Shown here piece after piece: positions 1-64,000 of a stretch of 64,000 nt of DNA. Origin of the DNA: Streptomyces sp. DG2A-72. GTDB taxonomy: Bacteria > Actinomycetota > Actinomycetes > Streptomycetales > Streptomycetaceae. Where the stretch lies: assembly GCF_030499575.1 (NCBI RefSeq), contig NZ_JASTLC010000001.1, positions 620,001 through 684,000 of the forward strand, written 5' to 3'. Numbering within the stretch: position 1 is the first letter of the stretch; the number at the start of each line of letters is the position of its first letter. Under the pieces are notes generated by a model. It was not told the DNA's origin. It did not search any database and saw nothing but the letters and a program-made list of their open reading frames with translations. The translations under genes were made by a program, and so were the position numbers.

Positions 1-103
1 ACTCCACACGATCCCGCCCGCCCGGAGGCGTCGGTTCCGGGGGCCGCCTATCGTGAGCGGAGGCGCCAATTCCGGTCCTCGGCGGGCGCCTCTGGAGGCA
101 TGG

Positions 104-1672
104 ATGCTGGCCAAGCTGACGACGCGCCTCAAACTCCGGCGCTCCACGCTCACCGGCGCGGTCGGGCTGGCCGTGCTGGCGGCCGGGCTGCCGGCGGTGG
201 CCGTACGTGACACCGAGTCCGACCTGACGCGGTTCTACCGGCAGAAGGTCGTGTGGACGAAGTGCGACAGCAAGTCGATGCCGAAGGACCTCCAGTGCGG
301 CAAGGTCACCGTCCCCCTCGACTATGCGAAGCCGAAGTCGGGCACGCTCGAGCTGGCCCTCGCCCGCTACCGGGCCACCGGCAAGTCGCGCGGCTCGGTG
401 GTGCTGAACTTCGGCGGCCCCGGGATCCCCGGGATCCCCGAACTCGCCTTCGGCGGCGACGACTTCATGGAGCTGACCGACGGCTACGACGTGGTCTCCT
501 TCGACCCGCGCGGCGTCGGCAGATCCTCCCCGGTCAGCTGCGGCGACGGCTCCGACGAGGCCTCGGAGGCGATGGGCACGGGCACGGACCTCACCGACGA
601 CCCGCGGGCCGTCCTCAAGCAGTTGAAGGAGGCGGCCGCCCAGTGCGCGAAGCACTCCGGACCCGTGCTTCCCAACATAGGAACCGTGAACGCCTCCCGC
701 GACCTGGACGTCATACGCCAGGCCGTCGGTGACAAGAAGCTCAACTACCTCGGCTTCTCGTACGGCACCCGGCTCGGCGCCGTGTACGCGGCGCAGTTCC
801 CGGACAAGGTCGGCCGGCTGGTGCTCGACGGCGTGGACACGCTCACGGAGCCGCTGACCGAGCAGGCGGTCGTGGGCGCGGAGGGGCAGCAGACCGCGCT
901 GGACGCCTTCGTCGCGTGGTGCGCCGAGGACGACGTCGCCTGTCCGCTCGGGACCGACTCCCGCACCGCCCGGGAACACGTCGTGACCCTCGTCGATTCG
1001 CTCGACGAGGATCCGGTGCCGACCGACTTCGGCGACTCCTTCACTGGGCAGGACCTCGTCGCCGCCCTCAGCCAGGCCCTGTACAGCGAGAACATGTGGC
1101 CCACGCTGGAACGTGCCATCGCCTCGCTCGTCGAGGACGGCGACGCCCGGGGCCTGCTCGCCCTCACCGGCGGCGGCATGGCACGGGACGACGACGGCGC
1201 CCTCGCGGACGAGGAGGACGTCCCCTTCGACAACCTGCCGGCCGCGTTGATGGCGATCAACTGCGCCGACGACCCCGACCGCCCGACGGCCGACTGGATC
1301 ACGAAGAACCTCGACCGGCTGCGCACCGAGTACGAGGAGGCATCCCCCGTCTTCGGCGAGTACCGCCTCACGGAGGTACTCATGTGTTACGGCCGCCCCA
1401 AGGGCACCGACTACATCCGCAAGAAGGTGCGGGACGTCGACACCCCGAAGATGCTCCTCGTGGGCACCCGCGGCGACCCGGCGACGCCGTACTGGTGGAC
1501 CACGGAGACGGCGAAGCGGCTGGGCTCCTCGGCCGTGGTGCTCGACAACAGGGGCGAGGGCCACACCGGTTACGCCTCCTCGAAGTGCGTGCACAAGAAG
1601 GTCGACGACTTCCTGCTCTACGGCTCCCTGCCCGCGAGCGGCAGCTCCTGCGGCTCGGATGACGACGACTGA
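104..1672 (+). CDS. secreted TAP-like alpha/beta hydrolase (tripeptidyl aminopeptidase family)
   Basis: Probable exported serine peptidase that removes short peptides from protein N-termini, as the Streptomyces SlpD/SlpE/Tap enzymes do. The N-terminus is basic then hydrophobic (LTGAVGLAVLAAGLPAVA), a signal peptide. The nucleophile elbow GFSYG places Ser near residue 219, FDPRGVG lies before it, and GEGHTGY near the C-terminus carries the likely catalytic His (about 487), in a TAP-like C-terminal domain. Length, 522 residues, is normal. An in-frame GTG exists at 53, but ATG 104 has GGAGG five bases upstream and gives a cleaner signal peptide, so it was chosen. No operon partner is evident; the next gene starts 82 bases on. 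Family is secure, substrate is inferred. Confidence 0.9.
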   Translation: MLAKLTTRLKLRRSTLTGAVGLAVLAAGLPAVAVRDTESDLTRFYRQKVVWTKCDSKSMPKDLQCGKVTVPLDYAKPKSGTLELALARYRATGKSRGSVVLNFGGPGIPGIPELAFGGDDFMELTDGYDVVSFDPRGVGRSSPVSCGDGSDEASEAMGTGTDLTDDPRAVLKQLKEAAAQCAKHSGPVLPNIGTVNASRDLDVIRQAVGDKKLNYLGFSYGTRLGAVYAAQFPDKVGRLVLDGVDTLTEPLTEQAVVGAEGQQTALDAFVAWCAEDDVACPLGTDSRTAREHVVTLVDSLDEDPVPTDFGDSFTGQDLVAALSQALYSENMWPTLERAIASLVEDGDARGLLALTGGGMARDDDGALADEEDVPFDNLPAALMAINCADDPDRPTADWITKNLDRLRTEYEEASPVFGEYRLTEVLMCYGRPKGTDYIRKKVRDVDTPKMLLVGTRGDPATPYWWTTETAKRLGSSAVVLDNRGEGHTGYASSKCVHKKVDDFLLYGSLPASGSSCGSDDDD

Positions 1673-1754
1673 AGCCCAGGTCAGCGAATCACCCCTGATG
1701 TCCGGTTGAGTTACCCCAAGTGCCCGATCGGTGAATCGGGCCTATCGTGCTGAT

Positions 1755-2849
1755 ATGGAGCACGCACTCAGCCCCGCGACCCTCACCGAGCTGCGCCGTC
1801 CGCGCCCTTATCCGGCGGTGTCCGTGCTGACGCCGACGCACCGCCGTGAGCCGGAGAAGGCCCAGGACCCCGTACGGCTGCGCAATGTCGTGGCCGCGGC
1901 CAAGAAGCAGCTGGAGTCCGATCCCGCGGTCAGCCGGGACCGGCGTGCCGACGTCGAACGACAGCTCGACCAGGCCCTCGCCGAGGTCGACCTCACGCAT
2001 GCCGAGGACGGTCTGGTGATCTTCGCCGCGCCGGGTGAGCACCAGGTGTGGTCGCTCGCCCGTCCGGTGCCCGAGCGGGTGGTGCTGGCCGACACCTTCC
2101 TGACCCGGAACCTCGTCTCGGCGCAGGCGGCCGAGCGGCCGTTCTGGGTGCTGTCGGTCTCCACCGACCACGTCACACTGTGGAGCGGCGGCACGGACCG
2201 GGTCACCGAGGTCCGCGCCGGCGGTTTCCCGCTGACCCGGTCCTTCGACAACTTCGACGCCGAGCGGCAGGAGCGGATCGGGGATCTGCCGAGCACCTTC
2301 CGCGACGAGGGCACCCGCCACTTCCTGCGCGACGCCGACACCGCGATGAGCGCGGTCCTCAAGGACGACGCTCGCCCGCTGTACATCACCGGCGAGCAGG
2401 CAGCACTGTCCGCGCTCGACGAGATCGGAACGGTCACCAAGGACGCGGTGCACGTCCCGCACGGCGGCCTCGCGCACGGCACACACGAAGCCGTCTGGCA
2501 GGCGGTCCGGCCGATCGTCGCCGCCCAGGACCGCAAGAGCACCGACGAAGTCGCCCGGGAACTCGTATCGGCGCGCGGGCGGCGGGCGTTCGCGGCCGGC
2601 CTCGACGAGGTCTGGCAGAACGCCCGCGAGGCACGGGTGCGGCTGCTCGCCGTCGAGGAGAACTACCGGGCGACGGTCCGCGACGACGGCGATCACCTGG
2701 TCCCGGCCGAGAGCGGCGACCTCGACGCCCGCGAGGACATCGTGGACGAGATCGTCGAGCAGTGCCTGGAGACCGGCGCCGAGGTCCGCTTCGTACCGGA
2801 CGGCACGCTGCGGGACGCCCACGGGATCGCGGGCGTACTGCGCTACTGA
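1755..2849 (+). CDS. baeRF3-like (bacterial eRF1-fold) protein
   Basis: 364-residue soluble protein that resembles the actinobacterial baeRF family 3 proteins, often mislabelled chemotaxis protein. The N-terminal part has the PAVSVLTPTHRREPEKAQDP pattern followed by helices. The middle holds the TRSFDNFDAERQERIGDLP stretch, and the C-terminus has the acidic VPAESGDLDAREDIVDEIVE segment typical of eRF1-fold domain 3. These proteins are proposed to act on stalled ribosomes or nucleic acids, but no biochemical role can be read here. A GTG at 1731 would add eight residues; ATG 1755 starts the recognisable family N-terminus. No signal peptide or membrane segment. It stands alone, 66 bases before the dehydrogenase. 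Confidence 0.65.
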   Translation: MEHALSPATLTELRRPRPYPAVSVLTPTHRREPEKAQDPVRLRNVVAAAKKQLESDPAVSRDRRADVERQLDQALAEVDLTHAEDGLVIFAAPGEHQVWSLARPVPERVVLADTFLTRNLVSAQAAERPFWVLSVSTDHVTLWSGGTDRVTEVRAGGFPLTRSFDNFDAERQERIGDLPSTFRDEGTRHFLRDADTAMSAVLKDDARPLYITGEQAALSALDEIGTVTKDAVHVPHGGLAHGTHEAVWQAVRPIVAAQDRKSTDEVARELVSARGRRAFAAGLDEVWQNAREARVRLLAVEENYRATVRDDGDHLVPAESGDLDAREDIVDEIVEQCLETGAEVRFVPDGTLRDAHGIAGVLRY

Positions 2850-2915
2850 CCGACGCTCCGGCGCCTCCCGCGTCTACCCTTCGCCAGGGGCAGTCGGCGA
2901 CAAGGGAGTGCGCAC

Positions 2916-3935
2916 GTGGGTGACCTGCTGGGCGTGGCGGTACTGGGTGCCGGGCACATGGGGGCCGACCACATACGTCGGCTCGAGTACGTGGTGAGCG
3001 GCGCGCGTGTCGCCGCCGTGGCCGACCCCGACACCGCGCGGGCCAAGGAGGCGGTGGCCGGGATCGACGGGGTCGCCGTGCATGCCGAGACGGCGGCCGC
3101 GCTCGATGCGCCCGGGGTCGACGCCGTACTGATCGCCTCGCCCGGCCCGGCACACGAGGAGGCGCTGCTCGCGGCGTTCGCGCGCGGCCTTCCGGTGCTG
3201 TGCGAGAAGCCCATGGTGCCGGACTCCACGGGCGCACTCCGCGTCGTGGAGGCGGAGGCACGACTCGGGCGGCGGCTGGCACAGATCGGGTTCATGCGGC
3301 GGTACGACGCCGAGTACCGGCAGCTCAAGTCGCTGCTGGACGGCGGGCGGTTGGGGCGTCCACTGATGCTGCACTGCACCCACCGCAATGTGTCCTCCCC
3401 GCCCGGCTTCACCTCCGCGATGCTGATCAACAGCTCTGTCTCGCACGAGATCGACGCCGCCCGCTGGCTCCTCGGCCAGGAGCTGACCGCGGTGACCGTG
3501 CTGCGTCCACGGTCCTGCGCCGACGCCCCCGAGGGGCTGCTGGACCCGCAGTTCGTGCTCTTCGAGACCGAGCACGGCGCCCTCGTCGACGTGGAGGTCT
3601 TCGTCAACTGCGGCTTCGGCTACCAGGTGCGCTGCGAGGCCGTCTGCGAGCGGGGCAGCGCCCGGATCGGCGAGGGGCACACCATGCTCGTCACCGCCGA
3701 CGGCGGGGCCCGCGAAGAGGTCCCGCAGGACTACCTCGTACGGTTCGCCGATGCCTATGACCGCGAGGTGCAGGCCTGGGTCGACGCCACCCGGCAGGGC
3801 CGGGTCACCGGTCCCGCCGCCTGGGACGGCTATGCGGCCTCGGTGGTCGCCGAGGCCGGGATCCGGTCCCTGGAGACCGGCGACCGCACGACCGTGGCCC
3901 TCGCCCCACGCCCGCACCTGTACGCCGGCCACTGA
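2916..3935 (+). CDS. Gfo/Idh/MocA-family NAD(P)-dependent oxidoreductase
   Basis: Cytoplasmic dehydrogenase of 339 residues. An N-terminal Rossmann fold begins [17 protein letters not shown], with the dinucleotide GxGxMG loop, and the family-defining CEKPM motif (Lys for catalysis) lies near residue 90. The C-terminal alpha/beta domain carries the [11 protein letters not shown] stretch with the catalytic His typical of myo-inositol 2-dehydrogenases. It oxidises a sugar or cyclitol hydroxyl. Inositol is the best guess because Streptomyces IolG paralogues have this length and motif set, but no iol genes are adjacent, so the substrate stays open. Translation starts at GTG 2916 behind AAGGGAG. 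It converges with the SsgA-like gene, with five bases between stops. Confidence 0.85.
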
Positions 3936-3940
3936 GGCTG

Positions 3941-4354
3941 TCAGACACTCCCGAACAGCGCGCTCAGTCCGCGGTCGACGGCCGCGCCGACGTCCTCCTG
4001 CCCCGACGCGACCACGGCGTACGTCCGCAGCAGGAAGCGACGCAGGGCGGGCGTGCGGAACTGGAGCAGCGCCAGCCCGTACGGCGAGTGGAACTCCATG
4101 ACCGTCCGGTCCAGGCCGCACGGCCAGATGCGCACGTCGCCGCTGCCCGCCGGGCCGCGCAGACCGGCCTCCAGCAGGGCCCGCCCGAAGGTCCAGGTGA
4201 CGCACTCGCCGTCGAGTGCGGCCTCGGGCGGGAAGTCGATATGCACGGCCAGCGGGTCCGCGGCGGTATAGCGAAGCGTGGCGGAGACAGGAAGTTCCTC
4301 CTCCTCGGCGGTGATCAGGAGGGCGCGTGCGGGCTGCTCGAGGCTGATGTCCAT
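3941..4354 (-). CDS. SsgA-like sporulation/cell-division protein (SALP)
   Basis: Small protein (137 residues) of the SsgA-like family, found only in sporulating actinomycetes, where members direct septum placement, FtsZ recruitment, peptidoglycan remodelling or spore separation. Family marks seen: LRYTAADPLAVHIDFPP near residues 27-43, the VTWTFGRALLEAGL segment, GDVRIWPC and the FHSPYGLALLQF stretch before the C-terminal helix FLLRTYAVV. Which paralogue (SsgA to SsgG) cannot be decided from the sequence alone. It is monocistronic, transcribed away from the SpoIIE-type phosphatase gene across a 402-base spacer. Presence of this gene is one of the best organism markers in the window. Confidence 0.9.
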   Translation of the reverse strand: MDISLEQPARALLITAEEEELPVSATLRYTAADPLAVHIDFPPEAALDGECVTWTFGRALLEAGLRGPAGSGDVRIWPCGLDRTVMEFHSPYGLALLQFRTPALRRFLLRTYAVVASGQEDVGAAVDRGLSALFGSV

Positions 4355-4756
4355 GGTCGGTCTCCACTGCGGGTGAGAGGTCGGCCCGTTGTGCCGGTGT
4401 CTCTTACGACCCCGCAGAGGCCGTTTGCATTACGGGAAACCCGGAATCAATGGTGTGACCTGCGTCACGTCCGAATGATCGGCCCCATCCATAGAACAAA
4501 CACGCGTCGAACACGTAACTGAGCGTCGACCCGAACCCGTCGACGACCGGTCAAGTCACGTATCCCGCCTACGACTTGCACCTTCGGCGACGTACTCCAT
4601 TCGCACCGCACACGCAGGCCGTGAAGACTGTGGCATATGCCAGGAGCACCACCGTATCGTGTGTTGCCGAATCCCTTACAGCGCGTCGCGGGCTGTGCAA
4701 CAGTCGTAACGGTCCCTCCGTCCGCCTTGGTCGTACCGTCCCCCTCGGAGTGCCTG
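4355..4756. other. divergent intergenic region, no gene seen
   Basis: About 400 bases between the SsgA-like gene (leftward) and the phosphatase gene (rightward). It is noticeably richer in A and T than its surroundings, notably around 4425-4520, and must hold both promoters. One reading frame could extend the phosphatase upstream to 4637, but that extension is not family-like and has no ribosome site. No convincing operator or RNA structure was found. Confidence 0.6.
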
Positions 4757-6187
4757 ATGCCGTCCCATCTCTCTGCGGACCGCCCAGCCGCCCAGCCGCC
4801 CGGACGCGGCTCGGTCGACGCGCTCATATCGCAGACGCGACGGCTCAAGGGCGACGTGGACGCCGTACGGCGGGACACGCAGAGCGAGGGATCGGATCCG
4901 CAGGACCGGTGGCAGCGCGCTCTGTACGACCTGGCACTGCACCAACTCAACGACCTGGACGCCCACTTGGCACAGCTGCGGGAAGGCCCGCCGCCCGTGC
5001 CGATGGCACCGGAGCCGGTGTCCGCAGTCCGGGCCGTGCCGCCCGCTCCCCGGCGCGGCTCGCTGCTCAGCCGGGTCGGCAGCGCCGAGTGGAATCTGCT
5101 GACGGACGAGGCCAGTTGGTCCGGTGAGCTCTTCCAGATCCTGGGCCGCGACCCCGCCGCTCCCCCGCTCACCCTCGACGAGCTCCCGTCCCTGGTGTTC
5201 GACGAGGACCGGCCGAAGCTGACAGCGATGGTCACCGACTGCCTCGTCGACGCGAAGCCGATCGACGGGGAGTTCCGCGTCGTACGCCCGGACGGCGACG
5301 TACGGACCGTGCACATGATGGGCGAGCCGGTGCTCGATGCCGACGGCAGCACCGCCTCGATGTGGGCCGTGCTGCGTGACGTCAGCGAACTGCGGCGCAG
5401 CCAGCGGGCGGTGAGCGAGACCCGTGACTCGCTGCAACGCCACCGGCAGCATGCGCAGACCGAGCACCGGCTGGCGGTCGAGTTGCAGGAGGCCGTGCTG
5501 CCGCCGTGGCGCGGTTCCCTGCGGCTCCCGCACCAGGGCGCCGAGAGCCTGGACCTCGCGGCGCACTACCTCCCCTCGTCGACGAGCGCACTGATCGGCG
5601 GGGACTGGTACGACGCGATCCAACTGGCCGACGGCGACACCCTGTTGAGCGTGGGCGACCTGACGGGACACGGTGTCGCCGTGACGTCCGGCATGGCGAT
5701 GCTGCTCGGCGCGCTGCGCGGGATGGCGATGGCGGGCACCGAGCCCGGCCAGCTGATGTCCTGGCTCAACCAGTTGCTCGACGCCACCGTGCAGCCGGCC
5801 CTGGGCAGCGCCGTCTGCTGCCGCTACCGTCCCGCGACCCACACGCTGACGTGGGCGCAAGCAGGACACCCCGCCCCGCTGCTGTTCCGCAACGGGACGG
5901 GGCGCTCACTGGACGCGCCGGACGGCGTCCTGCTCGGCGCGACCTCGGGCGCCGCCTACGAGCAGGCCGAAGTGACCCTTGAGGCGGACGACCTGCTGGT
6001 GCTGTACACCGACGGGCTGGTGCCCAGGCGCAGCCGGGAGGAGGCGGTGCAGCGGCTCCTCGACCTGGCCCCCCGCTTCCACGAGGCGCGCACCGCACAG
6101 GACTGCGTACGGACGGTCGTGGAGGAGTTGGGCGAGTTCGAGCGTGAGGACGACACCTGCGTGCTCATCGCCCGGGTGGCCGACTGA
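4757..6187 (+). CDS. PAS-domain SpoIIE-type PP2C serine/threonine phosphatase
   Basis: Cytoplasmic signalling phosphatase of 476 residues, of the type that dephosphorylates anti-sigma-factor antagonists. A helical N-terminal region (about 1-110) is followed by a PAS domain (about 120-220, with the VRPDGDVRTVHMMGEPVLDADG core) and a linker helix rich in R, Q and E. The SpoIIE/PP2C domain follows. Metal-binding motifs are visible: GGDWYDAIQLADG, VGDLTGHGVAVTSGMAML and, at the end, REDDTCVLIARV. ATG 4757 has GGAG six bases upstream; an alternative ATG at 4637 gives an atypical N-terminus. No kinase, anti-sigma or antagonist gene is adjacent, so partners are unknown. The PAS ligand is also unknown. 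Confidence 0.88.
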   Translation: MPSHLSADRPAAQPPGRGSVDALISQTRRLKGDVDAVRRDTQSEGSDPQDRWQRALYDLALHQLNDLDAHLAQLREGPPPVPMAPEPVSAVRAVPPAPRRGSLLSRVGSAEWNLLTDEASWSGELFQILGRDPAAPPLTLDELPSLVFDEDRPKLTAMVTDCLVDAKPIDGEFRVVRPDGDVRTVHMMGEPVLDADGSTASMWAVLRDVSELRRSQRAVSETRDSLQRHRQHAQTEHRLAVELQEAVLPPWRGSLRLPHQGAESLDLAAHYLPSSTSALIGGDWYDAIQLADGDTLLSVGDLTGHGVAVTSGMAMLLGALRGMAMAGTEPGQLMSWLNQLLDATVQPALGSAVCCRYRPATHTLTWAQAGHPAPLLFRNGTGRSLDAPDGVLLGATSGAAYEQAEVTLEADDLLVLYTDGLVPRRSREEAVQRLLDLAPRFHEARTAQDCVRTVVEELGEFEREDDTCVLIARVAD

Positions 6188-6226
6188 AACCGAACGCCGA
6201 CTGAACCCGACAGCGGCACGGACCCC

Positions 6227-7714
6227 CTATGCCCGTGCGCTGTTGCCGCCCTTCGGCTTCGGCAGCGCGAGCTTGATCTCCTCCCGCAGTTCGCTGATCC
6301 TCGGATAGCTGGAGTACTCGGCGGTGAGCCGGTACATCTGGCGCAGCCGGTCCCAGGTGCGATGGGAGGAGTTGGAGCCCATCGACATCAGGGCCAACCG
6401 CGCGTACCTGTCGGCCTGTTCGGGGTCGTCGGAGATGAAGCAGGCGGAGGCCATGGACAGATAGTCGAAGATCTTCGACCGCTGCCGCCCGTCGACCCGC
6501 AGAGCCAGGGCCTTCTCCGCATAGTGCTGGGCGTGCACGGCCGCGCCCGGCTCGTGCTCGGCCAGCGTGCGATAGGCCAGGGCCTGCATGCCGTACAGGT
6601 CCTCCTCCTTGAACATCTGCATCCAGCTCGGCGGCGGCACGTCGCCCCGGTCGGAGACGAAGAGGTCCTCCGCCTGTCCGAGGGTGCGGCGCATCGCCTG
6701 CCCCTTGCCCATCGACGCCTGTGCCCAGGCCTCGATGGTGTGCAGCATCGCCCGGGTGCGCGGCAGCACCTCTTCGCCGGAGCCGGACTGGGCGAGCTTC
6801 ATCAGGTCGAGTGCGTCGTCGGGCCGGCCGAGGTGCACCATCTGGCGAGCCGCTCGGGAGAGCGCCTCCCCGGCGCGGGGCCGGTCGCCGCCCTCACGGG
6901 CCGCATGGGCGGCGATGACGAAGTACTTCTGGGCCGTGGGCTCCAGGCCGACGTCGTGCGACATCCAGCCCGCGAGAACGGCGAGGTTGGCGGCGACGCC
7001 CCACAGGCGCCGCTGGAGGTGATCGGGGTGACGGTAGGCGAGCATGCCGCCCACTTCGTTGAGCTGACCCACGACGGCCTTGCGTTGCAGCCCGCCGCCG
7101 CGGGCCGCGTCCCAGGCTCGGAACACCTCGACCGAGCGCTCCAGTTCCTCGATCTCCTGCGACCCGATGGGGGCGGCCTCATAGCGGTCGAACCCGGCGG
7201 GGTCGGCGTGCAGGGGATTGTCGAGGTCGGGAGCGTCGGCCGAGAGGGTCGGATCGGTGTGCAGCCAGTCGTGCATGGCGCTGCTGAGTGCTGATCCCGC
7301 GGCGAGCGCGGCACCCGCGCCCACCAAGCCGCGTCGGTTGAGCATGAGGTCCATTCCCGTGAATTCGGTGAGGACCGCGGCAGTCCGTTCGGGCGCCCAC
7401 GGCACACCGTCGGGATGTTCCGCACTCCCGCCGCTCTGCCGTTTCCCCGTACGCCCGTGCCGGACCAGACCGAGGTCCTCGATGGTCACGACACGGCCGA
7501 GACGCTCTGTGAACAGGGCCGCCAGCACCCGCGGCACGGGATCGCGCGGGATCTCTCCCATGTCGATCCACCGCCGCACCCGGGAGGTGTCGGTCGACAG
7601 CTGGGGGTGGCCCATGGCCGCCGCCTGCCGGTTGACCAGCCTCGCGAGTTCACCTTTGGACCAGCCGGCCAGGCCGAACAGGTCCGCCAGGCGGGTGTTG
7701 GGTTCTCCGCTCAC
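6227..7714 (-). CDS. NsdA/NsdB-like TPR transcriptional regulator
   Basis: 495-residue regulator with the architecture of the Streptomyces NsdA-like proteins, negative regulators of differentiation and antibiotic production. An N-terminal helix-turn-helix (about 10-80, GWSKGELARLVNRQA and STDTSRVRRWIDMGEIPRDPVP) matches that family closely. It is followed by a short Ala/Gly-rich hydrophobic stretch (about 128-150). The long C-terminal part is made of helical TPR-like repeats (SRAARQMVHLGRPDDALDL, EHEPGAAVHAQHYAEKAL). The start is GTG 7714. The gene is single and divergent from the APH-fold kinase. Several paralogues exist per genome, so the exact orthologue is not claimed; function in development is inferred from family members. 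Confidence 0.8.
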   Translation of the reverse strand: MSGEPNTRLADLFGLAGWSKGELARLVNRQAAAMGHPQLSTDTSRVRRWIDMGEIPRDPVPRVLAALFTERLGRVVTIEDLGLVRHGRTGKRQSGGSAEHPDGVPWAPERTAAVLTEFTGMDLMLNRRGLVGAGAALAAGSALSSAMHDWLHTDPTLSADAPDLDNPLHADPAGFDRYEAAPIGSQEIEELERSVEVFRAWDAARGGGLQRKAVVGQLNEVGGMLAYRHPDHLQRRLWGVAANLAVLAGWMSHDVGLEPTAQKYFVIAAHAAREGGDRPRAGEALSRAARQMVHLGRPDDALDLMKLAQSGSGEEVLPRTRAMLHTIEAWAQASMGKGQAMRRTLGQAEDLFVSDRGDVPPPSWMQMFKEEDLYGMQALAYRTLAEHEPGAAVHAQHYAEKALALRVDGRQRSKIFDYLSMASACFISDDPEQADRYARLALMSMGSNSSHRTWDRLRQMYRLTAEYSSYPRISELREEIKLALPKPKGGNSARA

Positions 7715-7947
7715 GTCAAGCCCCCAGGTTCTCGGCTGAGTTGACAGTAGCCCGGTGAGAGTTGCCGGGCGACTATTCGCCAGGGTTCGCCAGGGCGCGC
7801 CAGATGGTGTGCCACTGGGCGACGGGTGTCAGGTAGGAACGCGCCACCCCGACCCGGTTGCCGAGGGACATTCCCCAGGGTGCACCCGAGGGGCCGGGCC
7901 GGGTAGCGCATTGTCGTCGCAGGCACACGAAGGGATCTGTTTCGCCC

Positions 7948-9087
7948 ATGTACGCAGCATCGTCCTCCGTGTCCGCCCCGCCCCGGTCGCTGCGCCCCCG
8001 CCCTGCGGGCAGCGGCCCCTACCTCGACCCCGCGCGTCCCGCGCCTCCCCGGCTCGGAGCGGGCCGGCCGCCGCGCGCCGCGGGGGTCGGCACCCAACCG
8101 CTCAGCGGGAGACTCGACTTGTCCGGCCCTCAGGGCACGCAGCTGCGTACGGCGGTCGCGTCGGTGCATCGCATCTGCCCGGAGTTCGCTCCGGTCCAGG
8201 TTCTGCGCCGCAGCGGGCGATCCGTCCTCCTGGTGGGGACGACGGGGCGCAGCACGGCCGTCGCGAAGTGTTTACTGGACCACTCCCCAGCGTGGGCCGA
8301 GCGCATCCGGCACGAAATAGCTGCGTACCGCTCGTTCGTCCGGCACCGCCCGCCCGTGCGGGTGCCCCGGCTGATCGCGGCGGACCCGGACAGCTGCACG
8401 CTCGTGATCGAGCGGATGCCGGGGCGGGTGGCGGCTCTCCAGCGGCACCCGGCGGAGGCCCCGCCGCGTGCGGACATCAGGGCGGCACTCGGCGCGATCT
8501 GCCGGCTGAACGCCTGGCGGCCACCGGCGGGCACCTTCGACGCGCCGCTGGACTATGCGGCGCGCATCGCCCGGTACCACGAGCTGGGTCTGCTCACCGA
8601 CCGGGACATGGGCGATCTGCAGAAGCTGGTGCACGGCATCGCGCATACGGCGGGACGGCAGGGCATGGGCCAGTTCTGCCACGGCGACGCACTGCTGTCG
8701 AACATCCTCCTGTCACCGGCCGGTCCAGTGCTGGTGGACTGGGAGCACGCGGGCTGGTATCTGCCCGGGTACGACCTTGCGACCCTGTGGTCGGTCCTCG
8801 GGGACGCACCGGTGGCCCGGCGGCAGATCAGTCAGATCGCGCAGTCGGCGGGACCGGCCTCGCGGGACGCCTTCCTGGTGAACCTGATGCTCGTCCTGAC
8901 GCGTGAGATCCGTACCTACGAGACGGCCGTGCAGCGTTCGATGCACGACACGACCCCGGCGGCACCGGGAGTGGCCCACCCGGGTGCTGCGCCGTCCGGC
9001 GAGGAACAGCGGCTGCTGCTCAGGCGGCTGCACGACGACTGCCAGCTGGCCCGACGGGCCGTACGCGCGGCGGTCGGCACTCGCTGA
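7948..9087 (+). CDS. aminoglycoside-phosphotransferase-fold kinase
   Basis: Soluble small-molecule kinase of 379 residues with the APH/choline kinase fold. The Brenner catalytic loop is complete: HGDALLSN with His245, Asp247 and Asn252, followed by VDWEHAG with metal-binding Asp264. Upstream, [14 protein letters not shown] and the preceding [10 protein letters not shown] segment supply the N-lobe with its lysine. The first 60 residues are rich in Pro, Arg and Ala and probably disordered. ATG 7948 follows GAAGGGA; an earlier in-frame start at 7858 has no ribosome site. The substrate is not predictable: many Streptomyces homologues are not resistance enzymes. The gene ends in a strong hairpin. 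Confidence 0.85.
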
Positions 9088-9096
9088 CGGGGACGG

Positions 9097-9137
9097 AGAT
9101 CCGCGGTACGCCCGGGACAGCGGCGTACCGCGGATCT
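9097..9137 (+). terminator. 16-bp perfect hairpin terminator
   Basis: Arms 9097-9112 and 9122-9137 are exact reverse complements around a nine-base loop, ten bases after the stop of the kinase gene. There is no strong T-run, as usual in Streptomyces. Likely terminates the kinase transcript and insulates the amidase gene. Confidence 0.8.
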
Positions 9138-9331
9138 TCGTATGCGCGAGATGGCTGTACGACGGGGCGCGCGCCCTTGCACTCCACCGCCACGAAACTC
9201 CCTACACCCTACGATTACACGATAAAACGCCTCTCTCTGGGCATGATTGACGGATCGTCGGCAGGCCGGTAGCACAGACGCACACCCGGCCCCGCACGGC
9301 TCGTCGCACTCGTCCGTCCCAGGAGGCTGTT

Positions 9332-11281
9332 TTGCGAGGATCCGCCACCGCTCCCGACCGAGACCGTCGCAGAACCGCCCAGGCAGTCGCAACCGCGGCC
9401 CTCATCCTGCCGCTCCTCGGCGCGGCACCGTCCGAGACGTCGGCAGACGGTCTGCAGCAGGCGTTCGCCGCAGCTTCCGCCGAGTACCACGTGCCGCAGA
9501 GCGTGCTCCTCGGCGTCTCCTATCTCCAGTCCCGCTGGGACGCGCACGGCGGGGCACCGAGCGTGGCCGGCGGCTACGGCCCGATGCACCTCACCGACGC
9601 CCGCACCGCGCTGGCCGAGGCCCCGCTCCACAGCGAGGGCACCGAGGACGCCCGCGGCGACAGCGCCCGCACTCCCCTGCTGCCCAGGACCGAGGTGCCG
9701 GCGAGCACCGAACTCCCGGCCCGCCTCACGACGTTGACGAAGGCGGCCGAGCTGACCGGCCTCGCGGCCGAGGAACTGCGCACGGACCCGGCGGCCAACG
9801 TGGCGGGCGGTGCGGCACTCCTGGCCGCCGCCCAGAAGGACCTGGGCGAGCCGCTCAGCGACGATCCGGCGGACTGGTACGGGGCGGTGGCCCGCTTCCC
9901 GGCCGCCGACGACAGGGCAACGGCGGCGGCGTACGCGAACGACGTGTACGACGTGCTCCGCACCGGCGAGCAGCGCACCACGGACGCCGGGCAGCGGATC
10001 ACCCTGGCCGCCCGCCCGGGCCTCGCCCCCGAGACCGGGCAGCTGGCCCGGGCGGGGCTGCGGGACGCCTCGGCCGCGGAGACCGAGTGCCCCACGACGG
10101 TGTCCTGCGAGTGGATCCCGGCGCCGTACGGGCAGTTCGGCGAGGGCGACTACGGCAACCACGACCTCGGCGACCGGCCCGCGTCCCAGAGCATCGACTA
10201 CATCGTCATCCACGACACGGAGGGCGCCTGGGAAGGTGTCCTCAACCTGGTGCAGGACCCGACCTATGTGTCGTGGAACTACAGCCTGCGCTCCACCGAC
10301 GGCCACATCGCCCAGCACCTCAAGGCCAAGGATGTCGGCTGGCATGCCGGGAACTGGTACATCAACTCCAAGTCGATCGGCCTGGAGCACGAGGGCTTCC
10401 TGGCGAACCCGGACGCCTGGTACACGGAGGCGATGTACCGGACGTCCGCCCGCCTGGTGAAGTACCTCGCCGCCAAGTACGGCATCCCGCTGGACCGGCA
10501 GCACATCCTCGGCCACGACACCGTGCCCGGCCCGACCAGGTCGACGATCCCCGGCATGCACACCGACCCCGGCCCCTACTGGGACTGGCAGCACTACTTC
10601 ACCCTGCTGGGCCGTCCGTTCGGCACCACCGCGCGAGCCGGCGCGGGCCTGGTGACGATCCTGCCCGACTACGCCAACCACCGGCCCGCCTTCACGGGCT
10701 GCACGGCGCAGGGCAAGCCCTGCCCGGCCCACGGCTCCAGCGCGGTCCGGCTGTACTCCCAGCCGGACGAGAACTCCGCCCTGATCAAGGACATCGGTCT
10801 GCGTCCGTCGGGGGACGCCTCGACGATCGACGTCAACGACATCGGTTCGCGGGTCTCCACCGGCCAGCAGTACGCGGTCGCGGGCCGGCAGGGCGACTGG
10901 ACGGCGATCTGGTACCTGGGCCAGAAGGCCTGGTTCAAGAACCCGAAGAAGCAGCCGACGGCGGTGAACGCCTCCGGTGCAGTCGTCACCCCCAGGGCAG
11001 GGCTGGCGCAGATTCCCGTGTACGGGCGCGCGTACCCGGAGGCGGGGGCGTATCCGGCGGATGTGCCCACGCAGGCGGTGTCGCCGCTGCCGTACAAACT
11101 GCTCGCGGGGCAGAAGTACGTGGTGGGTGACAAGGTGCCGGGCGAGTACTACTACGCGGTCACCTTCGCGACGGACTCGCACAAGGTGATCGTCGGGAAG
11201 GATCTCTACTACGAGATCCAGTTCGGCCATCGGGTGGCGTACGTGCGGGCCGCCGACGTGCGCGAAGAGCCGGTCCGGTAG
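9332..11281 (+). CDS. secreted N-acetylmuramoyl-L-alanine amidase (Amidase_2)
   Basis: Exported cell-wall hydrolase of 649 residues. The signal peptide is arginine-rich then hydrophobic (VATAALILPLLGAAP). Residues about 40-220 form a lytic-transglycosylase-like helical domain (QSVLLGVSYLQSRWDAHGG, GYGPMHLTD). The Amidase_2 domain (about 285-430) shows zinc ligands in IVIHDTEG and GHDTVPGP plus the downstream HTDPGPYWDW. The C-terminal 200 residues contain SH3-like modules (RLYSQPDENSALI, WTAIWYLGQKAWF). It cleaves the amide between MurNAc and the stem peptide, outside the membrane. The start is TTG 9332, with AGGAGG five bases upstream. The 240-base leader is AT-rich near 9200-9240, likely promoter. 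Family is secure; the physiological role (growth, lysis or spore maturation) is unknown. Confidence 0.9.
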   Translation: MRGSATAPDRDRRRTAQAVATAALILPLLGAAPSETSADGLQQAFAAASAEYHVPQSVLLGVSYLQSRWDAHGGAPSVAGGYGPMHLTDARTALAEAPLHSEGTEDARGDSARTPLLPRTEVPASTELPARLTTLTKAAELTGLAAEELRTDPAANVAGGAALLAAAQKDLGEPLSDDPADWYGAVARFPAADDRATAAAYANDVYDVLRTGEQRTTDAGQRITLAARPGLAPETGQLARAGLRDASAAETECPTTVSCEWIPAPYGQFGEGDYGNHDLGDRPASQSIDYIVIHDTEGAWEGVLNLVQDPTYVSWNYSLRSTDGHIAQHLKAKDVGWHAGNWYINSKSIGLEHEGFLANPDAWYTEAMYRTSARLVKYLAAKYGIPLDRQHILGHDTVPGPTRSTIPGMHTDPGPYWDWQHYFTLLGRPFGTTARAGAGLVTILPDYANHRPAFTGCTAQGKPCPAHGSSAVRLYSQPDENSALIKDIGLRPSGDASTIDVNDIGSRVSTGQQYAVAGRQGDWTAIWYLGQKAWFKNPKKQPTAVNASGAVVTPRAGLAQIPVYGRAYPEAGAYPADVPTQAVSPLPYKLLAGQKYVVGDKVPGEYYYAVTFATDSHKVIVGKDLYYEIQFGHRVAYVRAADVREEPVR

Positions 11282-11285
11282 GTCG

Positions 11286-11783
11286 TCAGCCCTGCTGGAA
11301 CAGCTCCGCGGGCAGCGGTTTCAGCAGGGCGTACAGGTCGTCGGTGATGGGGCGGTCCCAGGCGGCGATGGTGACCAGGACCTTGTCGCTGCGGTCGAAC
11401 TGCACGCAGGAGATCCGGCTCTCGGAGAGCTTGAGACGGCGCACGATCAGCAGGTTGTCGCCCTGCATGACGGGCACGTCCTCGGCGCCGACGACGGTGA
11501 CGTCCTCCTCGTTCTCCAGCGCGAGCAGCAGCTGGGCCACCTCGAAGGGGATCTCGTCCTCGGCGACCTCACGAGCCGGTGAGCCCTCCGGCAGATTGCC
11601 GATGATCATCGCCGGGCCACGGCCGCCGAACAGGTCGTAGCGCAGGAAGACGCCCTGGCAGGTGCCGTCGGGAGCGGGCAGCAGGCCCGCGCCCAGGTTT
11701 CCGGGCCAGTCGCCCGGGTCCATGGCCAGTACGTCGAAGTCGGGCCCGGCGGGGGTGGCGCTGCGGCGGCGGAGGAACGACAT
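11286..11783 (-). CDS. conserved hypothetical protein, 165 aa
   Basis: Soluble protein I do not assign to a named family, although proteins of this kind are common in streptomycetes. It starts MSFLRRRSATPAGP, has no signal peptide or membrane segment, and is acidic in the middle (EVAEDEIPFEVAQLLLALENEED). It then forms a probable beta-rich C-terminal half (VMQGDNLLIVRRLKLSESRISCVQF) ending PLPAELFQQG. The last part reads like a small alpha/beta sensor fold, but that is only an impression. It converges with the amidase gene with four bases between stops. The ATG start at 11783 is the only sensible one in frame. Confidence 0.7.
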   Translation of the reverse strand: MSFLRRRSATPAGPDFDVLAMDPGDWPGNLGAGLLPAPDGTCQGVFLRYDLFGGRGPAMIIGNLPEGSPAREVAEDEIPFEVAQLLLALENEEDVTVVGAEDVPVMQGDNLLIVRRLKLSESRISCVQFDRSDKVLVTIAAWDRPITDDLYALLKPLPAELFQQG

Positions 11784-12104
11784 GCGGCCAATGGTACGTG
11801 GCCGAGGGGCCGCATATCGATACAGCCCCGCGCCCCTTACGTGGGTCGACGTTCACGTTGGCTTCAGAGCTACTGCCAGTCCGGTGGTGTCCGTGCCTGT
11901 CTTTCGGCAGTCCGCCGACGGCAGGCGCCGCCGGCGGAGGCGAGCAGGGCAGGTCGAGTGGTTCAGCGCCGTCCGCAGGCAGACCGGCGAGTTCGGCCAA
12001 CGCCTCGTCGACGGCGGCGAGTTCGCTGTCGCGTTCGAAGAGGGTCCTGCTGCCCGTGAGCGGGCACGTACGCCTCGCGCAGCCCGTACAACCCTGTCCG
12101 ACCG
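11784..12104 (-). other. spacer with possible LAL-type regulator N-terminal relic
   Basis: No complete gene. On the minus strand, about 12060 down to 11920 reads LFERDSELAAVDEALAELAG, which resembles the first residues of large LuxR (LAL) regulators (ERDxELAxLDxAL) just before their Walker A loop. It then loses family resemblance. It may be the stub of a deleted regulator gene or coincidence; the rest of the stretch shows nothing. Confidence 0.3.
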
Positions 12105-12734
12105 CTACTGACCGACCTTGTCCGCGGCCTTCTTGTGCCGGTCGTGATGGCGGGCCACGCGGGCCCGGTTGCCGCAGGACGGCTTGCACCACTCCTGCCG
12201 CGGATGCTCCTTGAGGAAGTACCGCACACAGCGCGGCGCATGGCAGGCGCGCAGCCGCTCCCGGTCCGGTCCGGCGAGGAACGCGATCGCGGCCTGCGCG
12301 AGCACGGCCACCAGCTCGCCCTCTCCGTCCACTGCCTGCCGGTGTACGACGGGCTCGGCGCCCTCGGCCCAGCGCAGCACCGGGGTGGTCGGCATCCGTG
12401 CGGCTGACGCGTTGAGGCGCTCGACGGCCTCCGGCACGGACAGCAGACGGGCCGCGTCGGCAGGGCTCGGTGCGCCGGGACGCACGGCGCGGGCGAAGAG
12501 CGCGCGGACGGCGGCGCGCAGATCGCGTACGGCGGTGAGGGCGGCGGCGTCGGCGACGTAGCCGTCGGGCCGCGTGCCGGGGTGGGCCCGCACCCACGCG
12601 GTGAGGCCGGCGGGCTCGGTGAGGTCGTCGGCGACCGAGCCGTTTCCGTCGTGCCGGATGGTGAGGGCGAGGTCCAGGGCCAGCCTGCTGAGCGAGTCCT
12701 CCATGGGGCTAATGATAGGCATGGCCTCATCCAT
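12105..12734 (-). CDS. CGNR zinc-finger (ABATE-domain) regulator
   Basis: Putative stress-linked transcription regulator of about 209 residues. The N-terminal ABATE-like helical domain includes the LALDLALTIRHDG start and a DLRAAVRALFARAV helix. The C-terminal CGNR treble-clef finger is complete: RLRACHAPRCVRYFL, then WCKPSCGNRARVARHHDRHK, giving the four Cys ligands and the CGNR signature. Start choice is uncertain: ATG 12734, 12722 and 12704 are all in frame. It is written from 12734, which leaves 16 bases to the stop of the upstream stress protein gene on the same strand, so the two may be cotranscribed. Confidence 0.82.
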   Translation of the reverse strand: MDEAMPIISPMEDSLSRLALDLALTIRHDGNGSVADDLTEPAGLTAWVRAHPGTRPDGYVADAAALTAVRDLRAAVRALFARAVRPGAPSPADAARLLSVPEAVERLNASAARMPTTPVLRWAEGAEPVVHRQAVDGEGELVAVLAQAAIAFLAGPDRERLRACHAPRCVRYFLKEHPRQEWCKPSCGNRARVARHHDRHKKAADKVGQ

Positions 12735-12750
12735 TAATTCGGCCGGAGCC

Positions 12751-13644
12751 TCACTCCTCGCCCGGCGTCGGTGGCACCACCGCGATCGGGCTCGCCGCGT
12801 GCAGCAGGACGGCCTGGGTGACGGAGCCCATCGTGCGGGCGGGGGCGAGCAGACGGCGTCGGTGGCGGCCGACGACGACCAGCTCGGCGTCCTTGGACGA
12901 GGCGACGAGGTGGCCGGCCGCGTCGCCCGGCGCCACATACGGCTCGGCGTGGACGTCGGGGTGCCGTTTGCGGTGCGGGGCGAGGAAGCCCTCGGCGAGG
13001 ACGCGGGTCTCGTTCTCGACGGCGTCCTGGTCGATCACGGGCGGGACGAGTTCGCCGGGCGTCGCCCAGGTCTGCACGGGCCACGGATAGGCGGCGACCA
13101 CCTGGAGGCGGGCGCCACGCAGGGCGGCCTCGGTGAAGGCGAAGTCGAGCGTCGCCTCGTCGGGGCTGTCGGCGTGCAGGCCGACGACGACACGCGGGCC
13201 CGGTCCGGCCAAAGCGCCGTCATGGACCTCGCGGCCGGGCCGGGGAACCACGACGACCGGGCATTCGGCGTCGCGGGCGGCGGCCATGCCGTTGGAGCCG
13301 AGCAGCAGACTGGCGAAGCCGCCGCGGCCCCGGGAGCCGAGCACCAACAGCTGGGCAGCGGAGCCCAGTTCGGGCAACACCGCACTCGGGGCGCCCTCCA
13401 GCGCCACGTACTCGGCAGTGGTCCGGTCGGCGACATACGCACGGATCTGGTCGAGCACGGGATCGACGTCCGGATCCGGCGGCCCGGCCGCCAGGACGTC
13501 GGGCTGGGTCCACACGGCGTACTGCCGCACATGGACCACCCGCAACGGTGCCTCGCGGCGCCGGGCGGCGTCCAGGGCCCAGTCCAGGGCGCGCAGACTG
13601 TCGTCCGAGCCGTCGACCGCGGCGATGACCGGCAGGGTGCTCAT
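12751..13644 (-). CDS. tandem universal stress protein
   Basis: Cytoplasmic protein of 297 residues with two UspA domains. Domain 1 (about 1-145) starts PVIAAVDGSDDSLRALDWAL and carries the ATP-binding glycine loop LVLGSRGRGGFASLLLGSN. Domain 2 (about 155-295) starts RVVVGLHADSPDEATLDFAF and has the matching GRHRRRLLAPARTMGSVTQ loop, less canonical than the first. Tandem Usp proteins are typical of actinobacteria and respond to starvation, redox or hypoxia. ATG 13644 sits behind GGAGGTGAGGG. The longer in-frame extension up to 13827 was rejected because it has no ribosome site or family similarity. Probably leads a two-gene unit with the CGNR regulator. Confidence 0.9.
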   Translation of the reverse strand: MSTLPVIAAVDGSDDSLRALDWALDAARRREAPLRVVHVRQYAVWTQPDVLAAGPPDPDVDPVLDQIRAYVADRTTAEYVALEGAPSAVLPELGSAAQLLVLGSRGRGGFASLLLGSNGMAAARDAECPVVVVPRPGREVHDGALAGPGPRVVVGLHADSPDEATLDFAFTEAALRGARLQVVAAYPWPVQTWATPGELVPPVIDQDAVENETRVLAEGFLAPHRKRHPDVHAEPYVAPGDAAGHLVASSKDAELVVVGRHRRRLLAPARTMGSVTQAVLLHAASPIAVVPPTPGEE

Positions 13645-13780
13645 GGTTCCCTCACCTCCGGAGTGCGACCTGCACGTCCTGGGACCAGCCTCGCTCAGGC
13701 ATCGGCCCCGGAGGGTGCTCAGGGTCGCGTGTCCGGAAAAACGGGCGGAACACCCAGGGCTCGGTCCCGCCCGCCCCGGC

Positions 13781-14023
13781 TCAGGTGAGGTCGAACTCGC
13801 CCTCCCGCGCACCCGACACGAACGCACCCCACTCCGCCGGCGTGAAGATCAAGGAAGGGCTCTCCGGGCGACCGCTGTTGCGCATGGCGATGAAGCCCTC
13901 GACAAAGGCGATCTGTACGTCCCCCAGCCCGCGGCTGCTGGAGTGCCACTCGGCGTTGCTGAGGTCCAGCTCCGGCTTGTCCCAGCCCGTGAGCGGGTGG
14001 TCCTGGATGGTGCTCTCGGCCAC
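13781..14023 (-). CDS. DUF397 domain protein
   Basis: Small 80-residue DUF397 protein, with the diagnostic core LSNAEWHSSSRGLGDVQIAFVEGFIAMRNS and IFTPAEWGAFVSGAREGEFD. Start GTG 14023 follows GGGAGGA. DUF397 proteins normally lie next to, and work with, an XRE regulator carrying a DUF5753 sensor domain, as BldB-like and whiJ-type sets do in development. No such partner is adjacent here, so this is an orphan copy that would have to pair with a regulator elsewhere. The identity is sure; the role is inferred. Confidence 0.85.
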   Translation of the reverse strand: MAESTIQDHPLTGWDKPELDLSNAEWHSSSRGLGDVQIAFVEGFIAMRNSGRPESPSLIFTPAEWGAFVSGAREGEFDLT

Positions 14024-14106
14024 GTCCGTGCTCCTCCCGATTCGTCGTCCGCGGGCCAGCCTAGCGATCGGTTCCGAGTGCCAACAGGCCACGTGAGGGG
14101 GACCTT

Positions 14107-15273
14107 TCAGGAGTCGGGCGGGCGCGACCCCACGAGCCACATGGAGAAGAACTGGGATCCGCCGCCGTAGGCGTGCCCGAGCACCCTGCGAGCCCCCTCC
14201 ACCTGGTGCTCACCGGCCTGTCCGCGCACCTGGAGGGCCGCCTCCGCGAAGCGGATCATGCCGGAGGCGCCGATGGGATTGGTCGACAGGACGCCGCCCG
14301 ACATATTGACCGGAAGATCCCCGTCCAGTTCGGTCACCCCGGACTCGGTGAGCTTCCAGCCCTCGCCCTCGGCGGCGAAGCCGAGGTTCTCCAGCCACAT
14401 GGGCTCGTACCAGGAGAACGGCACGTACATCTCGACGGCGTCGATGTCCCGGCGCGGGTCGGCGATGCCGGCCTGCCGGTAGACATCGGCCGCGCAGTCC
14501 TTGCCGGCCTGCGGTGACACCGCGTCCTTGCCCGCGAAAAGCGTCGGTTCGCTGCGCATGGCGCCGCCGTGCATCCAGGCGGGCGGCCGGGGCGCGCGGG
14601 CCGCCCCCGCGCGGTCGGTGAGGATCATGGCGCAGGCGCCGTCCGAGGACGGACAGGTCTCCGAGTAGCGGATCGGGTCCCACAGCATGGGCGAGGCCTG
14701 GACCTTCTCCAGGGTGATGTCGTGCTCGTGCAGATGCGCGTACGGGTTCTTCAGCGCGTTGCGCCGGTCCTTGTACGCCACGAGCGAGCCGACGGTGTCG
14801 GGCGCGCCGCTGCGCCGCATGTACGCGCGCACGTGCGGCGCGAAGAACCCGCCCGCGCCGGCCAGCAGCGGCTGCTGGAAGGGGATGGGCAGCGACAGGC
14901 CCCACATCGCGTTCGACTCGGACTGCTTCTCGAAGGCCAGGGTCAGGACGGTGCCGTGCACCCGGGCGGCGACGAGGTTGGCCGCGACCAGCGCCGTGGA
15001 CCCGCCGACCGACCCCGCGGTGTGCACGCGCAGCATGGGCTTGCCCACGGCGCCGAGCGCGTCGGCGAGGTACAGCTCCGGCATCATGACGCCCTCGAAG
15101 AAGTCGGGCGCCTTGCCGATCACGACGGCGTCGACGTCGGCCCACCTCAGCTCTGCGTCGTCGAGCGCCCGCTGCGCCGCCTCCCGCACGAGGCCCGCGA
15201 TCGACACGTCCCGGCGTGCCGCCACGTGCTTGGTCTGGCCGATGCCTACGACGGCCACGGGCTCCTTGCTCAT
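14107..15273 (-). CDS. thiolase-fold lipid-transfer-type protein (Ltp-like), distal gene
   Basis: 388-residue member of the SCP2-thiolase/lipid-transfer protein group. The N-terminus VAVVGIGQTKHVA and the segment LYLADALGAVGKPMLRVHTA lead into GSVGGSTALVAANLVAARVHG. There classical thiolases have their Cys nucleophile, but none is present here. The C-terminal domain shows NMSGGVLSTNPIGASGMIRFAEA and GHAYGGGSQFFSMWLV. Steroid side-chain aldolases such as Ltp2 share this loss and need a DUF35 partner, which is encoded in this operon. A retro-aldol or thiolytic step in acyl-CoA breakdown is inferred. ATG 15273 overlaps the previous stop as ATGA, indicating translational coupling. Confidence 0.82.
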   Translation of the reverse strand: MSKEPVAVVGIGQTKHVAARRDVSIAGLVREAAQRALDDAELRWADVDAVVIGKAPDFFEGVMMPELYLADALGAVGKPMLRVHTAGSVGGSTALVAANLVAARVHGTVLTLAFEKQSESNAMWGLSLPIPFQQPLLAGAGGFFAPHVRAYMRRSGAPDTVGSLVAYKDRRNALKNPYAHLHEHDITLEKVQASPMLWDPIRYSETCPSSDGACAMILTDRAGAARAPRPPAWMHGGAMRSEPTLFAGKDAVSPQAGKDCAADVYRQAGIADPRRDIDAVEMYVPFSWYEPMWLENLGFAAEGEGWKLTESGVTELDGDLPVNMSGGVLSTNPIGASGMIRFAEAALQVRGQAGEHQVEGARRVLGHAYGGGSQFFSMWLVGSRPPDS

Positions 15274-16319
15274 CGGGGATCCCCTTCGAGTACGGCGACC
15301 AGGTTCTGTTGCAGACAGGGGCCGGACGTGGCGTGGGCGAGGGCCCGGTCGGACTCCCCGCGGTGGATGCGGGCCGCGGCCTCGCCGATCCGGATCAACC
15401 CGGCGGCCATGATCGGGTTGGCGGCCAGGGCGCCGCCGGACGGGTTCACGCGGACGCTGTCGTCGAGGCGGAGCGCCTTGCGCAGGACGACCTCCTGTGA
15501 GGTGAAGGGTGCGTGCAGCTCGGCGGTGTCGACGGGGCGTTCGAAGGCGCCCGCCTTCTCGGCGGCCAGGCGGGTGGACGGGGAGTCGGTCAGGTCGCGG
15601 ACGCCGAGTCCGTGTGCCTCGATGCGGTGGTCGGTGCCGCGGATCCAGGCGGGCCTCTCGCACAGCTCCCGGGCCCGGTCTCCGGCCGCGAGGATCACGG
15701 CGGCGGCGCCGTCGCCGATGGGCGGGCAGTCGCCGGTGCGCAGGGGCCGTACGAGATAGTCCCCGTGCGGTATCGAACCCCTCAGCTGCGCATGGGAGTT
15801 GTCGGCGGCGTCCCTTCGGCTGCGGGCGGCGACCCCGGCCAGCGCGGGCTCGTCGGTGTGGCCCGCGTCGATGAGCGCCTGCGCCTGGAGCGCGGCCAGG
15901 GCCACGGAGTCGGGCCACAGGGGCGCGACGTAGTACGGGTCGAGTTGCCGGGTCAGGACGTCGCGGACGGAGCCGGGCGAGGACTTGCCGTACGCGTAGA
16001 CGAGCGCGGTGTCCGCGTCCCCGGTGAGGAGTTTCGTCCACGCCTCGTACAGCGCCCAGGCACCGTCCATTTCGACGTGCGACTCGGAGATCGGAGGCCA
16101 GGCTCCGACGCCGTCGAGGGCGAGGGTGAAGGAGAAGGCACGGCCGGCGAGGTAGTCGCTGGATCCGGAGCAGGTGAAGCCGATGTCGGCGGTCTTCAGA
16201 CCGGTCCGGTCGAGCACCTGGTGCAGGACCGGCATGAGCATCTCCACCTCGGAGTGCTCGTCGCTGGTGCGCCGGTGGTCGGTCTGGGCGAAGGCGACCA
16301 GTGCTATGTCACGCATCAC
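15270..16319 (-). CDS. thiolase-fold lipid-transfer-type protein, proximal gene
   Basis: 349-residue paralogue of the following gene. The N-terminus DIALVAFAQTDHRRTSDEHS is typical of this group. The region where thiolases carry the reactive Cys reads SESHVEMDGAWALYEA, again without a Cys. The C-terminal half has VNPSGGALAANPIMAAGLIRIGEA and ATSGPCLQQNLVAVL, where a Cys does occur in the second catalytic loop. Two such proteins side by side suggest a heteromeric enzyme. It is coupled on both sides: GTG 16319 overlaps the stop of the DUF35 gene, and its own stop overlaps the next ATG. Substrate unknown, presumably a branched, steroid-like or long acyl-CoA. Confidence 0.82.
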   Translation of the reverse strand: MMRDIALVAFAQTDHRRTSDEHSEVEMLMPVLHQVLDRTGLKTADIGFTCSGSSDYLAGRAFSFTLALDGVGAWPPISESHVEMDGAWALYEAWTKLLTGDADTALVYAYGKSSPGSVRDVLTRQLDPYYVAPLWPDSVALAALQAQALIDAGHTDEPALAGVAARSRRDAADNSHAQLRGSIPHGDYLVRPLRTGDCPPIGDGAAAVILAAGDRARELCERPAWIRGTDHRIEAHGLGVRDLTDSPSTRLAAEKAGAFERPVDTAELHAPFTSQEVVLRKALRLDDSVRVNPSGGALAANPIMAAGLIRIGEAAARIHRGESDRALAHATSGPCLQQNLVAVLEGDPR

Positions 16320-17257
16320 AGGAGCTCCCTGTAAGTGTCGTAGTCCGCGTCGGCCTCGCCGGTCGGCCGGTAGTGATCAGGGAAGCGGGCGCCTTCGGTC
16401 CACACCGGTTCCACCCGCAGGCCCATGCGCACCTGGTCGTAGGGGATGCCACCGATCCGGCCGTGCAGCGCGAGGTCGGCGCCGTCGAGGGCGATGTGGG
16501 CATAGACGTACGGCACCTCGATGTCGAGGTTCTTGGCCTTGATGTTGACGATGCAGAACGTGGTCACTGTGCCGCCCGGCCCCACCTCGACCTGTTCCAA
16601 TGTGGCCACGCCACATCTGGGGCACGCACCCCTCGGCGGGACGTACACCTTGCGGCAGCTGGGGCAGCGCTCGCCGACGTTGCGGCGTTCGGACAGGGCG
16701 TTGATGTAGGCGGACTGGGCCCGGCCGGGTGAGTAGGTGTAGTCGAGGCGGGCGGGGGCGACGATGCCCGTGACCGTGTCCTCGAACTCGCCGGTGTGGC
16801 CCGCTGGTTCAGCCGAACTGCCGTCGTACGGCTCGAAGCAGGCGATGTCCGTGATGGCGCCGGTACGTTCCTCGGCCCAGCGGACCCGGACGCGCATACC
16901 GGTGTGCACGGCGTCGGGGCCGGGGGCGTCGAGGGCGTGCAGGAGGGCCGTGTCCGCGCCGTCGAGGCGGACGAGGGCCCAGGCGAAGGGGGTGTCGAGG
17001 GGCTGGCCGCGGCGGGGGGCGTGGTTCCAGGCCCAGGTGGTGACGGTGCCGGTGGGGGCGACCTCGACCAGGTCGCGGATCTCCTCGGCGGTGACGGGGT
17101 CGTACTCGACGGGCGGTACGAGCGTGCGGCCGTCGGTCGTCCTCACGCCGAGGACGACGCGTTCGCGCAGACCGGTGAGGAAGGCACTCTGGACGGGGCC
17201 GAGGGAGCGGGTGAAGGGGAATTCAACAGTCAGCGGGGCCTTGAGAACTTCGGGCAT
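16316..17257 (-). CDS. tandem DUF35 / OB-fold zinc-ribbon protein
   Basis: 313-residue accessory protein of the thiolase pair. DUF35 proteins have a zinc ribbon plus an OB fold and bind acyl-CoA for aldolase, hydratase or thiolase partners (for example ChsH2 with Ltp2). The C-terminal half (about 150-300) has the ribbon CPSCRKVYVPPRGACPRC and the OB strand GTVTTFCIVNIK. The N-terminal half repeats the same plan (GPVQSAFLTGLRER, GTVTTWAWNHAP, FAWALVRLDGAD) without the ribbon Cys pairs, so the gene looks like an internal duplication in which one copy lost zinc. ATG 17257 follows GGAGG ten bases upstream. Its end overlaps the next gene. Confidence 0.85.
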   Translation of the reverse strand: MPEVLKAPLTVEFPFTRSLGPVQSAFLTGLRERVVLGVRTTDGRTLVPPVEYDPVTAEEIRDLVEVAPTGTVTTWAWNHAPRRGQPLDTPFAWALVRLDGADTALLHALDAPGPDAVHTGMRVRVRWAEERTGAITDIACFEPYDGSSAEPAGHTGEFEDTVTGIVAPARLDYTYSPGRAQSAYINALSERRNVGERCPSCRKVYVPPRGACPRCGVATLEQVEVGPGGTVTTFCIVNIKAKNLDIEVPYVYAHIALDGADLALHGRIGGIPYDQVRMGLRVEPVWTEGARFPDHYRPTGEADADYDTYRELL

Positions 17258-17293
17258 CGGGGCAGGGCCTCCTTCGGAGGTCGGATGCGTGGA

Positions 17294-17311
17294 GCGCCCC
17301 GAAAGGGGCGC
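17294..17311. terminator. GAAA-loop GC hairpin and Streptomyces-type intergenic repeat
   Basis: A 7-bp perfect stem (17294-17300 with 17305-17311) closed by a GAAA tetraloop, followed by GGGGAACTGCGCGACCAGCC. I recall this string as a very common spacer repeat in Streptomyces genomes. It lies between the crotonase and DUF35 genes and could attenuate readthrough from the crotonase gene into the thiolase operon. Confidence 0.65.
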
Positions 17312-17375
17312 GGGGAACTGCGCGACCAGCCACAGACGGCCCGCAGCTGCGAACCGGCCCAAGCCAGCGCAGCGC

Positions 17376-18176
17376 CTACGCACGCTTGTAGTGCGGCGGT
17401 CGCTTCTCCGCGAAGGCGCGGGCGCCCTCCTTGGCGTCGGCGGTGTCGAAGATCGGCCAGCCGCGCTTGAGTTCGGCGGCGAGCCCGTCGGCCTCGGTCA
17501 TCTCGGCGGTCTCGTACACCGATGCCTTGACGGCCTCGACGGCCAGCGGGCCGCAGGCGTTGATCTGTTCGGCGATCTCCAGGGCCTTGGTGAGGGCCGT
17601 GCCGTCCGGTACGACGTGCCCGATCAGGCCGATGCCGGCGGCCTCCCGGGCGCTGTAGGGGCGGCCGGTGAGCAGCATCTCCAGGGCGTGCGTGCGCGGG
17701 ATCTGGCGTTGCAGCCGGACCGTCGACCCGCCGATCGGGAACAGCCCGCGCTTGACCTCGAAGAGCCCGAAGGTCGCCGACTCGCCCGCGACGCGGATGT
17801 CGGTGCCCTGGAGGATCTCGGTGCCGCCCGCGACGCAGTGGCCCTCCACGGCGGCGATCACCGGTTTGCGGGGGCGGTGATGCCGCAGCATCGCCTTCCA
17901 GTGCAGGTCGGGGTCGGCCTGCAGCCGGTCCCGGTACTGCTGCCCCTCCATTCCTTTCCCTGCCAGGGCCTTGAGGTCCATGCCCGCGCAGAACGCGCCG
18001 CCCGCGCCGGTCAGCACGATCGAGCGGACCTCGTCGTCCTCGTCGGCCGCGATCCAGCCGTCGTACAGGCCGACGAGCATCGGCAGCGAGAGCGCGTTCT
18101 TGGCCTCGGGCCTGTTGAGCGTGAGCACCAGTGTGGCGCCTTCCCGCCGGATGGCGAGGTGTTCCGTCCCACCCAT
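17376..18176 (-). CDS. enoyl-CoA hydratase/isomerase (crotonase family)
   Basis: 266-residue crotonase-fold enzyme acting on acyl-CoA. Oxyanion-hole segments are clear: TGAGGAFCAGMDLKAL (about 59-74) and the second, IAAVEGHCVAGGTEILQGTD (about 107-126). The C-terminal part has the usual GRPYSAREAAGIGLI. The catalytic Glu pair of classical hydratases is not obviously conserved, as one expected position is Thr/Glu in GGTEIL, so isomerase, hydrolase or hydratase chemistry all remain possible. ATG 18176 lies behind GAGAGGGGAGA. It heads the leftward operon and is divergent from the acyl-CoA synthetase; the palindrome between them probably controls both. Confidence 0.86.
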   Translation of the reverse strand: MGGTEHLAIRREGATLVLTLNRPEAKNALSLPMLVGLYDGWIAADEDDEVRSIVLTGAGGAFCAGMDLKALAGKGMEGQQYRDRLQADPDLHWKAMLRHHRPRKPVIAAVEGHCVAGGTEILQGTDIRVAGESATFGLFEVKRGLFPIGGSTVRLQRQIPRTHALEMLLTGRPYSAREAAGIGLIGHVVPDGTALTKALEIAEQINACGPLAVEAVKASVYETAEMTEADGLAAELKRGWPIFDTADAKEGARAFAEKRPPHYKRA

Positions 18177-18241
18177 CGACCGTCTCCCCTCTCACAGAAC
18201 GAGAACAGGTTGCAGGAGGCGGGGAAGCACTTCAAGAGTTT

Positions 18242-18258
18242 TCTGACAGTCAGTCAGA
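18242..18258. promoter_or_regulatory. operator-like palindrome TCTGAC-N5-GTCAGA
   Basis: Perfect 6-bp arms around AGTCA, in the 166-base spacer between the divergent crotonase and acyl-CoA synthetase genes, next to the AT-rich promoter core. The same arms and spacing recur at 61721-61737. Shape and spacing suit a TetR-family repressor dimer; no regulator gene is adjacent, so the protein is unknown. Confidence 0.7.
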
Positions 18259-18342
18259 TTTATTGTGCGCGGGCCCTTCACAGTTGTGCCGCCCTTTGCT
18301 CTGATGACCGGCAGCCGGTGAAGGGCGAGGTCAGGAGGAGCC

Positions 18343-19947
18343 GTGGAGTACAACCTTGCCGACCTGTTCGAGTCGGTCGTCGACGTGGTGCCGGACCGTG
18401 AGGCGCTGGTGTACATCGACCATCCCGGCACGGGGGCGGAGCGTCGGCTGACGTATGCGCAGTTGGACGCGGGCGCCAATCGCATCGGGCACCATCTGCT
18501 CGACAGCGGGATACGTCCCGGCGAGCACCTCGGGCTCCATCTCTACAACGGTGTCGAGTATCTGCAGACGGTACTCGGCTGCCTCAAGGCACGGATCGTG
18601 CCGGTCAACGTCAACTACCGGTACATGGAAGAGGAGTTAGTCTACCTCTACCGGGACGCCGACCTGGTGGCTCTCGTCTTCGACGCCGAGTTCACCGACC
18701 GGGTGGCGGCGGCGCTGCCGCGGGCGGAGAAGGTGCGGCATCTGGTGCGGGTGGGAGCCGGGAGCACGCCGGGTGCGCCCTTCGGCGAGGCCGAGGCCGC
18801 CGGATCCGGGGAGCGCGGGTTTGCCGAACGGTCGGGCGACGACCAGTTCATCATCTACACCGGCGGTACGACCGGGATGCCCAAGGGCGTGATGTGGCGC
18901 CAGGAGGACCTGTTCTTCTCCGGGCTCGGCGGCGGCGCGCCGACCGGTGAGCCGGTCAAGAAGCCGCAGGAGCTGGCCGAGCGGGTCGCGGCGGGCGGCG
19001 ACGGGATCACCTTCTTCCCCACTCCCCCGCTCATGCACGGCACGTCCACGCTGACGGCGTTCATCGGCTTCAACTTCGGCCAACGGGTCGTGCTGCACCG
19101 CAAGTTCGCACCCGAGGAGGTGCTGCGCACCATCGAGCGGGAGAAGGTCACCAGCGTGTCGCTGGTCGGCGACGCGATGCTGCGGCCACTGATCGACGCC
19201 CTGAACGGCCCCATGAAAGGCACCGACTGCTCGTCGATGTTCAGCGTGTCGTCGTCGGGAGCGATCATGTCGGACACGGTGCGGCGGCAGTTCCAGGCGC
19301 TCGTCCCGAATGCGATGCTGCTCAACAACTTCGGCTCCTCCGAGTCCGGCTTCAACGGCACGGCGACGGAGGACTCCGGCCCCGAACGCGGCTTCCGCAT
19401 CCGCGTCAACTCCCGCACACAGGTGGTCGATCCGGCCACCCATGAACCGGTCGCCGTCGGCGAGGTCGGCCGCGTCGCCCAGTGCGGCCACGTCCCGCTC
19501 GGCTACTACAACGACCCGGCGAAAACCGCCGAGACCTTCTTCGAGAAGGACGGCGAGCGATGGGTGCTGCTCGGCGACATGGCCACCGTCGACGAGGAGG
19601 GCGTCGTCACGGTCCTCGGCCGCGGCTCGCAGTGCATCAACACCGGGGGCGAGAAGGTGTACCCGGAGGAGGTCGAGCAGGCGCTCAAGTCTCATCCGGA
19701 TGTGTACGACGCACTGGTCGCCGGGGTGCCGGACGTGAAGTGGGGCCATCACGTGGCGGCGGTGGTGCAGCTGCGCGAGGGTGCGCGCACGCCGTCCCTC
19801 GACGACATCCAGACGCACTGCCGTTCCCATCTGGCCGGCTACAAGATCCCTCGCCAGCTGGTGCTCACGGATGCGATCCGACGGTCGCCGAGCGGCAAGG
19901 CGGACTACCGGTGGGCACGGGAGGTGGCGGTGGCGGCGGACCGGTGA
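18343..19947 (+). CDS. acyl-CoA synthetase (AMP-forming, ANL family)
   Basis: 534-residue enzyme that activates a carboxylic acid to its CoA thioester through an acyl-adenylate. The P-loop motif IIYTGGTTGMPKGVMW lies near residues 170-185, and the hinge/A8-type segment is GRGSQCINTGGEKVYPEEVE. The C-terminal lysine motif is SPSGKADYRWA. The sequence GGEKVYPEEVEQAL and overall layout match FadD-like enzymes for bulky or steroid-type acids. GTG 18343 has AGGAGGAG upstream. It has one TTA codon near 18636. Divergent from the crotonase/DUF35/thiolase operon, so it probably feeds that pathway with CoA substrate. Confidence 0.9.
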   Translation: MEYNLADLFESVVDVVPDREALVYIDHPGTGAERRLTYAQLDAGANRIGHHLLDSGIRPGEHLGLHLYNGVEYLQTVLGCLKARIVPVNVNYRYMEEELVYLYRDADLVALVFDAEFTDRVAAALPRAEKVRHLVRVGAGSTPGAPFGEAEAAGSGERGFAERSGDDQFIIYTGGTTGMPKGVMWRQEDLFFSGLGGGAPTGEPVKKPQELAERVAAGGDGITFFPTPPLMHGTSTLTAFIGFNFGQRVVLHRKFAPEEVLRTIEREKVTSVSLVGDAMLRPLIDALNGPMKGTDCSSMFSVSSSGAIMSDTVRRQFQALVPNAMLLNNFGSSESGFNGTATEDSGPERGFRIRVNSRTQVVDPATHEPVAVGEVGRVAQCGHVPLGYYNDPAKTAETFFEKDGERWVLLGDMATVDEEGVVTVLGRGSQCINTGGEKVYPEEVEQALKSHPDVYDALVAGVPDVKWGHHVAAVVQLREGARTPSLDDIQTHCRSHLAGYKIPRQLVLTDAIRRSPSGKADYRWAREVAVAADR

Positions 19948-20090
19948 TCCGGTACGGGCGGAACCTGTGATTCCGCGGGTTGCCCGATTGAACAACAGAT
20001 GACGTGCGACCGTATTGATGGTGGCGGAACGGGTTCCGGCCGGATCCGGTCCGCCGCACCATCGCCGGGGTTTCGCACGGAAGGACCTTT

Positions 20091-21860
20091 GTGTCACAGC
20101 ACGTCACTCGTTCTCGTCAGCTGCCGGATGCCGAAGACGGGACGGCTGGGACCGGGACGACGGACGCCCTCTCTGATACGACGGACGCCCCTGCTGGTGG
20201 GAAAGGTGGCTGGTTCGGCTGGCGCCGGAAGTACCCCCGTACCGCCCGCGGCGTGAGTGTGGGCACCACGGTCCTGGCCGGTGCCCTCGTCCTCTTCGCC
20301 CTCCTCATGCCCAACCGGCTCGAACGCCTGAACCCCAGCGCGTTCCTGCGCATCCCCGCCGAGGGCGTCCTGCTCGCCGGGCTGCTGCTGGCGCTGCCGC
20401 CCAGGCCCCGGCGGATCATGGCTGTCGTCTCAGGCGTGTTCCTGGGTCTGCTCACCGTCCTGAAGTTCGTCGACATGGGCTTCTACCAGGTGCTGGCCCG
20501 CCCCTTCGACCTGGTCCTGGACTGGATCCTGCTCGACGACGCGACGGACTTCCTGCGCGAGTCGTTCGGCCGTACCGGCCAGGTGCTCGCCGTGGTCGCG
20601 GTGATCATCCTGTTCGCCGCGGTCCTGGTGCTGACCACGCTCGCGACGGTGCGGCTGACGAACCTGATGGTCCGCCACCGTCCCGCCGCCGCCCGTACGA
20701 CCCTGGTCCTCGGCACCGCGTGGATCACCTGCGTCACCCTTGGCGTGCAGGTCGCCGGCACCCAGGTCGCCACCAAGGGCAACGCCGAGTTCCTCGGCAA
20801 CCGGGTGGAACAGGTACGCGCGGGCCTGCGGGACGCCCGGGTCTTCCAGCAGCAGGCCGCCGTCGACGCGTTCGCGAAGACTCCGCCGGACCAGCTGCTC
20901 ACCGGGCTGCGCGGCAAGGACGTCCTGTTCACGTTCATCGAGAGCTACGGCCGGGTCGCCATCGACGACCCGGCGATGGCACCGCAGATCGACGCGGTCC
21001 TGAAGGAAGGCACCCGCTCCCTCGACGCGGCCGGGTTCGCGTCGCGCAGCGCCTGGCTCAGGTCGCCCGTCACCGGGGCCGGCAGCTGGCTGGCCCACTC
21101 GACCTTCCTGTCCGGACTGTGGATCAAGAACCAGCAGCGCTACCGGAGCCTGACCACCAGCGACCGCATGACCCTCACCAACTACTTCGGCAGGACCGGC
21201 GCCTGGCGCACGGTCGGTGTCGTGCCCGGGGTGCGGCGGGCCTGGCCGGAGGGGAAGTTCTTCGGCCTGGACCACATCTACGACTCCGAGCACCTCGGCT
21301 ATCACGGCCCCTACTTCAGCTGGACGCCCGTGCCGGACCAGTTCAGCCTGGAGGCCTTCGAACGCCTGGAGCACGGCCGCAAGGACCGGCAGCCGATCAT
21401 GGCGGAGATCATCCTGGCCTCCAGTCACAACCCCTGGGCGCCCGTCGCCCGCATGATCGACTGGAACGACCTCGGCGACGGCTCGGTCTTCCACGAGATC
21501 AAGAAAGACGGCAAGGACCCCGAAGAGGTCTGGAAGAACCCGGAGAGCGTACGCACCGAGTACCGGCGCGCCATCGAATACTCCCTGCGCAGCACGACCG
21601 AATGGGTCGAGCGCTACGGCGACGAGAACACGGTCCTCGTCTTCCTCGGCGACCACCAGCCCGTCCCCACGGTCACCGCGGGCGACCGGAGCAAGGACGT
21701 GCCGATCACCATCGTCGCCCGTGACAAGAAGGTGCTCGACAGGATCGCGGACTGGGGCTGGACGGACGGCCTCAAGCCCGCTCCGGACGGCCCGCGCTGG
21801 GAGATGGACGCCTTCCGCGACCGCTTCATGACGGCGTACGGGCCTCAGAACTCCGGGTGA
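20091..21860 (+). CDS. membrane sulfatase-family protein (LtaS-like)
   Basis: 589-residue integral membrane enzyme. After a hydrophilic N-terminus of about 45 residues come four or five membrane helices (GTTVLAGALVLFALLM, GVLLAGLLLAL, VVSGVFLGLLTVLKFV, LAVVAVIILFAAVLVLTTLA, TLVLGTAWITCVTLGVQV). The extracellular alkaline-phosphatase/sulfatase domain (about 260-580) holds FIESYGR, where the nucleophile is expected, and the metal-binding GDHQPVPT near the C-terminus. The layout resembles lipoteichoic-acid synthase and phosphoglycerol transferases, so a phosphoglycerol or glycan-modifying role at the cell surface is likely. GTG 20091 follows GGAAGGACC. Its 3-prime end overlaps that of the convergent hydrolase gene by 35 bases. 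Confidence 0.82.
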   Translation: MSQHVTRSRQLPDAEDGTAGTGTTDALSDTTDAPAGGKGGWFGWRRKYPRTARGVSVGTTVLAGALVLFALLMPNRLERLNPSAFLRIPAEGVLLAGLLLALPPRPRRIMAVVSGVFLGLLTVLKFVDMGFYQVLARPFDLVLDWILLDDATDFLRESFGRTGQVLAVVAVIILFAAVLVLTTLATVRLTNLMVRHRPAAARTTLVLGTAWITCVTLGVQVAGTQVATKGNAEFLGNRVEQVRAGLRDARVFQQQAAVDAFAKTPPDQLLTGLRGKDVLFTFIESYGRVAIDDPAMAPQIDAVLKEGTRSLDAAGFASRSAWLRSPVTGAGSWLAHSTFLSGLWIKNQQRYRSLTTSDRMTLTNYFGRTGAWRTVGVVPGVRRAWPEGKFFGLDHIYDSEHLGYHGPYFSWTPVPDQFSLEAFERLEHGRKDRQPIMAEIILASSHNPWAPVARMIDWNDLGDGSVFHEIKKDGKDPEEVWKNPESVRTEYRRAIEYSLRSTTEWVERYGDENTVLVFLGDHQPVPTVTAGDRSKDVPITIVARDKKVLDRIADWGWTDGLKPAPDGPRWEMDAFRDRFMTAYGPQNSG

Positions 21861-22587
21861 AGACGTCCTCAGCATCGAGGAACGCCTCCACAGCCGCGAG
21901 GAACTCCGCCGGCCGGGTCTCATGCACCAGATGACCCGCATCGATGGTCACGAGCCGGGCGTCGGGGATCTGGTCGGCGAGCGCGGCGATCTGCTCCTGT
22001 GGGATCAGGCTGGTGGGGCCACCCCCAATGAGCAGCGCGGGCATGGTGATCCGCCCCATGTGGTCCCACCACACAGGATCGGGCGCGTTGCGCTGTGCGT
22101 CGGTGGCCCGCACCATGACCCAGTCGAACGGCAGCTCCCCGTCGGGCCGTTCGGCGGGCGGCCGGGGCGGGTCGAGCGGGATCGGCACGGGCACGTCCTC
22201 CAGGACGAGCCGCCGTATGACGTCGGGTTCCGTCTGCGCCAGCAGGTAGGCGACAGCACCACCGAGCGAATGGCCCACCACATCGACGCGGTCGATGCCG
22301 AGGGCCGCGAGGAAGGCACGTATGTCGTCACGCATCGCCGTATACGCGTAGACGTCCGCACCCGCCCCCGGCACTGTCCCCGGCCAGTCGCTGCGCCCGT
22401 GTCCCCGCAGATCCGGGGCATACACCCGGCGCGGACCGGCCGCGAGCCGCTCGGCGACCGGCGCCCAGTCCGCGCCGTCGGCACCGCGGCAGTGCAGCAG
22501 CAGAACGGCAGGCGCCTGTTCGGGACCCCAGGCGCGGTAGGCGAGGGTGATGCCGTTGGCTTTGACGGTGCGCGGCTCGATGTCCAT
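21826..22587 (-). CDS. alpha/beta hydrolase
   Basis: Soluble hydrolase of 253 residues. The nucleophile elbow is GHSLGGAVAYLLA, and DLRGHGRSDWPG precedes it. The catalytic His is in TIDAGHLVHETRP near the end, with an Asp expected before it. The oxyanion region reads LLHCRGADGADW, where most relatives have HG rather than HC. Substrate not predictable; relatives include esterases, epoxide hydrolases and C-C hydrolases. ATG 22587 was preferred to upstream GTG 22638 because family similarity starts at MDIEPRTVKANGI. The ribosome site is weak for both. Convergent overlap with the sulfatase gene. Confidence 0.82.
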   Translation of the reverse strand: MDIEPRTVKANGITLAYRAWGPEQAPAVLLLHCRGADGADWAPVAERLAAGPRRVYAPDLRGHGRSDWPGTVPGAGADVYAYTAMRDDIRAFLAALGIDRVDVVGHSLGGAVAYLLAQTEPDVIRRLVLEDVPVPIPLDPPRPPAERPDGELPFDWVMVRATDAQRNAPDPVWWDHMGRITMPALLIGGGPTSLIPQEQIAALADQIPDARLVTIDAGHLVHETRPAEFLAAVEAFLDAEDVFTRSSEARTPS

Positions 22588-22776
22588 GCCGGGCACGCTA
22601 ACCGGCGGAGCACCGCCCTCTCCCCCTGCTCTGCCCATAGCCGAGCCGCACCGGGCGACGCCTGCCAGGAGAAGTCGGCGGCACGGCTCTTGCCTGAGGT
22701 CAGATGGCCTGGATTGCTGATCCCGAGTGGATCGACCGCGCTGGAAGCCTTGACGGCCGCTGAGCGCCCATAGAGT

Positions 22777-24282
22777 TCAGACCGCGGTTTCGCCGAACCG
22801 GTCCCTCAGCTCCCGTTTCAGGATCTTCCCGCTCGCGTTCCGCGGCAGTTCGTCCACGAACAGGACCCGCTTGGGTGCCTTGAAGTGGGCGAGCTTGTCG
22901 CGGGCGTGCGCGATCAGGTCCTCCTCCGTGGTCTCACCGCGTCGGACGACGACGGCCGTCACGGCCTCGATCCAGCGGTCGTCGGGCAGGCCGATCACCG
23001 CCACCTCGGCGACCGCCTCGTGGGTGTAGAGCGCGTCCTCGACCTGCCGTGAAGCGACCAGCACGCCGCCGGAGTTGATGACGTCCTTCACCCGGTCGAC
23101 GATGGTGAAGTAGCCGTGCGCGTCCCGCACGGCGAGGTCGCCGGAGTGGAACCAGCCGTCGCGGAAGGCGTCCGCGGTCTCCTCGGGCTTGTCCCAGTAG
23201 CCCTCGCACAACTGCGGGGAGCGGTACACGATTTCGCCGGGCGTTCCGTCGGGGACGTCCTTGCCGTCCTCGTCGACCACGCGGGCGTCGACGAACAGCA
23301 CCGGACGGCCGCAGGAATCCATCCGGCCCTTGTGTTCATCGGGTCCGAGGACCGTGGCCAGGGGGCCGATCTCGCTCTGGCCGAAGCAGTTGTAGAACGC
23401 CAGCTTCGGCAGCCGCTCACGCAGCCGTTCCAGCACGGGCACCGGCATGATCGACGCCCCGTAGTACGCCTTCCGCAGCCCGGCCAGGTCACGTCGGTCG
23501 AAGTCCGGGCGGTTGGCGAGACCGATCCACACGGTGGGCGGCGCGAACAGGCTGTCCACGCGGCCCGCTTCGATCAGGTCGAACAGCCGGTCGCCGTCGG
23601 GCGCGTCGAGGATGATGTTCGTCGCCCCGACCGCGAGGTACGGCAGCAGGAACACATGCATCTGCGCCGAGTGGTACAGCGGCAGCGAGTGCACGGGACG
23701 GTCGCCGGCGCTGAGGTCGAGGGCGGTGATCGCACTGAGGTACTCGTGCACCAGCGCCCGGTGCGTCATCATCGCGCCCTTGGGCAGGGCCGTGGTGCCG
23801 GAGGTGTAGAGCAGCTGCACCAGGTCCTCGGAGCGCGGCTCCGGGCCGTCGTACGCGGGCGCCTGTGTCAGCCGCGCGAGCAGCGAGTCGTCGGCGTCGC
23901 GCAGGGGCACCGTACGGACGCCGTCGGGGAGCCGGTCCGACAGGTCGGGGTCGGCGAGGACCAGCGCGCTGCCGGACTGGCCGACGATGTACGCGAGGTC
24001 GTCGCCGGTCAGGTTCTGGTTGACCGGTACGTGCACCAGGCCCGCCCGGGCGCAGGCCAGGAAGCCGATGAGGTAGGCGTCGGAGTTGTGGCCGTAGGCG
24101 CCGACCCGGTCGCCGGGGGCCAGGCCCTGGTCGCGCAGGACGCTCGCGGCCCGTGAGACGGCCTCGTCGAGTTCCTCGTACGCCCAGGAGCGGTCGCCGT
24201 ACTCGACCGCGACGCGCGCCGGGGTGCGCCGGGCGCTGCGCCGCAGGATCCCGTCAACCGTACTGCCGTGTCCAGGCGTCAT
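22777..24282 (-). CDS. long/medium-chain acyl-CoA synthetase (FadD-like)
   Basis: 501-residue AMP-forming ligase. Motifs in order: LLYTSGTTALPKGAMMTHRAL (P-loop, about 158-178, with Ala-Leu where Gly-Arg is common), YNCFGQSEIGPLAT, and the hinge DRVKDVINSGGVLVASRQVE. The last is the catalytic Lys segment NASGKILKRELRDRFGE. The layout matches bacterial FadD13-like enzymes that charge fatty acids to CoA. ATG 24282 is the start. It is monocistronic, and the 95-base spacer upstream does not contain the TCTGAC palindrome seen at the other two synthetase loci, so it is probably regulated differently. Confidence 0.88.
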   Translation of the reverse strand: MTPGHGSTVDGILRRSARRTPARVAVEYGDRSWAYEELDEAVSRAASVLRDQGLAPGDRVGAYGHNSDAYLIGFLACARAGLVHVPVNQNLTGDDLAYIVGQSGSALVLADPDLSDRLPDGVRTVPLRDADDSLLARLTQAPAYDGPEPRSEDLVQLLYTSGTTALPKGAMMTHRALVHEYLSAITALDLSAGDRPVHSLPLYHSAQMHVFLLPYLAVGATNIILDAPDGDRLFDLIEAGRVDSLFAPPTVWIGLANRPDFDRRDLAGLRKAYYGASIMPVPVLERLRERLPKLAFYNCFGQSEIGPLATVLGPDEHKGRMDSCGRPVLFVDARVVDEDGKDVPDGTPGEIVYRSPQLCEGYWDKPEETADAFRDGWFHSGDLAVRDAHGYFTIVDRVKDVINSGGVLVASRQVEDALYTHEAVAEVAVIGLPDDRWIEAVTAVVVRRGETTEEDLIAHARDKLAHFKAPKRVLFVDELPRNASGKILKRELRDRFGETAV

Positions 24283-24377
24283 GACACTTGATCCTGGTTG
24301 TGCCGCTGACGGAGGTCAAGGCACATACCCGTTGGTACGCTCAACCGCTCCTTCCCTCAATGACGTTGGGAGGCACG

Positions 24378-24439
24378 ATGCGCACCCGCTTCAGACGGCT
24401 CCTCGGCGCGGCCGTCGCTGTACTCACCGCGGCCGCCTG
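24378..24439 (+). pseudogene. lipoprotein gene stub, cut by the IS
   Basis: Reads MRTRFRRLLGAAVAVLTAAAC: a complete lipoprotein signal peptide ending in a lipobox Cys, with a GGGAGG ribosome site just upstream of ATG 24378. Immediately after the Cys codon the sequence runs into the left inverted repeat of the insertion sequence, and the frame closes within IS DNA at 24470. The mature protein is missing, and no continuation is found beyond the right IS end. So the stub is the remains of a secreted lipoprotein gene deleted together with the DNA that once separated it from the ligase gene. Confidence 0.75.
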
Positions 24440-25562
24440 TAGGGTTCCAGAAGTGACGTACAGCATCTGACCAGGCACTTTGCGACTCCGGGCGATCACG
24501 ACAAGCTCGCACCCCATGGCATTGCGCATGCTCTACCTGGTCTTCCTCCGACTCCTCGGACTGCTCCTGCTGCTCTCCCGCTCGCAGCAGACCAAGGACG
24601 CCGAGCTGCTCGCGCTGCGCCACGAGAACGCGGTGCTGCGCCGACACCGCCTGTTCACACCCGGCACCCTGCTCACCTGGCACCGGCGACTACTGCGCTG
24701 GAAGTGGAAGCAGAAACCCGCACGGACCGGCCGCCCGCCGATCTCCGAGGAACTCACCGCCCTGATCCTGCGCCTGGCCCGCGGGAACCCGACCTGGGGC
24801 TCAACCCGTATCCAGGGCGAGCTGCGGCGCCTGGGCCACCGCGTCGGCGCCTCCACCATCCGACGCATCCTGCGCAGCGCCGGCCTCGGCCCTGCACCCA
24901 GACGAAGCCGCGGCGCCCCGACCTGGCGCGAGTTCGTACGCGCCCAGGCCTCCGGTCTGCTCGCGGCCGACTTCTTCCACGTGGACACCGCCGCGCTGAC
25001 CAGGCTGTACGCCTTCGTGGTCATGGAGGTCGGCACCCGCACCGTGCGCATCCTCGGCGTCACCGCCCACCCGACCGCAGCCTGGGCCACCCAGCTCTCG
25101 AGGAACCTCCTCGCCAACCTCGCAGACCGCGCCGCCGGCTTCCGCTACCTGCTACGCGACCGCGACAGCCGCTACACCCAGGCGTTCGACGCCGTCTTCA
25201 CCGCCGACGGCATCGAGATCCTGAAGAGCGCGCCACAGACACCGCAGATGAACGCCCACGTGGAGAGGTTCATCCGCAGCGTGCGGGCCGAGTGCACCGA
25301 CCGGATGCTGATCTACAACGAGCAACACGCACGGCGTGTCCTCGCCGAATACGCCGAGCACTACAACTCCGGAAGGCCGCACCGGGCCCTGCACCTTGCG
25401 CACCAGCCGACGATCCGGACGTCATCCCCTTCCCCGCCCAACATCCAGCGCCACGACGTCCTCAGCGGACTCATCCACGAGTACCGCGACACAGCCTGAC
25501 GAAGATCACGACAGTCTGGCGAACGCCCAGCTCAACGCATGTGCGGGACTTTTGGCACCCAA
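24440..25562 (+). mobile_element. insertion sequence, about 1.12 kb, DDE (rve) type
   Basis: Imperfect terminal inverted repeats were found by eye: 24440-24462 and 25540-25562, matching at about 17 of 23 positions (for example GGGT, CCA, AAGT and ACA blocks). It encodes one integrase-core transposase. No target duplication is visible at the ends, and the two flanks belong to different broken genes. That suggests an adjacent deletion after insertion. Confidence 0.7.
24516..25499 (+). CDS. integrase-core (DDE) transposase with internal deletion
   Basis: Transposase of about 327 residues. After the leucine-rich N-terminus (LRLLGLLLLLSRSQQTKDAE) and LLALRHENAVLRR, related Streptomyces transposases have roughly 40 more residues with RRRW before TPATLLAWHRRL. 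Here HENAVLRR passes directly into HRLFTPGTLLTWHRRLLRW, so an in-frame internal deletion is likely. The catalytic domain looks complete: DFFHVDTAALTRLYAFV (first Asp), RDRDSRYTQAFDAVF (second Asp) and TPQMNAHVERFIRSVRAE (Glu). ATG 24516 is chosen; TTG 24480 also fits the frame. The deletion may have reduced or abolished DNA binding, so activity is doubtful. Confidence 0.75.
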   Translation: MALRMLYLVFLRLLGLLLLLSRSQQTKDAELLALRHENAVLRRHRLFTPGTLLTWHRRLLRWKWKQKPARTGRPPISEELTALILRLARGNPTWGSTRIQGELRRLGHRVGASTIRRILRSAGLGPAPRRSRGAPTWREFVRAQASGLLAADFFHVDTAALTRLYAFVVMEVGTRTVRILGVTAHPTAAWATQLSRNLLANLADRAAGFRYLLRDRDSRYTQAFDAVFTADGIEILKSAPQTPQMNAHVERFIRSVRAECTDRMLIYNEQHARRVLAEYAEHYNSGRPHRALHLAHQPTIRTSSPSPPNIQRHDVLSGLIHEYRDTA

Positions 25563-26192
25563 CAGGATCTCCTGAGTGAGCGGCAGACTCACGCCAACCG
25601 CCCGCATCCGGCCGCCCGTTGGCCGGCCCAGCACGAGGGCCTGTGTCTCCGGCGTCGTTCCGGTCACCCCGATGACCACGGCCTCAGTGGTGTGGCGCTC
25701 GCGCCACTTCACCCAGCCCGAGGCCAGGCCGGCGGCGTACGGTGCGTCGGTCTTCTTACCCACCAGGCCCTCCACGCCCGCGAGCGCTCCGACCCACTTG
25801 AGGGCTTGCCCACGATCCTCGGTAGCCGGAACCGCTCGCAGGGTGGGCGCGCCGCCCTCGAGCAGATGCAGCAGCTCTGTACGGCGCTCGGTATACGGGC
25901 GGGGCCGCCAGTCGAGGTCGCCGACGGCGAGGACGTCGAACAGGGCGACGTGGACGGTGAAGTCGGCGCTGCGTCGCGGGCCGCGGCGGCCGGCCCGGCT
26001 CTGCAGCCGGTCGAAAACCACGCCGGAGCCGTCGTTGAGGACCGCGACGAGCTCACCGTCGAGGACTGCGTCCGGCAGGCCGGCGGCAGCATCTGCGACG
26101 TCGGAGAACTGGCGGGACAAGTCGGTGCCGTGCCGGCTCCATACCCGTCGGGTCGCGGTGTGGATCTGGCATCTCCAGCCGTCCCATTTCAG
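25563..26192 (-). pseudogene. ATP-dependent DNA ligase, truncated at both ends
   Basis: Minus-strand fragment of about 210 codons. It begins exactly at ligase motif I: LKWDGWRCQIHT, with the adenylated Lys, preceded by a TAA stop in frame and unrelated sequence. It continues with motif III-like DGELVAVL, FDVLAVGDLDWR, and motif IV/V segments VEGLVGKKTDAPYAAG and GWVKWR. It stops within the OB-fold part at LPLTQEILL, where the right end of the insertion sequence cuts in. The N-terminal domain and the C-terminal OB fold are gone, so it cannot be functional. Proteins of this type are LigC/LigD-like repair ligases. Confidence 0.82.
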
Positions 26193-26261
26193 TTACGCGC
26201 TGTTGAGCTGTCCACGGGCTATCGTCCGGCTTCATGTCGATCACGGGATGGCGGGTGCGCT

Positions 26262-27365
26262 TCACTCGCCGAGGGCTGGCTTGAGCTGATGCCACATCCA
26301 GGCGATGTCGGGGTAAGGGGGCGGGGTGAGGTCGTCGGGGTCCCACAGCATGGGGGTCGGGCTCGGGCTGACGGTCAGCGGCGTGGCGGGGCCGGTCCCG
26401 GCCGCATCGCTGGTGAAGTAGCGGGCGCTGATGGCGGTGAACTCGACGGTAGCGGGGATCCACTGAGGCAATTCGGCGGCGTAGCGGACGACGGCTGGCC
26501 GGGGATCCTTCAACAGCCGCTCCTGGAGGCGCAGCATGAGGCAGAGCATACGTTCGTAGAGTTCTGCGGCCTTCAGCAGAGCAGTGGTGGTGTCAAGGCC
26601 GTGTTCGGCGGCGAGGGCGGAGAAGAGGTTGATGTCTCGCTGTCCGGCCTGGGCTTCCTTGGCCAGGCTGCCGAGGTCGTTGACGATGGTGCAGGGATAG
26701 AACACCGACAAGGTGAACGCCCGGACGAGTGGGTCGTAGAACTCGTCCGGTGTCATCGCGTATCCGGCGCCCGGCGCGGTGTAGGCGGCCAGGACCCCGG
26801 CGCCGCACTTGGGCCAGCGCATGCGCAGGTATTCGCCGACCGCGGGCGCTGCGGTGCTGGACTGGAGGGCGAGTTTCCACAACTGGCCGCCGAGCCACTG
26901 GGCGTTCTCGCTGCGGACAGCAGCGAGGCCGTCAGGGGGCAGGCACGCCTGCAGGACGCGCCGCAGGTCACGGAGGCTGGTGAGGAACGGGTCGGCCGGC
27001 AGGGGAACGTCGGACGGCTCGTATAGGACGCGGTTGGCCTCGGCTGACAGCGCGGCCGCACGGGCGGGATTGCCGGTCAAGGTATCGAGATGGTCATCCC
27101 ACTTGCACGCCCAGTGGGTGTAGTAGGTCATGGCGATCGCTGCCTCTTCGGTGACGAAGGGCATCCCGTGGGCGATGAACGTACCGAAGTTCATCCGGGT
27201 CATGCGGGAGTCGGGGGCACACAACCCCTGCTCGATGGCCCAGGCGGCGCCAGCCCGATCCAGGCACTGGCCGCCGGACGGGTGCTGTTGAAGGGGGACA
27301 GGGCAGTAGAGCTGCAGGCCCTCGGGGGGAAGAGTGTCCAGGAGTCGACCGAAAGCGGTTGCCAT
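26262..27365 (-). CDS. class I terpene synthase
   Basis: 367-residue bacterial terpene cyclase. The Asp-rich metal motif DDHLD is at residues 90-94 and the NSE/DTE-type motif NDLGSLAKE at 229-237. The Arg-Tyr pair closing the active site is ISARY (315-316). All three are canonical, so the enzyme should be active and should ionise a prenyl diphosphate with three Mg ions. The chain length of its substrate is set by the adjacent prenyltransferase, whose features favour GGPP. A diterpene is therefore the working guess and a sesquiterpene the alternative. ATG 27365 follows AGGGAGA. It is downstream of, and 40 bases from, the prenyltransferase gene, forming an operon without a P450. Confidence 0.88.
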   Translation of the reverse strand: MATAFGRLLDTLPPEGLQLYCPVPLQQHPSGGQCLDRAGAAWAIEQGLCAPDSRMTRMNFGTFIAHGMPFVTEEAAIAMTYYTHWACKWDDHLDTLTGNPARAAALSAEANRVLYEPSDVPLPADPFLTSLRDLRRVLQACLPPDGLAAVRSENAQWLGGQLWKLALQSSTAAPAVGEYLRMRWPKCGAGVLAAYTAPGAGYAMTPDEFYDPLVRAFTLSVFYPCTIVNDLGSLAKEAQAGQRDINLFSALAAEHGLDTTTALLKAAELYERMLCLMLRLQERLLKDPRPAVVRYAAELPQWIPATVEFTAISARYFTSDAAGTGPATPLTVSPSPTPMLWDPDDLTPPPYPDIAWMWHQLKPALGE

Positions 27366-27405
27366 ACGGGGTCTGGTCTCCCTAAAGGTTCTCGGTGGTC
27401 TGAGG

Positions 27406-28455
27406 TCAGTGGTCGCGGTTGGTGAGCAGCCGGGCCAGGACGATGAGTTCCTCCACAGCACTTGGTTCGAGTCGTCCGCTATGCAGGTGTTCCAGGGCCT
27501 GCGCAGTGTGCTGTTCGCACTCACTCCTCGCCCAGGCACGGCCTCCGGCCTGCTCCACCAGACGAGCAGCCAGCTCCTGCTCGGCGGTGCTCAGCGGGCC
27601 GGAGCGCGCATACAGGGCACGCAGCCGGTGTGCGGCCGGACCGTCGGCGCCCAGCGCGGCCACGACGGGCAAGGTCTTCTTGCGCGCGGCCAGGTCGGAG
27701 CCGACCGGCTTGCCGGTGCGCTGCGGGTCGCCCCAGATACCGAGCAGGTCATCGACGAGTTGGAAGGCGGCGCCCAGGTGGGCCCCGAACGCCCGCAGGT
27801 GAGCGACCCGCTCTCCGTCCCCGCCGCCGACCAATGCCCCCAGCGCGCACGCCGCGGCCATCAAGGCGCCGGTCTTGCCCGCCGCCATCGCCTGGACCTC
27901 CTCGAGTGACGCCCCGGTCTCGTTCACCAGGAGACTGTCGGCGTATTCGCCCTCAATCAAGTCCTGCACCGAGGCGGTCAACAGTGCCACTCCTGCTGAG
28001 GTGTCCAGGGACGGCGAGGCGGTGGCCATCACCTGCGTGGCCAAGAAGAACAGGGCGTCTCCAGTCAGGACCGCGGCCGGCACGCCCATCTGGGCCCACA
28101 GGGCGGGGCGGCCCCGGCGGATACGGTCACCGTCGAGGACATCGTCGTGCAGGAGCGAGGCGTTGTGGACCAGTTCGACGACTACCGCCGCCGAGGCCCC
28201 CGCCGCCTGGCTTCCCCCTACTGCAGCGCAGCCACCAAGAGCCAGGGCGGGCCGTACGCCCTTCCCCTTGGCCGTCACGGCAGACAGCTCTGTACCCTCG
28301 GTGTCCCACCAGCCGAAGTGGACCCCAGCCGGATGCCGGATCCGCCGGGGCAGCCGCGAGACCGCCTCCCGCAGGACCGGCCCGGTCACTGCGGCGGCAT
28401 CGGACAAGATCTGCCGGGCGTCACGGGCTGGGCGTACAAGAGGCTCCACGGTCAT
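27406..28455 (-). CDS. polyprenyl (probably geranylgeranyl) diphosphate synthase
   Basis: 349-residue trans-prenyltransferase that condenses IPP with allylic diphosphates. First Asp-rich motif: LLHDDVLDGDRIRRGRPALW (DDVLD at 104-108). Second: FQLVDDLLGIWGDPQRTGKP (DDLLG from 235). The fifth residue before the first motif is Ala99 rather than an aromatic residue, which favours products longer than farnesyl diphosphate, i.e. GGPP. Substrate-binding GKGVRPAL is present. ATG 28455 is used; a longer open frame upstream is out of family. It leads the two-gene operon with the terpene synthase, which is the usual arrangement for a dedicated terpenoid locus. Confidence 0.88.
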   Translation of the reverse strand: MTVEPLVRPARDARQILSDAAAVTGPVLREAVSRLPRRIRHPAGVHFGWWDTEGTELSAVTAKGKGVRPALALGGCAAVGGSQAAGASAAVVVELVHNASLLHDDVLDGDRIRRGRPALWAQMGVPAAVLTGDALFFLATQVMATASPSLDTSAGVALLTASVQDLIEGEYADSLLVNETGASLEEVQAMAAGKTGALMAAACALGALVGGGDGERVAHLRAFGAHLGAAFQLVDDLLGIWGDPQRTGKPVGSDLAARKKTLPVVAALGADGPAAHRLRALYARSGPLSTAEQELAARLVEQAGGRAWARSECEQHTAQALEHLHSGRLEPSAVEELIVLARLLTNRDH

Positions 28456-28994
28456 CACGCACCCTCTGCTGTCAAGGGACACTGGCCGCCAGGGGCAGGC
28501 AGCACTACATGGATCCCCATCAAGGCGCACATGCCACCGGTGGCTACAGAGGCGGCCAGAAGCAGACAGGGCGCGCACATATTTCTGAGGGCCAGTCGTA
28601 TGCGCCGCGCGTGAGACCCGCGAGGGCGGAGCTGGTGCTGCCCCGGTCTGAAGGTCTCTTTGGACCCGGCGCTGGGCACCGGTGCTGCCGCAGCCGTCGG
28701 CGCCCGATCCGACGCGGTACTGCTCTGAGGATGGCCGGATGGACCCGGATGCAGGGTCAGCTCCCATGCTGCGCCCGACCGGAGTGCGGACAATGGACAG
28801 TTCAAAACCTTGTCCATAATTTCGGCTCGCGCGTCCAGCCCGGCGACTTGGGCACGGCAGTAACTGCGCGGGCCAGAGCAAGCGGGGCGGGCAGAGCGAA
28901 GGGCGGCACCGGAACCTCCTGCGTAGGTCGGGGGCCCCTTCGCACGCGCCCCGAACCAGCGGGAACAGCACCCCGTGCAGTCCGTCGGTCTGCC
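28456..28994. other. 539-base spacer, no gene recognised
   Basis: All open frames here look like shadows or have skewed composition with no family resemblance. The part next to 28455 must hold the promoter of the terpene operon. A run around 28800-28840 is less GC-rich (CATAATTTCGGC). Nothing else is seen. Confidence 0.5.
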
Positions 28995-29961
28995 TCACGT
29001 ACCGGGCAGTGCGTCGGACTGAAGTTCGCGTGCGGCCTGCTTCTCGCGACGCTGGGCCCGCCCGCCCGTGCCCGGCTTGTCGAGCGCCTCCCAGTCGGGT
29101 TCCGGCCCGGGATCCTTCGCAGGAACCTTCGTCACCTTGAGGCCAGCTGCCCGCCCGCGTGTGTGCTGCCCGGTGTCGCAGGTCAACAGCCTTACGTCGC
29201 GTGCGGCAAGCGGCTGAATGGCCACAGCCCGGTCGATGATCTCGTCATCAGGGATTGGTAGGCGCGCATGGCCGGGCGGGTCCAGGACGATCTCCACGTT
29301 CACTTCGCCGCGTACCTCGCCGTCCTGCGAGACGAGGTCCGCCTGTCGCAGGATCCCGAACGTGGCCTCCGAGGTTTCGTCCAGGAGGCCGAGCGTGTGG
29401 GAGGCCCGCCAGCGGGGCGCGCTGCTTGCCGGCCTCCTTGAGACCGTCGAGTTCGTCGACCACGACGATCGGGAACAGCAGCCGGATGTGCTCACCGCTC
29501 GGCAGTCCGAGAACCTTGTGCAGATCGACGTCCGCCAACTTGTCGGGATTCTGGATGTAGAAGCTGGAGTCCGCGACCACGAACCACTCCCGACCGTTCC
29601 AGCGCCCTATCTGCGCCTCAAGGGCCGCTTCCGCTTCCGCGAACGCCTGGATGCGTTCGGTGATCTCAAGTTCCACCAGGCCGTTGACGAGTCGCTGCTG
29701 GTCAGCGCCGGCGAGGGTGCCGCAGCTGCCGAGGAGGGCCTGATAGCGCGGGGTGAGGACGAGGGAGTCGAGGTCCCTGTCGCTGATCTGGGAGCGCAGC
29801 ATGCCTGCCGCATCGGTGGCCCATTCCAGGTACCGCAGAAGGCTCTCGAAGGCACTCCGCATTGGGGAAGGGCCACGGAGGTTCTCGGCTTTGACGCGGG
29901 TCTCTCGGAGCACGTTGCGGAGGTTCCTACCGTCGGCTCCCGGGCGGGGCGTGATGGGCAT
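28995..29961 (-). pseudogene. PIN-domain nuclease gene with a 1-base frameshift
   Basis: Two overlapping frames join into one PIN protein. Frame 1 (from ATG 29961) gives an N-terminal helical part and the PIN start VVADSSFYIQNPDKLADVDL, then VVVDELDGLKEAGKQR. The protein continues in the next frame as WRASHTLGLLDE, IPDDEIIDRAV, VRLLTCDTGQHTRGRAAGL, with the remaining acidic residues of a PIN active site. The shift lies in a run of four C on the coding strand (29414-29417 on plus); one C fewer restores KQRARWRASH. Either a real inactivating slip or a base-calling error. PIN domains are Mg-dependent RNases. No antitoxin gene is adjacent. Confidence 0.75.
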
Positions 29962-29981
29962 GCGCTGATCCTGCCAGGCCC

Positions 29982-30224
29982 CTGCACGTCGACGCGTTCG
30001 CGGAGCAGGTGGCCGAGGCGGCGTCGGAGTACGCCCCGCACAAGCTGGCGGCGTACCTCTACCAGCTGGCGTCCCTGTACACGACGTTCTACGGCAAGTG
30101 CCCGGTCCTGAAGGCCGAGTCGCCGACCCAGGTGGAGAACCGGTTGTTCCTGTGCGATGTCACCGCGCGGACGCTGCACCGGCGGATGGCGCTGCTGGGG
30201 ATCAGGACGCCTGAGCGGCTCTGA
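29982..30224 (+). pseudogene. argS: arginyl-tRNA synthetase C-terminal fragment
   Basis: About 80 codons matching the DALR anticodon-binding end of Arg[31 protein letters not shown], then [20 protein letters not shown] and the usual C-terminal IRTPERL. The catalytic domain with its HIGH motif is absent; upstream DNA belongs to the divergent PIN gene. Such argS tails commonly mark recombination debris; the functional argS should be elsewhere in the genome. Confidence 0.82.
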
Positions 30225-30277
30225 GTGCGTGCTTCTGATCCCCGGTTCTGAGTAGCCTGGAGTCCTAGGCTGGCTCG

Positions 30278-30636
30278 GTGTCCGAGGACGCCGGGCGGGC
30301 CGGGGAGAGGATCTGGCCGGGTTGTGGTAAACGGCTGAGGCCGGGTGCCCTCCCCAGGGCGGAGTTCTGCTCGTCGGCCTGTCGTGCCAGGCAGTGGCGG
30401 AAGGAACGTCGGCTGCGCCGACTTCTGGCGGCGGCTCAGAATGGCGTCGGCGAGGCGGAGTGCCCGGAGTGCGGGACCGGGTGGTGGTCGGTGTGGATCG
30501 CCGGGCGGATGCCATGTACTGCTCGACGCGGTGCAAGGTGAGGGCGTGGAGGCGCCGGAAGGAACCGTACGGCGAGCGGTCACAGCAACCGCCGGGCGAA
30601 CGCATCCTGAGTCCAAAGTTGGTGGTGAGACCCTGA
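30278..30636 (+). pseudogene. small double zinc-motif protein gene, frameshifted
   Basis: The first frame (start 30278) has GCGKRLRPGALPRAEFCSSACRARQWRKERR and then AECPECGTGWW. The second Cys pair continues only in another frame, RADAMYCSTRCKVRAWRRRKE, around 30505-30570. Together they resemble Streptomyces proteins with repeated C-x2-C ... YCSxxCRxRAxR zinc motifs, found near mobile elements. The break lies in the GGTGGTGGTCGG run near 30478-30492. Function unknown. The first motif also has Trp where the first Cys would be expected, so the gene seems to be decaying. Confidence 0.5.
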
Positions 30637-30865
30637 TCGCCTGGGCAGCCATCACCCTCATGACCGCCGCCTGACCCGGAGAGGCGCCACCCCCAGCTGG
30701 CCAAGGCAACCGGCGTCGGCCGACGGCTGAGCCGTCCTCTCCACACATCAGGCTGGATCAGCCGGACAACCAGGCCACTAGCCCGGTGGCCTGCGGGTCT
30801 CCAGTCACGTCATACAAGCCGAGGACGCCGTCCATCATCACCACCACAGGCCCCCGGGACGCCCA

Positions 30866-30913
30866 ACGGGGTGCCTTTCCGCGTCAGCCATCGGACGCGG
30901 AAAGGCACCCCGT
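30866..30913 (-). terminator. 20-bp perfect hairpin terminator
   Basis: Arms 30866-30885 and 30894-30913 are exact complements around an eight-base loop. It lies 19 bases beyond the stop of the secreted protein gene on the minus strand. Very stable; likely terminator. Confidence 0.85.
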
Positions 30914-30931
30914 GATCCCGCCAAGGCGCCC

Positions 30932-31291
30932 CTATGACGCTACCTTCCCGGCGAACTCCTCGTATCGGACGTCTTTGAAGTTCAAATTGAAGGGCTGCCC
31001 ATCCGAGACGTTGAAAGCAAGCACCTTCCAGGTCCGTGCTGGCGCGTCCTTGTAGTCGTTGCAGTACAGCCGTGCGAGCGTCTCCTTCGCGAAGAAGCAG
31101 ACCTGGACCTCGACGGGGATCGCCAGCTTCACATTGATGTCACGACAGCGGGTCGACGTTTTGAAGTAGGCCCCGCCCATCGGCGCAGTGGGCCAGCCCT
31201 CGTACTTGGTGAAGTCCTGCGCGCCGTCGTAGCACGGGTTCGACGGTGCGGCGCCGGCTGGCGCCGCCGTGGTTAAGGCACCACCCGCCAC
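30932..31291 (-). pseudogene. small secreted protein, signal peptide cut by an IS end
   Basis: About 119 codons encoding a small exported protein: RALVAGGALTTAAPAGAAPS is the tail of a signal peptide, followed by a mature part with four Cys (NPCYDGAQDF, RCRDINVKL, VQVCFFAKET, LYCNDYKDA), probably two disulfides. The basic start of the signal peptide is missing, because the DNA changes to IS sequence at 31292. The apparent GTG start at 31291 lies inside the hydrophobic core, so export is probably lost. Mature domain family not recognised. The terminator is intact, showing the gene was recently whole. Confidence 0.7.
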
Positions 31292-31411
31292 TAGGGCGCG
31301 TATCGAGTCGTGATCATCGGGTGGTTCTGGTGAGGTCTTTGATCCAGATCATCGAGGCGTGCAGGTGGAGACTGGCGAGGTAGCTGTCGGGAGTCTTGTC
31401 GTATCGGGTGT
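31292..31411. mobile_element. IS5-type element end remnant, about 120 bp
   Basis: Nearly identical to the left (transposase 3-prime) end of the element at 35843-36944: the two sequences agree from about 31302 (matching 35849) with only a few substitutions until 31411, where similarity stops abruptly. It encodes the last transposase residues (ASMIWIKDLTRTTR) on the minus strand. A CTAG lies at the outer border, the target preferred by many IS5-family elements. Confidence 0.8.
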
Positions 31412-31540
31412 CTCACCGTCCCAGTTCCGGCCTCCTGGTACGTCACGCTCTGGGGCGGGTGAGGCACGTGGAGCCGACGTGAGCCGACCGGTGCACTGAT
31501 GTCCGGGCGGGGACTCATGGGACATGGCCCGGCACCCGGC

Positions 31541-32203
31541 TCAGGTTCCGGGGAGGATACGGCGCGTCTCGTAGGCCCACATCGCGATCTCGACCCGGTT
31601 GCGGGCGCCGAGTTTGGCCATCAGGCTCGCCAGATGCGTCTTCACCGTGCTGAGGCTGATGTGCAGAGCGTCGGCGATCTCGGTGTTGGTCAGCCCGCGG
31701 GCGACGGCGAGGAGCACCTGCTCCTCGCGGGCGGTGACGGGGGAGACCGGCTGGGCCGCGGGCCGGCCGGCGGGCAGGTCCGCGAACGCCTGGAGCAGAC
31801 GGACGGTGACGCTGGGCGCGATGAGCGCCTCACCGTCGGACGCCGACCGTACGGCCTGGGCCAGAAGGTCCGGTCCCGTGTCCTTGAGGAGGAATCCGCG
31901 GGCGCCGGCACGCAGTGAGCCGTAGACGTACTCGTCGAGGTCGAACGTGGTGATGACGACCACGGCCAGCGGGTCGGCGACGCCCGGGCCGGCGATCAGC
32001 CGGGTGGCCTCGAGCCCGTCGAGCACGGGCATGCGGATGTCGAACAGGCAGACGTCGGGGCGCAGTTCGCGGGCCAGACGTACCGCTTCGTGTCCGTCGT
32101 CGGCCTCGCCGACCACCTCGATTCCGGGCTGGGCGTTCAGCATGATCCGCAACCCGGTGCGGATGATCGCCTGGTCGTCAGCGACGAGGACGCGAATGGA
32201 CAC
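31541..32203 (-). CDS. NarL/LuxR-type response regulator
   Basis: 220-residue two-component regulator. The receiver domain has the acidic pair ADDQ, the phosphorylated Asp55 in VCLFDIRMPVLDG, and TTFDLDEYVYGSLRAGARGFLLKD. The C-terminal LuxR HTH is NTEIADALHISLSTVKTHLASLMAKLG. GTG 32203 (VSIRVLVADD) is chosen. Its start overlaps the 3-prime end of the kinase gene by 26 bases, so the two are translationally linked. Likely target: the divergent MMPL transporter gene, and itself. The signal is unknown. Confidence 0.92.
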   Translation of the reverse strand: MSIRVLVADDQAIIRTGLRIMLNAQPGIEVVGEADDGHEAVRLARELRPDVCLFDIRMPVLDGLEATRLIAGPGVADPLAVVVITTFDLDEYVYGSLRAGARGFLLKDTGPDLLAQAVRSASDGEALIAPSVTVRLLQAFADLPAGRPAAQPVSPVTAREEQVLLAVARGLTNTEIADALHISLSTVKTHLASLMAKLGARNRVEIAMWAYETRRILPGT

Positions 32204-33350
32204 CGCTCTCGCTCCTCGCTCTCGGCAGTTCGGCTTCGACATGCCAGCCCCGGTCGGTACCCGGGCCGGCTCGTAGTGTGCCGCCGAGCAGGGTCGCGCG
32301 CTCGCGCAGTCCGGTAAGTCCGTATCCGTCGCGACCCCGGCCTGTGCGCCGGCCGTTGTCGCGCACGCTCACCCGTACCGTGTGCCGTTCCGCGGCGACC
32401 CGGACGACGAGCTCGGTCGCGTCGACCGCATGGCGCAGCGCGTTGGTCACCGCCTCCTGCACGATCCGGTAGACGGCCGCGTCCACGGCCGGGGGCAGCG
32501 AGTCCAGTTCGCCGTCGAGCCCCAGGTCGACCTTGAGGCGATCACCCGGCGTGCGCACCAGGCGCTCCAGATCCGCGACGCCGGCAGGCGGCGCCAGCTC
32601 GGCGCCGACCCCGCGGTCGCGCAGCGCGGCGACCATGGCGCGCATTTCCTCCAGCGTGCGCGCCCCTTCCTCCTCGACCCCCTCCAGCGCCTCGACGGCG
32701 GCGGACGGGTCGGTGCCCGCGAGCACCCGGCCCGCCTGGGCGGTGATCACCATGGCCGACACGTGGTGGGCCACCGTGTCGTGCAGTTCCCGGGCGAGCT
32801 GCTCACGCTCGCGGGAGCGCACCTGCTCCAACTGCCGCTCGCGAGCGGTCACCCGGAACCGCACGGCAGCCCCGACCACGCCGGGCAGCAGCAGGAAGAC
32901 GAAGCCCACGACCTTTTCGACGACCGGAGCCTCGTACGTGACGACACACAGCGCGCCGACCGCGAGGATCACCGCGCCGCCCAGCACGATCTCGCGTCCC
33001 GATCCCCACCGGGGCAGCGCGTACACCAGCACGAGCACGACCGCGCCGGTGTCCAGGCCGACGGGCTCGCGCGGTGCGGCGACGAGCGAGGCCACCTGGA
33101 GCAGCATCACCGAGCCGAACGCCAGCGTGACCATCGCCAGCGGGCGGGTCCGGCGCCACAGAGGCAGCAGGCACAGCCATACGGTGAAACCCACCGCCAC
33201 CGGCCGCCACACGACGTTCTCGCGCAGGGTGGCCTCCAGCACCACACCGCCCAGGCCCGCGGCGAGCAGCGCCCAGTCCCGCCGCACCCGGGCGGGCGCG
33301 TCGGGCGGCCGGGGTTCGGTCCACAGGGTTCGCAGGTCGTCTCGCAGCAC
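32178..33350 (-). CDS. sensor histidine kinase (HisKA_3)
   Basis: 390-residue membrane kinase. The first 165 residues contain about four to six membrane helices (LLAAGLGGVVLEATL, VAVGFTVWLCLLPLW, VTLAFGSVMLLQVASLV, AVVLVLVYALP, VILAVGALCVVTY, VGFVFLLLPGVVGAAV) and no large extracellular domain. This suggests sensing within the membrane, as in DesK- or LiaS-like kinases. A short coiled coil follows. The phosphoacceptor is His190 in ELHDTVAHHVSAMV, and the ATPase domain has VQEAVTNALRH and GYGLTGLRERATLLGG. It phosphorylates the adjacent response regulator. Divergent from the MMPL gene across 175 bases. Confidence 0.92.
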   Translation of the reverse strand: MLRDDLRTLWTEPRPPDAPARVRRDWALLAAGLGGVVLEATLRENVVWRPVAVGFTVWLCLLPLWRRTRPLAMVTLAFGSVMLLQVASLVAAPREPVGLDTGAVVLVLVYALPRWGSGREIVLGGAVILAVGALCVVTYEAPVVEKVVGFVFLLLPGVVGAAVRFRVTARERQLEQVRSREREQLARELHDTVAHHVSAMVITAQAGRVLAGTDPSAAVEALEGVEEEGARTLEEMRAMVAALRDRGVGAELAPPAGVADLERLVRTPGDRLKVDLGLDGELDSLPPAVDAAVYRIVQEAVTNALRHAVDATELVVRVAAERHTVRVSVRDNGRRTGRGRDGYGLTGLRERATLLGGTLRAGPGTDRGWHVEAELPRARSESGVHSRPRR

Positions 33351-33525
33351 GGTTCTCAGCGTAGGGACCGCGCCGTGCCGCGCATCGGCCGAAAGGACGG
33401 GGCGTCACTCCGACTTGGGGCCGACGGATCCGCGGCCCGCGAGCCGATGCCGAAGAGCGCCGTGGCGACGAGCCTCGGCATCGGCGGCCGTACAAGGACG
33501 GCCGACGAGGTGGTTGGAGGACCCG

Positions 33526-35796
33526 ATGCTCTCGAAAGCCCTGTTGCGCCTGGGCGCAAGCGCCGCCCGCCATCCCTGGCGGGTGATCGCGGCATGGCTG
33601 GTCGCCGCCACGCTCGCCGTCCTCGCCGCCGTCGCCTTCGGCGGGCGGAATGCGGATTCGATGACCGCTCCGGGACTGGACTCCCAGCGGGCCGCGGAAC
33701 TGATCGAGCGGGCCGGCACCGGCCAGGAGGGGATGACCGCCCAAGTGGTCGTCACCCCCCTCGACGGCGCTGCGAGGTTCTTCGACCACGGCAGCGCGCG
33801 CACCGCTCTCACGCGGCTGCAGACCGAGGTGAAACGGCTGCCGCACGTGCTCGGCACGAGCGACCCGGCGGGGGCACTCGACGCAGGCGGGGACACCGCC
33901 GTGCGCGGCGGCCTCGTCTCGGCCGACGGGCGGATCGCGGTCGTCCGGGTGCAGTACCCCGACCAGAGCCGGCTGTCGGCCGAAGACCTCGACGCCCTCG
34001 TCGATCTCGGCGACCGGCTGCGCGCCGAACTGCCCCTGCGCATCGAGATGGGCGGAAACCTCTTCTACGCCTTCTCCGACCCCGACGGCGGCGTGAGCGA
34101 GTTGATCGGCCTCCTCGCCGCGGCCGCGATCCTGTTCCTGGCGTTCGGTTCGCTCGTCGCCGCCGCGCTGCCGATCGGCATGGCGGTCTTCGGACTGACC
34201 GTCGGTGTCGCCACGATGACGGTACTGGCGGGGGTCACGGACGTCCCCACCTTCGCACCGGTCCTGGGCAGCATGGTCGGGCTCGGAGTGGGCATCGACT
34301 ACGCGCTGTTCGTGCTCGCCAGGCACCGGGAGTACCTCGCGCGCGGGCTCGATCCGCACGAGGCGGCCGGACGAGCGGTGGCCACGGCGGGGCGGCCGGT
34401 GGTCTTCGCCGGCGGAACCGTCGTCGTATCGATCCTCGGCATGGCGGTCGCGAACGTGCCGTTCATGACGGTGGGCGGACTTGCCGTCTCGATCGTCGTC
34501 CTGACCATGGTGCTCGCGTCGGTGACGCTGCTGCCGGCCTTCCTCGGCGCCGCCGGCCCACGCCTGGCCCGGGCCGGCCGGATCGGCCGGGCTCTGCAGA
34601 CCAGGAAGCTGGGCCGACTCGCACGGCGGCGGGACCCGGCGGCAGGCGCCGCCCACGCCGCCGGGTGGCGTCGCTGGATCGGGCACGTCAGCCGGCACCC
34701 GGTGCCGTACGCGGTCGGCGCGGCGGGGCTGCTGCTGACGGCGACGCTGCCCGTGCTCGGCCTGCGTGTCGGCCTGCCCGACGACGGCTCACTGCCGCAG
34801 AGCCGGACCGAGCGCCGCGCGTACGACCTCGTCGCCGAGGGATTCGGCCCGGGCACCAACGGTCCCCTCGTCATCGCCGCGGACCCCGCCGGTGATCCGG
34901 GAGTGCTGGACCGACTCGTCGCAACGGTCGCGGCGGATCCGGGCATCGCATCCGTCGCGCCGACGCACATCGATCGGGCCACCGGCATCGCGACCCTCGT
35001 GGTGTTCCCGACCACCAGCCCTCAGGACAAGGCCACTGCCGACACCATCGCCCGGCTGCGCACCGACGTGCTGCCCACGGCGATCGGGCACGGCCCGGCC
35101 AGGGCCCACGTCGGCGGCGCCGCCGCGAGCCTGTCCGATGTGGGCCAACGCACCAGCCAACGCCTGCCGGTGTTCGTCGCCACCGTGCTGGCGATGTCGT
35201 TCCTGCTGCTGATGCTGGTCTTCCGCTCGATACTCGTACCGCTCAAGGCGGTACTGCTGAATCTGCTGAGCATCGGCGCGGCCTACGGCATCATGGTCGC
35301 GGTCTTCCAGTGGGGCTGGGCAGGCGCACTCATCGGGCTGGAAGCGACGGTTCCGATCGTGTCGTTCATCCCGATGTTCCTCTTCGCCATCCTGTTCGGC
35401 CTGTCGATGGACTACGAGGTGTTCCTCCTCTCCCGCGTACGCGAGGAGTACCTGCGCACCGGCGACAACGGCACGGCGATCGTTGAGGGCGTCTCGGGCA
35501 CCGCCCGGATCATCACCTCGGCCGCCCTCATCATGGTGGCGGTCTTCCTGTCCTTCGCCGTCGCCGAGGACCCCTCCACCAAAATGTTCGGGCTCGGCCT
35601 GGCCACCGCGATCTTCATCGACGCCACGGTCGTACGCATGGTGCTGGTACCGGCGACCATGACACTCCTCGGCCGGACCAACTGGTGGCTGCCGAAGTGG
35701 CTGGACTGGATGCTTCCCCGCGGCCCGGTCGGCACCGACGACACCGACGCGGAATCCACGGGTGAGGCCCCGCGTCCACGGCTGGTTGACCGTTGA
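33526..35796 (+). CDS. MMPL/RND-family membrane transporter
   Basis: 756-residue exporter of the MMPL group (mycobacterial MmpL-like), proton-driven and usually moving lipids, siderophores or hydrophobic drugs. Two RND halves are visible. TM1 is WRVIAAWLVAATLAVLAAVAF, and the first helix cluster is about 190-340, including GVGIDYALFVLARHREYL with the proton-relay Asp-Tyr pair. A second extracytoplasmic loop and helix cluster (about 540-720) holds LFGLSMDYEVFLLSRVREEY. ATG 33526 has GGAGG five bases upstream. Longer frames starting before 33526 run antisense through the kinase gene and were discarded. Divergent from the kinase/regulator pair, likely its target. Confidence 0.92.
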   Translation: MLSKALLRLGASAARHPWRVIAAWLVAATLAVLAAVAFGGRNADSMTAPGLDSQRAAELIERAGTGQEGMTAQVVVTPLDGAARFFDHGSARTALTRLQTEVKRLPHVLGTSDPAGALDAGGDTAVRGGLVSADGRIAVVRVQYPDQSRLSAEDLDALVDLGDRLRAELPLRIEMGGNLFYAFSDPDGGVSELIGLLAAAAILFLAFGSLVAAALPIGMAVFGLTVGVATMTVLAGVTDVPTFAPVLGSMVGLGVGIDYALFVLARHREYLARGLDPHEAAGRAVATAGRPVVFAGGTVVVSILGMAVANVPFMTVGGLAVSIVVLTMVLASVTLLPAFLGAAGPRLARAGRIGRALQTRKLGRLARRRDPAAGAAHAAGWRRWIGHVSRHPVPYAVGAAGLLLTATLPVLGLRVGLPDDGSLPQSRTERRAYDLVAEGFGPGTNGPLVIAADPAGDPGVLDRLVATVAADPGIASVAPTHIDRATGIATLVVFPTTSPQDKATADTIARLRTDVLPTAIGHGPARAHVGGAAASLSDVGQRTSQRLPVFVATVLAMSFLLLMLVFRSILVPLKAVLLNLLSIGAAYGIMVAVFQWGWAGALIGLEATVPIVSFIPMFLFAILFGLSMDYEVFLLSRVREEYLRTGDNGTAIVEGVSGTARIITSAALIMVAVFLSFAVAEDPSTKMFGLGLATAIFIDATVVRMVLVPATMTLLGRTNWWLPKWLDWMLPRGPVGTDDTDAESTGEAPRPRLVDR

Positions 35797-35842
35797 CTCA
35801 ACTCCTGCCCGCCCTTGGCGTCCGGCACCTCAGCGCGTCACC

Positions 35843-36944
35843 TGGGGCATATCGAGTCGTGATCATCGGGTGGTCCTGGTGAGGTCCTTGATCCAGATCA
35901 TCGAGGCGCGCAGGTGGAGACCGGCGAGGTAGCTGTCGGGAGTCTTGTCGTATCGGGTGGCGATGCCTCGCCATGCTTTGAGCTTGTTGATCAGGCGTTC
36001 GACGGTGTTCCGCTCCTTGTGGAGATCGGCGTCGTGGCTGACGGGTCGGCCACCTCTGGAGCCCTTCTTCTTCCGGTTGGCGGCCTGGTCCTTCTTCTCC
36101 GGGATGACCGCCTTGATACGGCGTTTGCGCAGGTGGGCGCGGTTTCCGCGGGACGAGTACGCCTTGTCCCCGGCGACCGCGTCCGGCCGGATGCGGGGTC
36201 GGCCGACGGGCCCGCGTACCCGTACCTTCTTCAGGACGGGGATGAACTGCGGGCTGTCCGCTGCCTGGCCTGTGGTCAGGATGAACGCCAGCGGGCGGCA
36301 CTTGCGGTCGGCGGCGAGGTGGACCTTGCTGGTCTGCCCGCCTCTGGAACGTCCGAGGAGGCCGGCCTTCAGCCGGAGTTTCCGCCGACGCCGGATGCGT
36401 CGTCGTTCATCCAGCGCGGGATCACATTCGGTCTCTTGCCCGTTTTGCTCTTCGAGGCCGCCCCCTTTGACCTGGCCTTCTCCTCCTCGGCCGCGGCTTT
36501 CTCCAGGGCGGTGACGACGTCCTCGTCGAGGTGCATCCCGGCCGCGTCGTGGTGGGCTCGGGCGGTGGTGGAGTCGATGCTGACCAGGGACAGGTCCACC
36601 TCACCTCGCTTCGCGGCTTCCGTGATCAGGCCCTCCAGCAGGGCCTCGAAGACGCCGGCGTCACGCCACTGCCGGAAGCGGTTGTGGACGGTCGACCAGG
36701 CGCCGAACTCCGTCGGCATCTCCCGCCACTGCCCGCCCGTCTTGAACCGCCAGATCACGCCCTCGAACTGCTGCCGCAGTCGCTCGAGGTACGGGCCGTA
36801 CTCGCCGATCGGCAGGTACGGCTCGATGAACTCCCAATCCGGATCGGTCAGTTGCACTCGCGTCACGTAAGACCGTCTATCGGACCGGACCGTGCCACGA
36901 AGGCACATCCCGCAAATTGATCACGACGCGATACGCGCCCTAGG
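35843..36944 (-). mobile_element. IS5-family element, about 1.1 kb
   Basis: Right end: TTGATCACGACGCGATACGC leading to CCTAG (36918-36944). Left end: the inverted version GTATCGAGTCGTGATCA is preserved as ATATCGAGTCGTGATCA (35849-35865), with the outermost bases altered. CTAG at 36941-36944 fits the IS5 target preference. It carries one transposase split by a -1 frameshift. A second, solo copy of the left end is at 31292. Confidence 0.82.
35863..36866 (-). CDS. IS5-family transposase, orfA/orfB joined by -1 frameshift
   Basis: Two frames together encode a DUF4096 plus DDE_Tnp_1 transposase. orfA (36866 to 36369) reads LTDPDWEFIEPYLP, WREMPTEFGAWSTVHNRFRQW, and the first catalytic Asp in VSIDSTTARAHHDAAG. 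orfB (about 36384 to 35863) reads LKAGLLGRSRGGQTSK, ADRKCRPLAFILTTGQAAD, DAVAGDKAYSS (second Asp) and NTVERLINKLKAWRGIATRY (Glu). The overlap has GGA AAC on the coding strand (36378-36384). A -1 slip there gives CGG AAA and links GV to RKLRLKAG, so programmed frameshifting is plausible, as in the IS427 group. All three acidic residues survive, so the element may be active. Confidence 0.8.
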
Positions 36945-37228
36945 CCTCAGTCTTTTGAACCACACGTCAAGTTGAGCGGGCACCGACCTCCAGCCGGCCC
37001 TGCTCGATCCCGTCGCCCGTGGCCCGCCAAGGCTCCGTGCCACTCTCTCTGCGGTGACGGGCCTAGTGCTTCTCATGCACCCCCAGGCCGGGATCGCACC
37101 GGCCGCACGGGGCGCATGGGCTTCACCTGCACCTACTCGATGTCCCCCGTCCCCATACCGGTCCAACGAACCGTCCACCAGGCCCGTCACCAGCACCCAG
37201 GATCAGAAACAGCCTCTGACCTTGTTCT
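36945..37228. other. spacer with a transposon-end motif
   Basis: No gene supported. On the minus strand at about 37222-37206, just beyond the broken transposase stop, the sequence TAAAGAACAAGGTCAG appears. Closely related strings stand alone at 40224-40247 and 41506-41529, so this is probably the 3-prime end of that transposon type. The rest, 36945-37200, shows no recognisable feature. Confidence 0.5.
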
Positions 37229-38626
37229 TTATGGTCTGACCTGGTCACGTTCGGCGATGGTCTCGGGTCGCTTGACGGTTTTGCCCACGTCGTAGCGGGT
37301 GGCGGGGTGCCGGTTCTTCGAGCCGAGTGGCCTGCCAGGGCCGGGCCGGTTGGGTTTGGGCGCACGTGCCGGGCAGGGCAAGTTGGGGCGGAGGTTCCTG
37401 AACCCCCGGCGGACCCGGGCGGGAGTGAGCCGACCGGGCTCGGCCGACTTCTCCCAGGGGCGACGGAGGTCCGCGGCCAGCGGCCGGGCGAGGCGGAGTT
37501 GGGTATGGGCCGCGATGACCAGCCAGGTCCACCGGTCCGCCGCCTCGGGGGTGCGGAGCTTCGGGCGGGTCCAGCCGAGCGTCTGCTTGATCATCCGGAA
37601 GGTGTGCTCCAGGTCGAATCTGCGCAGGAACGCCTGCCAGCGCAGGTCGACGCCCTCGCCCGACATGCCGGTGGCTGACGACCATAGCCAGACAGGGAGC
37701 GGATCGTGGCCGCCTGGCAGGCGGTCGACTTCCAGGCGGATCAACGTGCCCTCGATGACGGGGAGTTCGCTGGTATGGTCGATCCACGCGGAGCGGGTGG
37801 TCAGCCGGGGGTGAATGCGGTCCAGGCCATCACGCGAGCGGTGCCACAGCGGTCGGTGACCTGCAGGGTCGCGGCATCGGGCGCGCCCCAGGTGTCGGGC
37901 TTGGCGAAGCGGAACTCCTTGCCGTGCTTCGGCGGGCGCCCGCCCTGCGGCGGCGAGATCCAGGGAACCGGGACGGGTTTGCGCATCACGCGGTCCGTGC
38001 GCATCCGCCCGAGGACCTCCACCGGCAGTCCTTCCAGCAGATAGGCCATGCGCGGAGCGTCGTAGCCGGCGTCGAAGACGACCAGGATGTCGCGGTCACC
38101 CGCGTGCCAACGGCCCATGTCGATGAGGTCCTCGACCACCCGGCGGACCTGGGCCGCGGTGACCTCGGCGACATCATCGGCCGGCCCCAGCCGCAACGCG
38201 TCCAGGATCTGGCACCACGAGGTCCGGCCCGACTCCAACGCGGCAACGAACGAGTAGGGCCAGCCGGGGACGAATTGGTCCGACGAGCGTCCGCAGCGGC
38301 CGTAGACGTGGCAGAACAAGCGGTCGGCACTGCACGGAGCGTCCGGCCGCAGCCAGTGGGTGACGTCCACCGCCAGGACCAGACGCCCGTCGGCGGCCTC
38401 GGGCTGCGGCAATCCGGCCAATACCTGCCGCAGTCGCGGCACATCGACGTTCCCGCTGTTCAGCGCGTCGTACATCGCGCCGTGCCCACGCCGGTGCTCG
38501 GCCGTCAGCGTGAGGTCCACCGGCGTGGTCACCGGGCCGTCCGCGCACAGCAACGCGTCGGTCAGCTCGAACAGCGTGTCACCGCGCCGGGTCAGGCACG
38601 AGTAGAAGTCGTCCCGGATTCCTAAT
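37229..38626 (-). pseudogene. transposase (NF041680-like), split by IS110 and frameshifted
   Basis: Remains of a transposase of about 450 residues common in Streptomyces. Frame 1 (to 37801) has LFELTDALLCADGPVTTPVD, HRRGHGAMYDALNSG, VLAVDVTHWLRPDAPCS and VFDAGYDAPRMAYLLEGLPV. A lost G on the coding strand near 37822 turns WDR into WTA and stops the frame. The rest follows in the next frame: LIRLEVDRLPGGHDPLPVWL, LEHTFRMIKQTLGWTRPKLR. At its 5-prime end the gene is interrupted by the IS110 element; the missing start codons (VATPDWPPDAPRRLGCQL) lie beyond it at 39963-39906, in frame. Dead twice over. Confidence 0.8.
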
Positions 38627-39914
38627 GCTGTTTGTCAAGCCACCAGAGTGATCGGTGGCGCGGGCTCGTAACGCCGCCCGTCGCGCAGAAGAGCCCACAG
38701 AACGTTGACGCGGCGGCGGGCAAGAGCGAGGACCGCCTGCGTGTGACGCTTGCCCTCGGCACGCTTGCGTTCGTAAAAGCGCCTGGAGTCCTGGCAGTAC
38801 CGGATGCTGAACAACGCCGAGGTGTAGAAGACACGTTGGAGGCGGCGGTTGTATCGCTGAGGACGCTTCAGGCTGCCGCTGATCCTGCCAGAGTCTCGGG
38901 GCACCGGGGCGACACCGCCGAAGCTGGCAAGTCGGTCCGGTGTGCCGAAGACGGCCATGTCGCCGCCGGTCGCGGCTAGGAACTCGGCGCCGAGGATGAC
39001 GCTCAGGCCGGGCATGCTGGTGATCACTTCGAAGGCGTGGTGTTCGCGAAACCGGGCCTCGATGCGCTTGTCGAGCTCGGCCACCTGCTCGTTGAGGGCC
39101 ATCACCTCCTTCGCGAGCGTGTGCATCATCTGGGCGGCCAGCTTCTCCCCGGGCAGGCTGGTGTGTTGGCGCTCTGCGGCGTGGACCGCCGCCTCGGCGA
39201 GCCGGTCGGCACGGGTGACCCCGCGGTTACGCAGCCAGGTCTCCAGCCGTCTGGCGCCAATCCGGCGCAAGGCGGCCGGGGTCTGGTAGCCCGTCAGCAA
39301 GACGAGCGGGCCAGTGTTGTTGAGGTCCAGAGCTCGTTCCAAGGCCGGGAAGATGCTGCTGATCTGGGCGCGGAGGCGGTTGATGGCTCGTGTGCGGTCG
39401 GCGACCAGGTCCATGCGCCGGCCGGTGAGGATCCTGAGGTCGGTGACGGTCTCGTCGCTGGTCCGTAAGGGGTGCAGGTCACGGCGGACGCGGACCTGGT
39501 CGGCGATGACTGCGGCATCCTTGGCGTCGGTCTTGCCTTCGCCGCGGTAGCTCTCGGAGGCGCGGTGGATCGCCCGGCCAGAGATGTAACGCACCGGCTG
39601 ATCGTGGTTGAGGAGGATCGCGATGGTCAGGGCAGCGCCGCCGTCGGCCAGGTCGATGCCCCAGGTCACCTCTTCACCCAAGGTCAGGACGTCGGCGAGG
39701 AGTTTGAGGAGTTCGGGTTCGTCGTTGGCGACGCGTCTCGACAGCAGTCGACGACCGCTCTCGTCGATCGCGACGCAATGGTGATGGGTCTTGCCTGCGT
39801 CGATGCCGGCCCAGATCGCAGCCATGTGGTGCCTCCGTGCGGTGTTCTGCTGATGCCTCTCACAGACGACCTCGCTGTCGATTCCCTACTCAGCGATCAT
39901 TCGCAATTCCTAAT
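38618..39914 (-). mobile_element. IS110-family element nested in a transposase gene
   Basis: The nonamer ATTCCTAAT is present at both borders (38618-38626 and 39906-39914), with the IS110 transposase between. Removing the insert and one copy rejoins the outer transposase reading frame (CQLGIRDDFYSC). This fixes the borders well. IS110 elements usually have no long inverted repeats, and none are seen. Confidence 0.85.
38635..39825 (-). CDS. IS110-family DEDD transposase
   Basis: Intact 396-residue transposase. The N-terminal RuvC-like DEDD domain begins IWAGIDAGKTHHHCVAID (first Asp) and contains GKTDAKDAAVIADQVR with the later acidic pair. The C-terminal Transposase_20 domain has ITSMPGLSVILGAEFLAATG, FGTPDRLASFGGVAPVPRDSG and the catalytic-Ser region SGSLKRPQRYNRRLQRVFY. 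No frameshift or stop was found, so the enzyme could be active and responsible for the nested insertion. Relatives such as IS117 are known from S. coelicolor. In this family the noncoding end of the element encodes a bridge RNA that pairs with target and donor; the 80-base stretch 39826-39905 is the candidate location here. Confidence 0.92.
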   Translation of the reverse strand: MAAIWAGIDAGKTHHHCVAIDESGRRLLSRRVANDEPELLKLLADVLTLGEEVTWGIDLADGGAALTIAILLNHDQPVRYISGRAIHRASESYRGEGKTDAKDAAVIADQVRVRRDLHPLRTSDETVTDLRILTGRRMDLVADRTRAINRLRAQISSIFPALERALDLNNTGPLVLLTGYQTPAALRRIGARRLETWLRNRGVTRADRLAEAAVHAAERQHTSLPGEKLAAQMMHTLAKEVMALNEQVAELDKRIEARFREHHAFEVITSMPGLSVILGAEFLAATGGDMAVFGTPDRLASFGGVAPVPRDSGRISGSLKRPQRYNRRLQRVFYTSALFSIRYCQDSRRFYERKRAEGKRHTQAVLALARRRVNVLWALLRDGRRYEPAPPITLVA

Positions 39915-39963
39915 TGGCAGCCGAGTCGTCGTGGGGCGTCGGGCGGCCAATCCGGGGTAGCCA

Positions 39964-40263
39964 CAAGCGGCAGAAGCGTGAAAGCCACACCCGCGCCCCT
40001 GGGTGGGTGAACCATACGAAGGGCTCACCACGTCCCGCAGAACAACGTAGGGAAGTGTGAGGCGAAGTCGAACGCGTCCCGCCGGGCATCGTGGTGCAGC
40101 AAACTCACCTCTGCGGCCTTCGTATGAACCTGATTCCGTGGCGGAACACATGATCACGCGAAGGCCGTCCGCCTGCCCGGCGAGTCCCCGGACGAGCGAG
40201 CGCGTGCGATGCGACGTTCGAGGCCAGAGGTTGAAAGACAAGCTGAGCGAGCCCGCCGGACGA
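39964..40263. other. 300-base spacer with solo transposon end
   Basis: Contains no convincing coding sequence. At 40224-40247 it holds one copy of the CCAGAGGTTGAAAGACAAGC type repeat (listed separately). The remainder is probably left-over transposon flank. Confidence 0.45.
40224..40247 (+). repeat. solo transposon-end repeat, copy 1
   Basis: Ends ...GGTTGAAAGACAAGCTGAG. It matches copy 2 (41506-41529) at about 19 of 24 positions, in direct orientation, and resembles the end seen next to the broken transposase at 37206-37222 (inverted). No transposase gene accompanies it. Confidence 0.55.
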
Positions 40264-40668
40264 TCAGTCGCCGAAGTAGGCCTTGGCAACGGCGTAGCTG
40301 TCCTCGTAGAGGTGGTAACGGGTGATCCGCCCGTCCCGGACCGTGGTGTGCAGGGCGAACGCGGTTTCGATGTCCCGGCCCGTCTTCTTGACCTCGGAGA
40401 CCATGCGCCCGATGAGCACCACATCGTCGCCCTCGGCGATGACCTGGCGGAGGTCGAACTCCTTGGCTTGCACATGGATCTGCAGCAGCTCGAAGAACGT
40501 CCGCATGCCCTCCGCCGAGTCGACCTCCGGTACCCACGGAATGCCCGGCGGGTGCGGGATTGAGAACGACACCGAGTCGGCGAACAGCGCCGCCGCCTCC
40601 GCACTCTTCCCCTCGGCGAGCAGCGGGAACAAGCGTTGCACAGTCTGCGTCGGTGACTCTGCTGTCAT
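40264..40668 (-). CDS. SnoaL/NTF2-like protein
   Basis: 134-residue protein with the NTF2-like cone fold: an N-terminal helix pair (TQTVQRLFPLLAEGKSAEAA), ALFADSVSFSIPHPPGIPW, a central helix MRTFFELLQIHV, and the beta sheet DDVVLIGRMVSEVKKTG, ALHTTVRDGRITRYHLYEDS. Proteins of this fold act as polyketide cyclases, isomerases or hydrolases of small hydrophobic ligands, or only bind them. No catalytic set is diagnostic here. ATG 40668 is the start; the extension to 40980 is out of family. It follows the VOC gene on the same strand, separated by a hairpin, so it probably has its own promoter. Confidence 0.8.
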   Translation of the reverse strand: MTAESPTQTVQRLFPLLAEGKSAEAAALFADSVSFSIPHPPGIPWVPEVDSAEGMRTFFELLQIHVQAKEFDLRQVIAEGDDVVLIGRMVSEVKKTGRDIETAFALHTTVRDGRITRYHLYEDSYAVAKAYFGD

Positions 40669-40776
40669 GCGTGTCGACCTTACAGGCCGGATATGCGGTG
40701 CAAGCCCATCAAGCCCTGATTCAAGAGCACCCTCTAGGCCGTGCCGACATGTGTCGAAGCCGCAAGTCAACCGAGG

Positions 40777-40815
40777 CGGGGCCGTGCCCGCCTGCCCTGT
40801 GGGTGCACGGCCCCG
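40777..40815 (-). terminator. 11-bp hairpin terminator
   Basis: Arms 40777-40787 and 40805-40815 are exact complements with a 17-base loop, just after the stop of the VOC gene (minus strand). Probable rho-independent terminator without a T-run. Confidence 0.7.
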
Positions 40816-40825
40816 TCGGAGGGCT

Positions 40826-41266
40826 TCAGCTGAGCTGCTCGGCGAGTCCGACGACGATGCCCTCGGGGCCGCGGACGTAGCAGAGCCGATAGATGTTCTC
40901 GTACTGCACGATCTCGCCGACGAGTTCGGCACCGTGGGCCCGCAGGCGGGCAACGACGTCCTCGATGTCGTCGACGGCAAACATGATTCGACGAAGGCCG
41001 AGCGTGTTCGCCGGCGCGTCTTTCAGCTCGGGGGTGATGGCCTTCGGCCTGTGGAACTTCGCCAGCTCTACTCGCCCGTGGCCGTCCGGGACCCGCAGCA
41101 TGGCGATGTCCTGCCGGACGTCATCGAGCCCGATGACACGCTCCGCCCCGCGCCATTCGAGTGGCCCCTTACCCTCGAGCTCCATGCCGAGTTCGACGAA
41201 GAATGCAATGACAGCCTCAAGGTCGTCGACGACGATGAGGACGTTGTCCATCCGCTGGATCGTCAT
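40826..41266 (-). CDS. VOC-family (glyoxalase-fold) protein
   Basis: 146-residue vicinal oxygen chelate protein with two beta-alpha-beta-beta-beta units: MTIQRMDNVLIVVDDLEAVI and, from about residue 85, RRIMFAVDDIEDVVARLRAH. It ends YVRGPEGIVVGLAEQLS. The usual first metal His of glyoxalases is Asp-Asn here, while the terminal Glu is kept, so metal binding is uncertain. It may be a dioxygenase-like enzyme or a drug-binding protein of the bleomycin-resistance type. ATG 41266 has GGAGG seven bases upstream. Flanked by debris of transposons on both sides together with the SnoaL-like gene. Confidence 0.82.
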   Translation of the reverse strand: MTIQRMDNVLIVVDDLEAVIAFFVELGMELEGKGPLEWRGAERVIGLDDVRQDIAMLRVPDGHGRVELAKFHRPKAITPELKDAPANTLGLRRIMFAVDDIEDVVARLRAHGAELVGEIVQYENIYRLCYVRGPEGIVVGLAEQLS

Positions 41267-41415
41267 GTTGGGCCTCCTTCGTGCGGCACGGCCACGGTAG
41301 CCGCTTCTGCCCCTGAGACGGAGCTGAGAAGCCGCCCTCGACGTCCTCGGCCACATTCCCTTCGAGAACCGCAGGGCTGTCAGGATCATGGAGTCTCAGC
41401 GAGCGGCCTGCACCA

Positions 41416-41496
41416 CTCAAACCTCGATGGCACGCGCTCAAGGTGCAGTGTCATAGAACAATCAGACTTCGATGAGACTGCTCAGACATCGATGGG
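41416..41496 (+). repeat. three copies of a CAgACnTCGATG repeat
   Basis: Copies: CTCAAACCTCGATGG (41416-41430), ATCAGACTTCGATGAG (41461-41476) and CTCAGACATCGATGGG (41481-41496), the last two 20 bases apart. They precede the transposon-end repeat at 41506, so they may be subterminal transposase sites. They also lie 150-230 bases upstream of the VOC start and could be regulatory. Confidence 0.55.
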
Positions 41497-41505
41497 GCAG
41501 GACAG

Positions 41506-41529
41506 CCGGAGGTTAAAGAACAAGCTGAC
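41506..41529 (+). repeat. solo transposon-end repeat, copy 2
   Basis: Reads CCGGAGGTTAAAGAACAAGC then TGAC. Same orientation as copy 1 at 40224, so the two bracket the SnoaL and VOC genes. Confidence 0.55.
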
Positions 41530-41546
41530 ACAACGTACGGCACGCG

Positions 41547-41586
41547 CCGCGGCCCGTCCTCTCCCCGCTGGGAGGACGGGCCGCGG
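41547..41586 (-). terminator. 14-bp perfect hairpin terminator
   Basis: Arms 41547-41560 and 41573-41586 pair exactly around a 12-base loop, 14 bases beyond the stop of the peptidoglycan-binding protein gene on the minus strand. Confidence 0.82.
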
Positions 41587-41599
41587 TCGTCAGGCCGGC

Positions 41600-42052
41600 T
41601 CAGCAGCCGGTCTTCCCGTTGAAGTCCCAGAACGCGGCCCTGGTCGCCTCGCCGGCGTCCCCGTCGACGGCGAGGTTGTAGTCGCCGACCGAGTTCAGGT
41701 AGCGCTGCAGCGCACTGATCGTGTCGGGTCCGACCTTTCCGTCGACTTCGCCCGCGTCAAGGCCCAGGAGGTTGAAATACCGCTGCGCCGCGGTCCAGCT
41801 GCTGGTGCCCAGCTTCCCGTCGATCTCGCCGGGGTCGTAACCCGCGTCGCGCAGCCAGCACTGCCAGTTCTTGGCCCGCTGCTCGTCCAGGCCGAGGTTC
41901 TCTTCAGCGAGCACGGAGACGTCCTGGGCACTCACCGCGGCCGTGGCAGCCGGCTGAGTCGCCGCGAAGCCGGTGCCCGCGGCCGCCACGCCTCCGGCGG
42001 CGATCCCGGCGGCGGTGGCGACACCGACGAGGGTCCTGGTGATGGTGCGCAT
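41600..42052 (-). CDS. secreted peptidoglycan-binding-domain protein
   Basis: 150-residue exported protein. The signal peptide MRTITRTLVGVATAAGIAAG ends near the Ala-rich TGFAATQPA. The mature part is a PG_binding_1 unit (about 65-150): WQCWLRDAGYDPGEIDGKLG, QRYFNLLGLDAGEVDGKVGP and a third degenerate half, SVGDYNLAVDGDAGEATRAA, ending DFNGKTGC. There is no catalytic domain, so it probably just coats or senses cell wall. ATG 42052 follows AGGAAAGG. The neighbouring divergent HTH-membrane protein ends in the same domain type (GPKVAEAQCLLRRAG), which suggests a functional or regulatory tie. Confidence 0.88.
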   Translation of the reverse strand: MRTITRTLVGVATAAGIAAGGVAAAGTGFAATQPAATAAVSAQDVSVLAEENLGLDEQRAKNWQCWLRDAGYDPGEIDGKLGTSSWTAAQRYFNLLGLDAGEVDGKVGPDTISALQRYLNSVGDYNLAVDGDAGEATRAAFWDFNGKTGC

Positions 42053-42307
42053 GTCGTTTTCCTTTCCTGTGGCATCCGGGGATCCGATGAATCGAGCGTG
42101 CGGGGCCGGGAGCAGGTGTCGCCACCATCGCCGCAGAAGTGACGTCCGCACGGGACGTCCCACGCGCTGACCTGCCCGGACGGGGCCCATGGAGTCGGTG
42201 CGACGGGACGGCTGGGACGCCCTCGGGTCCGGTCCCGTGTCTGCGGGCGCACCATGCGATCCGGGAACGATCGAGGAACGGGGACCGCGAACGCGAGTGA
42301 GGGTGAC

Positions 42308-42994
42308 ATGTCGCGTTGGAAAGAACTGCCCGCCGAACTGAATCCGCGCGTCCGCCAGTTGGTGGTGCGGCTGCGCCGGTTGAAGGACCACAGCGGGCTG
42401 AGCATGCGCCAGTTGGAGACGAAGACCGGGTATAGCGCGAAGTCGTGGGAGCGGTATCTGGGGGGCAGGTCGCTGCCGCCCCCGGAGGCCGTCGAGGCGA
42501 TGGCCCGGATCTGCGGCGACGATCCGACCAGGCTGCTCGCGCTGCGGGAGGTCGCCATAGAGGCCTGGCGACCACCGGCAACACCACGAACAGCACCAAC
42601 AACCAAACGGCGTCCGCCGCAGGGCGTGCTGGTGGCGGGGGCCCTGGTCCTGGCCGTCTTCGCGACGGTCCTGCTGGCCGTACAGCTCGACGGCGGGGCG
42701 GCTGCCTCGCCGTCGCGGTCGAAGCCCACGTACACCTGCCGCCTGGAGCGGAACGACGGCCGCTGGTACGCGGGCAACAGCCGCACCGCGGACGCCGTCC
42801 TGACATCCGGCCAGGCCGGTCCGAAGGTGGCCGAGGCGCAGTGCCTGCTGCGCCGGGCGGGCATCTCGCCGGGAGACGTGGACGGCATCTACGGTCCGCT
42901 GACGGAAGCCGCGGTCAAACGCCTCCAGCAGCGGGCCGGCCTGGTCGTCGACGGCATCGTCGGCCCGCACACGTGGGGAGCGCTACGGGCATGA
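42308..42994 (+). CDS. HTH - membrane helix - peptidoglycan-binding protein
   Basis: 228-residue single-pass membrane protein with a cytoplasmic DNA-binding-like head. An N-terminal helix-turn-helix (about 10-85: RLRRLKDHSGLSMRQLETKT, GYSAKSWERYLGGRSLPPPE) is followed by a Pro/Thr linker. The membrane segment is GVLVAGALVLAVFATVLLAV, and the outer PG_binding_1 domain (about 150-228) includes AQCLLRRAGISPGDVDGIYG. This is the layout of a one-component envelope sensor: cell-wall ligand outside, DNA or protein contact inside. ATG 42308 follows GAGTGAGGGTGA. The stop overlaps the next ATG (ATGA), coupling the two. Confidence 0.85.
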   Translation: MSRWKELPAELNPRVRQLVVRLRRLKDHSGLSMRQLETKTGYSAKSWERYLGGRSLPPPEAVEAMARICGDDPTRLLALREVAIEAWRPPATPRTAPTTKRRPPQGVLVAGALVLAVFATVLLAVQLDGGAAASPSRSKPTYTCRLERNDGRWYAGNSRTADAVLTSGQAGPKVAEAQCLLRRAGISPGDVDGIYGPLTEAAVKRLQQRAGLVVDGIVGPHTWGALRA

Positions 42995-43839
42995 CGCGCA
43001 CGACACCGACACCGACACCGACACCAACACCGGCACCGCCGTCCCCGGAGCGCGCGCGGCTGGCTGCCGCGCTGCGAGACCTGAAGACCCGCACAGGCCT
43101 GAGCCTGGCGGGCCTCGCGGCGCGGACCTCGTTCAGCAAGTCGTCCTGGGAGCGCTATCTCAACGGCAGGACCCTGCCGCCGTGCCCGGCGGTGCGGGAG
43201 CTGTGCCACCTCGCCGGCGAACCGGAGGGGCGGTGCCTGGCACTGTGGGAGATCGCGGAGTCCCCTGCTCCGGAACCAGGGCCGAGTCCGGGTCCGGGTC
43301 CGGGTCCGGTCGCGGAGGAGGACGCGGGGCCTGGTCGCGGGGGTACGGCGGTCGCGCTCGCGTGGGTGTGTGCCGTGGTGGTGGTCGTCGGGAGCGTGGC
43401 GGCGACTCTGCTCCTGCTGCCCGGCCAGAGCGACGCATCACGGTCGTCCACGTCGTCGCCCCCGTCGACCGCCTTCGGGCCCCGCTGCCATGAAGCCGCC
43501 TGTGACGGCCGGAACCCGATGCACATGAAATGCAGCGTCGCACCGCAGACGCTCGCCTCGCACCGCACGGCCACCGGAGCCCGGCTGGAACTGCGCCACA
43601 ACACGGAGTGCGGGGCGAGTTGGGCCCGAATGTGGGCCACGCGCGTCGGCGACCGGCTGGAGATCACGGCGGGCGGCCGTACACATTCCGCGAAGGTCGC
43701 GGACGACATCGACGCGCGGGCCTACGTCTACACCCCCATGACCGCGGCCGACTCCGGAACCGTCGTCCGGGCCTGCTTCCTCCCGGCGGAGGGCGGCGGG
43801 CGGGAGTGCGTCGAGGGCCGGCCGGAGTCGTGGAGGTAG
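42991..43839 (+). CDS. HTH - membrane helix - DUF2690 protein
   Basis: 282-residue partner of the preceding gene with the same plan. After a Thr-Pro repeat comes a helix-turn-helix (about 22-90: LRDLKTRTGLSLAGLAARTS, SKSSWERYLNGRTLPPCPAV), then a Pro-Gly-rich linker. The membrane helix is VALAWVCAVVVVVGSVAATL, and the outer domain is DUF2690 (about 170-282: CHEAACDGRNPMHMKCSVAP, RLELRHNTECGASWARMW), with several Cys for disulfides. DUF2690 proteins are extracytoplasmic and actinobacterial; the ligand is unknown. The HTH parts of both proteins share KSSWERYLxGRxLPP, so they arose by duplication. ATGA overlap shows coupled translation. Confidence 0.85.
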   Translation: MTRTTPTPTPTPTPAPPSPERARLAAALRDLKTRTGLSLAGLAARTSFSKSSWERYLNGRTLPPCPAVRELCHLAGEPEGRCLALWEIAESPAPEPGPSPGPGPGPVAEEDAGPGRGGTAVALAWVCAVVVVVGSVAATLLLLPGQSDASRSSTSSPPSTAFGPRCHEAACDGRNPMHMKCSVAPQTLASHRTATGARLELRHNTECGASWARMWATRVGDRLEITAGGRTHSAKVADDIDARAYVYTPMTAADSGTVVRACFLPAEGGGRECVEGRPESWR

Positions 43840-43968
43840 TCGGTGTGGTGGGCTCTGCATCCTCGGACGTCGCAGCGGTGCCGCAGCCGGTGACGGTGGC
43901 CAGGAGCAGGGCAGCACTGACGAATGCATGGCGGCGTAGCGACACATGGGCTCCATGCTCGAGTTCTG

Positions 43969-44235
43969 ATGGCGACTCATCGTCCCAAGCAGGCCTCCCT
44001 GTTGGGCACGGTGCGCTTACGGCTCACTGCGTCACTGTCAGGTGCGCACCCGGCTCCCCCACGCCCCCGGCTGCCTGCGCTGTACCCGTTCTCCACTCCG
44101 ATCTCAGCCCTCATCTTCGGTGAACCGGGGGTCGCCAACGGCAAGGCTGTCATCGAACTGCGCAAGGACCTCCGGCTGCCCGCCGCGTTGTCGGCCGTGC
44201 AGATCGCCCACGAGCAGGCGTCGGCGGAGTTCTGA
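43969..44235 (+). CDS. short hypothetical, possibly a fragment
   Basis: Open frame of 88 codons ending two bases before the next gene. The last 40 residues, FGEPGVANGKAVIELRKDLR and LPAALSAVQIAHEQASAEF, look like genuine protein. The first half is low-complexity and may not be coding. I do not recognise it. It could be the 3-prime remnant of a gene that was cotranscribed with the following one. Confidence 0.35.
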   Translation: MATHRPKQASLLGTVRLRLTASLSGAHPAPPRPRLPALYPFSTPISALIFGEPGVANGKAVIELRKDLRLPAALSAVQIAHEQASAEF

Positions 44236-44237
44236 GC

Positions 44238-45005
44238 ATGGCCTCCACACGATGGTCGCGACGCCGTGCGCGCAGTGCGGTCCGCCGCGACCTGACCCGT
44301 TTCGAGGTCCGGCTGCGCAGTTCCTGCCCCGGCATCGGCTTCACCGCCCGGATCACGGCCACCGTCCTCACCGAGCCGCCCTATCCGGGCACTACCGAGG
44401 AGATCGCAAGGGCTGTGCGCACCGCACTCAGACGCGCGGCGGGCGAGGTCTCCACGGACTGTGATCCGGCCGACCTCGCCTCGGCCCGGGACGTCTTGGG
44501 CCAGCACCTTGCGCGACAGCGCCAGCTGCCGACCGACCCTCCCGTCGAGTTCACGGCCGAGCTGACCCTGGATCTGCTGCCGGACGACCGGACGGCCGTG
44601 GCCACGCTGCTGGCAGCGCAACGTCAGCAGGCCGTCACAGACATGGTGCGCCGACAGAAGACCGATGCGCTCGCCGCCGAACTGGCCGACCCTGCAGCCC
44701 TGTTGGTGCGCTGGGTGGAGCGGGAAGGCGTCGACTGGTCCAAGCTCTCCGACCTCGCCGACAACGTGACCAGGGTCGCGGAGGTGTTCGCCCAGCACCG
44801 TCCCGAGGACGAGCGCACCGTAGAGCACGGAGCCGTCGAAGTGCTGCGCGAATTCCTCACCAGTTTCCCCGAGCACGCCCAGAAGCGAATGCTGTACGCC
44901 CTCCTGGCCGCCGGTATGGATACGACCCAGCGACCGCAGCACGCCGCGAAAGCGCTGGCCCTGCTCAACGGGCACGCGGTGGTGGATCCGGAGGGTGAGT
45001 CGTGA
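44238..45005 (+). CDS. hypothetical protein, 255 aa
   Basis: Unrecognised soluble protein. The N-terminus is very basic (TRWSRRRARSAVRRDLTRFE), followed by a probable beta-rich segment (VRLRSSCPGIGFTARITATV). A long helical part has the coiled-coil-like stretch RQQAVTDMVRRQKTDALAAE, and an acidic helical C-terminus follows (VAEVFAQHRPEDERTVEH, GAVEVLREFLTSFPEHAQKR). The pattern of a beta domain followed by charged helices recalls membrane-associated scaffold proteins, but there is no transmembrane segment, so no function is claimed. It starts two bases after the previous stop. Confidence 0.6.
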   Translation: MASTRWSRRRARSAVRRDLTRFEVRLRSSCPGIGFTARITATVLTEPPYPGTTEEIARAVRTALRRAAGEVSTDCDPADLASARDVLGQHLARQRQLPTDPPVEFTAELTLDLLPDDRTAVATLLAAQRQQAVTDMVRRQKTDALAAELADPAALLVRWVEREGVDWSKLSDLADNVTRVAEVFAQHRPEDERTVEHGAVEVLREFLTSFPEHAQKRMLYALLAAGMDTTQRPQHAAKALALLNGHAVVDPEGES

Positions 45006-45597
45006 GGCAGATGTCGGGCATCCGCCTGCGGCTCGCGGACGCGGTGATCCGGTGAGAACGTCAGTGTGGCGATGGCTGCTCTCGCCATGGACGAGTTGGC
45101 GTGCGTGGCAGCTCGCGCGGGCCACCGACGCACGGGAGTTGGCCATGGTGGTCGCGGCCCGCGCCGCCGTCGCCGCCGAGTACGGCGACGTGGCCATGCA
45201 CTCGTCCAACTCGCCCGCAACGCCGATGCGTACGTGAAGTTGTTGAACCTGGCCGACACTGGTGTGGAGACCTGGAGACCACAGGATCAAAAGGGAAGAT
45301 TCCCTTCTGGCTTCACTTCCGCCCTTGCCTCGCTCCACGACAGGGGGTAAGGCTGACCTATTGCTATCGATCGGTGTTCCGTGTGAGTATGCGACGGACG
45401 CCAACGCGTTCGGTGACGAGACTACGGGGGTAGTGCGATGTCCGGGTATTCACTCCTTGAAGCCTGTAGGGCGATCTGCCCCTCCTGATCCGTTGTTGCG
45501 ACGTATGCATTTCCGCCCCGCTGAATGCCGCAGTCGGTATCGAGCGCTGGGCATCATGTGATACGCACCGTTCGCGAAACTGATATCGAGGACTTTC
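45006..45597. other. leader region of the NRPS cluster, possible short broken gene
   Basis: About 590 bases. The part 45052-45350 may hold a short gene: VRTSVWRWLLSPWTSWRAWQ, AMVVAARAAVAAEYGD, then in another frame LARNADAYVKLLNLADTGVE. A frameshifted remnant is possible. From 45280 on there is no coding sequence; it contains the palindromes AAGGGAA-GA-TTCCCTT (45291-45306) and ACTACGGGGGTAGT (45421-45434) and becomes AT-richer towards the start of the adenylation gene. The cluster promoter must lie here. Confidence 0.5.
45421..45434. promoter_or_regulatory. perfect palindrome ACTAC-GGGG-GTAGT
   Basis: 14-base inverted repeat, 164 bases before the first NRPS start. Its size and position suit an operator for a LuxR-type or similar dimeric regulator. 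No regulator gene lies in the cluster, so the binder would be encoded elsewhere. Confidence 0.55.
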
Positions 45598-47124
45598 ATG
45601 CTGCCCAGAGGCAACCCGGCGGTGCCCCATGACCGTGAAGAAATGAACCTCTACGCACTCTTAGATAAAAGCCTGAAACTGCACCACGATCGCATAGCCG
45701 TAACCGACGATGACGGATCTCACCGCTATGCCCGACTGGGGCAGCGAGTAAACGAGATAGCGAGTGCCTTATTTGAGGCCGGGTGTCAGTCGCGCACCCG
45801 TGTATGTCTGGCCGTCGGTCATCGATTAGACCTGGTGGCTTCGGTGCTCGCGGTGCTGCGGCTCGGCGCGACATATGTGCCGATAGACACCAGGAATCCC
45901 GTCGACCGGATCAGGTACATTGTCGACGACAGCGAAGCCACGATGGTTATCTGCTCGGCCGAGTACGTGGAGACAGTCGGTCAGCTGGGCCTCGTCGAGC
46001 TGCGGTTGGACGGGCTGAGCCGCCCCGGCGAGACCGTGCCGACGGTGGTCGTCCCCTCGTCTGAGCTGGCCTACATCCTCTACACCTCAGGGTCGACCGG
46101 AAGACCCAAGGGCGTCGGCATCACCCACGGAAACCTCCTGAACTACGTCCGGTGGGCGAGTGACAGGTACTTGCAGTCCCCGGACGACAGAATCGCGCTG
46201 TATACGACCCTGGCGTTCGATTTCACGGTGACCTGCTTATTTCCGCCCCTGATCGCCGGCGCTTCGATTGGTATCTACGATGGTGTCGCCGACCCTATGG
46301 CGATCCAGCGAATCCTGGCGGACGAAGACGTCAACGTCGTCAAGATAACTCCGTCGTACCTCTACCTCTTGTCCCATCTGCTCAACGGTCACCGGCACAT
46401 TAGGCGACTGATTGTCGGCGGCGAGGATCTGACGGCCGAGCTCGCGGCGAAGGTCCACGCTCAGTTGATGGGGAGCGCCGAGATCGTCAACGAGTACGGT
46501 CCCACGGAAGCCACCGTTGGCTGCATTACCCACACCTTCGATCCCGCCGTGGACCGGGACGGCTCAGTGCCGATCGGTGAGCCGATACCGGGAATGCGGG
46601 CATACGTCGTCAACAAGTACGGCGACCCGGTGGCCGATGGCGAGGAAGGTGAGATCCTCCTCTCCGGGAAAAGCGTCGCCCCCGGGTATCTACGCCCAGA
46701 ATCTCACGCCTTCACTGATAATCCATTTGACCCGGGAACGGTCGTGTACCGGACCGGAGACATTGCCCGGCGGGGCACCGACGGCAACCTCCTGTTCATC
46801 GGGAGAAAAGACGACCAGGTTAAGATCCGCGGAAACAGGGTCGAGCTGTCGGAGGTCTCCGCAGCGATCCTGAACCATCCGATGGTGGCCTCGGCGTACG
46901 TCACGGCCGTCCGCGAGCACGGATCCCGCGCGCTGGCCGCTGTGGTCACGGGCGACCCCGGCCTCACCGAGGCCCTACTCCAGAAGCACCTCGCGCAACA
47001 GCTGCCTGGGTACGCAGTGCCCACCAGCCTTAAGGTCATCGACGCACTACCGCTGACCTTCAATCAGAAAGTAGACCGTGACGCCGTACTGACCATCTTT
47101 CGTAACGGGGAGGCCACACGATGA
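45598..47124 (+). CDS. stand-alone NRPS adenylation domain (Asn-like code)
   Basis: 508-residue free adenylation enzyme that activates an amino acid as aminoacyl-AMP and loads a carrier in trans. Core motifs: LYTSGSTGRPKGVGITH (A3), NEYGPTEATVG (A5), YRTGDIARRG (A7), GRKDDQVKIRGNRVEL (A8), and an unusual NQKVDR in place of NGKVDR (A10). Specificity residues read by alignment to GrsA: D208 F209 T212 K249 I272 G274 E299 V307 G308 K491, i.e. DFTKIGEVGK, close to the known Asn code DLTKLGEVGK. It has no carrier domain. Start ATG 45598 follows GAGG; ATG 45643 is also possible. Four TTA codons (45661, 45769, 45826, 46237) imply bldA dependence. Overlaps the next gene as ATGA. Confidence 0.9.
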   Translation: MLPRGNPAVPHDREEMNLYALLDKSLKLHHDRIAVTDDDGSHRYARLGQRVNEIASALFEAGCQSRTRVCLAVGHRLDLVASVLAVLRLGATYVPIDTRNPVDRIRYIVDDSEATMVICSAEYVETVGQLGLVELRLDGLSRPGETVPTVVVPSSELAYILYTSGSTGRPKGVGITHGNLLNYVRWASDRYLQSPDDRIALYTTLAFDFTVTCLFPPLIAGASIGIYDGVADPMAIQRILADEDVNVVKITPSYLYLLSHLLNGHRHIRRLIVGGEDLTAELAAKVHAQLMGSAEIVNEYGPTEATVGCITHTFDPAVDRDGSVPIGEPIPGMRAYVVNKYGDPVADGEEGEILLSGKSVAPGYLRPESHAFTDNPFDPGTVVYRTGDIARRGTDGNLLFIGRKDDQVKIRGNRVELSEVSAAILNHPMVASAYVTAVREHGSRALAAVVTGDPGLTEALLQKHLAQQLPGYAVPTSLKVIDALPLTFNQKVDRDAVLTIFRNGEATR

Positions 47125-48206
47125 CCACATGGACCACGGACGCATACCAGCATGCCATCGACACCATCACGCCGATCTGGGCGGAGCTGCTGAACACAGA
47201 AACCGGCCTCGTCACCGAGTCCACGCACTTCTTCGAGTCCGGCGGACACTCGCTCACCGCGATGCTGCTGGTCACCAGGGTGTCAGGAGAGCTGGGCAAG
47301 TCGGTTCCCCTCTTCGCGCTGGTGGAGAACCCCACGCTCTCCGCGTTCGTCAGCTATGTGCTGAAGGCTGATGAGGAGGCGGTGGTCGAGGAGGCGAAGG
47401 CACCGGACGGCTCCATGACCCAGACGGAACGGCTGCTGCGCTACAACGAGCCCGAGCGCCAAGAGTCCCGGAACCAGCGGTTCGAACGCTACTACGCCAC
47501 CGCCATGGCCAGTGACGCCCACGCGGAGTTCTGCCGGCAGGTCTACGGCCGGAACCTCGGTCAGCACGGCATGGCGGATTTCACGCAGATCGACCGGATG
47601 CTCGCCCTGCTCGCCCCGAAGGAGGGTGACACCGTCCTGGACCTCGGCTGTGGATACGGACTGATCTCCCAGTACATCGCGGAGCAGACCGGAGCGAACG
47701 TCGTCGGCGTCGATCTGTCGGCCAGCGCTATCGCCTATGCCGATATGTTGGCCGAGTCGGACAGCCGACTGCGCTTTCACACCATGGACGTCCGCGACCT
47801 GCGCTTCCCGCCCCGCACCTTCACGCACATCATCTCCATCGACACCATCTATTACGCCCCGTCGCTGAAGTCGCTGCTACGCAGGTTCCAGGAGATCGGC
47901 ACCGACGCCGTACGGCTTGGGATCGTCCGGACGTTCCCGATGCGAACCTTCACTGCGGAGACATGGAGCCCCGACCTCACAGAGCTGGCGACGCTGCTCA
48001 AAGAGATGTTCGGCGGCTACGAGTCCGTCGACCTGAGCCGGGAAGAGAACGAGCACTGGCGGAAGAAGGTCACCGTGCTCGAATCGCTCCGGGAGAGGTT
48101 CCTCGAGGAGCGCAACGAGGAGCTGTTCCAGTTCCGGTACAGCGAGGCGGAGTACGAGGCCGGAATCGAGCAGCTCCGGTACATGTTCGTGTCGAGGAAC
48201 TCGTGA
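47121..48206 (+). CDS. carrier protein-methyltransferase didomain
   Basis: 361-residue fusion. Residues about 10-85 form a peptidyl carrier domain with FFESGGHSLTAM, Ser44 being the phosphopantetheine site. From about 120 to 361 lies a class I SAM methyltransferase: motif I VLDLGCGYGLISQYIAEQTG, acidic VVGVDLSASAI, then FTHIISIDTIYYAP. The tail, EEAKAPDGSMTQTERLLRYN onward, links the two. The methyltransferase would act on the amino acid held by the attached carrier or on the product; N-, O- or C-methylation cannot be told apart here. Its carrier is presumably loaded by the upstream adenylation enzyme. Coupled on both sides: ATGA at the start, GTGA at the end. Confidence 0.88.
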   Translation: MTTWTTDAYQHAIDTITPIWAELLNTETGLVTESTHFFESGGHSLTAMLLVTRVSGELGKSVPLFALVENPTLSAFVSYVLKADEEAVVEEAKAPDGSMTQTERLLRYNEPERQESRNQRFERYYATAMASDAHAEFCRQVYGRNLGQHGMADFTQIDRMLALLAPKEGDTVLDLGCGYGLISQYIAEQTGANVVGVDLSASAIAYADMLAESDSRLRFHTMDVRDLRFPPRTFTHIISIDTIYYAPSLKSLLRRFQEIGTDAVRLGIVRTFPMRTFTAETWSPDLTELATLLKEMFGGYESVDLSREENEHWRKKVTVLESLRERFLEERNEELFQFRYSEAEYEAGIEQLRYMFVSRNS

Positions 48207-49549
48207 CCGGCGGACGGGCCCAGGTGCTGCAACCCGCGCGGGTCTCGGACCATCCGCCCGCGCGGGGCATCTCCTACAACCAGGAGCAGATTTGCCTGCT
48301 CAGCGCCTTCTACCCGCGCAATCAGGCGTACAACGCGCAGGCGACGATCCACATCAGGGGCGAGCTGGACTTGGTCTGCCTGGAGCGGGCCGTGACGCAC
48401 GTCATCGACCGGCACGAGATGCTACGCACCACGATCAGCCTGGGCAGCTCCGGCTACCTGGCGACCGTCCACGAGCCCTTTCCCTTCGACATCCCGTTCC
48501 ACGACCTGTCCGGGCTGCCGGAACCGGAGCGGCAGCAGGCGCTCGAGGAGCTGCGCCTCGCGCGACAGCACCAGGTCTTCGACCCCGCGACGCTCCCGCT
48601 GCTGAGCATCGACGCGGTGCGGCTCGCGCCCGGTGCGTGGACGCTGATCCAGGTCGAGCACCACGCCGTCCACGACGGCTGGTCGTTCGGCCGGTTCTGG
48701 GAGGAGGTGCAGGCCGCCTATAACGCCCTGGCGGCCGGTCTGCGGCCCGACCTGCCGCCGGTGCCAGCGCAGTACCAGCAGTTCGTCAGCTGGCAGCGCG
48801 GCCGGATGGAGGGGGAGTACGGCCGGGAGGCGGTCGACTTCTGGGCCGACTATCTGGACGGCGCCGGGGAGGTGACGGTCGGCGGTCCGCCGACCCGGGT
48901 GGACAGCCTGGACGGCCACAACCTCGAGGCCACGCTGCCCGCGGAATCCTTCGGTCGGATCCGCGACACCGCCCGGCGCCTGGCTGTCTCGCCGTTTGTA
49001 CTGATGCTCGGCGTCTACGCGCAGATGCTGGCCGAGAAGAGCGGCGAGACCGACTTCTGCGTCGGCACCGCGGTCAACGCCAGGACCGAGACCGACCTGG
49101 AGCCGATGCTCGGCATGGTGGTGAACACCATGCCGGTGCGGGTCAGGGTCCCCGAGGGAGGGCCACCGGCTGACGTCTTCCGCGGCGTCCAGAGGTCGCT
49201 GTTCCGGGCGCTGCGCTACAACGACGTGCCCCTGTCGCTGATGGTCCGCCAGCTGAAAACCGCGCAGCGGCCGGGCCGTAATCCGGTCTTCCAGCACTGC
49301 TTCAGCTTTCACGACTCGCAGGTGCCACGACTGGAGTTGGGGAACTGCGCGGCCGAGATCCGCGAGGGGCAGAACCACACCGCGAAGTTCGACATGAACG
49401 TCGTGGTGATCCCGCCGAGTCCCACGCGGGACGCCGGGCACGCGCGGATGTTCTGGCAGTTCTCGCGGAGCGTCTTCTCGCGCGCGGAGGCGGTCGCTCT
49501 CGTCCGCGACTATGAGCAGTTGCTGGAGAGGGTTCTTCGTGAGCCATAG
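48203..49549 (+). CDS. stand-alone NRPS condensation domain
   Basis: 448-residue condensation enzyme joining two carrier-bound units. The active-site motif HHAVHDG is at about 153-159 (second His catalytic), with C1-like SYNQEQICLLSAF, RHEMLRTT (C2), YNDVPLSLMVRQL and GRNPVFQHCFSF (later motifs). It resembles LCL or starter-type C domains; no epimerisation features. No carrier or adenylation domain is attached, so it must bring together the carrier-methyltransferase and the carrier-adenylation protein. GTG 48203 overlaps the previous stop; the larger open frame from 47963 is a shadow of that gene. Its end overlaps the exporter start by 11 bases. Confidence 0.9.
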   Translation: MTGGRAQVLQPARVSDHPPARGISYNQEQICLLSAFYPRNQAYNAQATIHIRGELDLVCLERAVTHVIDRHEMLRTTISLGSSGYLATVHEPFPFDIPFHDLSGLPEPERQQALEELRLARQHQVFDPATLPLLSIDAVRLAPGAWTLIQVEHHAVHDGWSFGRFWEEVQAAYNALAAGLRPDLPPVPAQYQQFVSWQRGRMEGEYGREAVDFWADYLDGAGEVTVGGPPTRVDSLDGHNLEATLPAESFGRIRDTARRLAVSPFVLMLGVYAQMLAEKSGETDFCVGTAVNARTETDLEPMLGMVVNTMPVRVRVPEGGPPADVFRGVQRSLFRALRYNDVPLSLMVRQLKTAQRPGRNPVFQHCFSFHDSQVPRLELGNCAAEIREGQNHTAKFDMNVVVIPPSPTRDAGHARMFWQFSRSVFSRAEAVALVRDYEQLLERVLREP

Positions 49550-50924
49550 CACAGCGGACACAACGACGCCGCCGAGCCGGGCGACGAAGTACGTGCCCGC
49601 CGTGGTCATGGGGCTGGGCGGCTTCTTCGCCACCTTCGATCTGACCGCGGTCGCGCTCATCCTCACCGACCTCGGCCGGGAATTCGACGTGGATGTCGCC
49701 GGCTCGGTGTGGATCATGAACGGCTACAGCCTGGCGCTGACCGTCATGCTCCTCATTGCAGGTGTGCTGTCCGACCGTTACGGTCACCGGCTCTCGGTCA
49801 TGGTCGGCTCCGCGCTCCTCCTGGTCGCATCTGTGGTCTGCGCGTTCGCCCCGCACTACGGCGTCCTGATCGGCGGGCGGGTCGTTCAGGGGATCGGCGG
49901 GGCGTTTATCGTCTGCGGCGGCCTGGCGTTGGTCGGCCGGATCTACACGGAGAAGGCCGCGCGGGTACGCGCCTTCGCCCTCATCGGCACGATCCAGGGC
50001 ATGGCGCTGGTGGCAGGTCCCGGGCTCGGCGGCGTCATCGCGAGCGTGCTCGGCTGGCAGTGGATCTTCCTGATCAACATTCCGGTCTGCGCGGTCATCA
50101 TCGCGGGCTGCCTGGTGGCGAGGGAAGCGCCCGGTGTCCGCAAGAACAACCCGCTTGACCTGCCCGGCCTGGCCGCCTTCAGCGTGTTCCTGTTCCTGGC
50201 GACCTGGTTGCTGATGTACGGCCCGGTCATCGGCGGTACAACGGTGAGCAAACCGCTGGTCGTCGCGGTGCTGATCGCAGTCTTCGCCCTGTTCGTGTGG
50301 ACCGAACGAAAGGCCCGGCACCCGGCCGTCGACCTCGGCCTCTTCCGGATGCGGGTGTTCGCGGGCCTGGCGCTGGTGCCGCTGTGTCTCGCGGTCAGCT
50401 ACTGGTCGCTGATGGTCTATCTGCCGATGTTCCTGGAGTCCTCGATGGACCTGGGCACCGAGAAGCTCTCGTACCTCATGCTCTTCTTCACCGTGCCGAT
50501 GTTCGCGGTCCCCTACCTGGTCACGCCGGTGGCCACGAGGGCGAAGCAGAGCACCTTTTACTCCGGCGGCCTGACTGTGGTGGCCGCCGGGTGCCTGATC
50601 ATCGGCGTCGGCGCCCAGAAGACCGCGCTGGCCGTGGTGATCGCGGGAATGACCGTCGCCGGTATCGGCGCGGCCACCGTGCAGAACCAGGTGACTGGCG
50701 CGCTCATCGCGAGTGCGCCGCCGGACCGGGCCGGTTCCGTCGCCGCGATCATGACGATCCTGCGACAGGGCGGTTTCGCCGTCGGCAGTGCCTTGCTGTC
50801 CAACGCCACCAGCGGGTACTCGGGGCTGTTCGGGATCTGCGTGCTGGTGGCCGGGGCCGGCGCGGTGTGCACGTTCCTGCTCATCCGTTCGGACGAATCG
50901 AGACGTGACCGAGGAATGGAGTGA
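49539..50924 (+). CDS. MFS exporter (DHA2-type, 14 TM)
   Basis: 461-residue drug/proton antiporter. The first helix is VVMGLGGFFATFDLTAVALI; motif C-like LVAGPGLGGVIASVLGWQWI and the loop SDRYGHRLSVMVG (motif A) are clear. About 13-14 hydrophobic segments follow, with a cytoplasmic loop at REAPGVRKNNPLD. This group exports hydrophobic drugs and often the product of the surrounding cluster. GTG 49539 (behind GGAGAGGG) was chosen over ATG 49512, which lies deeper in the condensation gene. Sitting inside the NRPS operon, it probably exports the peptide product and gives self-protection. Confidence 0.9.
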   Translation: MSHSTADTTTPPSRATKYVPAVVMGLGGFFATFDLTAVALILTDLGREFDVDVAGSVWIMNGYSLALTVMLLIAGVLSDRYGHRLSVMVGSALLLVASVVCAFAPHYGVLIGGRVVQGIGGAFIVCGGLALVGRIYTEKAARVRAFALIGTIQGMALVAGPGLGGVIASVLGWQWIFLINIPVCAVIIAGCLVAREAPGVRKNNPLDLPGLAAFSVFLFLATWLLMYGPVIGGTTVSKPLVVAVLIAVFALFVWTERKARHPAVDLGLFRMRVFAGLALVPLCLAVSYWSLMVYLPMFLESSMDLGTEKLSYLMLFFTVPMFAVPYLVTPVATRAKQSTFYSGGLTVVAAGCLIIGVGAQKTALAVVIAGMTVAGIGAATVQNQVTGALIASAPPDRAGSVAAIMTILRQGGFAVGSALLSNATSGYSGLFGICVLVAGAGAVCTFLLIRSDESRRDRGME

Positions 50925-50927
50925 CCG

Positions 50928-52685
50928 GTGGAACGGAATCGGGATGACAGCCGAGCCGCCATCGCACAGACGGTGGAGGCGATCTGGCGTGAGGTCCTTA
51001 ACAGGGACGCCGCCGACCCGCAAGACAACTTCTTCGACCTCGGGGGAAATTCGCTGGGCGTGGTGAAGTTCCTCGCCCAGATCGAGGACTCCTTAGGCCT
51101 CGATGTCCTCATGCCGGAGGAGCTCTACCAGACGCCGACCCTGTCGGCGGTCGTGTCGACGATCGAGTCCCGCGTCCGCCGTGCCGACAGCAGCTTCCCA
51201 GGCGGGACGATCGCCGAGGTGTTCGCGGAGCGCGCCGCCGAGGCCCCGGAGGCGATCGCACTGCGTTTCCGTGACCGCGCCGTGACGTACCGGGAGCTCG
51301 ACCGCGCCGCCAACGACCTCGCCTGGCGGCTGCACCGGGAGGGGGTCAAGCCCGGCACGGTCGTCGCCACGGCAATGGCGCGCACGCCCGAGTTCGTCGC
51401 CGCACTGCTGGGCATCCTCAAGGCCGGCGGCGCCTATCTGCCGATCGACCCGGGGTGGCCGGCCGCCCGGCTGGCCACGATGACCGACCTGGCCTCCGTT
51501 CCGGTCGTCGTCACGGACGAGGCGACCGACGCGCCGCTGCCGGACCACGTCACCCGCATGCGCGTCGGCGCCACGGACGCCGCGGGCCGGGACGACGGCC
51601 CGGACGTCGAAGTGGCTGCCGCGGGCGCCGCCATCGTCAACTTCACCTCCGGGTCGACAGGCGAGCCAAAGGGAGTGCTGACCCCGCACCACGGCGTCAC
51701 CAGCCTGCTGTTCCCGGCGGCCTACACGGAGCTCTCAGCCGACACCGTGCTGCTCCAGCACATGTCCCCGAGCTTCGACGCGATGACGATCGAGCTGTGG
51801 GGAGCGCTGCTGCACGGTGGCACCTGCGTCCTGTTCGACGGCATGTTCCCCAGCGTCAGCCGACTCCGTGCGGCCATCTACGACAACGGCGTCAACACGC
51901 TGGTACTGACCACCGCGCTGTTCAACGTCATCGTCGACAGCGCACCGGACCTGCTGGACCCACTGGTCGCGCTGATCCTCGGCGGCGAGGCGCAGTCCCC
52001 GCGGCACATCCGCGCGGCGCATGAGCGGCTGCCGAAGCTGCCGATCATCAACGCCTACGGCCCCACCGAGACGACGGTCATCGCGACCTGCTTCCCGGTT
52101 GCCGAGCTCGCGGCGGACGCCTCCTCGGTGCCGATCGGCCGCCCCATCGCCCACCGTGAGGTGTCGATCCTCGGGCCGGACCTCACCCCGGTGGCGCCGG
52201 GCGAGACCGGCGAGATCTGTGTGTCGGGCCCAGGCCTGTCGATCGGCTACGTCGGCCGCCCCGATCTGACAGACGAACGGTTTATCACGATCCGGACCGA
52301 GGACGGCAGACCCCGGCGGATCTACCGCACGGGGGACCTCGCCCGCGTCAACCCGGCCGGCGAGATGGAGTTCCTGGGACGTGCCGACCGCCAGGTGAAG
52401 CTCAACGGGCAGCGCATCGAGCTCGAGGAGATCGAGCGCGCCCTGGAGGCGCACCCCGGCGTCCTCCAGGCGGTCGCGCTGGTGCACGGCGAAGGAGTGA
52501 CCCGGACCCTGCAGGCAGTGCTGGTCGCGCCGGACGGGGTGCCGGACGACCTGCGGAGGGTCCTGTCCCGTTCACTTCCCGACTACATGATCCCCATGGG
52601 CGTGCGCGCGATCGACACGCTGCCGCTCACCACGAACGGCAAGGTCGACCGGGCCGCCCTGACCGAGCTGCTCGACCAGGTCTGA
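50928..52685 (+). CDS. carrier-adenylation NRPS didomain
   Basis: 585-residue protein with the reversed order PCP-A. The carrier domain (about 10-85) has FFDLGGNSLGVVKF, phosphopantetheine on Ser42. The adenylation domain (about 100-585) shows NFTSGSTGEPKGVLTPHHGV (A3), NAYGPTETTVIAT (A5), YRTGDLARVNPAGEMEFLGR (A7/A8) and NGKVDR (A10). Pocket residues: D284 A285 I288 V326 I350 G352 A376 V384 I385 plus Lys, i.e. DAIVIGAVIK, a hydrophobic pocket with no match I can name. It probably loads its own carrier with a hydrophobic or non-proteinogenic acid. One TTA codon at 51093. GTG start follows GGAG, three bases after the exporter stop. Confidence 0.9.
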   Translation: MERNRDDSRAAIAQTVEAIWREVLNRDAADPQDNFFDLGGNSLGVVKFLAQIEDSLGLDVLMPEELYQTPTLSAVVSTIESRVRRADSSFPGGTIAEVFAERAAEAPEAIALRFRDRAVTYRELDRAANDLAWRLHREGVKPGTVVATAMARTPEFVAALLGILKAGGAYLPIDPGWPAARLATMTDLASVPVVVTDEATDAPLPDHVTRMRVGATDAAGRDDGPDVEVAAAGAAIVNFTSGSTGEPKGVLTPHHGVTSLLFPAAYTELSADTVLLQHMSPSFDAMTIELWGALLHGGTCVLFDGMFPSVSRLRAAIYDNGVNTLVLTTALFNVIVDSAPDLLDPLVALILGGEAQSPRHIRAAHERLPKLPIINAYGPTETTVIATCFPVAELAADASSVPIGRPIAHREVSILGPDLTPVAPGETGEICVSGPGLSIGYVGRPDLTDERFITIRTEDGRPRRIYRTGDLARVNPAGEMEFLGRADRQVKLNGQRIELEEIERALEAHPGVLQAVALVHGEGVTRTLQAVLVAPDGVPDDLRRVLSRSLPDYMIPMGVRAIDTLPLTTNGKVDRAALTELLDQV

Positions 52686-52726
52686 GTACCCGTCCGTTGT
52701 TCCGCCGACTGTGAAGAGAGGTTCAG

Positions 52727-53983
52727 GTGCCAGCGAAGCCCTTGCCGGTGCTGGTCGACTACGCCCGCCGCAACTCACCGTTCTACGCTGATCTCTACCG
52801 TGACCTGCCCGAGGTGATCACCGACCTCACCCAGCTCCCCGTCGTGGATCAGGAGGCCTTCTGGGACGCGAACACCTTCCCGGGCAACCGGCTGCTTACC
52901 AGGCCGTTGACAAACGGAATCGTGTACAAGTCCGGCGGCACCACCGGCGCGCCGAAGTTCTCCCCGTGGGACGAGGAGGAGAACACCGATGCCGTCGTCG
53001 CGTTCGGCACCGGGCTGGTGCGGGCAGGGGTGCGCCCCGGCCACCGAGTAGCCAATCTGTTCTTCGCCGGCGAGTTGTACAGCGGCTTTGCCTTTATGAA
53101 CGACGTGTTGACGCACGCCCCCATCGAGAATCTGCGGCTGCCGATCGCCGGTGCGGCGCCGGTGGAGTTCGTCGCCTCCGTGTTCAAGGAGTTCGGCGTC
53201 AATGTCACCTGCGGTATGGCGTCGACGCTGGTCCGGCTGGCCGACCTGTTGATCGAGCGCGGTGAGGTCGCCGACTCGGTCGAACGGCTGCTCTTCGCCG
53301 GCGAGCCGCTCTTCGACGATGTCCGCTCGGTGCTTGCTCAGGCATTCCCCAAGGCCACCGTGGGGTCGCTCGGATACGCCGCGGTCGACGGCGGCCCGCT
53401 CGGCGCACCCGTCCCCGGCGACGACGTGCGGGTACACGAGTCACTCGCGCCCTACAGCCTCATCGAGCTGCTCGACGAGGCAACCGGCGAGCCGATCACC
53501 CGGGCCGGCATGCCGGGCCGGGTGATCGCGACCAACACGTCCCGGACGCTGATGCCTGTCATCCGCTACCCGGTCGGTGACCGTGCCGAGTGGACCGATG
53601 TGGAGCGGAAGCAGTTCCGCTTGCTGGGCCGCTCCGAGGACGCCGTGAAGGTCGGCCCGGACGTGCTGCGCCCCGGCGAGGTCCGCAACGTCATCGCCCG
53701 GGCCGACCGGGACGGGGTGGTGACCGGAATGCAGCTGGTCGCGCGTCGCTGGGAGGGCAGGGATGGACTGGTGCTGCGGCTGGCTGCGCAGGAGCAGGCC
53801 CCGGACGGTCTGGACCAGGCGGTTATCGACGCCGTGTACGCGGCCAGTCCGCCGTATCCCCGCGCGGTCCGCCGGGGCACCATCCACCCGATCACAGTGG
53901 AGTGGGTGCGCCCCGCCGAGCTGACGACGAACCCCCGCACCGGCAAGCTGATCGAGGTCGTGGACGAGCGGCCCAGCCCCTGA
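52727..53983 (+). CDS. PaaK-like adenylate-forming enzyme
   Basis: 418-residue enzyme of the phenylacetate-CoA ligase (PaaK) branch of the ANL superfamily. Motifs: NSPFYADLYRDLP (typical N-terminus), KSGGTTGAPKFSPWDEEEN (P-loop), GYAAVDGG where PaaK has the conserved aromatic core, and VIRYPVGDRAEW (A7-like) before the C-terminal domain ending TNPRTGKLIEVVD with the catalytic Lys. It should adenylate an aryl or alkyl carboxylic acid and pass it to CoA or to a carrier. In this operon it could supply an acyl cap, or release or cyclise the peptide. GTG 52727 follows AAGAGAGG, 41 bases after the previous gene. Last gene of the cluster. Confidence 0.85.
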   Translation: MPAKPLPVLVDYARRNSPFYADLYRDLPEVITDLTQLPVVDQEAFWDANTFPGNRLLTRPLTNGIVYKSGGTTGAPKFSPWDEEENTDAVVAFGTGLVRAGVRPGHRVANLFFAGELYSGFAFMNDVLTHAPIENLRLPIAGAAPVEFVASVFKEFGVNVTCGMASTLVRLADLLIERGEVADSVERLLFAGEPLFDDVRSVLAQAFPKATVGSLGYAAVDGGPLGAPVPGDDVRVHESLAPYSLIELLDEATGEPITRAGMPGRVIATNTSRTLMPVIRYPVGDRAEWTDVERKQFRLLGRSEDAVKVGPDVLRPGEVRNVIARADRDGVVTGMQLVARRWEGRDGLVLRLAAQEQAPDGLDQAVIDAVYAASPPYPRAVRRGTIHPITVEWVRPAELTTNPRTGKLIEVVDERPSP

Positions 53984-54040
53984 CCCTGGCTGGTCAGGTC
54001 GATGCGTGGCGGGCCACCGGCGCCTCCACAAGCAGCCTGT

Positions 54041-54074
54041 CGTGAACAGGGCATATCCCACCGCCCTGTTCACG
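54041..54074 (+). terminator. 12-bp perfect inverted repeat
   Basis: Arms CGTGAACAGGGC (54041-54052) and its complement (54063-54074), ten-base loop, 58 bases after the stop of the PaaK-like gene. Probable operon terminator; the symmetry could also be an operator. Confidence 0.75.
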
Positions 54075-54314
54075 GCGTTCATCTGCGACTTCTGCTGTTG
54101 ACGGTCGAGGCGGTGGCGCACACCTCGGGGAGAGCTCGCGGAGCCGAAGTGTCTGTGCGGTCTTGATCCAGCGGGCCGGGCCGCCGCTGCCGATGCCCAG
54201 GGCCACCCAGCTCAAGCCGACCGCAGCAGAGGCGGGGGAACGATCTTGATCGGGTTGGGGAACGATCTTGGAGGGCTCGGGAACGCGCTGGTCAGACCCA
54301 CTCGTGAACAGCCC

Positions 54315-54348
54315 TGCCTGGCCGAAGGCTTCGTCATGCGGCCAGGCA
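54315..54348 (-). terminator. 10-bp inverted repeat, TGCCTGGCCG arms
   Basis: Arms 54315-54324 and 54339-54348 pair exactly around a 14-base loop. It lies downstream of the minus-strand regulator fragment and probably belonged to that transcription unit or to a lost gene. Confidence 0.55.
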
Positions 54349-54402
54349 GCGGCGTGCTGAGACACTTTCGGGTTGGAACAGGTTGACAGACTCCATAACG
54401 CC

Positions 54403-54981
54403 CTAGTCCACCCAGTACAGCGTCTTCGGGTCGTCGTCATGGGGGCCTTTGCCCAGCGCCTTGCGGGCGATGTCGAGTTGCCGGGCGCACGCCTTCTTCG
54501 CGCCGGTCTTCGACAGGGCGCGGGCGGTGCGAGCCGCCAGCATGGCGTGCATCCGTGGAGTCGCCTTCCGCCTCACCTGCTCTTGCGCCGTCTGAAGGAG
54601 CGATACCGCCCTGCCCGCGTGCCCGGGGGTGGAGTAGCACTGGATCGCGGCGAACGAGAGCGCATAGGCCCCGCTGATCGGATCGCCGGCCTCGGCGGAG
54701 GCGCGGAGGGAGCCGTCGAAGAAGCGTTGTGCGACGCCGGGGCGGCTCTGGTCGAAGGCCGCCCACGCGACCTGCCGCGCCGCCTCGGACGCCATCGCAT
54801 GCAAGTAGTCCACGGTCCGGCCGTCGTAGCGGCGCGATGAGATCAGTTTGACGATCAAGGACAGTTCACTGCGGGCCAGTTGGTACACCTCGCCGCTGCC
54901 GAGCTCGTCATCGAGGTGCCGGAAATGGTCAAGGCGATCGTCGACATGGGCTAACAGCGCCGGACCGCTGGGGAGAGCGGC
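54403..54981 (-). pseudogene. TPR-type regulator, internal fragment
   Basis: Minus-strand open frame with ALLAHVDDRLDHFRHLDDEL, DGRTVDYLHAMASEAARQVA, RFFDGSLRASAEAGDPISGA, LQTAQEQVRRKATPRMHAML and GPHDDDPKTLYWVD. This is the TPR middle part of the large Streptomyces XRE/TPR regulators (related to the NsdA-like gene at 6.2 kb). The HTH N-terminus is missing, and it ends abruptly at a stop right after LYWVD, where relatives continue with further repeats. So both ends were lost by recombination. Confidence 0.7.
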
Positions 54982-55009
54982 GGACGGGCCGTCTGTCCGG
55001 ATCGGCTCC

Positions 55010-56075
55010 AGGGCCTTGGACCAGCTGCTCGCCGAGACGGAGAGCGTGCTCGCCCAGCTCGCCGAAGAGGTCGTAGACACCCCCGACCAAGGCCTCCTCG
55101 AACGGGCCGCACAGGCACCTCTCGGCTACACCCTGGCCGCTCACCAACTCGGCGCCCGCCACTGGTCGCTTCAACCGCTGGTCCGCTTCTCCGCACGCCG
55201 CGTCCGGACCATCAGCCAACGCCTGCCCGATCGCGCCATCCGTGCCGGCATCGTCCGCACCGGTCTGAGCGTCCAAGGAGGCATCGACGCCCTCACGGCC
55301 GCCGACCGCATCGCCACCGCTCTCGAGGAACGCCCCGCACTCCTCGATCGCGACAACTGGCACGAATTGCAGGAACTTGTCCTGACCGCAGCCACCACGG
55401 TCTTGGAACTTCAGCGGGGCGCCCGCAAGAAAAAGGTTCCCGTCGCCGCCATCGCCCCCGCCGCAGCCGACTGGATTGCTGGCCTTCCACCGACGGACAT
55501 CCACGACCGGCACAAGAGCGCGCTGCACACGGCCGGTATCACGAAGACCACCGTCGTGCTCGACACTCCTTGAACTACGCCGCGGCACCTCACACGAAGG
55601 CCGACTCACCACCCTTCCCGCCATGGTCAAGTACGGTGTCGACACGCCCGCTGCGTGCTACGCCTCCAGCATGGGCATCCACGACCGCGCTGCCGCCATT
55701 GCCCTGGCCGCTCATTGCCCCTATCCCGAACCCGCCTTCGGCGCCTTCCCCGACTGGCTCAGCCACCTCAGCACCGACGAGCTCACCGCGATCACCGCAC
55801 CAGACATTGCGGCTCTCCTCATACGCAGCGCCGAACGCCGAAGCCCACGCGCAGCCCACCTGGAGGCCGGCGTGCCGACCTACCCGGGCGAGGTGGGCGA
55901 GTCCCTGCCCGGCGTGAATATCAGCGGGTACAGCACCTTCCGGGACACTCGGTTCGGCGGCACCTTCGAGGGCCAGACGCAGGTCGGTCTCGGTGTGCGC
56001 GCCCGACTGCCGTTCCGCGTGCTCCAGTTGGCCGACCGGGTCGTGGTCGACGTGGCCCACAGCTGGACGAGCTAG
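55010..56075 (+). pseudogene. C-terminal debris of a large helicase-like protein, frame-broken
   Basis: Two consecutive plus-strand frames. The first (to 55573) has LDQLLAETESVLAQLAEEVV, LGARHWSLQPLVRFSARRVR, LSVQGGIDALTAADRIATAL and DRDNWHELQELVLTAATTVL. The second (from about 55565) has VKYGVDTPAACYASSMGIHD, RAAAIALAAHCPYPEPAFGA and GVNISGYSTFRDTRFGGTFE. The second resembles the C-termini of long DEAD-box proteins from actinobacterial mobile regions, but I cannot confirm this. Two separate small genes are possible; the frame change near 55560 and the lack of starts favour a decayed single gene. Confidence 0.4.
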
Positions 56076-56442
56076 CCCTCGCCCGGCCCGGCATGGACGC
56101 CACAGTCCTTGTGTCCCTCGCCGCCCAGCTCAAACCAGCTGCAGGTTCAGCAAGCCAGCTCGAAGGTGTACGCGCATCCAGGCAGCGGCCTCGACAACTA
56201 CTTCGATGGCACACGCCTGACCTTCGGTGTCGGTCGGGGCCGTCCTCGCCGGGGTGCACCGTCTCGCCGAACGGGGGCTCGGTCCAGGACCCAGGTAACC
56301 CGGTTCATCCTTGTCGAGGATGCCCGCCCAGGCGTTCACGTCTCCGTATGTCGTCGTCCAGGTGTGCCAGCAGGCGGCGAGGCCAGCGCCGTGAGCTCAG
56401 TCGCATCTTCGAGCGGCACATGGTCGACCTATAGTTGCCCTC
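56076..56442. other. 367-base spacer, no gene seen
   Basis: Open frames on both strands are short and without family resemblance. The end near 56400-56442 must hold the promoter of the methyltransferase gene (CATGGTCGACCTATAGTTG is a candidate -10 region). Confidence 0.45.
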
Positions 56443-57048
56443 ATGAGCCGTTGGGAGGAGTTGACTGGGGGGACGTCCGGACAGGACTACGCTGAACGGT
56501 TCGCGGCCCTGGCCGGTAGCGGGAAGGATGTGCACGGTGAGGCGCGGTTCTGCGCAGCACTCGTGCCTGCCGGAGCGCGGGTGCTGGACGCCGGGTGCGG
56601 TACCGGACGGGTCATGATCCGGCTTGCGGAGCTCGGCTACGACTGCGTCGGAGTGGATCTTGATGCGTCGATGCTGGCAGTGGCGCAGAAACAGGCGCCG
56701 GAACTGCCCTGGTTCCAAGTCGATTTGACCGGGTTCGACCCGGACTTGCTCGGCATTTCACCGTACTTCGATCTCGTGATCGCCGCAGGCAACGTTTTCC
56801 CGTTGCTCGCCGCTGGCACCGAGGCCACGGCGGTCGAGCGCCTGGCCGCGGCCCTGCGTCCGGGCGGTTTGATCGTCGCCGGTTTCGGCCTGGACGAAGC
56901 CCACCTGCCCGTGCCACCCAGCATCACCCTGTCGGAATACGACGACTACTGCGCCGCAGCCGGCCTCACCTTCGTCGACCGCTTCGCCACCTGGGACGCC
57001 GACTCTTACGATGGCGGCGGCTATGCCGTCAGCGTCCACCGCCGGTGA
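56443..57048 (+). CDS. class I SAM-dependent methyltransferase
   Basis: 201-residue soluble methyltransferase with a Rossmann-like fold. Motif I is VLDAGCGTGRVMIRLAELGY (about 47-66), followed by the acidic end of strand 2, VGVDLDASML, motif II FDLVIAAGNVFPLL and motif III ALRPGGLIVAGFGLD. No additional domain reveals the substrate; similar proteins methylate small molecules. It is complete and the only clearly intact gene in the debris field, perhaps cargo. It could act on the NRPS product, but 2.5 kb and two broken genes separate them, so that is only a possibility. ATG 56443; composition like its neighbours. Confidence 0.88.
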   Translation: MSRWEELTGGTSGQDYAERFAALAGSGKDVHGEARFCAALVPAGARVLDAGCGTGRVMIRLAELGYDCVGVDLDASMLAVAQKQAPELPWFQVDLTGFDPDLLGISPYFDLVIAAGNVFPLLAAGTEATAVERLAAALRPGGLIVAGFGLDEAHLPVPPSITLSEYDDYCAAAGLTFVDRFATWDADSYDGGGYAVSVHRR

Positions 57049-57148
57049 GGTTCTGCGGGGCATCTTGGTGGCCTTCGCGGTGCGGGGGTTCTTCGGCAAG
57101 CTCGGCCGACACGTCCACACGGTCGTCACTGGGCTCCTGATGTTGCCG

Positions 57149-57334
57149 CTGTAAGTTGCCGTCCGGCAGCCGCTCCGCCATCGCCTGGATCGACTTGCGG
57201 CGCCCGTCCAGCATCAGCCCCCGCAGATAGCAGTCGCCCTTCGCCCGCTGATCCTTGCGCGGCACCGATGCGAACACGTCGGCCACGAAGAACGCCAACG
57301 CCGCCCGCATGCGGTTCACTTCATGTGCGTCCAC
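57149..57334 (-). pseudogene. IS701-type transposase N-terminal fragment
   Basis: About 60 codons: VADVFASVPRKDQRAKGDCY, LRGLMLDGRRKSIQAMAERL, PDGNLQ. This is the conserved start of IS701-family transposases, which continue for some 350 more residues; here the sequence changes at about 57149. Fused in frame with unrelated DNA upstream, so it is a relic. Confidence 0.78.
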
Positions 57335-57400
57335 ACCCCCAACATGCTCTTGATCAGCACTTATCGGAAGACCTAACGGAGTTCTAATAAGATCCGGACC

Positions 57401-57514
57401 GGGACCTCCTGGCGCGACCGGCCGGAACGCTACGGGCCATGGCAGACGGTCTACATCCGCTTCCGCCGCTACGCCCTGGACGGCGTGTTCACCCGGGCCC
57501 TCCAGCAGATCAGG
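57401..57514 (+). pseudogene. IS5-type transposase fragment (DUF4096 part)
   Basis: On the plus strand: GTSWRDRPERYGPWQTVYIR, FRRYALDGVFTRALQQI. This is the N-terminal DUF4096 segment of an IS5-family transposase, different from the copy at 35.8 kb. The rest is missing on both sides. It lies between the IS701 fragment and the ABC-3C fragment. Confidence 0.75.
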
Positions 57515-57577
57515 GGGATCCACCGGCCGGACGAACCGGACGATCACGCCCTCGGCCGATCCCGAGGCGGACTCCGT

Positions 57578-58042
57578 TTGAAGACGGACCCTAATGCCGC
57601 CGGTGCTGGGCAGCCAGCGCCCGAGTTGAACGGCCGCTTTCTGGATGGCGGTGTTCTGCTCAGTGCCGCCTTTGACCGTCTTGTCCAGGGCTCGCGGCGC
57701 CACGGTCAGCCCGCTGTCCTGAAGCCTCAGGACATCGCTTTGGAGGGCGAAGAGCAGGCCGGGCCGCACGACGGCAGCGAGAGCGGCAGCGTTGAGTCCC
57801 ATCGCGACGCGCACGGCCTCGTTCGCGTCCAGCCACCCCATCAGCCCGGTGCGCAGGGTGGCCGGCAGCGCTGCCCGGATGGACGGCTGGAGGGCCATGC
57901 CCGCGGCGGGCACCGCTACGGGCAGCGGGCACACGGTGGCGTACTGCTGTTCGTAGCCCTGCACCGCGCGGGTACACACGGGTGCGGTGAATGCCGAGTT
58001 GAACAAGCCGCGTTCCTCCCTGCTGAGTTCACGCCCGGCCAT
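57578..58042 (-). pseudogene. ABC-three-component (ABC-3C) system middle component, C-truncated
   Basis: About 155 codons from ATG 58042: AGRELSREERGLFNSAFTAP, RAVQGYEQQYATVCPLPVAV, LQPSIRAALPATLRTGLMGW, KTVKGGTEQNTAIQKAAVQL, GRWLPSTGGIRVRL. This matches the middle-component proteins of ABC-3C systems, prokaryotic conflict (probably antiphage) systems with an ATPase component and a variable effector. The last residues are replaced by junk sequence. Upstream, the tail of the preceding gene (NQALSLEFAARLAALLESTG then AADGRA and stop, 58106-58029) overlaps the start by 14 bases, the usual operon structure. The ATPase and effector genes are gone. Confidence 0.68.
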
Positions 58043-58235
58043 CAGCGGCTCCCGTCGACTCCAGTAAAGCCGCCAGCCGCGCGGCGAACTCCAATGACAG
58101 CGCCTGGTTGACCAACCTCGACCAGCAGGTCACCGGCTATGAGCGGGTCTTCGGCCCGGTCCGTACGGCTGCTTCCGTGCGGACCCGTGGCGCCGTCGCC
58201 GATGCCGCGGACATGGCGGCGAGGGCGGGCTCACC

Positions 58236-58979
58236 GTCCGGCATCTTCAGCGGCAGCAGTTCGCGAACCGCTCGACCGCGGGCGAGCTGGCCGCGACCGA
58301 CGCGGCACGGGCGTGCGCGGCACTTCCAGGAGGGGCAGCAACCGGCAGTGGAGGCACCGCAGTTGACGTGAGCCGAGCCTGCGGTGTGCTGAAGTCCTGG
58401 GACCGCACGATGAACAGCGACAGCCGGGGTGCGCTGCTCTTCGACCGGTTCTGGCACAAGCTGCGCGCCGCCGTGCCGTCCACGCAGCTCTGGAAGGTCC
58501 CGTTCTCACCGGCAGACCCGGTCGGCACCCCGAACACGCTCAACACCGACGCACCGGGCTTCACCACGGCCCTCGCCGACGCCGTGGCGGAGCTGCGCGC
58601 GGCGGGCATCCCGCTGGACGCGCGGCTCGGGGACCACCAGTACGTCGTGCGAAAGGGGCAGCGCCTGGCCGTGGGCGGTGGCACCGAGTCCCTGGGCGTG
58701 TTGAACAAGATCGAGCCCGTCTGGGACACGGCGAAGGGCGGCTACCGGGACGTCTCCTTCGGCTCCAGCCACATCCAGGCCGTGGGCTGGGACGGCAGCC
58801 GCTGTCCGGTGGCCCGCACGCTCCTGACGTACTCCCAGTCCTCGAACCCGAACTCGCCCCACTTCAGCGACCAGACCCGGTTGTTCTCGGGCGAGAAGTG
58901 GGTGACCGCGCGGTTCTGCGAGAAGGACATCCTGTCCTCGCCCGCCCTGCGGGTGATGCGGGTGACCGAACACCGGTGA
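58236..58979 (+). pseudogene. penicillin acylase family, C-terminal fragment
   Basis: 3-prime part of a secreted Ntn-hydrolase gene: VRHLQRQQFANRSTAGEL, VSRACGVLKSWDRTMNSDSR, GALLFDRFWHKLRAAVP, LGDHQYVVRKGQRLAVGGGT, GYRDVSFGSSHIQAVGWDGS, then SPHFSDQTRLFSGEKWVTAR near the end. This is the beta-subunit end of penicillin, AHL or cyclic lipopeptide acylases. The signal peptide, alpha subunit and catalytic Ser are missing. A frame-shifted bit before it (GYERVFGPVRTAA, around 58135-58175) may be another piece. The natural stop is kept. Marks the right edge of the debris field. Confidence 0.75.
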
Positions 58980-59027
58980 CGGCGATGTGGGTCCGTCCCA
59001 CAGGGGACGGGCCCACAACACGTCCGC

Positions 59028-60569
59028 TCACACCGGCCGCGTACGTCCCTCCCAGTACGGATCCCGCAACCTCCGCTTGTACAGCTTCCCGTTGGGATCC
59101 CGCGGCATCTCCGCGACGAAGTCGACGCTCTTGGGCCGCTTGTAGCCCGCGAGGTGCTCGGCGCAGTGATCGAGGATCGCGGCGGCGAGATCGGGACCGG
59201 GTTCATGGCCGGGGGCCGGTTCGACGACGGCCTTGACCTCCTCGCCCCAGTCGTCTTGCGGGATGCCGAAGGCGGCGGCGTCGGCGACGGCGGGGTGGGC
59301 GAGCAGCGCGGACTCGATCTCGGCGGGGTAGATGTTGACCCCACCCGAGATGATCATGTCGATCTTGCGGTCGCGGAGGAAGAGATATCCGTCCTCGTCG
59401 AGGAGGCCGAGGTCGCCGACGGTGAAGAAGTCGCCGATGCGGTTCCTGCGGGTCTTGCTCTCGTCCTTGTGGTAGGCGAAGCCGCCCGTGGTCATCTTCA
59501 TGTAGACGGTGCCGAGTTCGCCCGGCGGCAGCCTGGTGCCGTCGTCGTCGAAGATCGCGAGTTCGCTGATGGGCCAGGCCTTGCCGACCGTGCCGGGCTT
59601 CTTGAGCCAGTCCTCGGCCGTCGCGAAGGCGCCGCCCCCCTCGCTGGCGGCGTAGTACTCCTCGACACAGTCCCCCCACCAGTCGATCATGGCCCGTTTG
59701 ACGTGGTCGGGGCAGGGGGCGGCGCCGTGGATGGCGTGCCGCATGGACGACACGTCGTACGACCGCCTTGTGTGGTCCGGCAATGCGAGCAGCCGGTGGA
59801 ACTGTGTCGGGACCATATGGGTGTGTGTGCACCGGTGGGTGTCGATCAGGCGGAGCATCCCCTCGGGCGTCCACTTGTCCATCAGGACGAGACGGTGACC
59901 GATGTGCAGGGACGCGCCCGCGAATTGGAGTACGGCGGTGTGGTAGAGCGGCGAGCAGACGAGGTGCACGTTGTCGTCGAACGGCTGGATGCCGAAGATG
60001 CCGAGGAAGCCGCCGAGGTAGGACTCTTCCGGGAGCTTGCCGGGCAGGGGGCGGCGGATGCCGCGGGGGCGGCCGGTGGTGCCCGACGTGTAGTTCATGA
60101 CCCAGCCGAGGGTGCGGTCAGCAGGTGCGGACTCCGGTTGTCCGTCGAGGAGTTCGGCGTACGGCCGGAAGCTCTCCACCGTCCCGACGGCGTACCGGTG
60201 GGAGGGCGGCAGGCCCGCCTCGTCGGCGGCCTGACGCGCGGGGCCGGCGAACCGTTCGTGGGCGAGGAGCACCTTGGCGCCGGAGTCGGCGACGATCCAG
60301 GCGATCTCGGGGCCGACGAAGTGGTGGTTGATGGGGACGAGGTAGAACCCGGCCTGGGTGGCGGCCAGATACGCGGTGAAGAACTCGGGACCGTTCGGCA
60401 GGACGACCGCGAAGGCGTCGCCGCGTTCCAGTCCGGCCGCGCGCAGGCCGTGCACCAGTTGGTTGGCCGCGGTGTGGAGGCGGCCCGCGGTCCAGGGGTC
60501 GCCGTCCGGCGCGATGAGCACTGTACGGCTGGGGTCTTCGGCGGCCTGGGCCCAGAATCCGGTGGTCAC
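59028..60569 (-). CDS. acyl-CoA synthetase (ANL family)
   Basis: 513-residue AMP-forming ligase. P-loop NYTSGTTGRPRGIRRPLPGK (about 158-177), EEYYAASEGGGAFATAEDWL (A5 region), TVGDLGLLDEDGYLFLRDRK (A7), DMIISGGVNIYPAEIES (A8) and the lysine motif MPRDPNGKLYKRRLRDPYW. Its layout resembles FadD enzymes of steroid or bulky-acid metabolism. GTG 60569 overlaps the nitronate monooxygenase stop as GTGA, so the two are translationally coupled. The upstream operator-like palindrome at 61721 links the pair to the acyl-CoA block at 14-20 kb. Confidence 0.9.
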   Translation of the reverse strand: MTTGFWAQAAEDPSRTVLIAPDGDPWTAGRLHTAANQLVHGLRAAGLERGDAFAVVLPNGPEFFTAYLAATQAGFYLVPINHHFVGPEIAWIVADSGAKVLLAHERFAGPARQAADEAGLPPSHRYAVGTVESFRPYAELLDGQPESAPADRTLGWVMNYTSGTTGRPRGIRRPLPGKLPEESYLGGFLGIFGIQPFDDNVHLVCSPLYHTAVLQFAGASLHIGHRLVLMDKWTPEGMLRLIDTHRCTHTHMVPTQFHRLLALPDHTRRSYDVSSMRHAIHGAAPCPDHVKRAMIDWWGDCVEEYYAASEGGGAFATAEDWLKKPGTVGKAWPISELAIFDDDGTRLPPGELGTVYMKMTTGGFAYHKDESKTRRNRIGDFFTVGDLGLLDEDGYLFLRDRKIDMIISGGVNIYPAEIESALLAHPAVADAAAFGIPQDDWGEEVKAVVEPAPGHEPGPDLAAAILDHCAEHLAGYKRPKSVDFVAEMPRDPNGKLYKRRLRDPYWEGRTRPV

Positions 60570-61678
60570 GACTGTCCGCTCCTTCCGGCGATGCGGTTGA
60601 TGCGGTCGACGGCCCGCTCGAAGCCTCGGGTGAGGTCGTCGAAGACGGCCTGGACGCTGCGTTCGCTGGTCATCCGGCCGACGATCTGCCCGACGGGCGT
60701 GCCCAGCAGCGGTTCGACCTCGTGCTTCTGAATGCGTGAGACGGCGTCCGCGACGAGCAGCCCCTGCAACGGCATGGGCAGGGTGCCGGGCCCGTCCGGG
60801 TCGTCCCAGGCGTCGGTCCAGTCCGTGCGCAACTGGCGCGCGGGCTTCCCGGTCAGGGCACGGGAACGGACGGTGTCACCGGAACCGGCGGCGAGCAGTT
60901 TGCGGGTGAGGGCGGCCGAGTGGAGGTCGGCCTCTGTGGTGGTCAGCCATATGGAGCCCAGCCACACGCCCTGCGCCCCGAGCGCCAGAGCGGCCGCCAC
61001 CTGCTGTCCGCTGCCGATGCCGCCCGCGGCCAGCACCGGCAGCGGGTCGACGGCCTCGACGACCTCGGGTGTGAGGACCATGGAGGCGATCTCGCCGGTG
61101 TGGCCGCCCGCCTCGTAGCCCTGCGCCACGACGATGTCGATGCCCCCCTCCTGGTGCTTCCTGGCATGCCGGGCGCTGCCCGCGAGCGCGGCGACGAGGA
61201 CGTCCCGGTCGTGGGCGCGGGCCACCACGTCGGCGGGCGGGGAACCGAGGGCGTTGGCGAGCAGCTTGATCGGATAGTCGAAGGCGACATCGAGTTGAGC
61301 GCGGGCGACCTGCTCCATCCATCCGGTGATGCGCCAGCCGGACGCCTCGCCCTCGGCCGGCTCCGGCACCCCGTACTTGGCGAGGGTGTCCCGCACGAAC
61401 TGCCGGTGCGTGTCCGGAATCATCGCCTCGACGTCGGCCTCGGTGACACCCTCGACCTTCTTGGCGGGCATGACGACGTCGAGGCCGTACGGCATACCGT
61501 CGACGTGTGCCTCGATCCAGTCGAGGTCGCGTTTGAGGTCGTCGGGGGCCGTGTAGCGGACCGCGCCGAGCACTCCGAAGCCGCCGGCCCGGCTGATGGC
61601 CGCGGCAACGGCGGGGAACGGCGTGAAGCCGAAAATGGCGTGCTCGACTCCCAGTTTCTTGCTCAGCTCCGTCTGCAT
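60566..61678 (-). CDS. nitronate monooxygenase / FMN-dependent NPD-like enzyme
   Basis: 370-residue TIM-barrel flavoprotein of the 2-nitropropane dioxygenase group. FMN-binding signs: ISRAGGFGVLGAVRYT (about 28-43), DIVVAQGYEAGGHTGEIASM (about 188-207), LPVLAAGGIGSGQQVAAAL with GAQGVWLGSIWLTT (phosphate loop). Family members oxidise nitronates, but many actinobacterial ones sit in lipid or steroid catabolic operons with acyl-CoA synthetases and may act as enoyl or dehydrogenase-type enzymes. Coupled to the downstream synthetase. ATG 61678 lies 43 bases from the palindrome TCTGAC-N5-GTCAGA, which is well placed for repression. Confidence 0.88.
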   Translation of the reverse strand: MQTELSKKLGVEHAIFGFTPFPAVAAAISRAGGFGVLGAVRYTAPDDLKRDLDWIEAHVDGMPYGLDVVMPAKKVEGVTEADVEAMIPDTHRQFVRDTLAKYGVPEPAEGEASGWRITGWMEQVARAQLDVAFDYPIKLLANALGSPPADVVARAHDRDVLVAALAGSARHARKHQEGGIDIVVAQGYEAGGHTGEIASMVLTPEVVEAVDPLPVLAAGGIGSGQQVAAALALGAQGVWLGSIWLTTTEADLHSAALTRKLLAAGSGDTVRSRALTGKPARQLRTDWTDAWDDPDGPGTLPMPLQGLLVADAVSRIQKHEVEPLLGTPVGQIVGRMTSERSVQAVFDDLTRGFERAVDRINRIAGRSGQS

Positions 61679-61720
61679 GGGCGCAGGATGCCGCAGTCCT
61701 CCGGACGACGGAAGGCCTTT

Positions 61721-61737
61721 TCTGACGTTCCGTCAGA
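61721..61737. promoter_or_regulatory. operator-like palindrome TCTGAC-N5-GTCAGA, second copy
   Basis: Same arms and 5-base spacer as at 18242-18258; spacer GTTCC. Located 43 bases before the start of the leftward nitronate monooxygenase gene, 110 bases before the rightward hydrolase gene. Confidence 0.7.
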
Positions 61738-61779
61738 TCTTTTCCGGCCGACGCCCGTTGACACCCGACACGCCTGACA

Positions 61780-61821
61780 TGAAAGTTTCACTGCGCAAGG
61801 GCAATCCGGAAAGATACTTTC
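61780..61821. promoter_or_regulatory. two TGAAA/TTTCA palindromes (RpiR/MurR-like)
   Basis: TGAAA-G-TTTCA (61780-61790) and GAAAG-ATA-CTTTC (61809-61821), 29 bases apart start to start, right before the beta-lactamase-fold hydrolase gene. GAAA...TTTC dyads are typical for RpiR/MurR-family regulators of amino-sugar and muramic acid use, and would suit a cell-wall-related hydrolase. Confidence 0.5.
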
Positions 61822-61846
61822 AGATGGCTCAGCGGGAGGTTCGTCG

Positions 61847-63634
61847 ATGACCGAAGAGGCAGTGCCGGGCAGACGGGGCGGACTGACCCGCCGTCAACTG
61901 GCCCGACGGACACTGGCCGTGGGCGGGTCGCTGGCCATCGCCCCGTTTCCCGCCGGACCCGCCGAAGCCGCCGTACCCCATGGCCGCCACCCCACCCTGC
62001 GGCACGGCTCCCCCGAACGCGCCGGTCTGCTCCCCGCCCACCTGCGTCAACTCGTCACCGACGCGGAGACCTTCCTCGGCCCCTCCCCCAAGTACCCCTG
62101 GTACGCGGGCGCCGTGCTGCTCGCCGGGCGTGGCGGCACGGTGGCCCTGCACGAGCCGATCGGCATGGCGGTGCGCTACTCGGCGTACGACGAGAAGACG
62201 GACACCGGCGTCGAGTTCCCTGCCGGGCAGCAGCTCGCCATGGCCGAGGACACCGTCTTCGACCTGGCCTCCGTCTCCAAGCTGTTCACCTCGATCCTCG
62301 CCGTGCAGCAGATCGAACGGGGCGCCCTGGAACTGGAGGCGAAGGTCGCCTCGTACCTCCCGGAGTTCGGCGCCGCGGGCAAGCAGGACATCACGATCCG
62401 CCAACTCCTCACCCACACCTCGGGGTTCCGCTCCTGGATCCCGCTCTACAGCGCACCGACATACGAGGAGAAGCTCCAACTCATCTGGAACGAGGCGCCC
62501 CTCAACCCGCCGGGCAGCACCTACCTCTACTCGGACCTCAACCTGATCTCACTCCAGCTGGTCCTGGAGCACGTCACCGGCCGCACCCTCGACACCCTGC
62601 TCCGCGAGGAGATCACCGCCCCGCTCGGCATGCGCCGCACCCGCTACAACCCGCCCGCCTCCTGGAAGCCGAAGATCGCGGCGACGGAGGACGCGCGCAA
62701 ACCCTGGTCGGGGCTGGAGCGAGGCCTGGTGTGGGGCGAGGTGCACGACGAAAACGCCTTCAGCCTCGGCGGAGTCGCGGGCCACGCCGGGGTGTTCTCG
62801 AACGCGTGGGATCTCGCGGTCCTCGGTCGGACGCTGCTGGGCGGCGGCGCCTACGGCCGGGCCCGCATCCTCGAACCGGAGTCGGTGGAGCTGATGTTCA
62901 CCGACTTCAACACCGCCTTCCCCGGCGACGAGCACGGCCTCGGCTTCGAGCTCTACCAGCACTGGTACATGGGCGCGATGGCCACTCCACGCACCGCGGG
63001 CCACACCGGTTTCACCGGCACCTCGCTGGTCCTGGATCCGACGACCGACTCCTTCCTCGTCGTACTCGGCAACTCCGTGCATCCCGTGCGCAGTTGGCGA
63101 TCCGGCTCCGCACCCCGGGTCGCCGCCGCGAACAACATGGCGCGCGCGGTGCCGATCCGCCCGGTGCGCGGACGTACCGCCTGGTTCTCGGGCATGGCGA
63201 ACAACCCGTCCGCGACACTCGCACTCCCCGCCCTCGACACCACCACAGGCGCCGCACGACTCGGCTGCGTCCTGTGGTGGGACACCGAACCCCGTTCGGA
63301 CGTCCTCGTCCTGGAATCCACGACCGACGGCGGAGCCACCTGGCAGCCCCTCCCCTTCACCACGACGCGCCACGCCGAGGAGCCGCAGGAGCACCCGGCG
63401 GGTTCCGTGACCGGCTGGTCGGGCCGCGTCTGGCACCGCCTCATGGCCGACCTCCCGCCCGCGCGGCAGCTCTCTCTCCGCTGGCGCTACACCACCGACC
63501 GGCGGTACGTCGGCCGGGGGGCGTACGTCGACGGAGTGTGCGTGCGGACAGCCCAGGACGTCCTCTTCGACGACGCCCGCCCGGCGGACTCGGCCCGCAT
63601 CGAGGCGACGGGCTGGACCAGGTCCGCCGACTGA
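61847..63634 (+). CDS. Tat-exported beta-lactamase-fold serine hydrolase
   Basis: 595-residue secreted enzyme. The N-terminus has a twin-arginine-like signal (TRRQLARRTLAVGG) and a cleavage site after AEAA. The class C beta-lactamase/DD-peptidase domain (about 50-400) has SVSK with Ser142 and Lys145, the YSD motif at Tyr228, and GHTGFTGTSLVLDP as the KTG equivalent. The C-terminal 190 residues are a beta-sandwich-like domain (VLVLESTTDGGATWQPLPFT) probably binding carbohydrate or wall. It may hydrolyse esters or D-amino-acid peptides rather than give resistance. ATG 61847 follows GGGAGG. Two GAAA/TTTC palindromes upstream suggest control by an amino-sugar regulator. Confidence 0.9.
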   Translation: MTEEAVPGRRGGLTRRQLARRTLAVGGSLAIAPFPAGPAEAAVPHGRHPTLRHGSPERAGLLPAHLRQLVTDAETFLGPSPKYPWYAGAVLLAGRGGTVALHEPIGMAVRYSAYDEKTDTGVEFPAGQQLAMAEDTVFDLASVSKLFTSILAVQQIERGALELEAKVASYLPEFGAAGKQDITIRQLLTHTSGFRSWIPLYSAPTYEEKLQLIWNEAPLNPPGSTYLYSDLNLISLQLVLEHVTGRTLDTLLREEITAPLGMRRTRYNPPASWKPKIAATEDARKPWSGLERGLVWGEVHDENAFSLGGVAGHAGVFSNAWDLAVLGRTLLGGGAYGRARILEPESVELMFTDFNTAFPGDEHGLGFELYQHWYMGAMATPRTAGHTGFTGTSLVLDPTTDSFLVVLGNSVHPVRSWRSGSAPRVAAANNMARAVPIRPVRGRTAWFSGMANNPSATLALPALDTTTGAARLGCVLWWDTEPRSDVLVLESTTDGGATWQPLPFTTTRHAEEPQEHPAGSVTGWSGRVWHRLMADLPPARQLSLRWRYTTDRRYVGRGAYVDGVCVRTAQDVLFDDARPADSARIEATGWTRSAD

Positions 63635-63641
63635 CGCCGGC

Positions 63642-64000
63642 TCAGCCCGGCACGTCCAGGCGCTGCGTCCCCACGACCGACAGCAGCCGCAGCGCCTCCT
63701 CGGACGGCGAGCCGGGCGTGGCGGTGTAGATGACGACCCGCTGGTCCAGGTCGGTGATGTCCAGGACATCGCAGTTGACGGTGACGGGGCCGACCAGCGG
63801 GTGGTCGAAGGTCTTGACCAGGGTGGGCCGGGCGATCACACAGTGCTCGGCCCAGAGCCGGGCGAACTCCTCGCTTCCGTCGAGGAGTTCCTCGACCAGC
63901 CCGGTCACTTCGGGGTCGTCCGGGTAGCGGGCCGCGGCGGCGCGCAGATCGTTGGCCGCGGACGCGGCGAACTCGTCCGCGTCCGAAATGCCGTACAACG
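63642..64000 (-). CDS. MmyB-type XRE regulator, C-terminal part (runs off the window)
   Basis: Last 118 or more residues of a transcription regulator whose start lies beyond the window. The visible part matches the MmyB-like ligand-binding domain: FAASAANDLRAAAARYPDDP, ELLDGSEEFARLWAEHCV, KTFDHPLVGPVTVNCDVLDI and VIYTATPGSPSEEALRLLSV. The N-terminal HTH is expected outside. Such regulators in Streptomyces bind small ligands and often control an adjacent dehydrogenase gene. Convergent with the serine hydrolase gene, with seven bases between the stops. Confidence 0.88.
   Translation of the reverse strand, partial: LYGISDADEFAASAANDLRAAAARYPDDPEVTGLVEELLDGSEEFARLWAEHCVIARPTLVKTFDHPLVGPVTVNCDVLDITDLDQRVVIYTATPGSPSEEALRLLSVVGTQRLDVPG

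Follow-up and report, generated by a model that had tools for sequence, protein, structure and literature searches.

Does the six-gene locus of Streptomyces sp. DG2A-72 build and release a small peptide by itself, or do its split nonribosomal peptide synthetase (NRPS) proteins serve another purpose? The window analysed here, a stretch of 64 kb out of a host genome of 10.58 Mb, carries on the + strand at 45598-53983 genes for an adenylation protein (A1), a carrier-methyltransferase didomain (PCP-MT), a stand-alone condensation protein (C), an MFS exporter, a carrier-adenylation didomain (PCP-A2) and a PaaK-like ligase (Table 1). Our main reading, to which we give a probability of about 0.6, is that they form a self-contained, horizontally spread split (type II-like) two-residue NRPS, which would make methyl-Asn-X and release it without a thioesterase (TE). 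The sequence-only reading of this DNA had likewise proposed a small divided NRPS that forms a single peptide bond, contains one methyltransferase and lacks a TE, and the domain content supports it; the operon on one strand with intact core motifs was also borne out by Pfam and the translations.

Table 1. Genes and other features of the window and of the two proteobacterial loci sharing its core
Locus	Feature	Position	Strand	Basis or remark
Window	A1, stand-alone adenylation protein, 508 aa	45598..47124	+	Pfam; pocket by eye
Window	PCP-MT didomain, 361 aa: carrier and class I SAM methyltransferase	47121..48206	+	Pfam
Window	C, free-standing condensation protein of 448 aa with active-site motif HHAVHDG	48203..49549	+	Pfam
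Window	MFS efflux transporter, 470 aa, nearest DHA2/EmrB type (below its cut-off)	49512..50924	+	Pfam, NCBIfam
Window	PCP-A2 didomain, 585 aa: carrier then adenylation domain	50928..52685	+	Pfam
Window	PaaK-like adenylate-forming ligase, 418 aa	52727..53983	+	NCBIfam and PDB search
Window	Inverted repeat with exact arms of 11 bp, folding into 15 pairs	54042..54073	+	Fold -27.1 kcal/mol
L009, Rhodobacter MAG	A1	8364-9977
L009, Rhodobacter MAG	PCP-MT	9974-11062
L009, Rhodobacter MAG	C	about 11062-12420
L009, Rhodobacter MAG	MFS	12398-13876
L009, Rhodobacter MAG	PCP	13824-14126
L009, Rhodobacter MAG	A2	14113-15654
L010, Variovorax	A1			In-frame stop
L010, Variovorax	PCP-MT	9962-11050
L010, Variovorax	C	11047-12396
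L010, Variovorax	MFS	12433-13815
L010, Variovorax	PCP	13715-14065
L010, Variovorax	A2	14052-15596

The junctions of A1 with PCP-MT and of PCP-MT with C are overlaps of 4 nt, and C and MFS overlap by 38 nt, or by 11 nt if the MFS gene starts at GTG 49539 and encodes a shorter protein. Gaps of 3 nt and 41 nt precede PCP-A2 and the PaaK-like gene, so that the genes, previously described as mostly overlapping, do overlap at the first three junctions and not at the last two. The start of C was set at GTG 48203 and not at ATG 47963, giving 448 aa, the length of record P0204. The inverted repeat just 3' of the PaaK-like gene, which has no T-run, is possibly the operon end; it is absent from the calls of the terminator scan, which gave none on the + strand and one on the - strand against 3.1 expected. 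The promoter scan found no sigma-70-like promoter. A truncated gene lies near the operon.

The A, PCP and C functions reside on separate proteins, two of which are PCP didomains, and their catalytic motifs are intact, as in dissociated (type II-like) NRPSs. The term fully dissected, which had been applied to this system, is right about the splitting and slightly too strong about its extent, because each PCP shares a protein with another domain, PCP1 with MT and PCP2 with A2. In the translations, both A domains have A3 TSGSTG, A5 YGPTE, A7 YRTGD and the A10 Lys, the two PCPs have GGHS and GGNS, and the MT has DLGCGYG. By Pfam, no TE, R (reductase) or Cy domain was detected within the operon or among 14 flanking ORFs (four upstream and six downstream, plus four more), several of which are matchless and perhaps not genes; the absence of thioesterase, reductase and cyclase noted earlier thus stands.

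A1 matched AMP-binding (E 1.3e-75, residues 24-365) and AMP-binding_C (residues 419-491), and PCP-A2 matched PP-binding (1.4e-13), AMP-binding (3.5e-76) and AMP-binding_C; both A domains exceed the cut-off of TIGR01733, which assigns them to the amino-acid type. C matched Condensation (7e-65) and the transporter MFS_1 (4.2e-44). PCP-MT comprises a carrier at residues 15-80 (PP-binding, 5.2e-13) and a methyltransferase at residues about 110-361 (Methyltransf_25, 7.4e-17), with a pLDDT of 88.4 for its AF2 model; the fold comparison, in which a missing fold carries no weight, barely covered the PCP half. Aligned to the plant phosphoethanolamine N-methyltransferase, the MT has Leu and Tyr at the places of Tyr and His, which we take to be the catalytic dyad known as Y19 and H132 in the Plasmodium enzyme. 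The SAM motif residues are invariant in an alignment of the window protein with 38 of its 45 close relatives, and all 26 C proteins compared, the window's and 25 relatives, keep HHxxxDG. The domains of the window look intact and conserved, not dead. Inactive domains, named by the sequence-only reading as a reason to abandon its proposal, are not suggested here: the motifs and all six frames are intact in the window.

The operon is not a one-off. When the PCP-MT protein was compared with genome contigs, seven stretches matched and two of them encoded a relative, one in a Rhodobacter MAG (L009) and one in a Variovorax genome (L010). Both carry the order A1 / PCP-MT / C / MFS / PCP / A2, on the same strand throughout, with PCP2 and A2 as separate genes. 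Their neighbour genes differ (translations read by eye), both operons are without PaaK, and no TE gene was found in any of the three operons. The search for this gene order in other genomes, which had been recommended, was thus rewarded, with PCP-MT being rare in the sampled genomes. PCP-MT has 45 close relatives (50-93% identity, E <1e-106), followed by 38 much weaker matches; those named include Actinokineospora cianjurensis, Nocardia sp. NRRL S-836, Rhizobium rhizogenes, Leisingera daeponensis, Cohaesibacter sp., Roseibium aestuarii and Burkholderia multivorans. Stand-alone C relatives number 25 (47-82% identity), and 15 of them pair with a PCP-MT relative by equal length of the longest contig. 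Distances of PCP-MT and C correlated with r 0.943 (15 pairs and the window), above all 9999 permutations (maximum 0.607); this shows linkage and not its cause, because common descent of the hosts contributes.

How far does the PaaK-like ligase belong to this core? The protein had no Pfam match at E 0.001, and its four PaaK-type matches in NCBIfam (best 1.9e-14) were all under the cut-off; TIGR02155, the PaaK phenylacetate-CoA ligase, scored 30.3 bits against a cut-off of 646.3, and the match to the BagE/FevW synthetase was also weak. The PDB search matched PaaK at 6.5e-7. With scores so far under the cut-offs, the last gene belongs to a different family and is, by its sequence, a remote PaaK relative only. 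The nearest relatives (P0002-P0012) are 11 proteins at 68-88% identity, and close relatives occur in actinobacteria. Among 392 genomes of the window's genus, 258 had some PaaK-like match at E 0.001 and 46 besides its own had a relative at 50-56% identity, all short of the 78-88% seen in the closest clade. Neighbourhoods in other genomes were considered as a clue to function (five regions, L026-L030, with ORFs listed, and Pfam on L028 and L030) and set aside: L028 and L030, whose relatives are 51 and 56% identical to the ligase, represent a different system with MFS, LuxE, LuxC and another AMP-binding domain, and in L028 additionally GNAT. Because of these neighbours, the ligase family is not tied to the split NRPS and serves other pathways.

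It is conceivable, and in our view unlikely, that the ligase is central, activating an aryl or acyl acid as a cap for the dipeptide, or joining an amine or alcohol to it, so that the actinobacterial product is a conjugate and PaaK the release or tailoring enzyme. Its place as the last gene of the operon fits this, as do GGTTGxPK, RYPxGDxAEW and RTGK, invariant in 30 aligned sequences (the window and 29 of the 120 listed relatives), the three of the 11 nearest relatives that pair with a PCP-MT relative by equal length of the longest contig, and the weak BagE/FevW match. On the other hand, what we take to be the usual A5 glutamate of such ligases is not evident, with an invariant Asp nearby in the alignment, and the L028 and L030 relatives sit in MFS/LuxE/LuxC clusters. 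A core mechanism in which the PaaK-like enzyme releases the product, as once suggested, was rejected because both proteobacterial operons are without the gene. The best reading of these comparisons is that PaaK is a lineage-specific add-on, and in actinobacteria it may add a step such as activation of the free acid or of an acyl cap.

What would the core make? The A1 pocket, read by eye, is DFTKIGEVGK and is identical across the three loci. This code had no match in the open-access papers searched; it differs by one residue from DLTKIGEVGK, which stands in the Asp/Asn section of PMC12283262 in the part of that paper considered here, and the pocket appears asparagine-like. The A2 pocket, also read by eye, is DAIVIGAVIK in the window and differs among the three loci; in the window it may prefer a hydrophobic or Tyr-like residue. 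In the main reading, A1 would adenylate L-Asn and load PCP1, as its pocket suggests, and the MT fused to PCP1 would, as fold and fusion suggest, methylate Asn-S-PCP1, the alpha-N being the position that we favour. A2 would load a second, species-dependent residue onto PCP2, Tyr-like or hydrophobic here, and the free C protein would join the two, probably to methyl-Asn-X-S-PCP2. The product would most likely leave when the alpha-amine of Asn attacks the thioester, giving a diketopiperazine, or else by hydrolysis, and the MFS protein may export it.

Split systems need not be collinear. The reverse order, which we regard as quite unlikely, takes the A2 residue as donor and Asn as acceptor, giving X-Asn-S-PCP1, whose side-chain amide would attack the thioester to form an aminosuccinimide (imide). 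Such release would explain both the absent TE in the three operons and the Asn-like pocket that is constant at the three loci while A2 varies, but the arrangement of the genes (A1, PCP1-MT, C, PCP2, A2) speaks for Asn as the first residue.

Dissociated NRPSs as a kind are already known. The accessible parts of PMC4858918 describe highly dissociated modules for the uridyl peptide antibiotics pacidamycin, napsamycin and sansanmycin, and the likeness lies in this dissociation; those NRPSs build a uridyl pseudo-tetrapeptide, whereas the operon here has one C, two A and two PCPs, and no nucleoside genes were noticed in the scanned flanks. Fatty acid amide pathways use free-standing A, carrier and C proteins (OaaA, OaaACP, OaaC), in which a single A protein takes a fatty acid and the acceptor is a free amine, according to the portion consulted of a preprint (PMC13142362); our operon has instead two amino-acid-type A domains, two carriers and an MT. 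In cystobactamid synthesis CysH performs stand-alone Asn loading and supplies an Asn-derived linker, separate enzymes modifying the carrier-bound Asn (PMC7966384, in part). In the excerpts considered, CysH and the albicidin protein AlbIV carry an inserted A-domain region (38 kDa and 342 aa, respectively) and feed a large assembly line (PMC7966384; PMC12283262), whereas A1, with 508 aa, AMP-binding at 24-365 and AMP-binding_C at 419-491, is without such an insert. From what was seen of these partial descriptions, none of the compared systems is a two-A, two-PCP, one-C, one-MT operon. The gene order had been reported as unfamiliar, and indeed no cluster with the same order was found among the papers listed for the open-access literature (in two cases the first 15 of 93 and 15 of 17), MIBiG and most subscription journals being outside this scope.

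The CysH/CysB precedent, within the part of PMC7966384 considered, raises a possibility that the operon is a supply line, making methyl-Asn or the dipeptide for a larger NRPS elsewhere. Such a role in the host is possible because large NRPSs lie at about 0.81 and 1.14 Mb, and yet the operon brings its own C and exporter as well as a second A and a second PCP, and we consider the supply role improbable. Moreover, the predicted autonomy is supported because the same operon stands alone in the two proteobacterial genomes. The Rhodobacter assembly, a MAG and perhaps incomplete, has two Condensation matches, one of them inside the operon, and with only one other match the operon there probably does not feed a large assembly line. 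The Variovorax genome does not help on autonomy because, besides the one in the operon, it has six further Condensation matches (seven in all), several in long NRPS frames.

At a threshold of E 1e-40 or better, PCP-MT occurred only in the seed genome in each sample: 1 of 394 genomes of the window's class, 1 of 295 of the L009 family, 1 of 385 of the L009 class (query P0147) and 1 of 399 of the L010 order (query P0165). No relative was found on plasmids (412 weakly matching records, none with 80% query coverage) or in phages (11 records), and none was confirmed in viral contigs. The GC content of the 32 bins of the window is lowest at 46001-48000 (0.634), and an IS110 transposase lies at 38635-39825. 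A1 has four TTA codons and a GC3 of 0.76, compared with a median of 0.902 and a minimum of 0.831 in 20 window ORFs, a comparison that is biased because these ORFs were picked partly for high GC3. Rarity, the spread over actinobacteria and proteobacteria, low GC and the transposase fit horizontal transfer, and the core cassette is probably transferred between phyla as a whole. It is highly improbable that the operon is an acquired island now decaying or silent and without a product: the low GC and TTA codons of A1, the transposase and truncated gene nearby and the stop codon in Variovorax A1 point that way, but the six frames and motifs are intact in the window and many residues are invariant among the relatives.

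The layout of the operon, its intact motifs and the presence of one core in three unrelated genomes are established, and the gene set in Streptomyces, Rhodobacter and Variovorax suggests a rare, mobile natural-product pathway. A broader view, which we hold tentatively as somewhat short of an even chance, is that a phylum-crossing mobile core cassette makes a family of small methyl-Asn dipeptides, or the diketopiperazines or imides derived from them; the first residue would be fixed, the second interchangeable through a swappable A2, release would need no TE, and add-ons such as PaaK would be optional. If this is true, the products would be a new class of minimal NRPS metabolite. The operon points to a metabolite family spread over actinobacteria and several proteobacteria. 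As a complete NRPS for making a peptide bond it would be very small and could be reconstituted from four soluble proteins, and its relatives would form a natural series, with one A enzyme constant and the other changing from host to host. Such a series would provide a test bed for free C/PCP recognition, TE-less release and A-domain swapping.

In the Variovorax locus with the same core gene order (L010), an in-frame TAG stop lies within the reading frame of the stand-alone adenylation protein A1; this copy of the operon may therefore be inactive, or the sequence record may be erroneous.

In many rows of the search of the window's genus, the first PaaK-like match is accompanied by another, of lower strength, at a distance of about 6 kb. 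Genes for MFS, LuxE and LuxC proteins, assigned by Pfam, lie near the PaaK-like ligase at both of the loci of this genus that were scanned (L028 and L030), with an additional GNAT gene at L028.

Two other ORFs of the window were matched by Pfam. One looks, by its domain matches, as if a mobile element had run into an ABC-3C component, and the other is perhaps a truncated acylase gene.

Features and their coordinates
Feature	Sequence	Coordinates	Strand	Content
A1	window	45598-47124	+	four TTA codons
PCP-A2 (carrier and adenylation didomain)	window	50928-52685	+	one TTA codon
ORF	window	57029-58042	-	ABC-three-component middle component 3 (ABC-3C system); DDE transposase domain
ORF	window	58368-58979		penicillin amidase, C-terminal part only (profile 479-673 of 675)
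A1 frame, Variovorax	L010	8250-8900		TAG stop
PaaK-like neighbourhood	L028	8457-15922		
PaaK-like neighbourhood	L030	8383-15866		

TTA codons tie gene expression to bldA in Streptomyces, and those of A1 and PCP-A2 suggest that expression there would be bldA-dependent.
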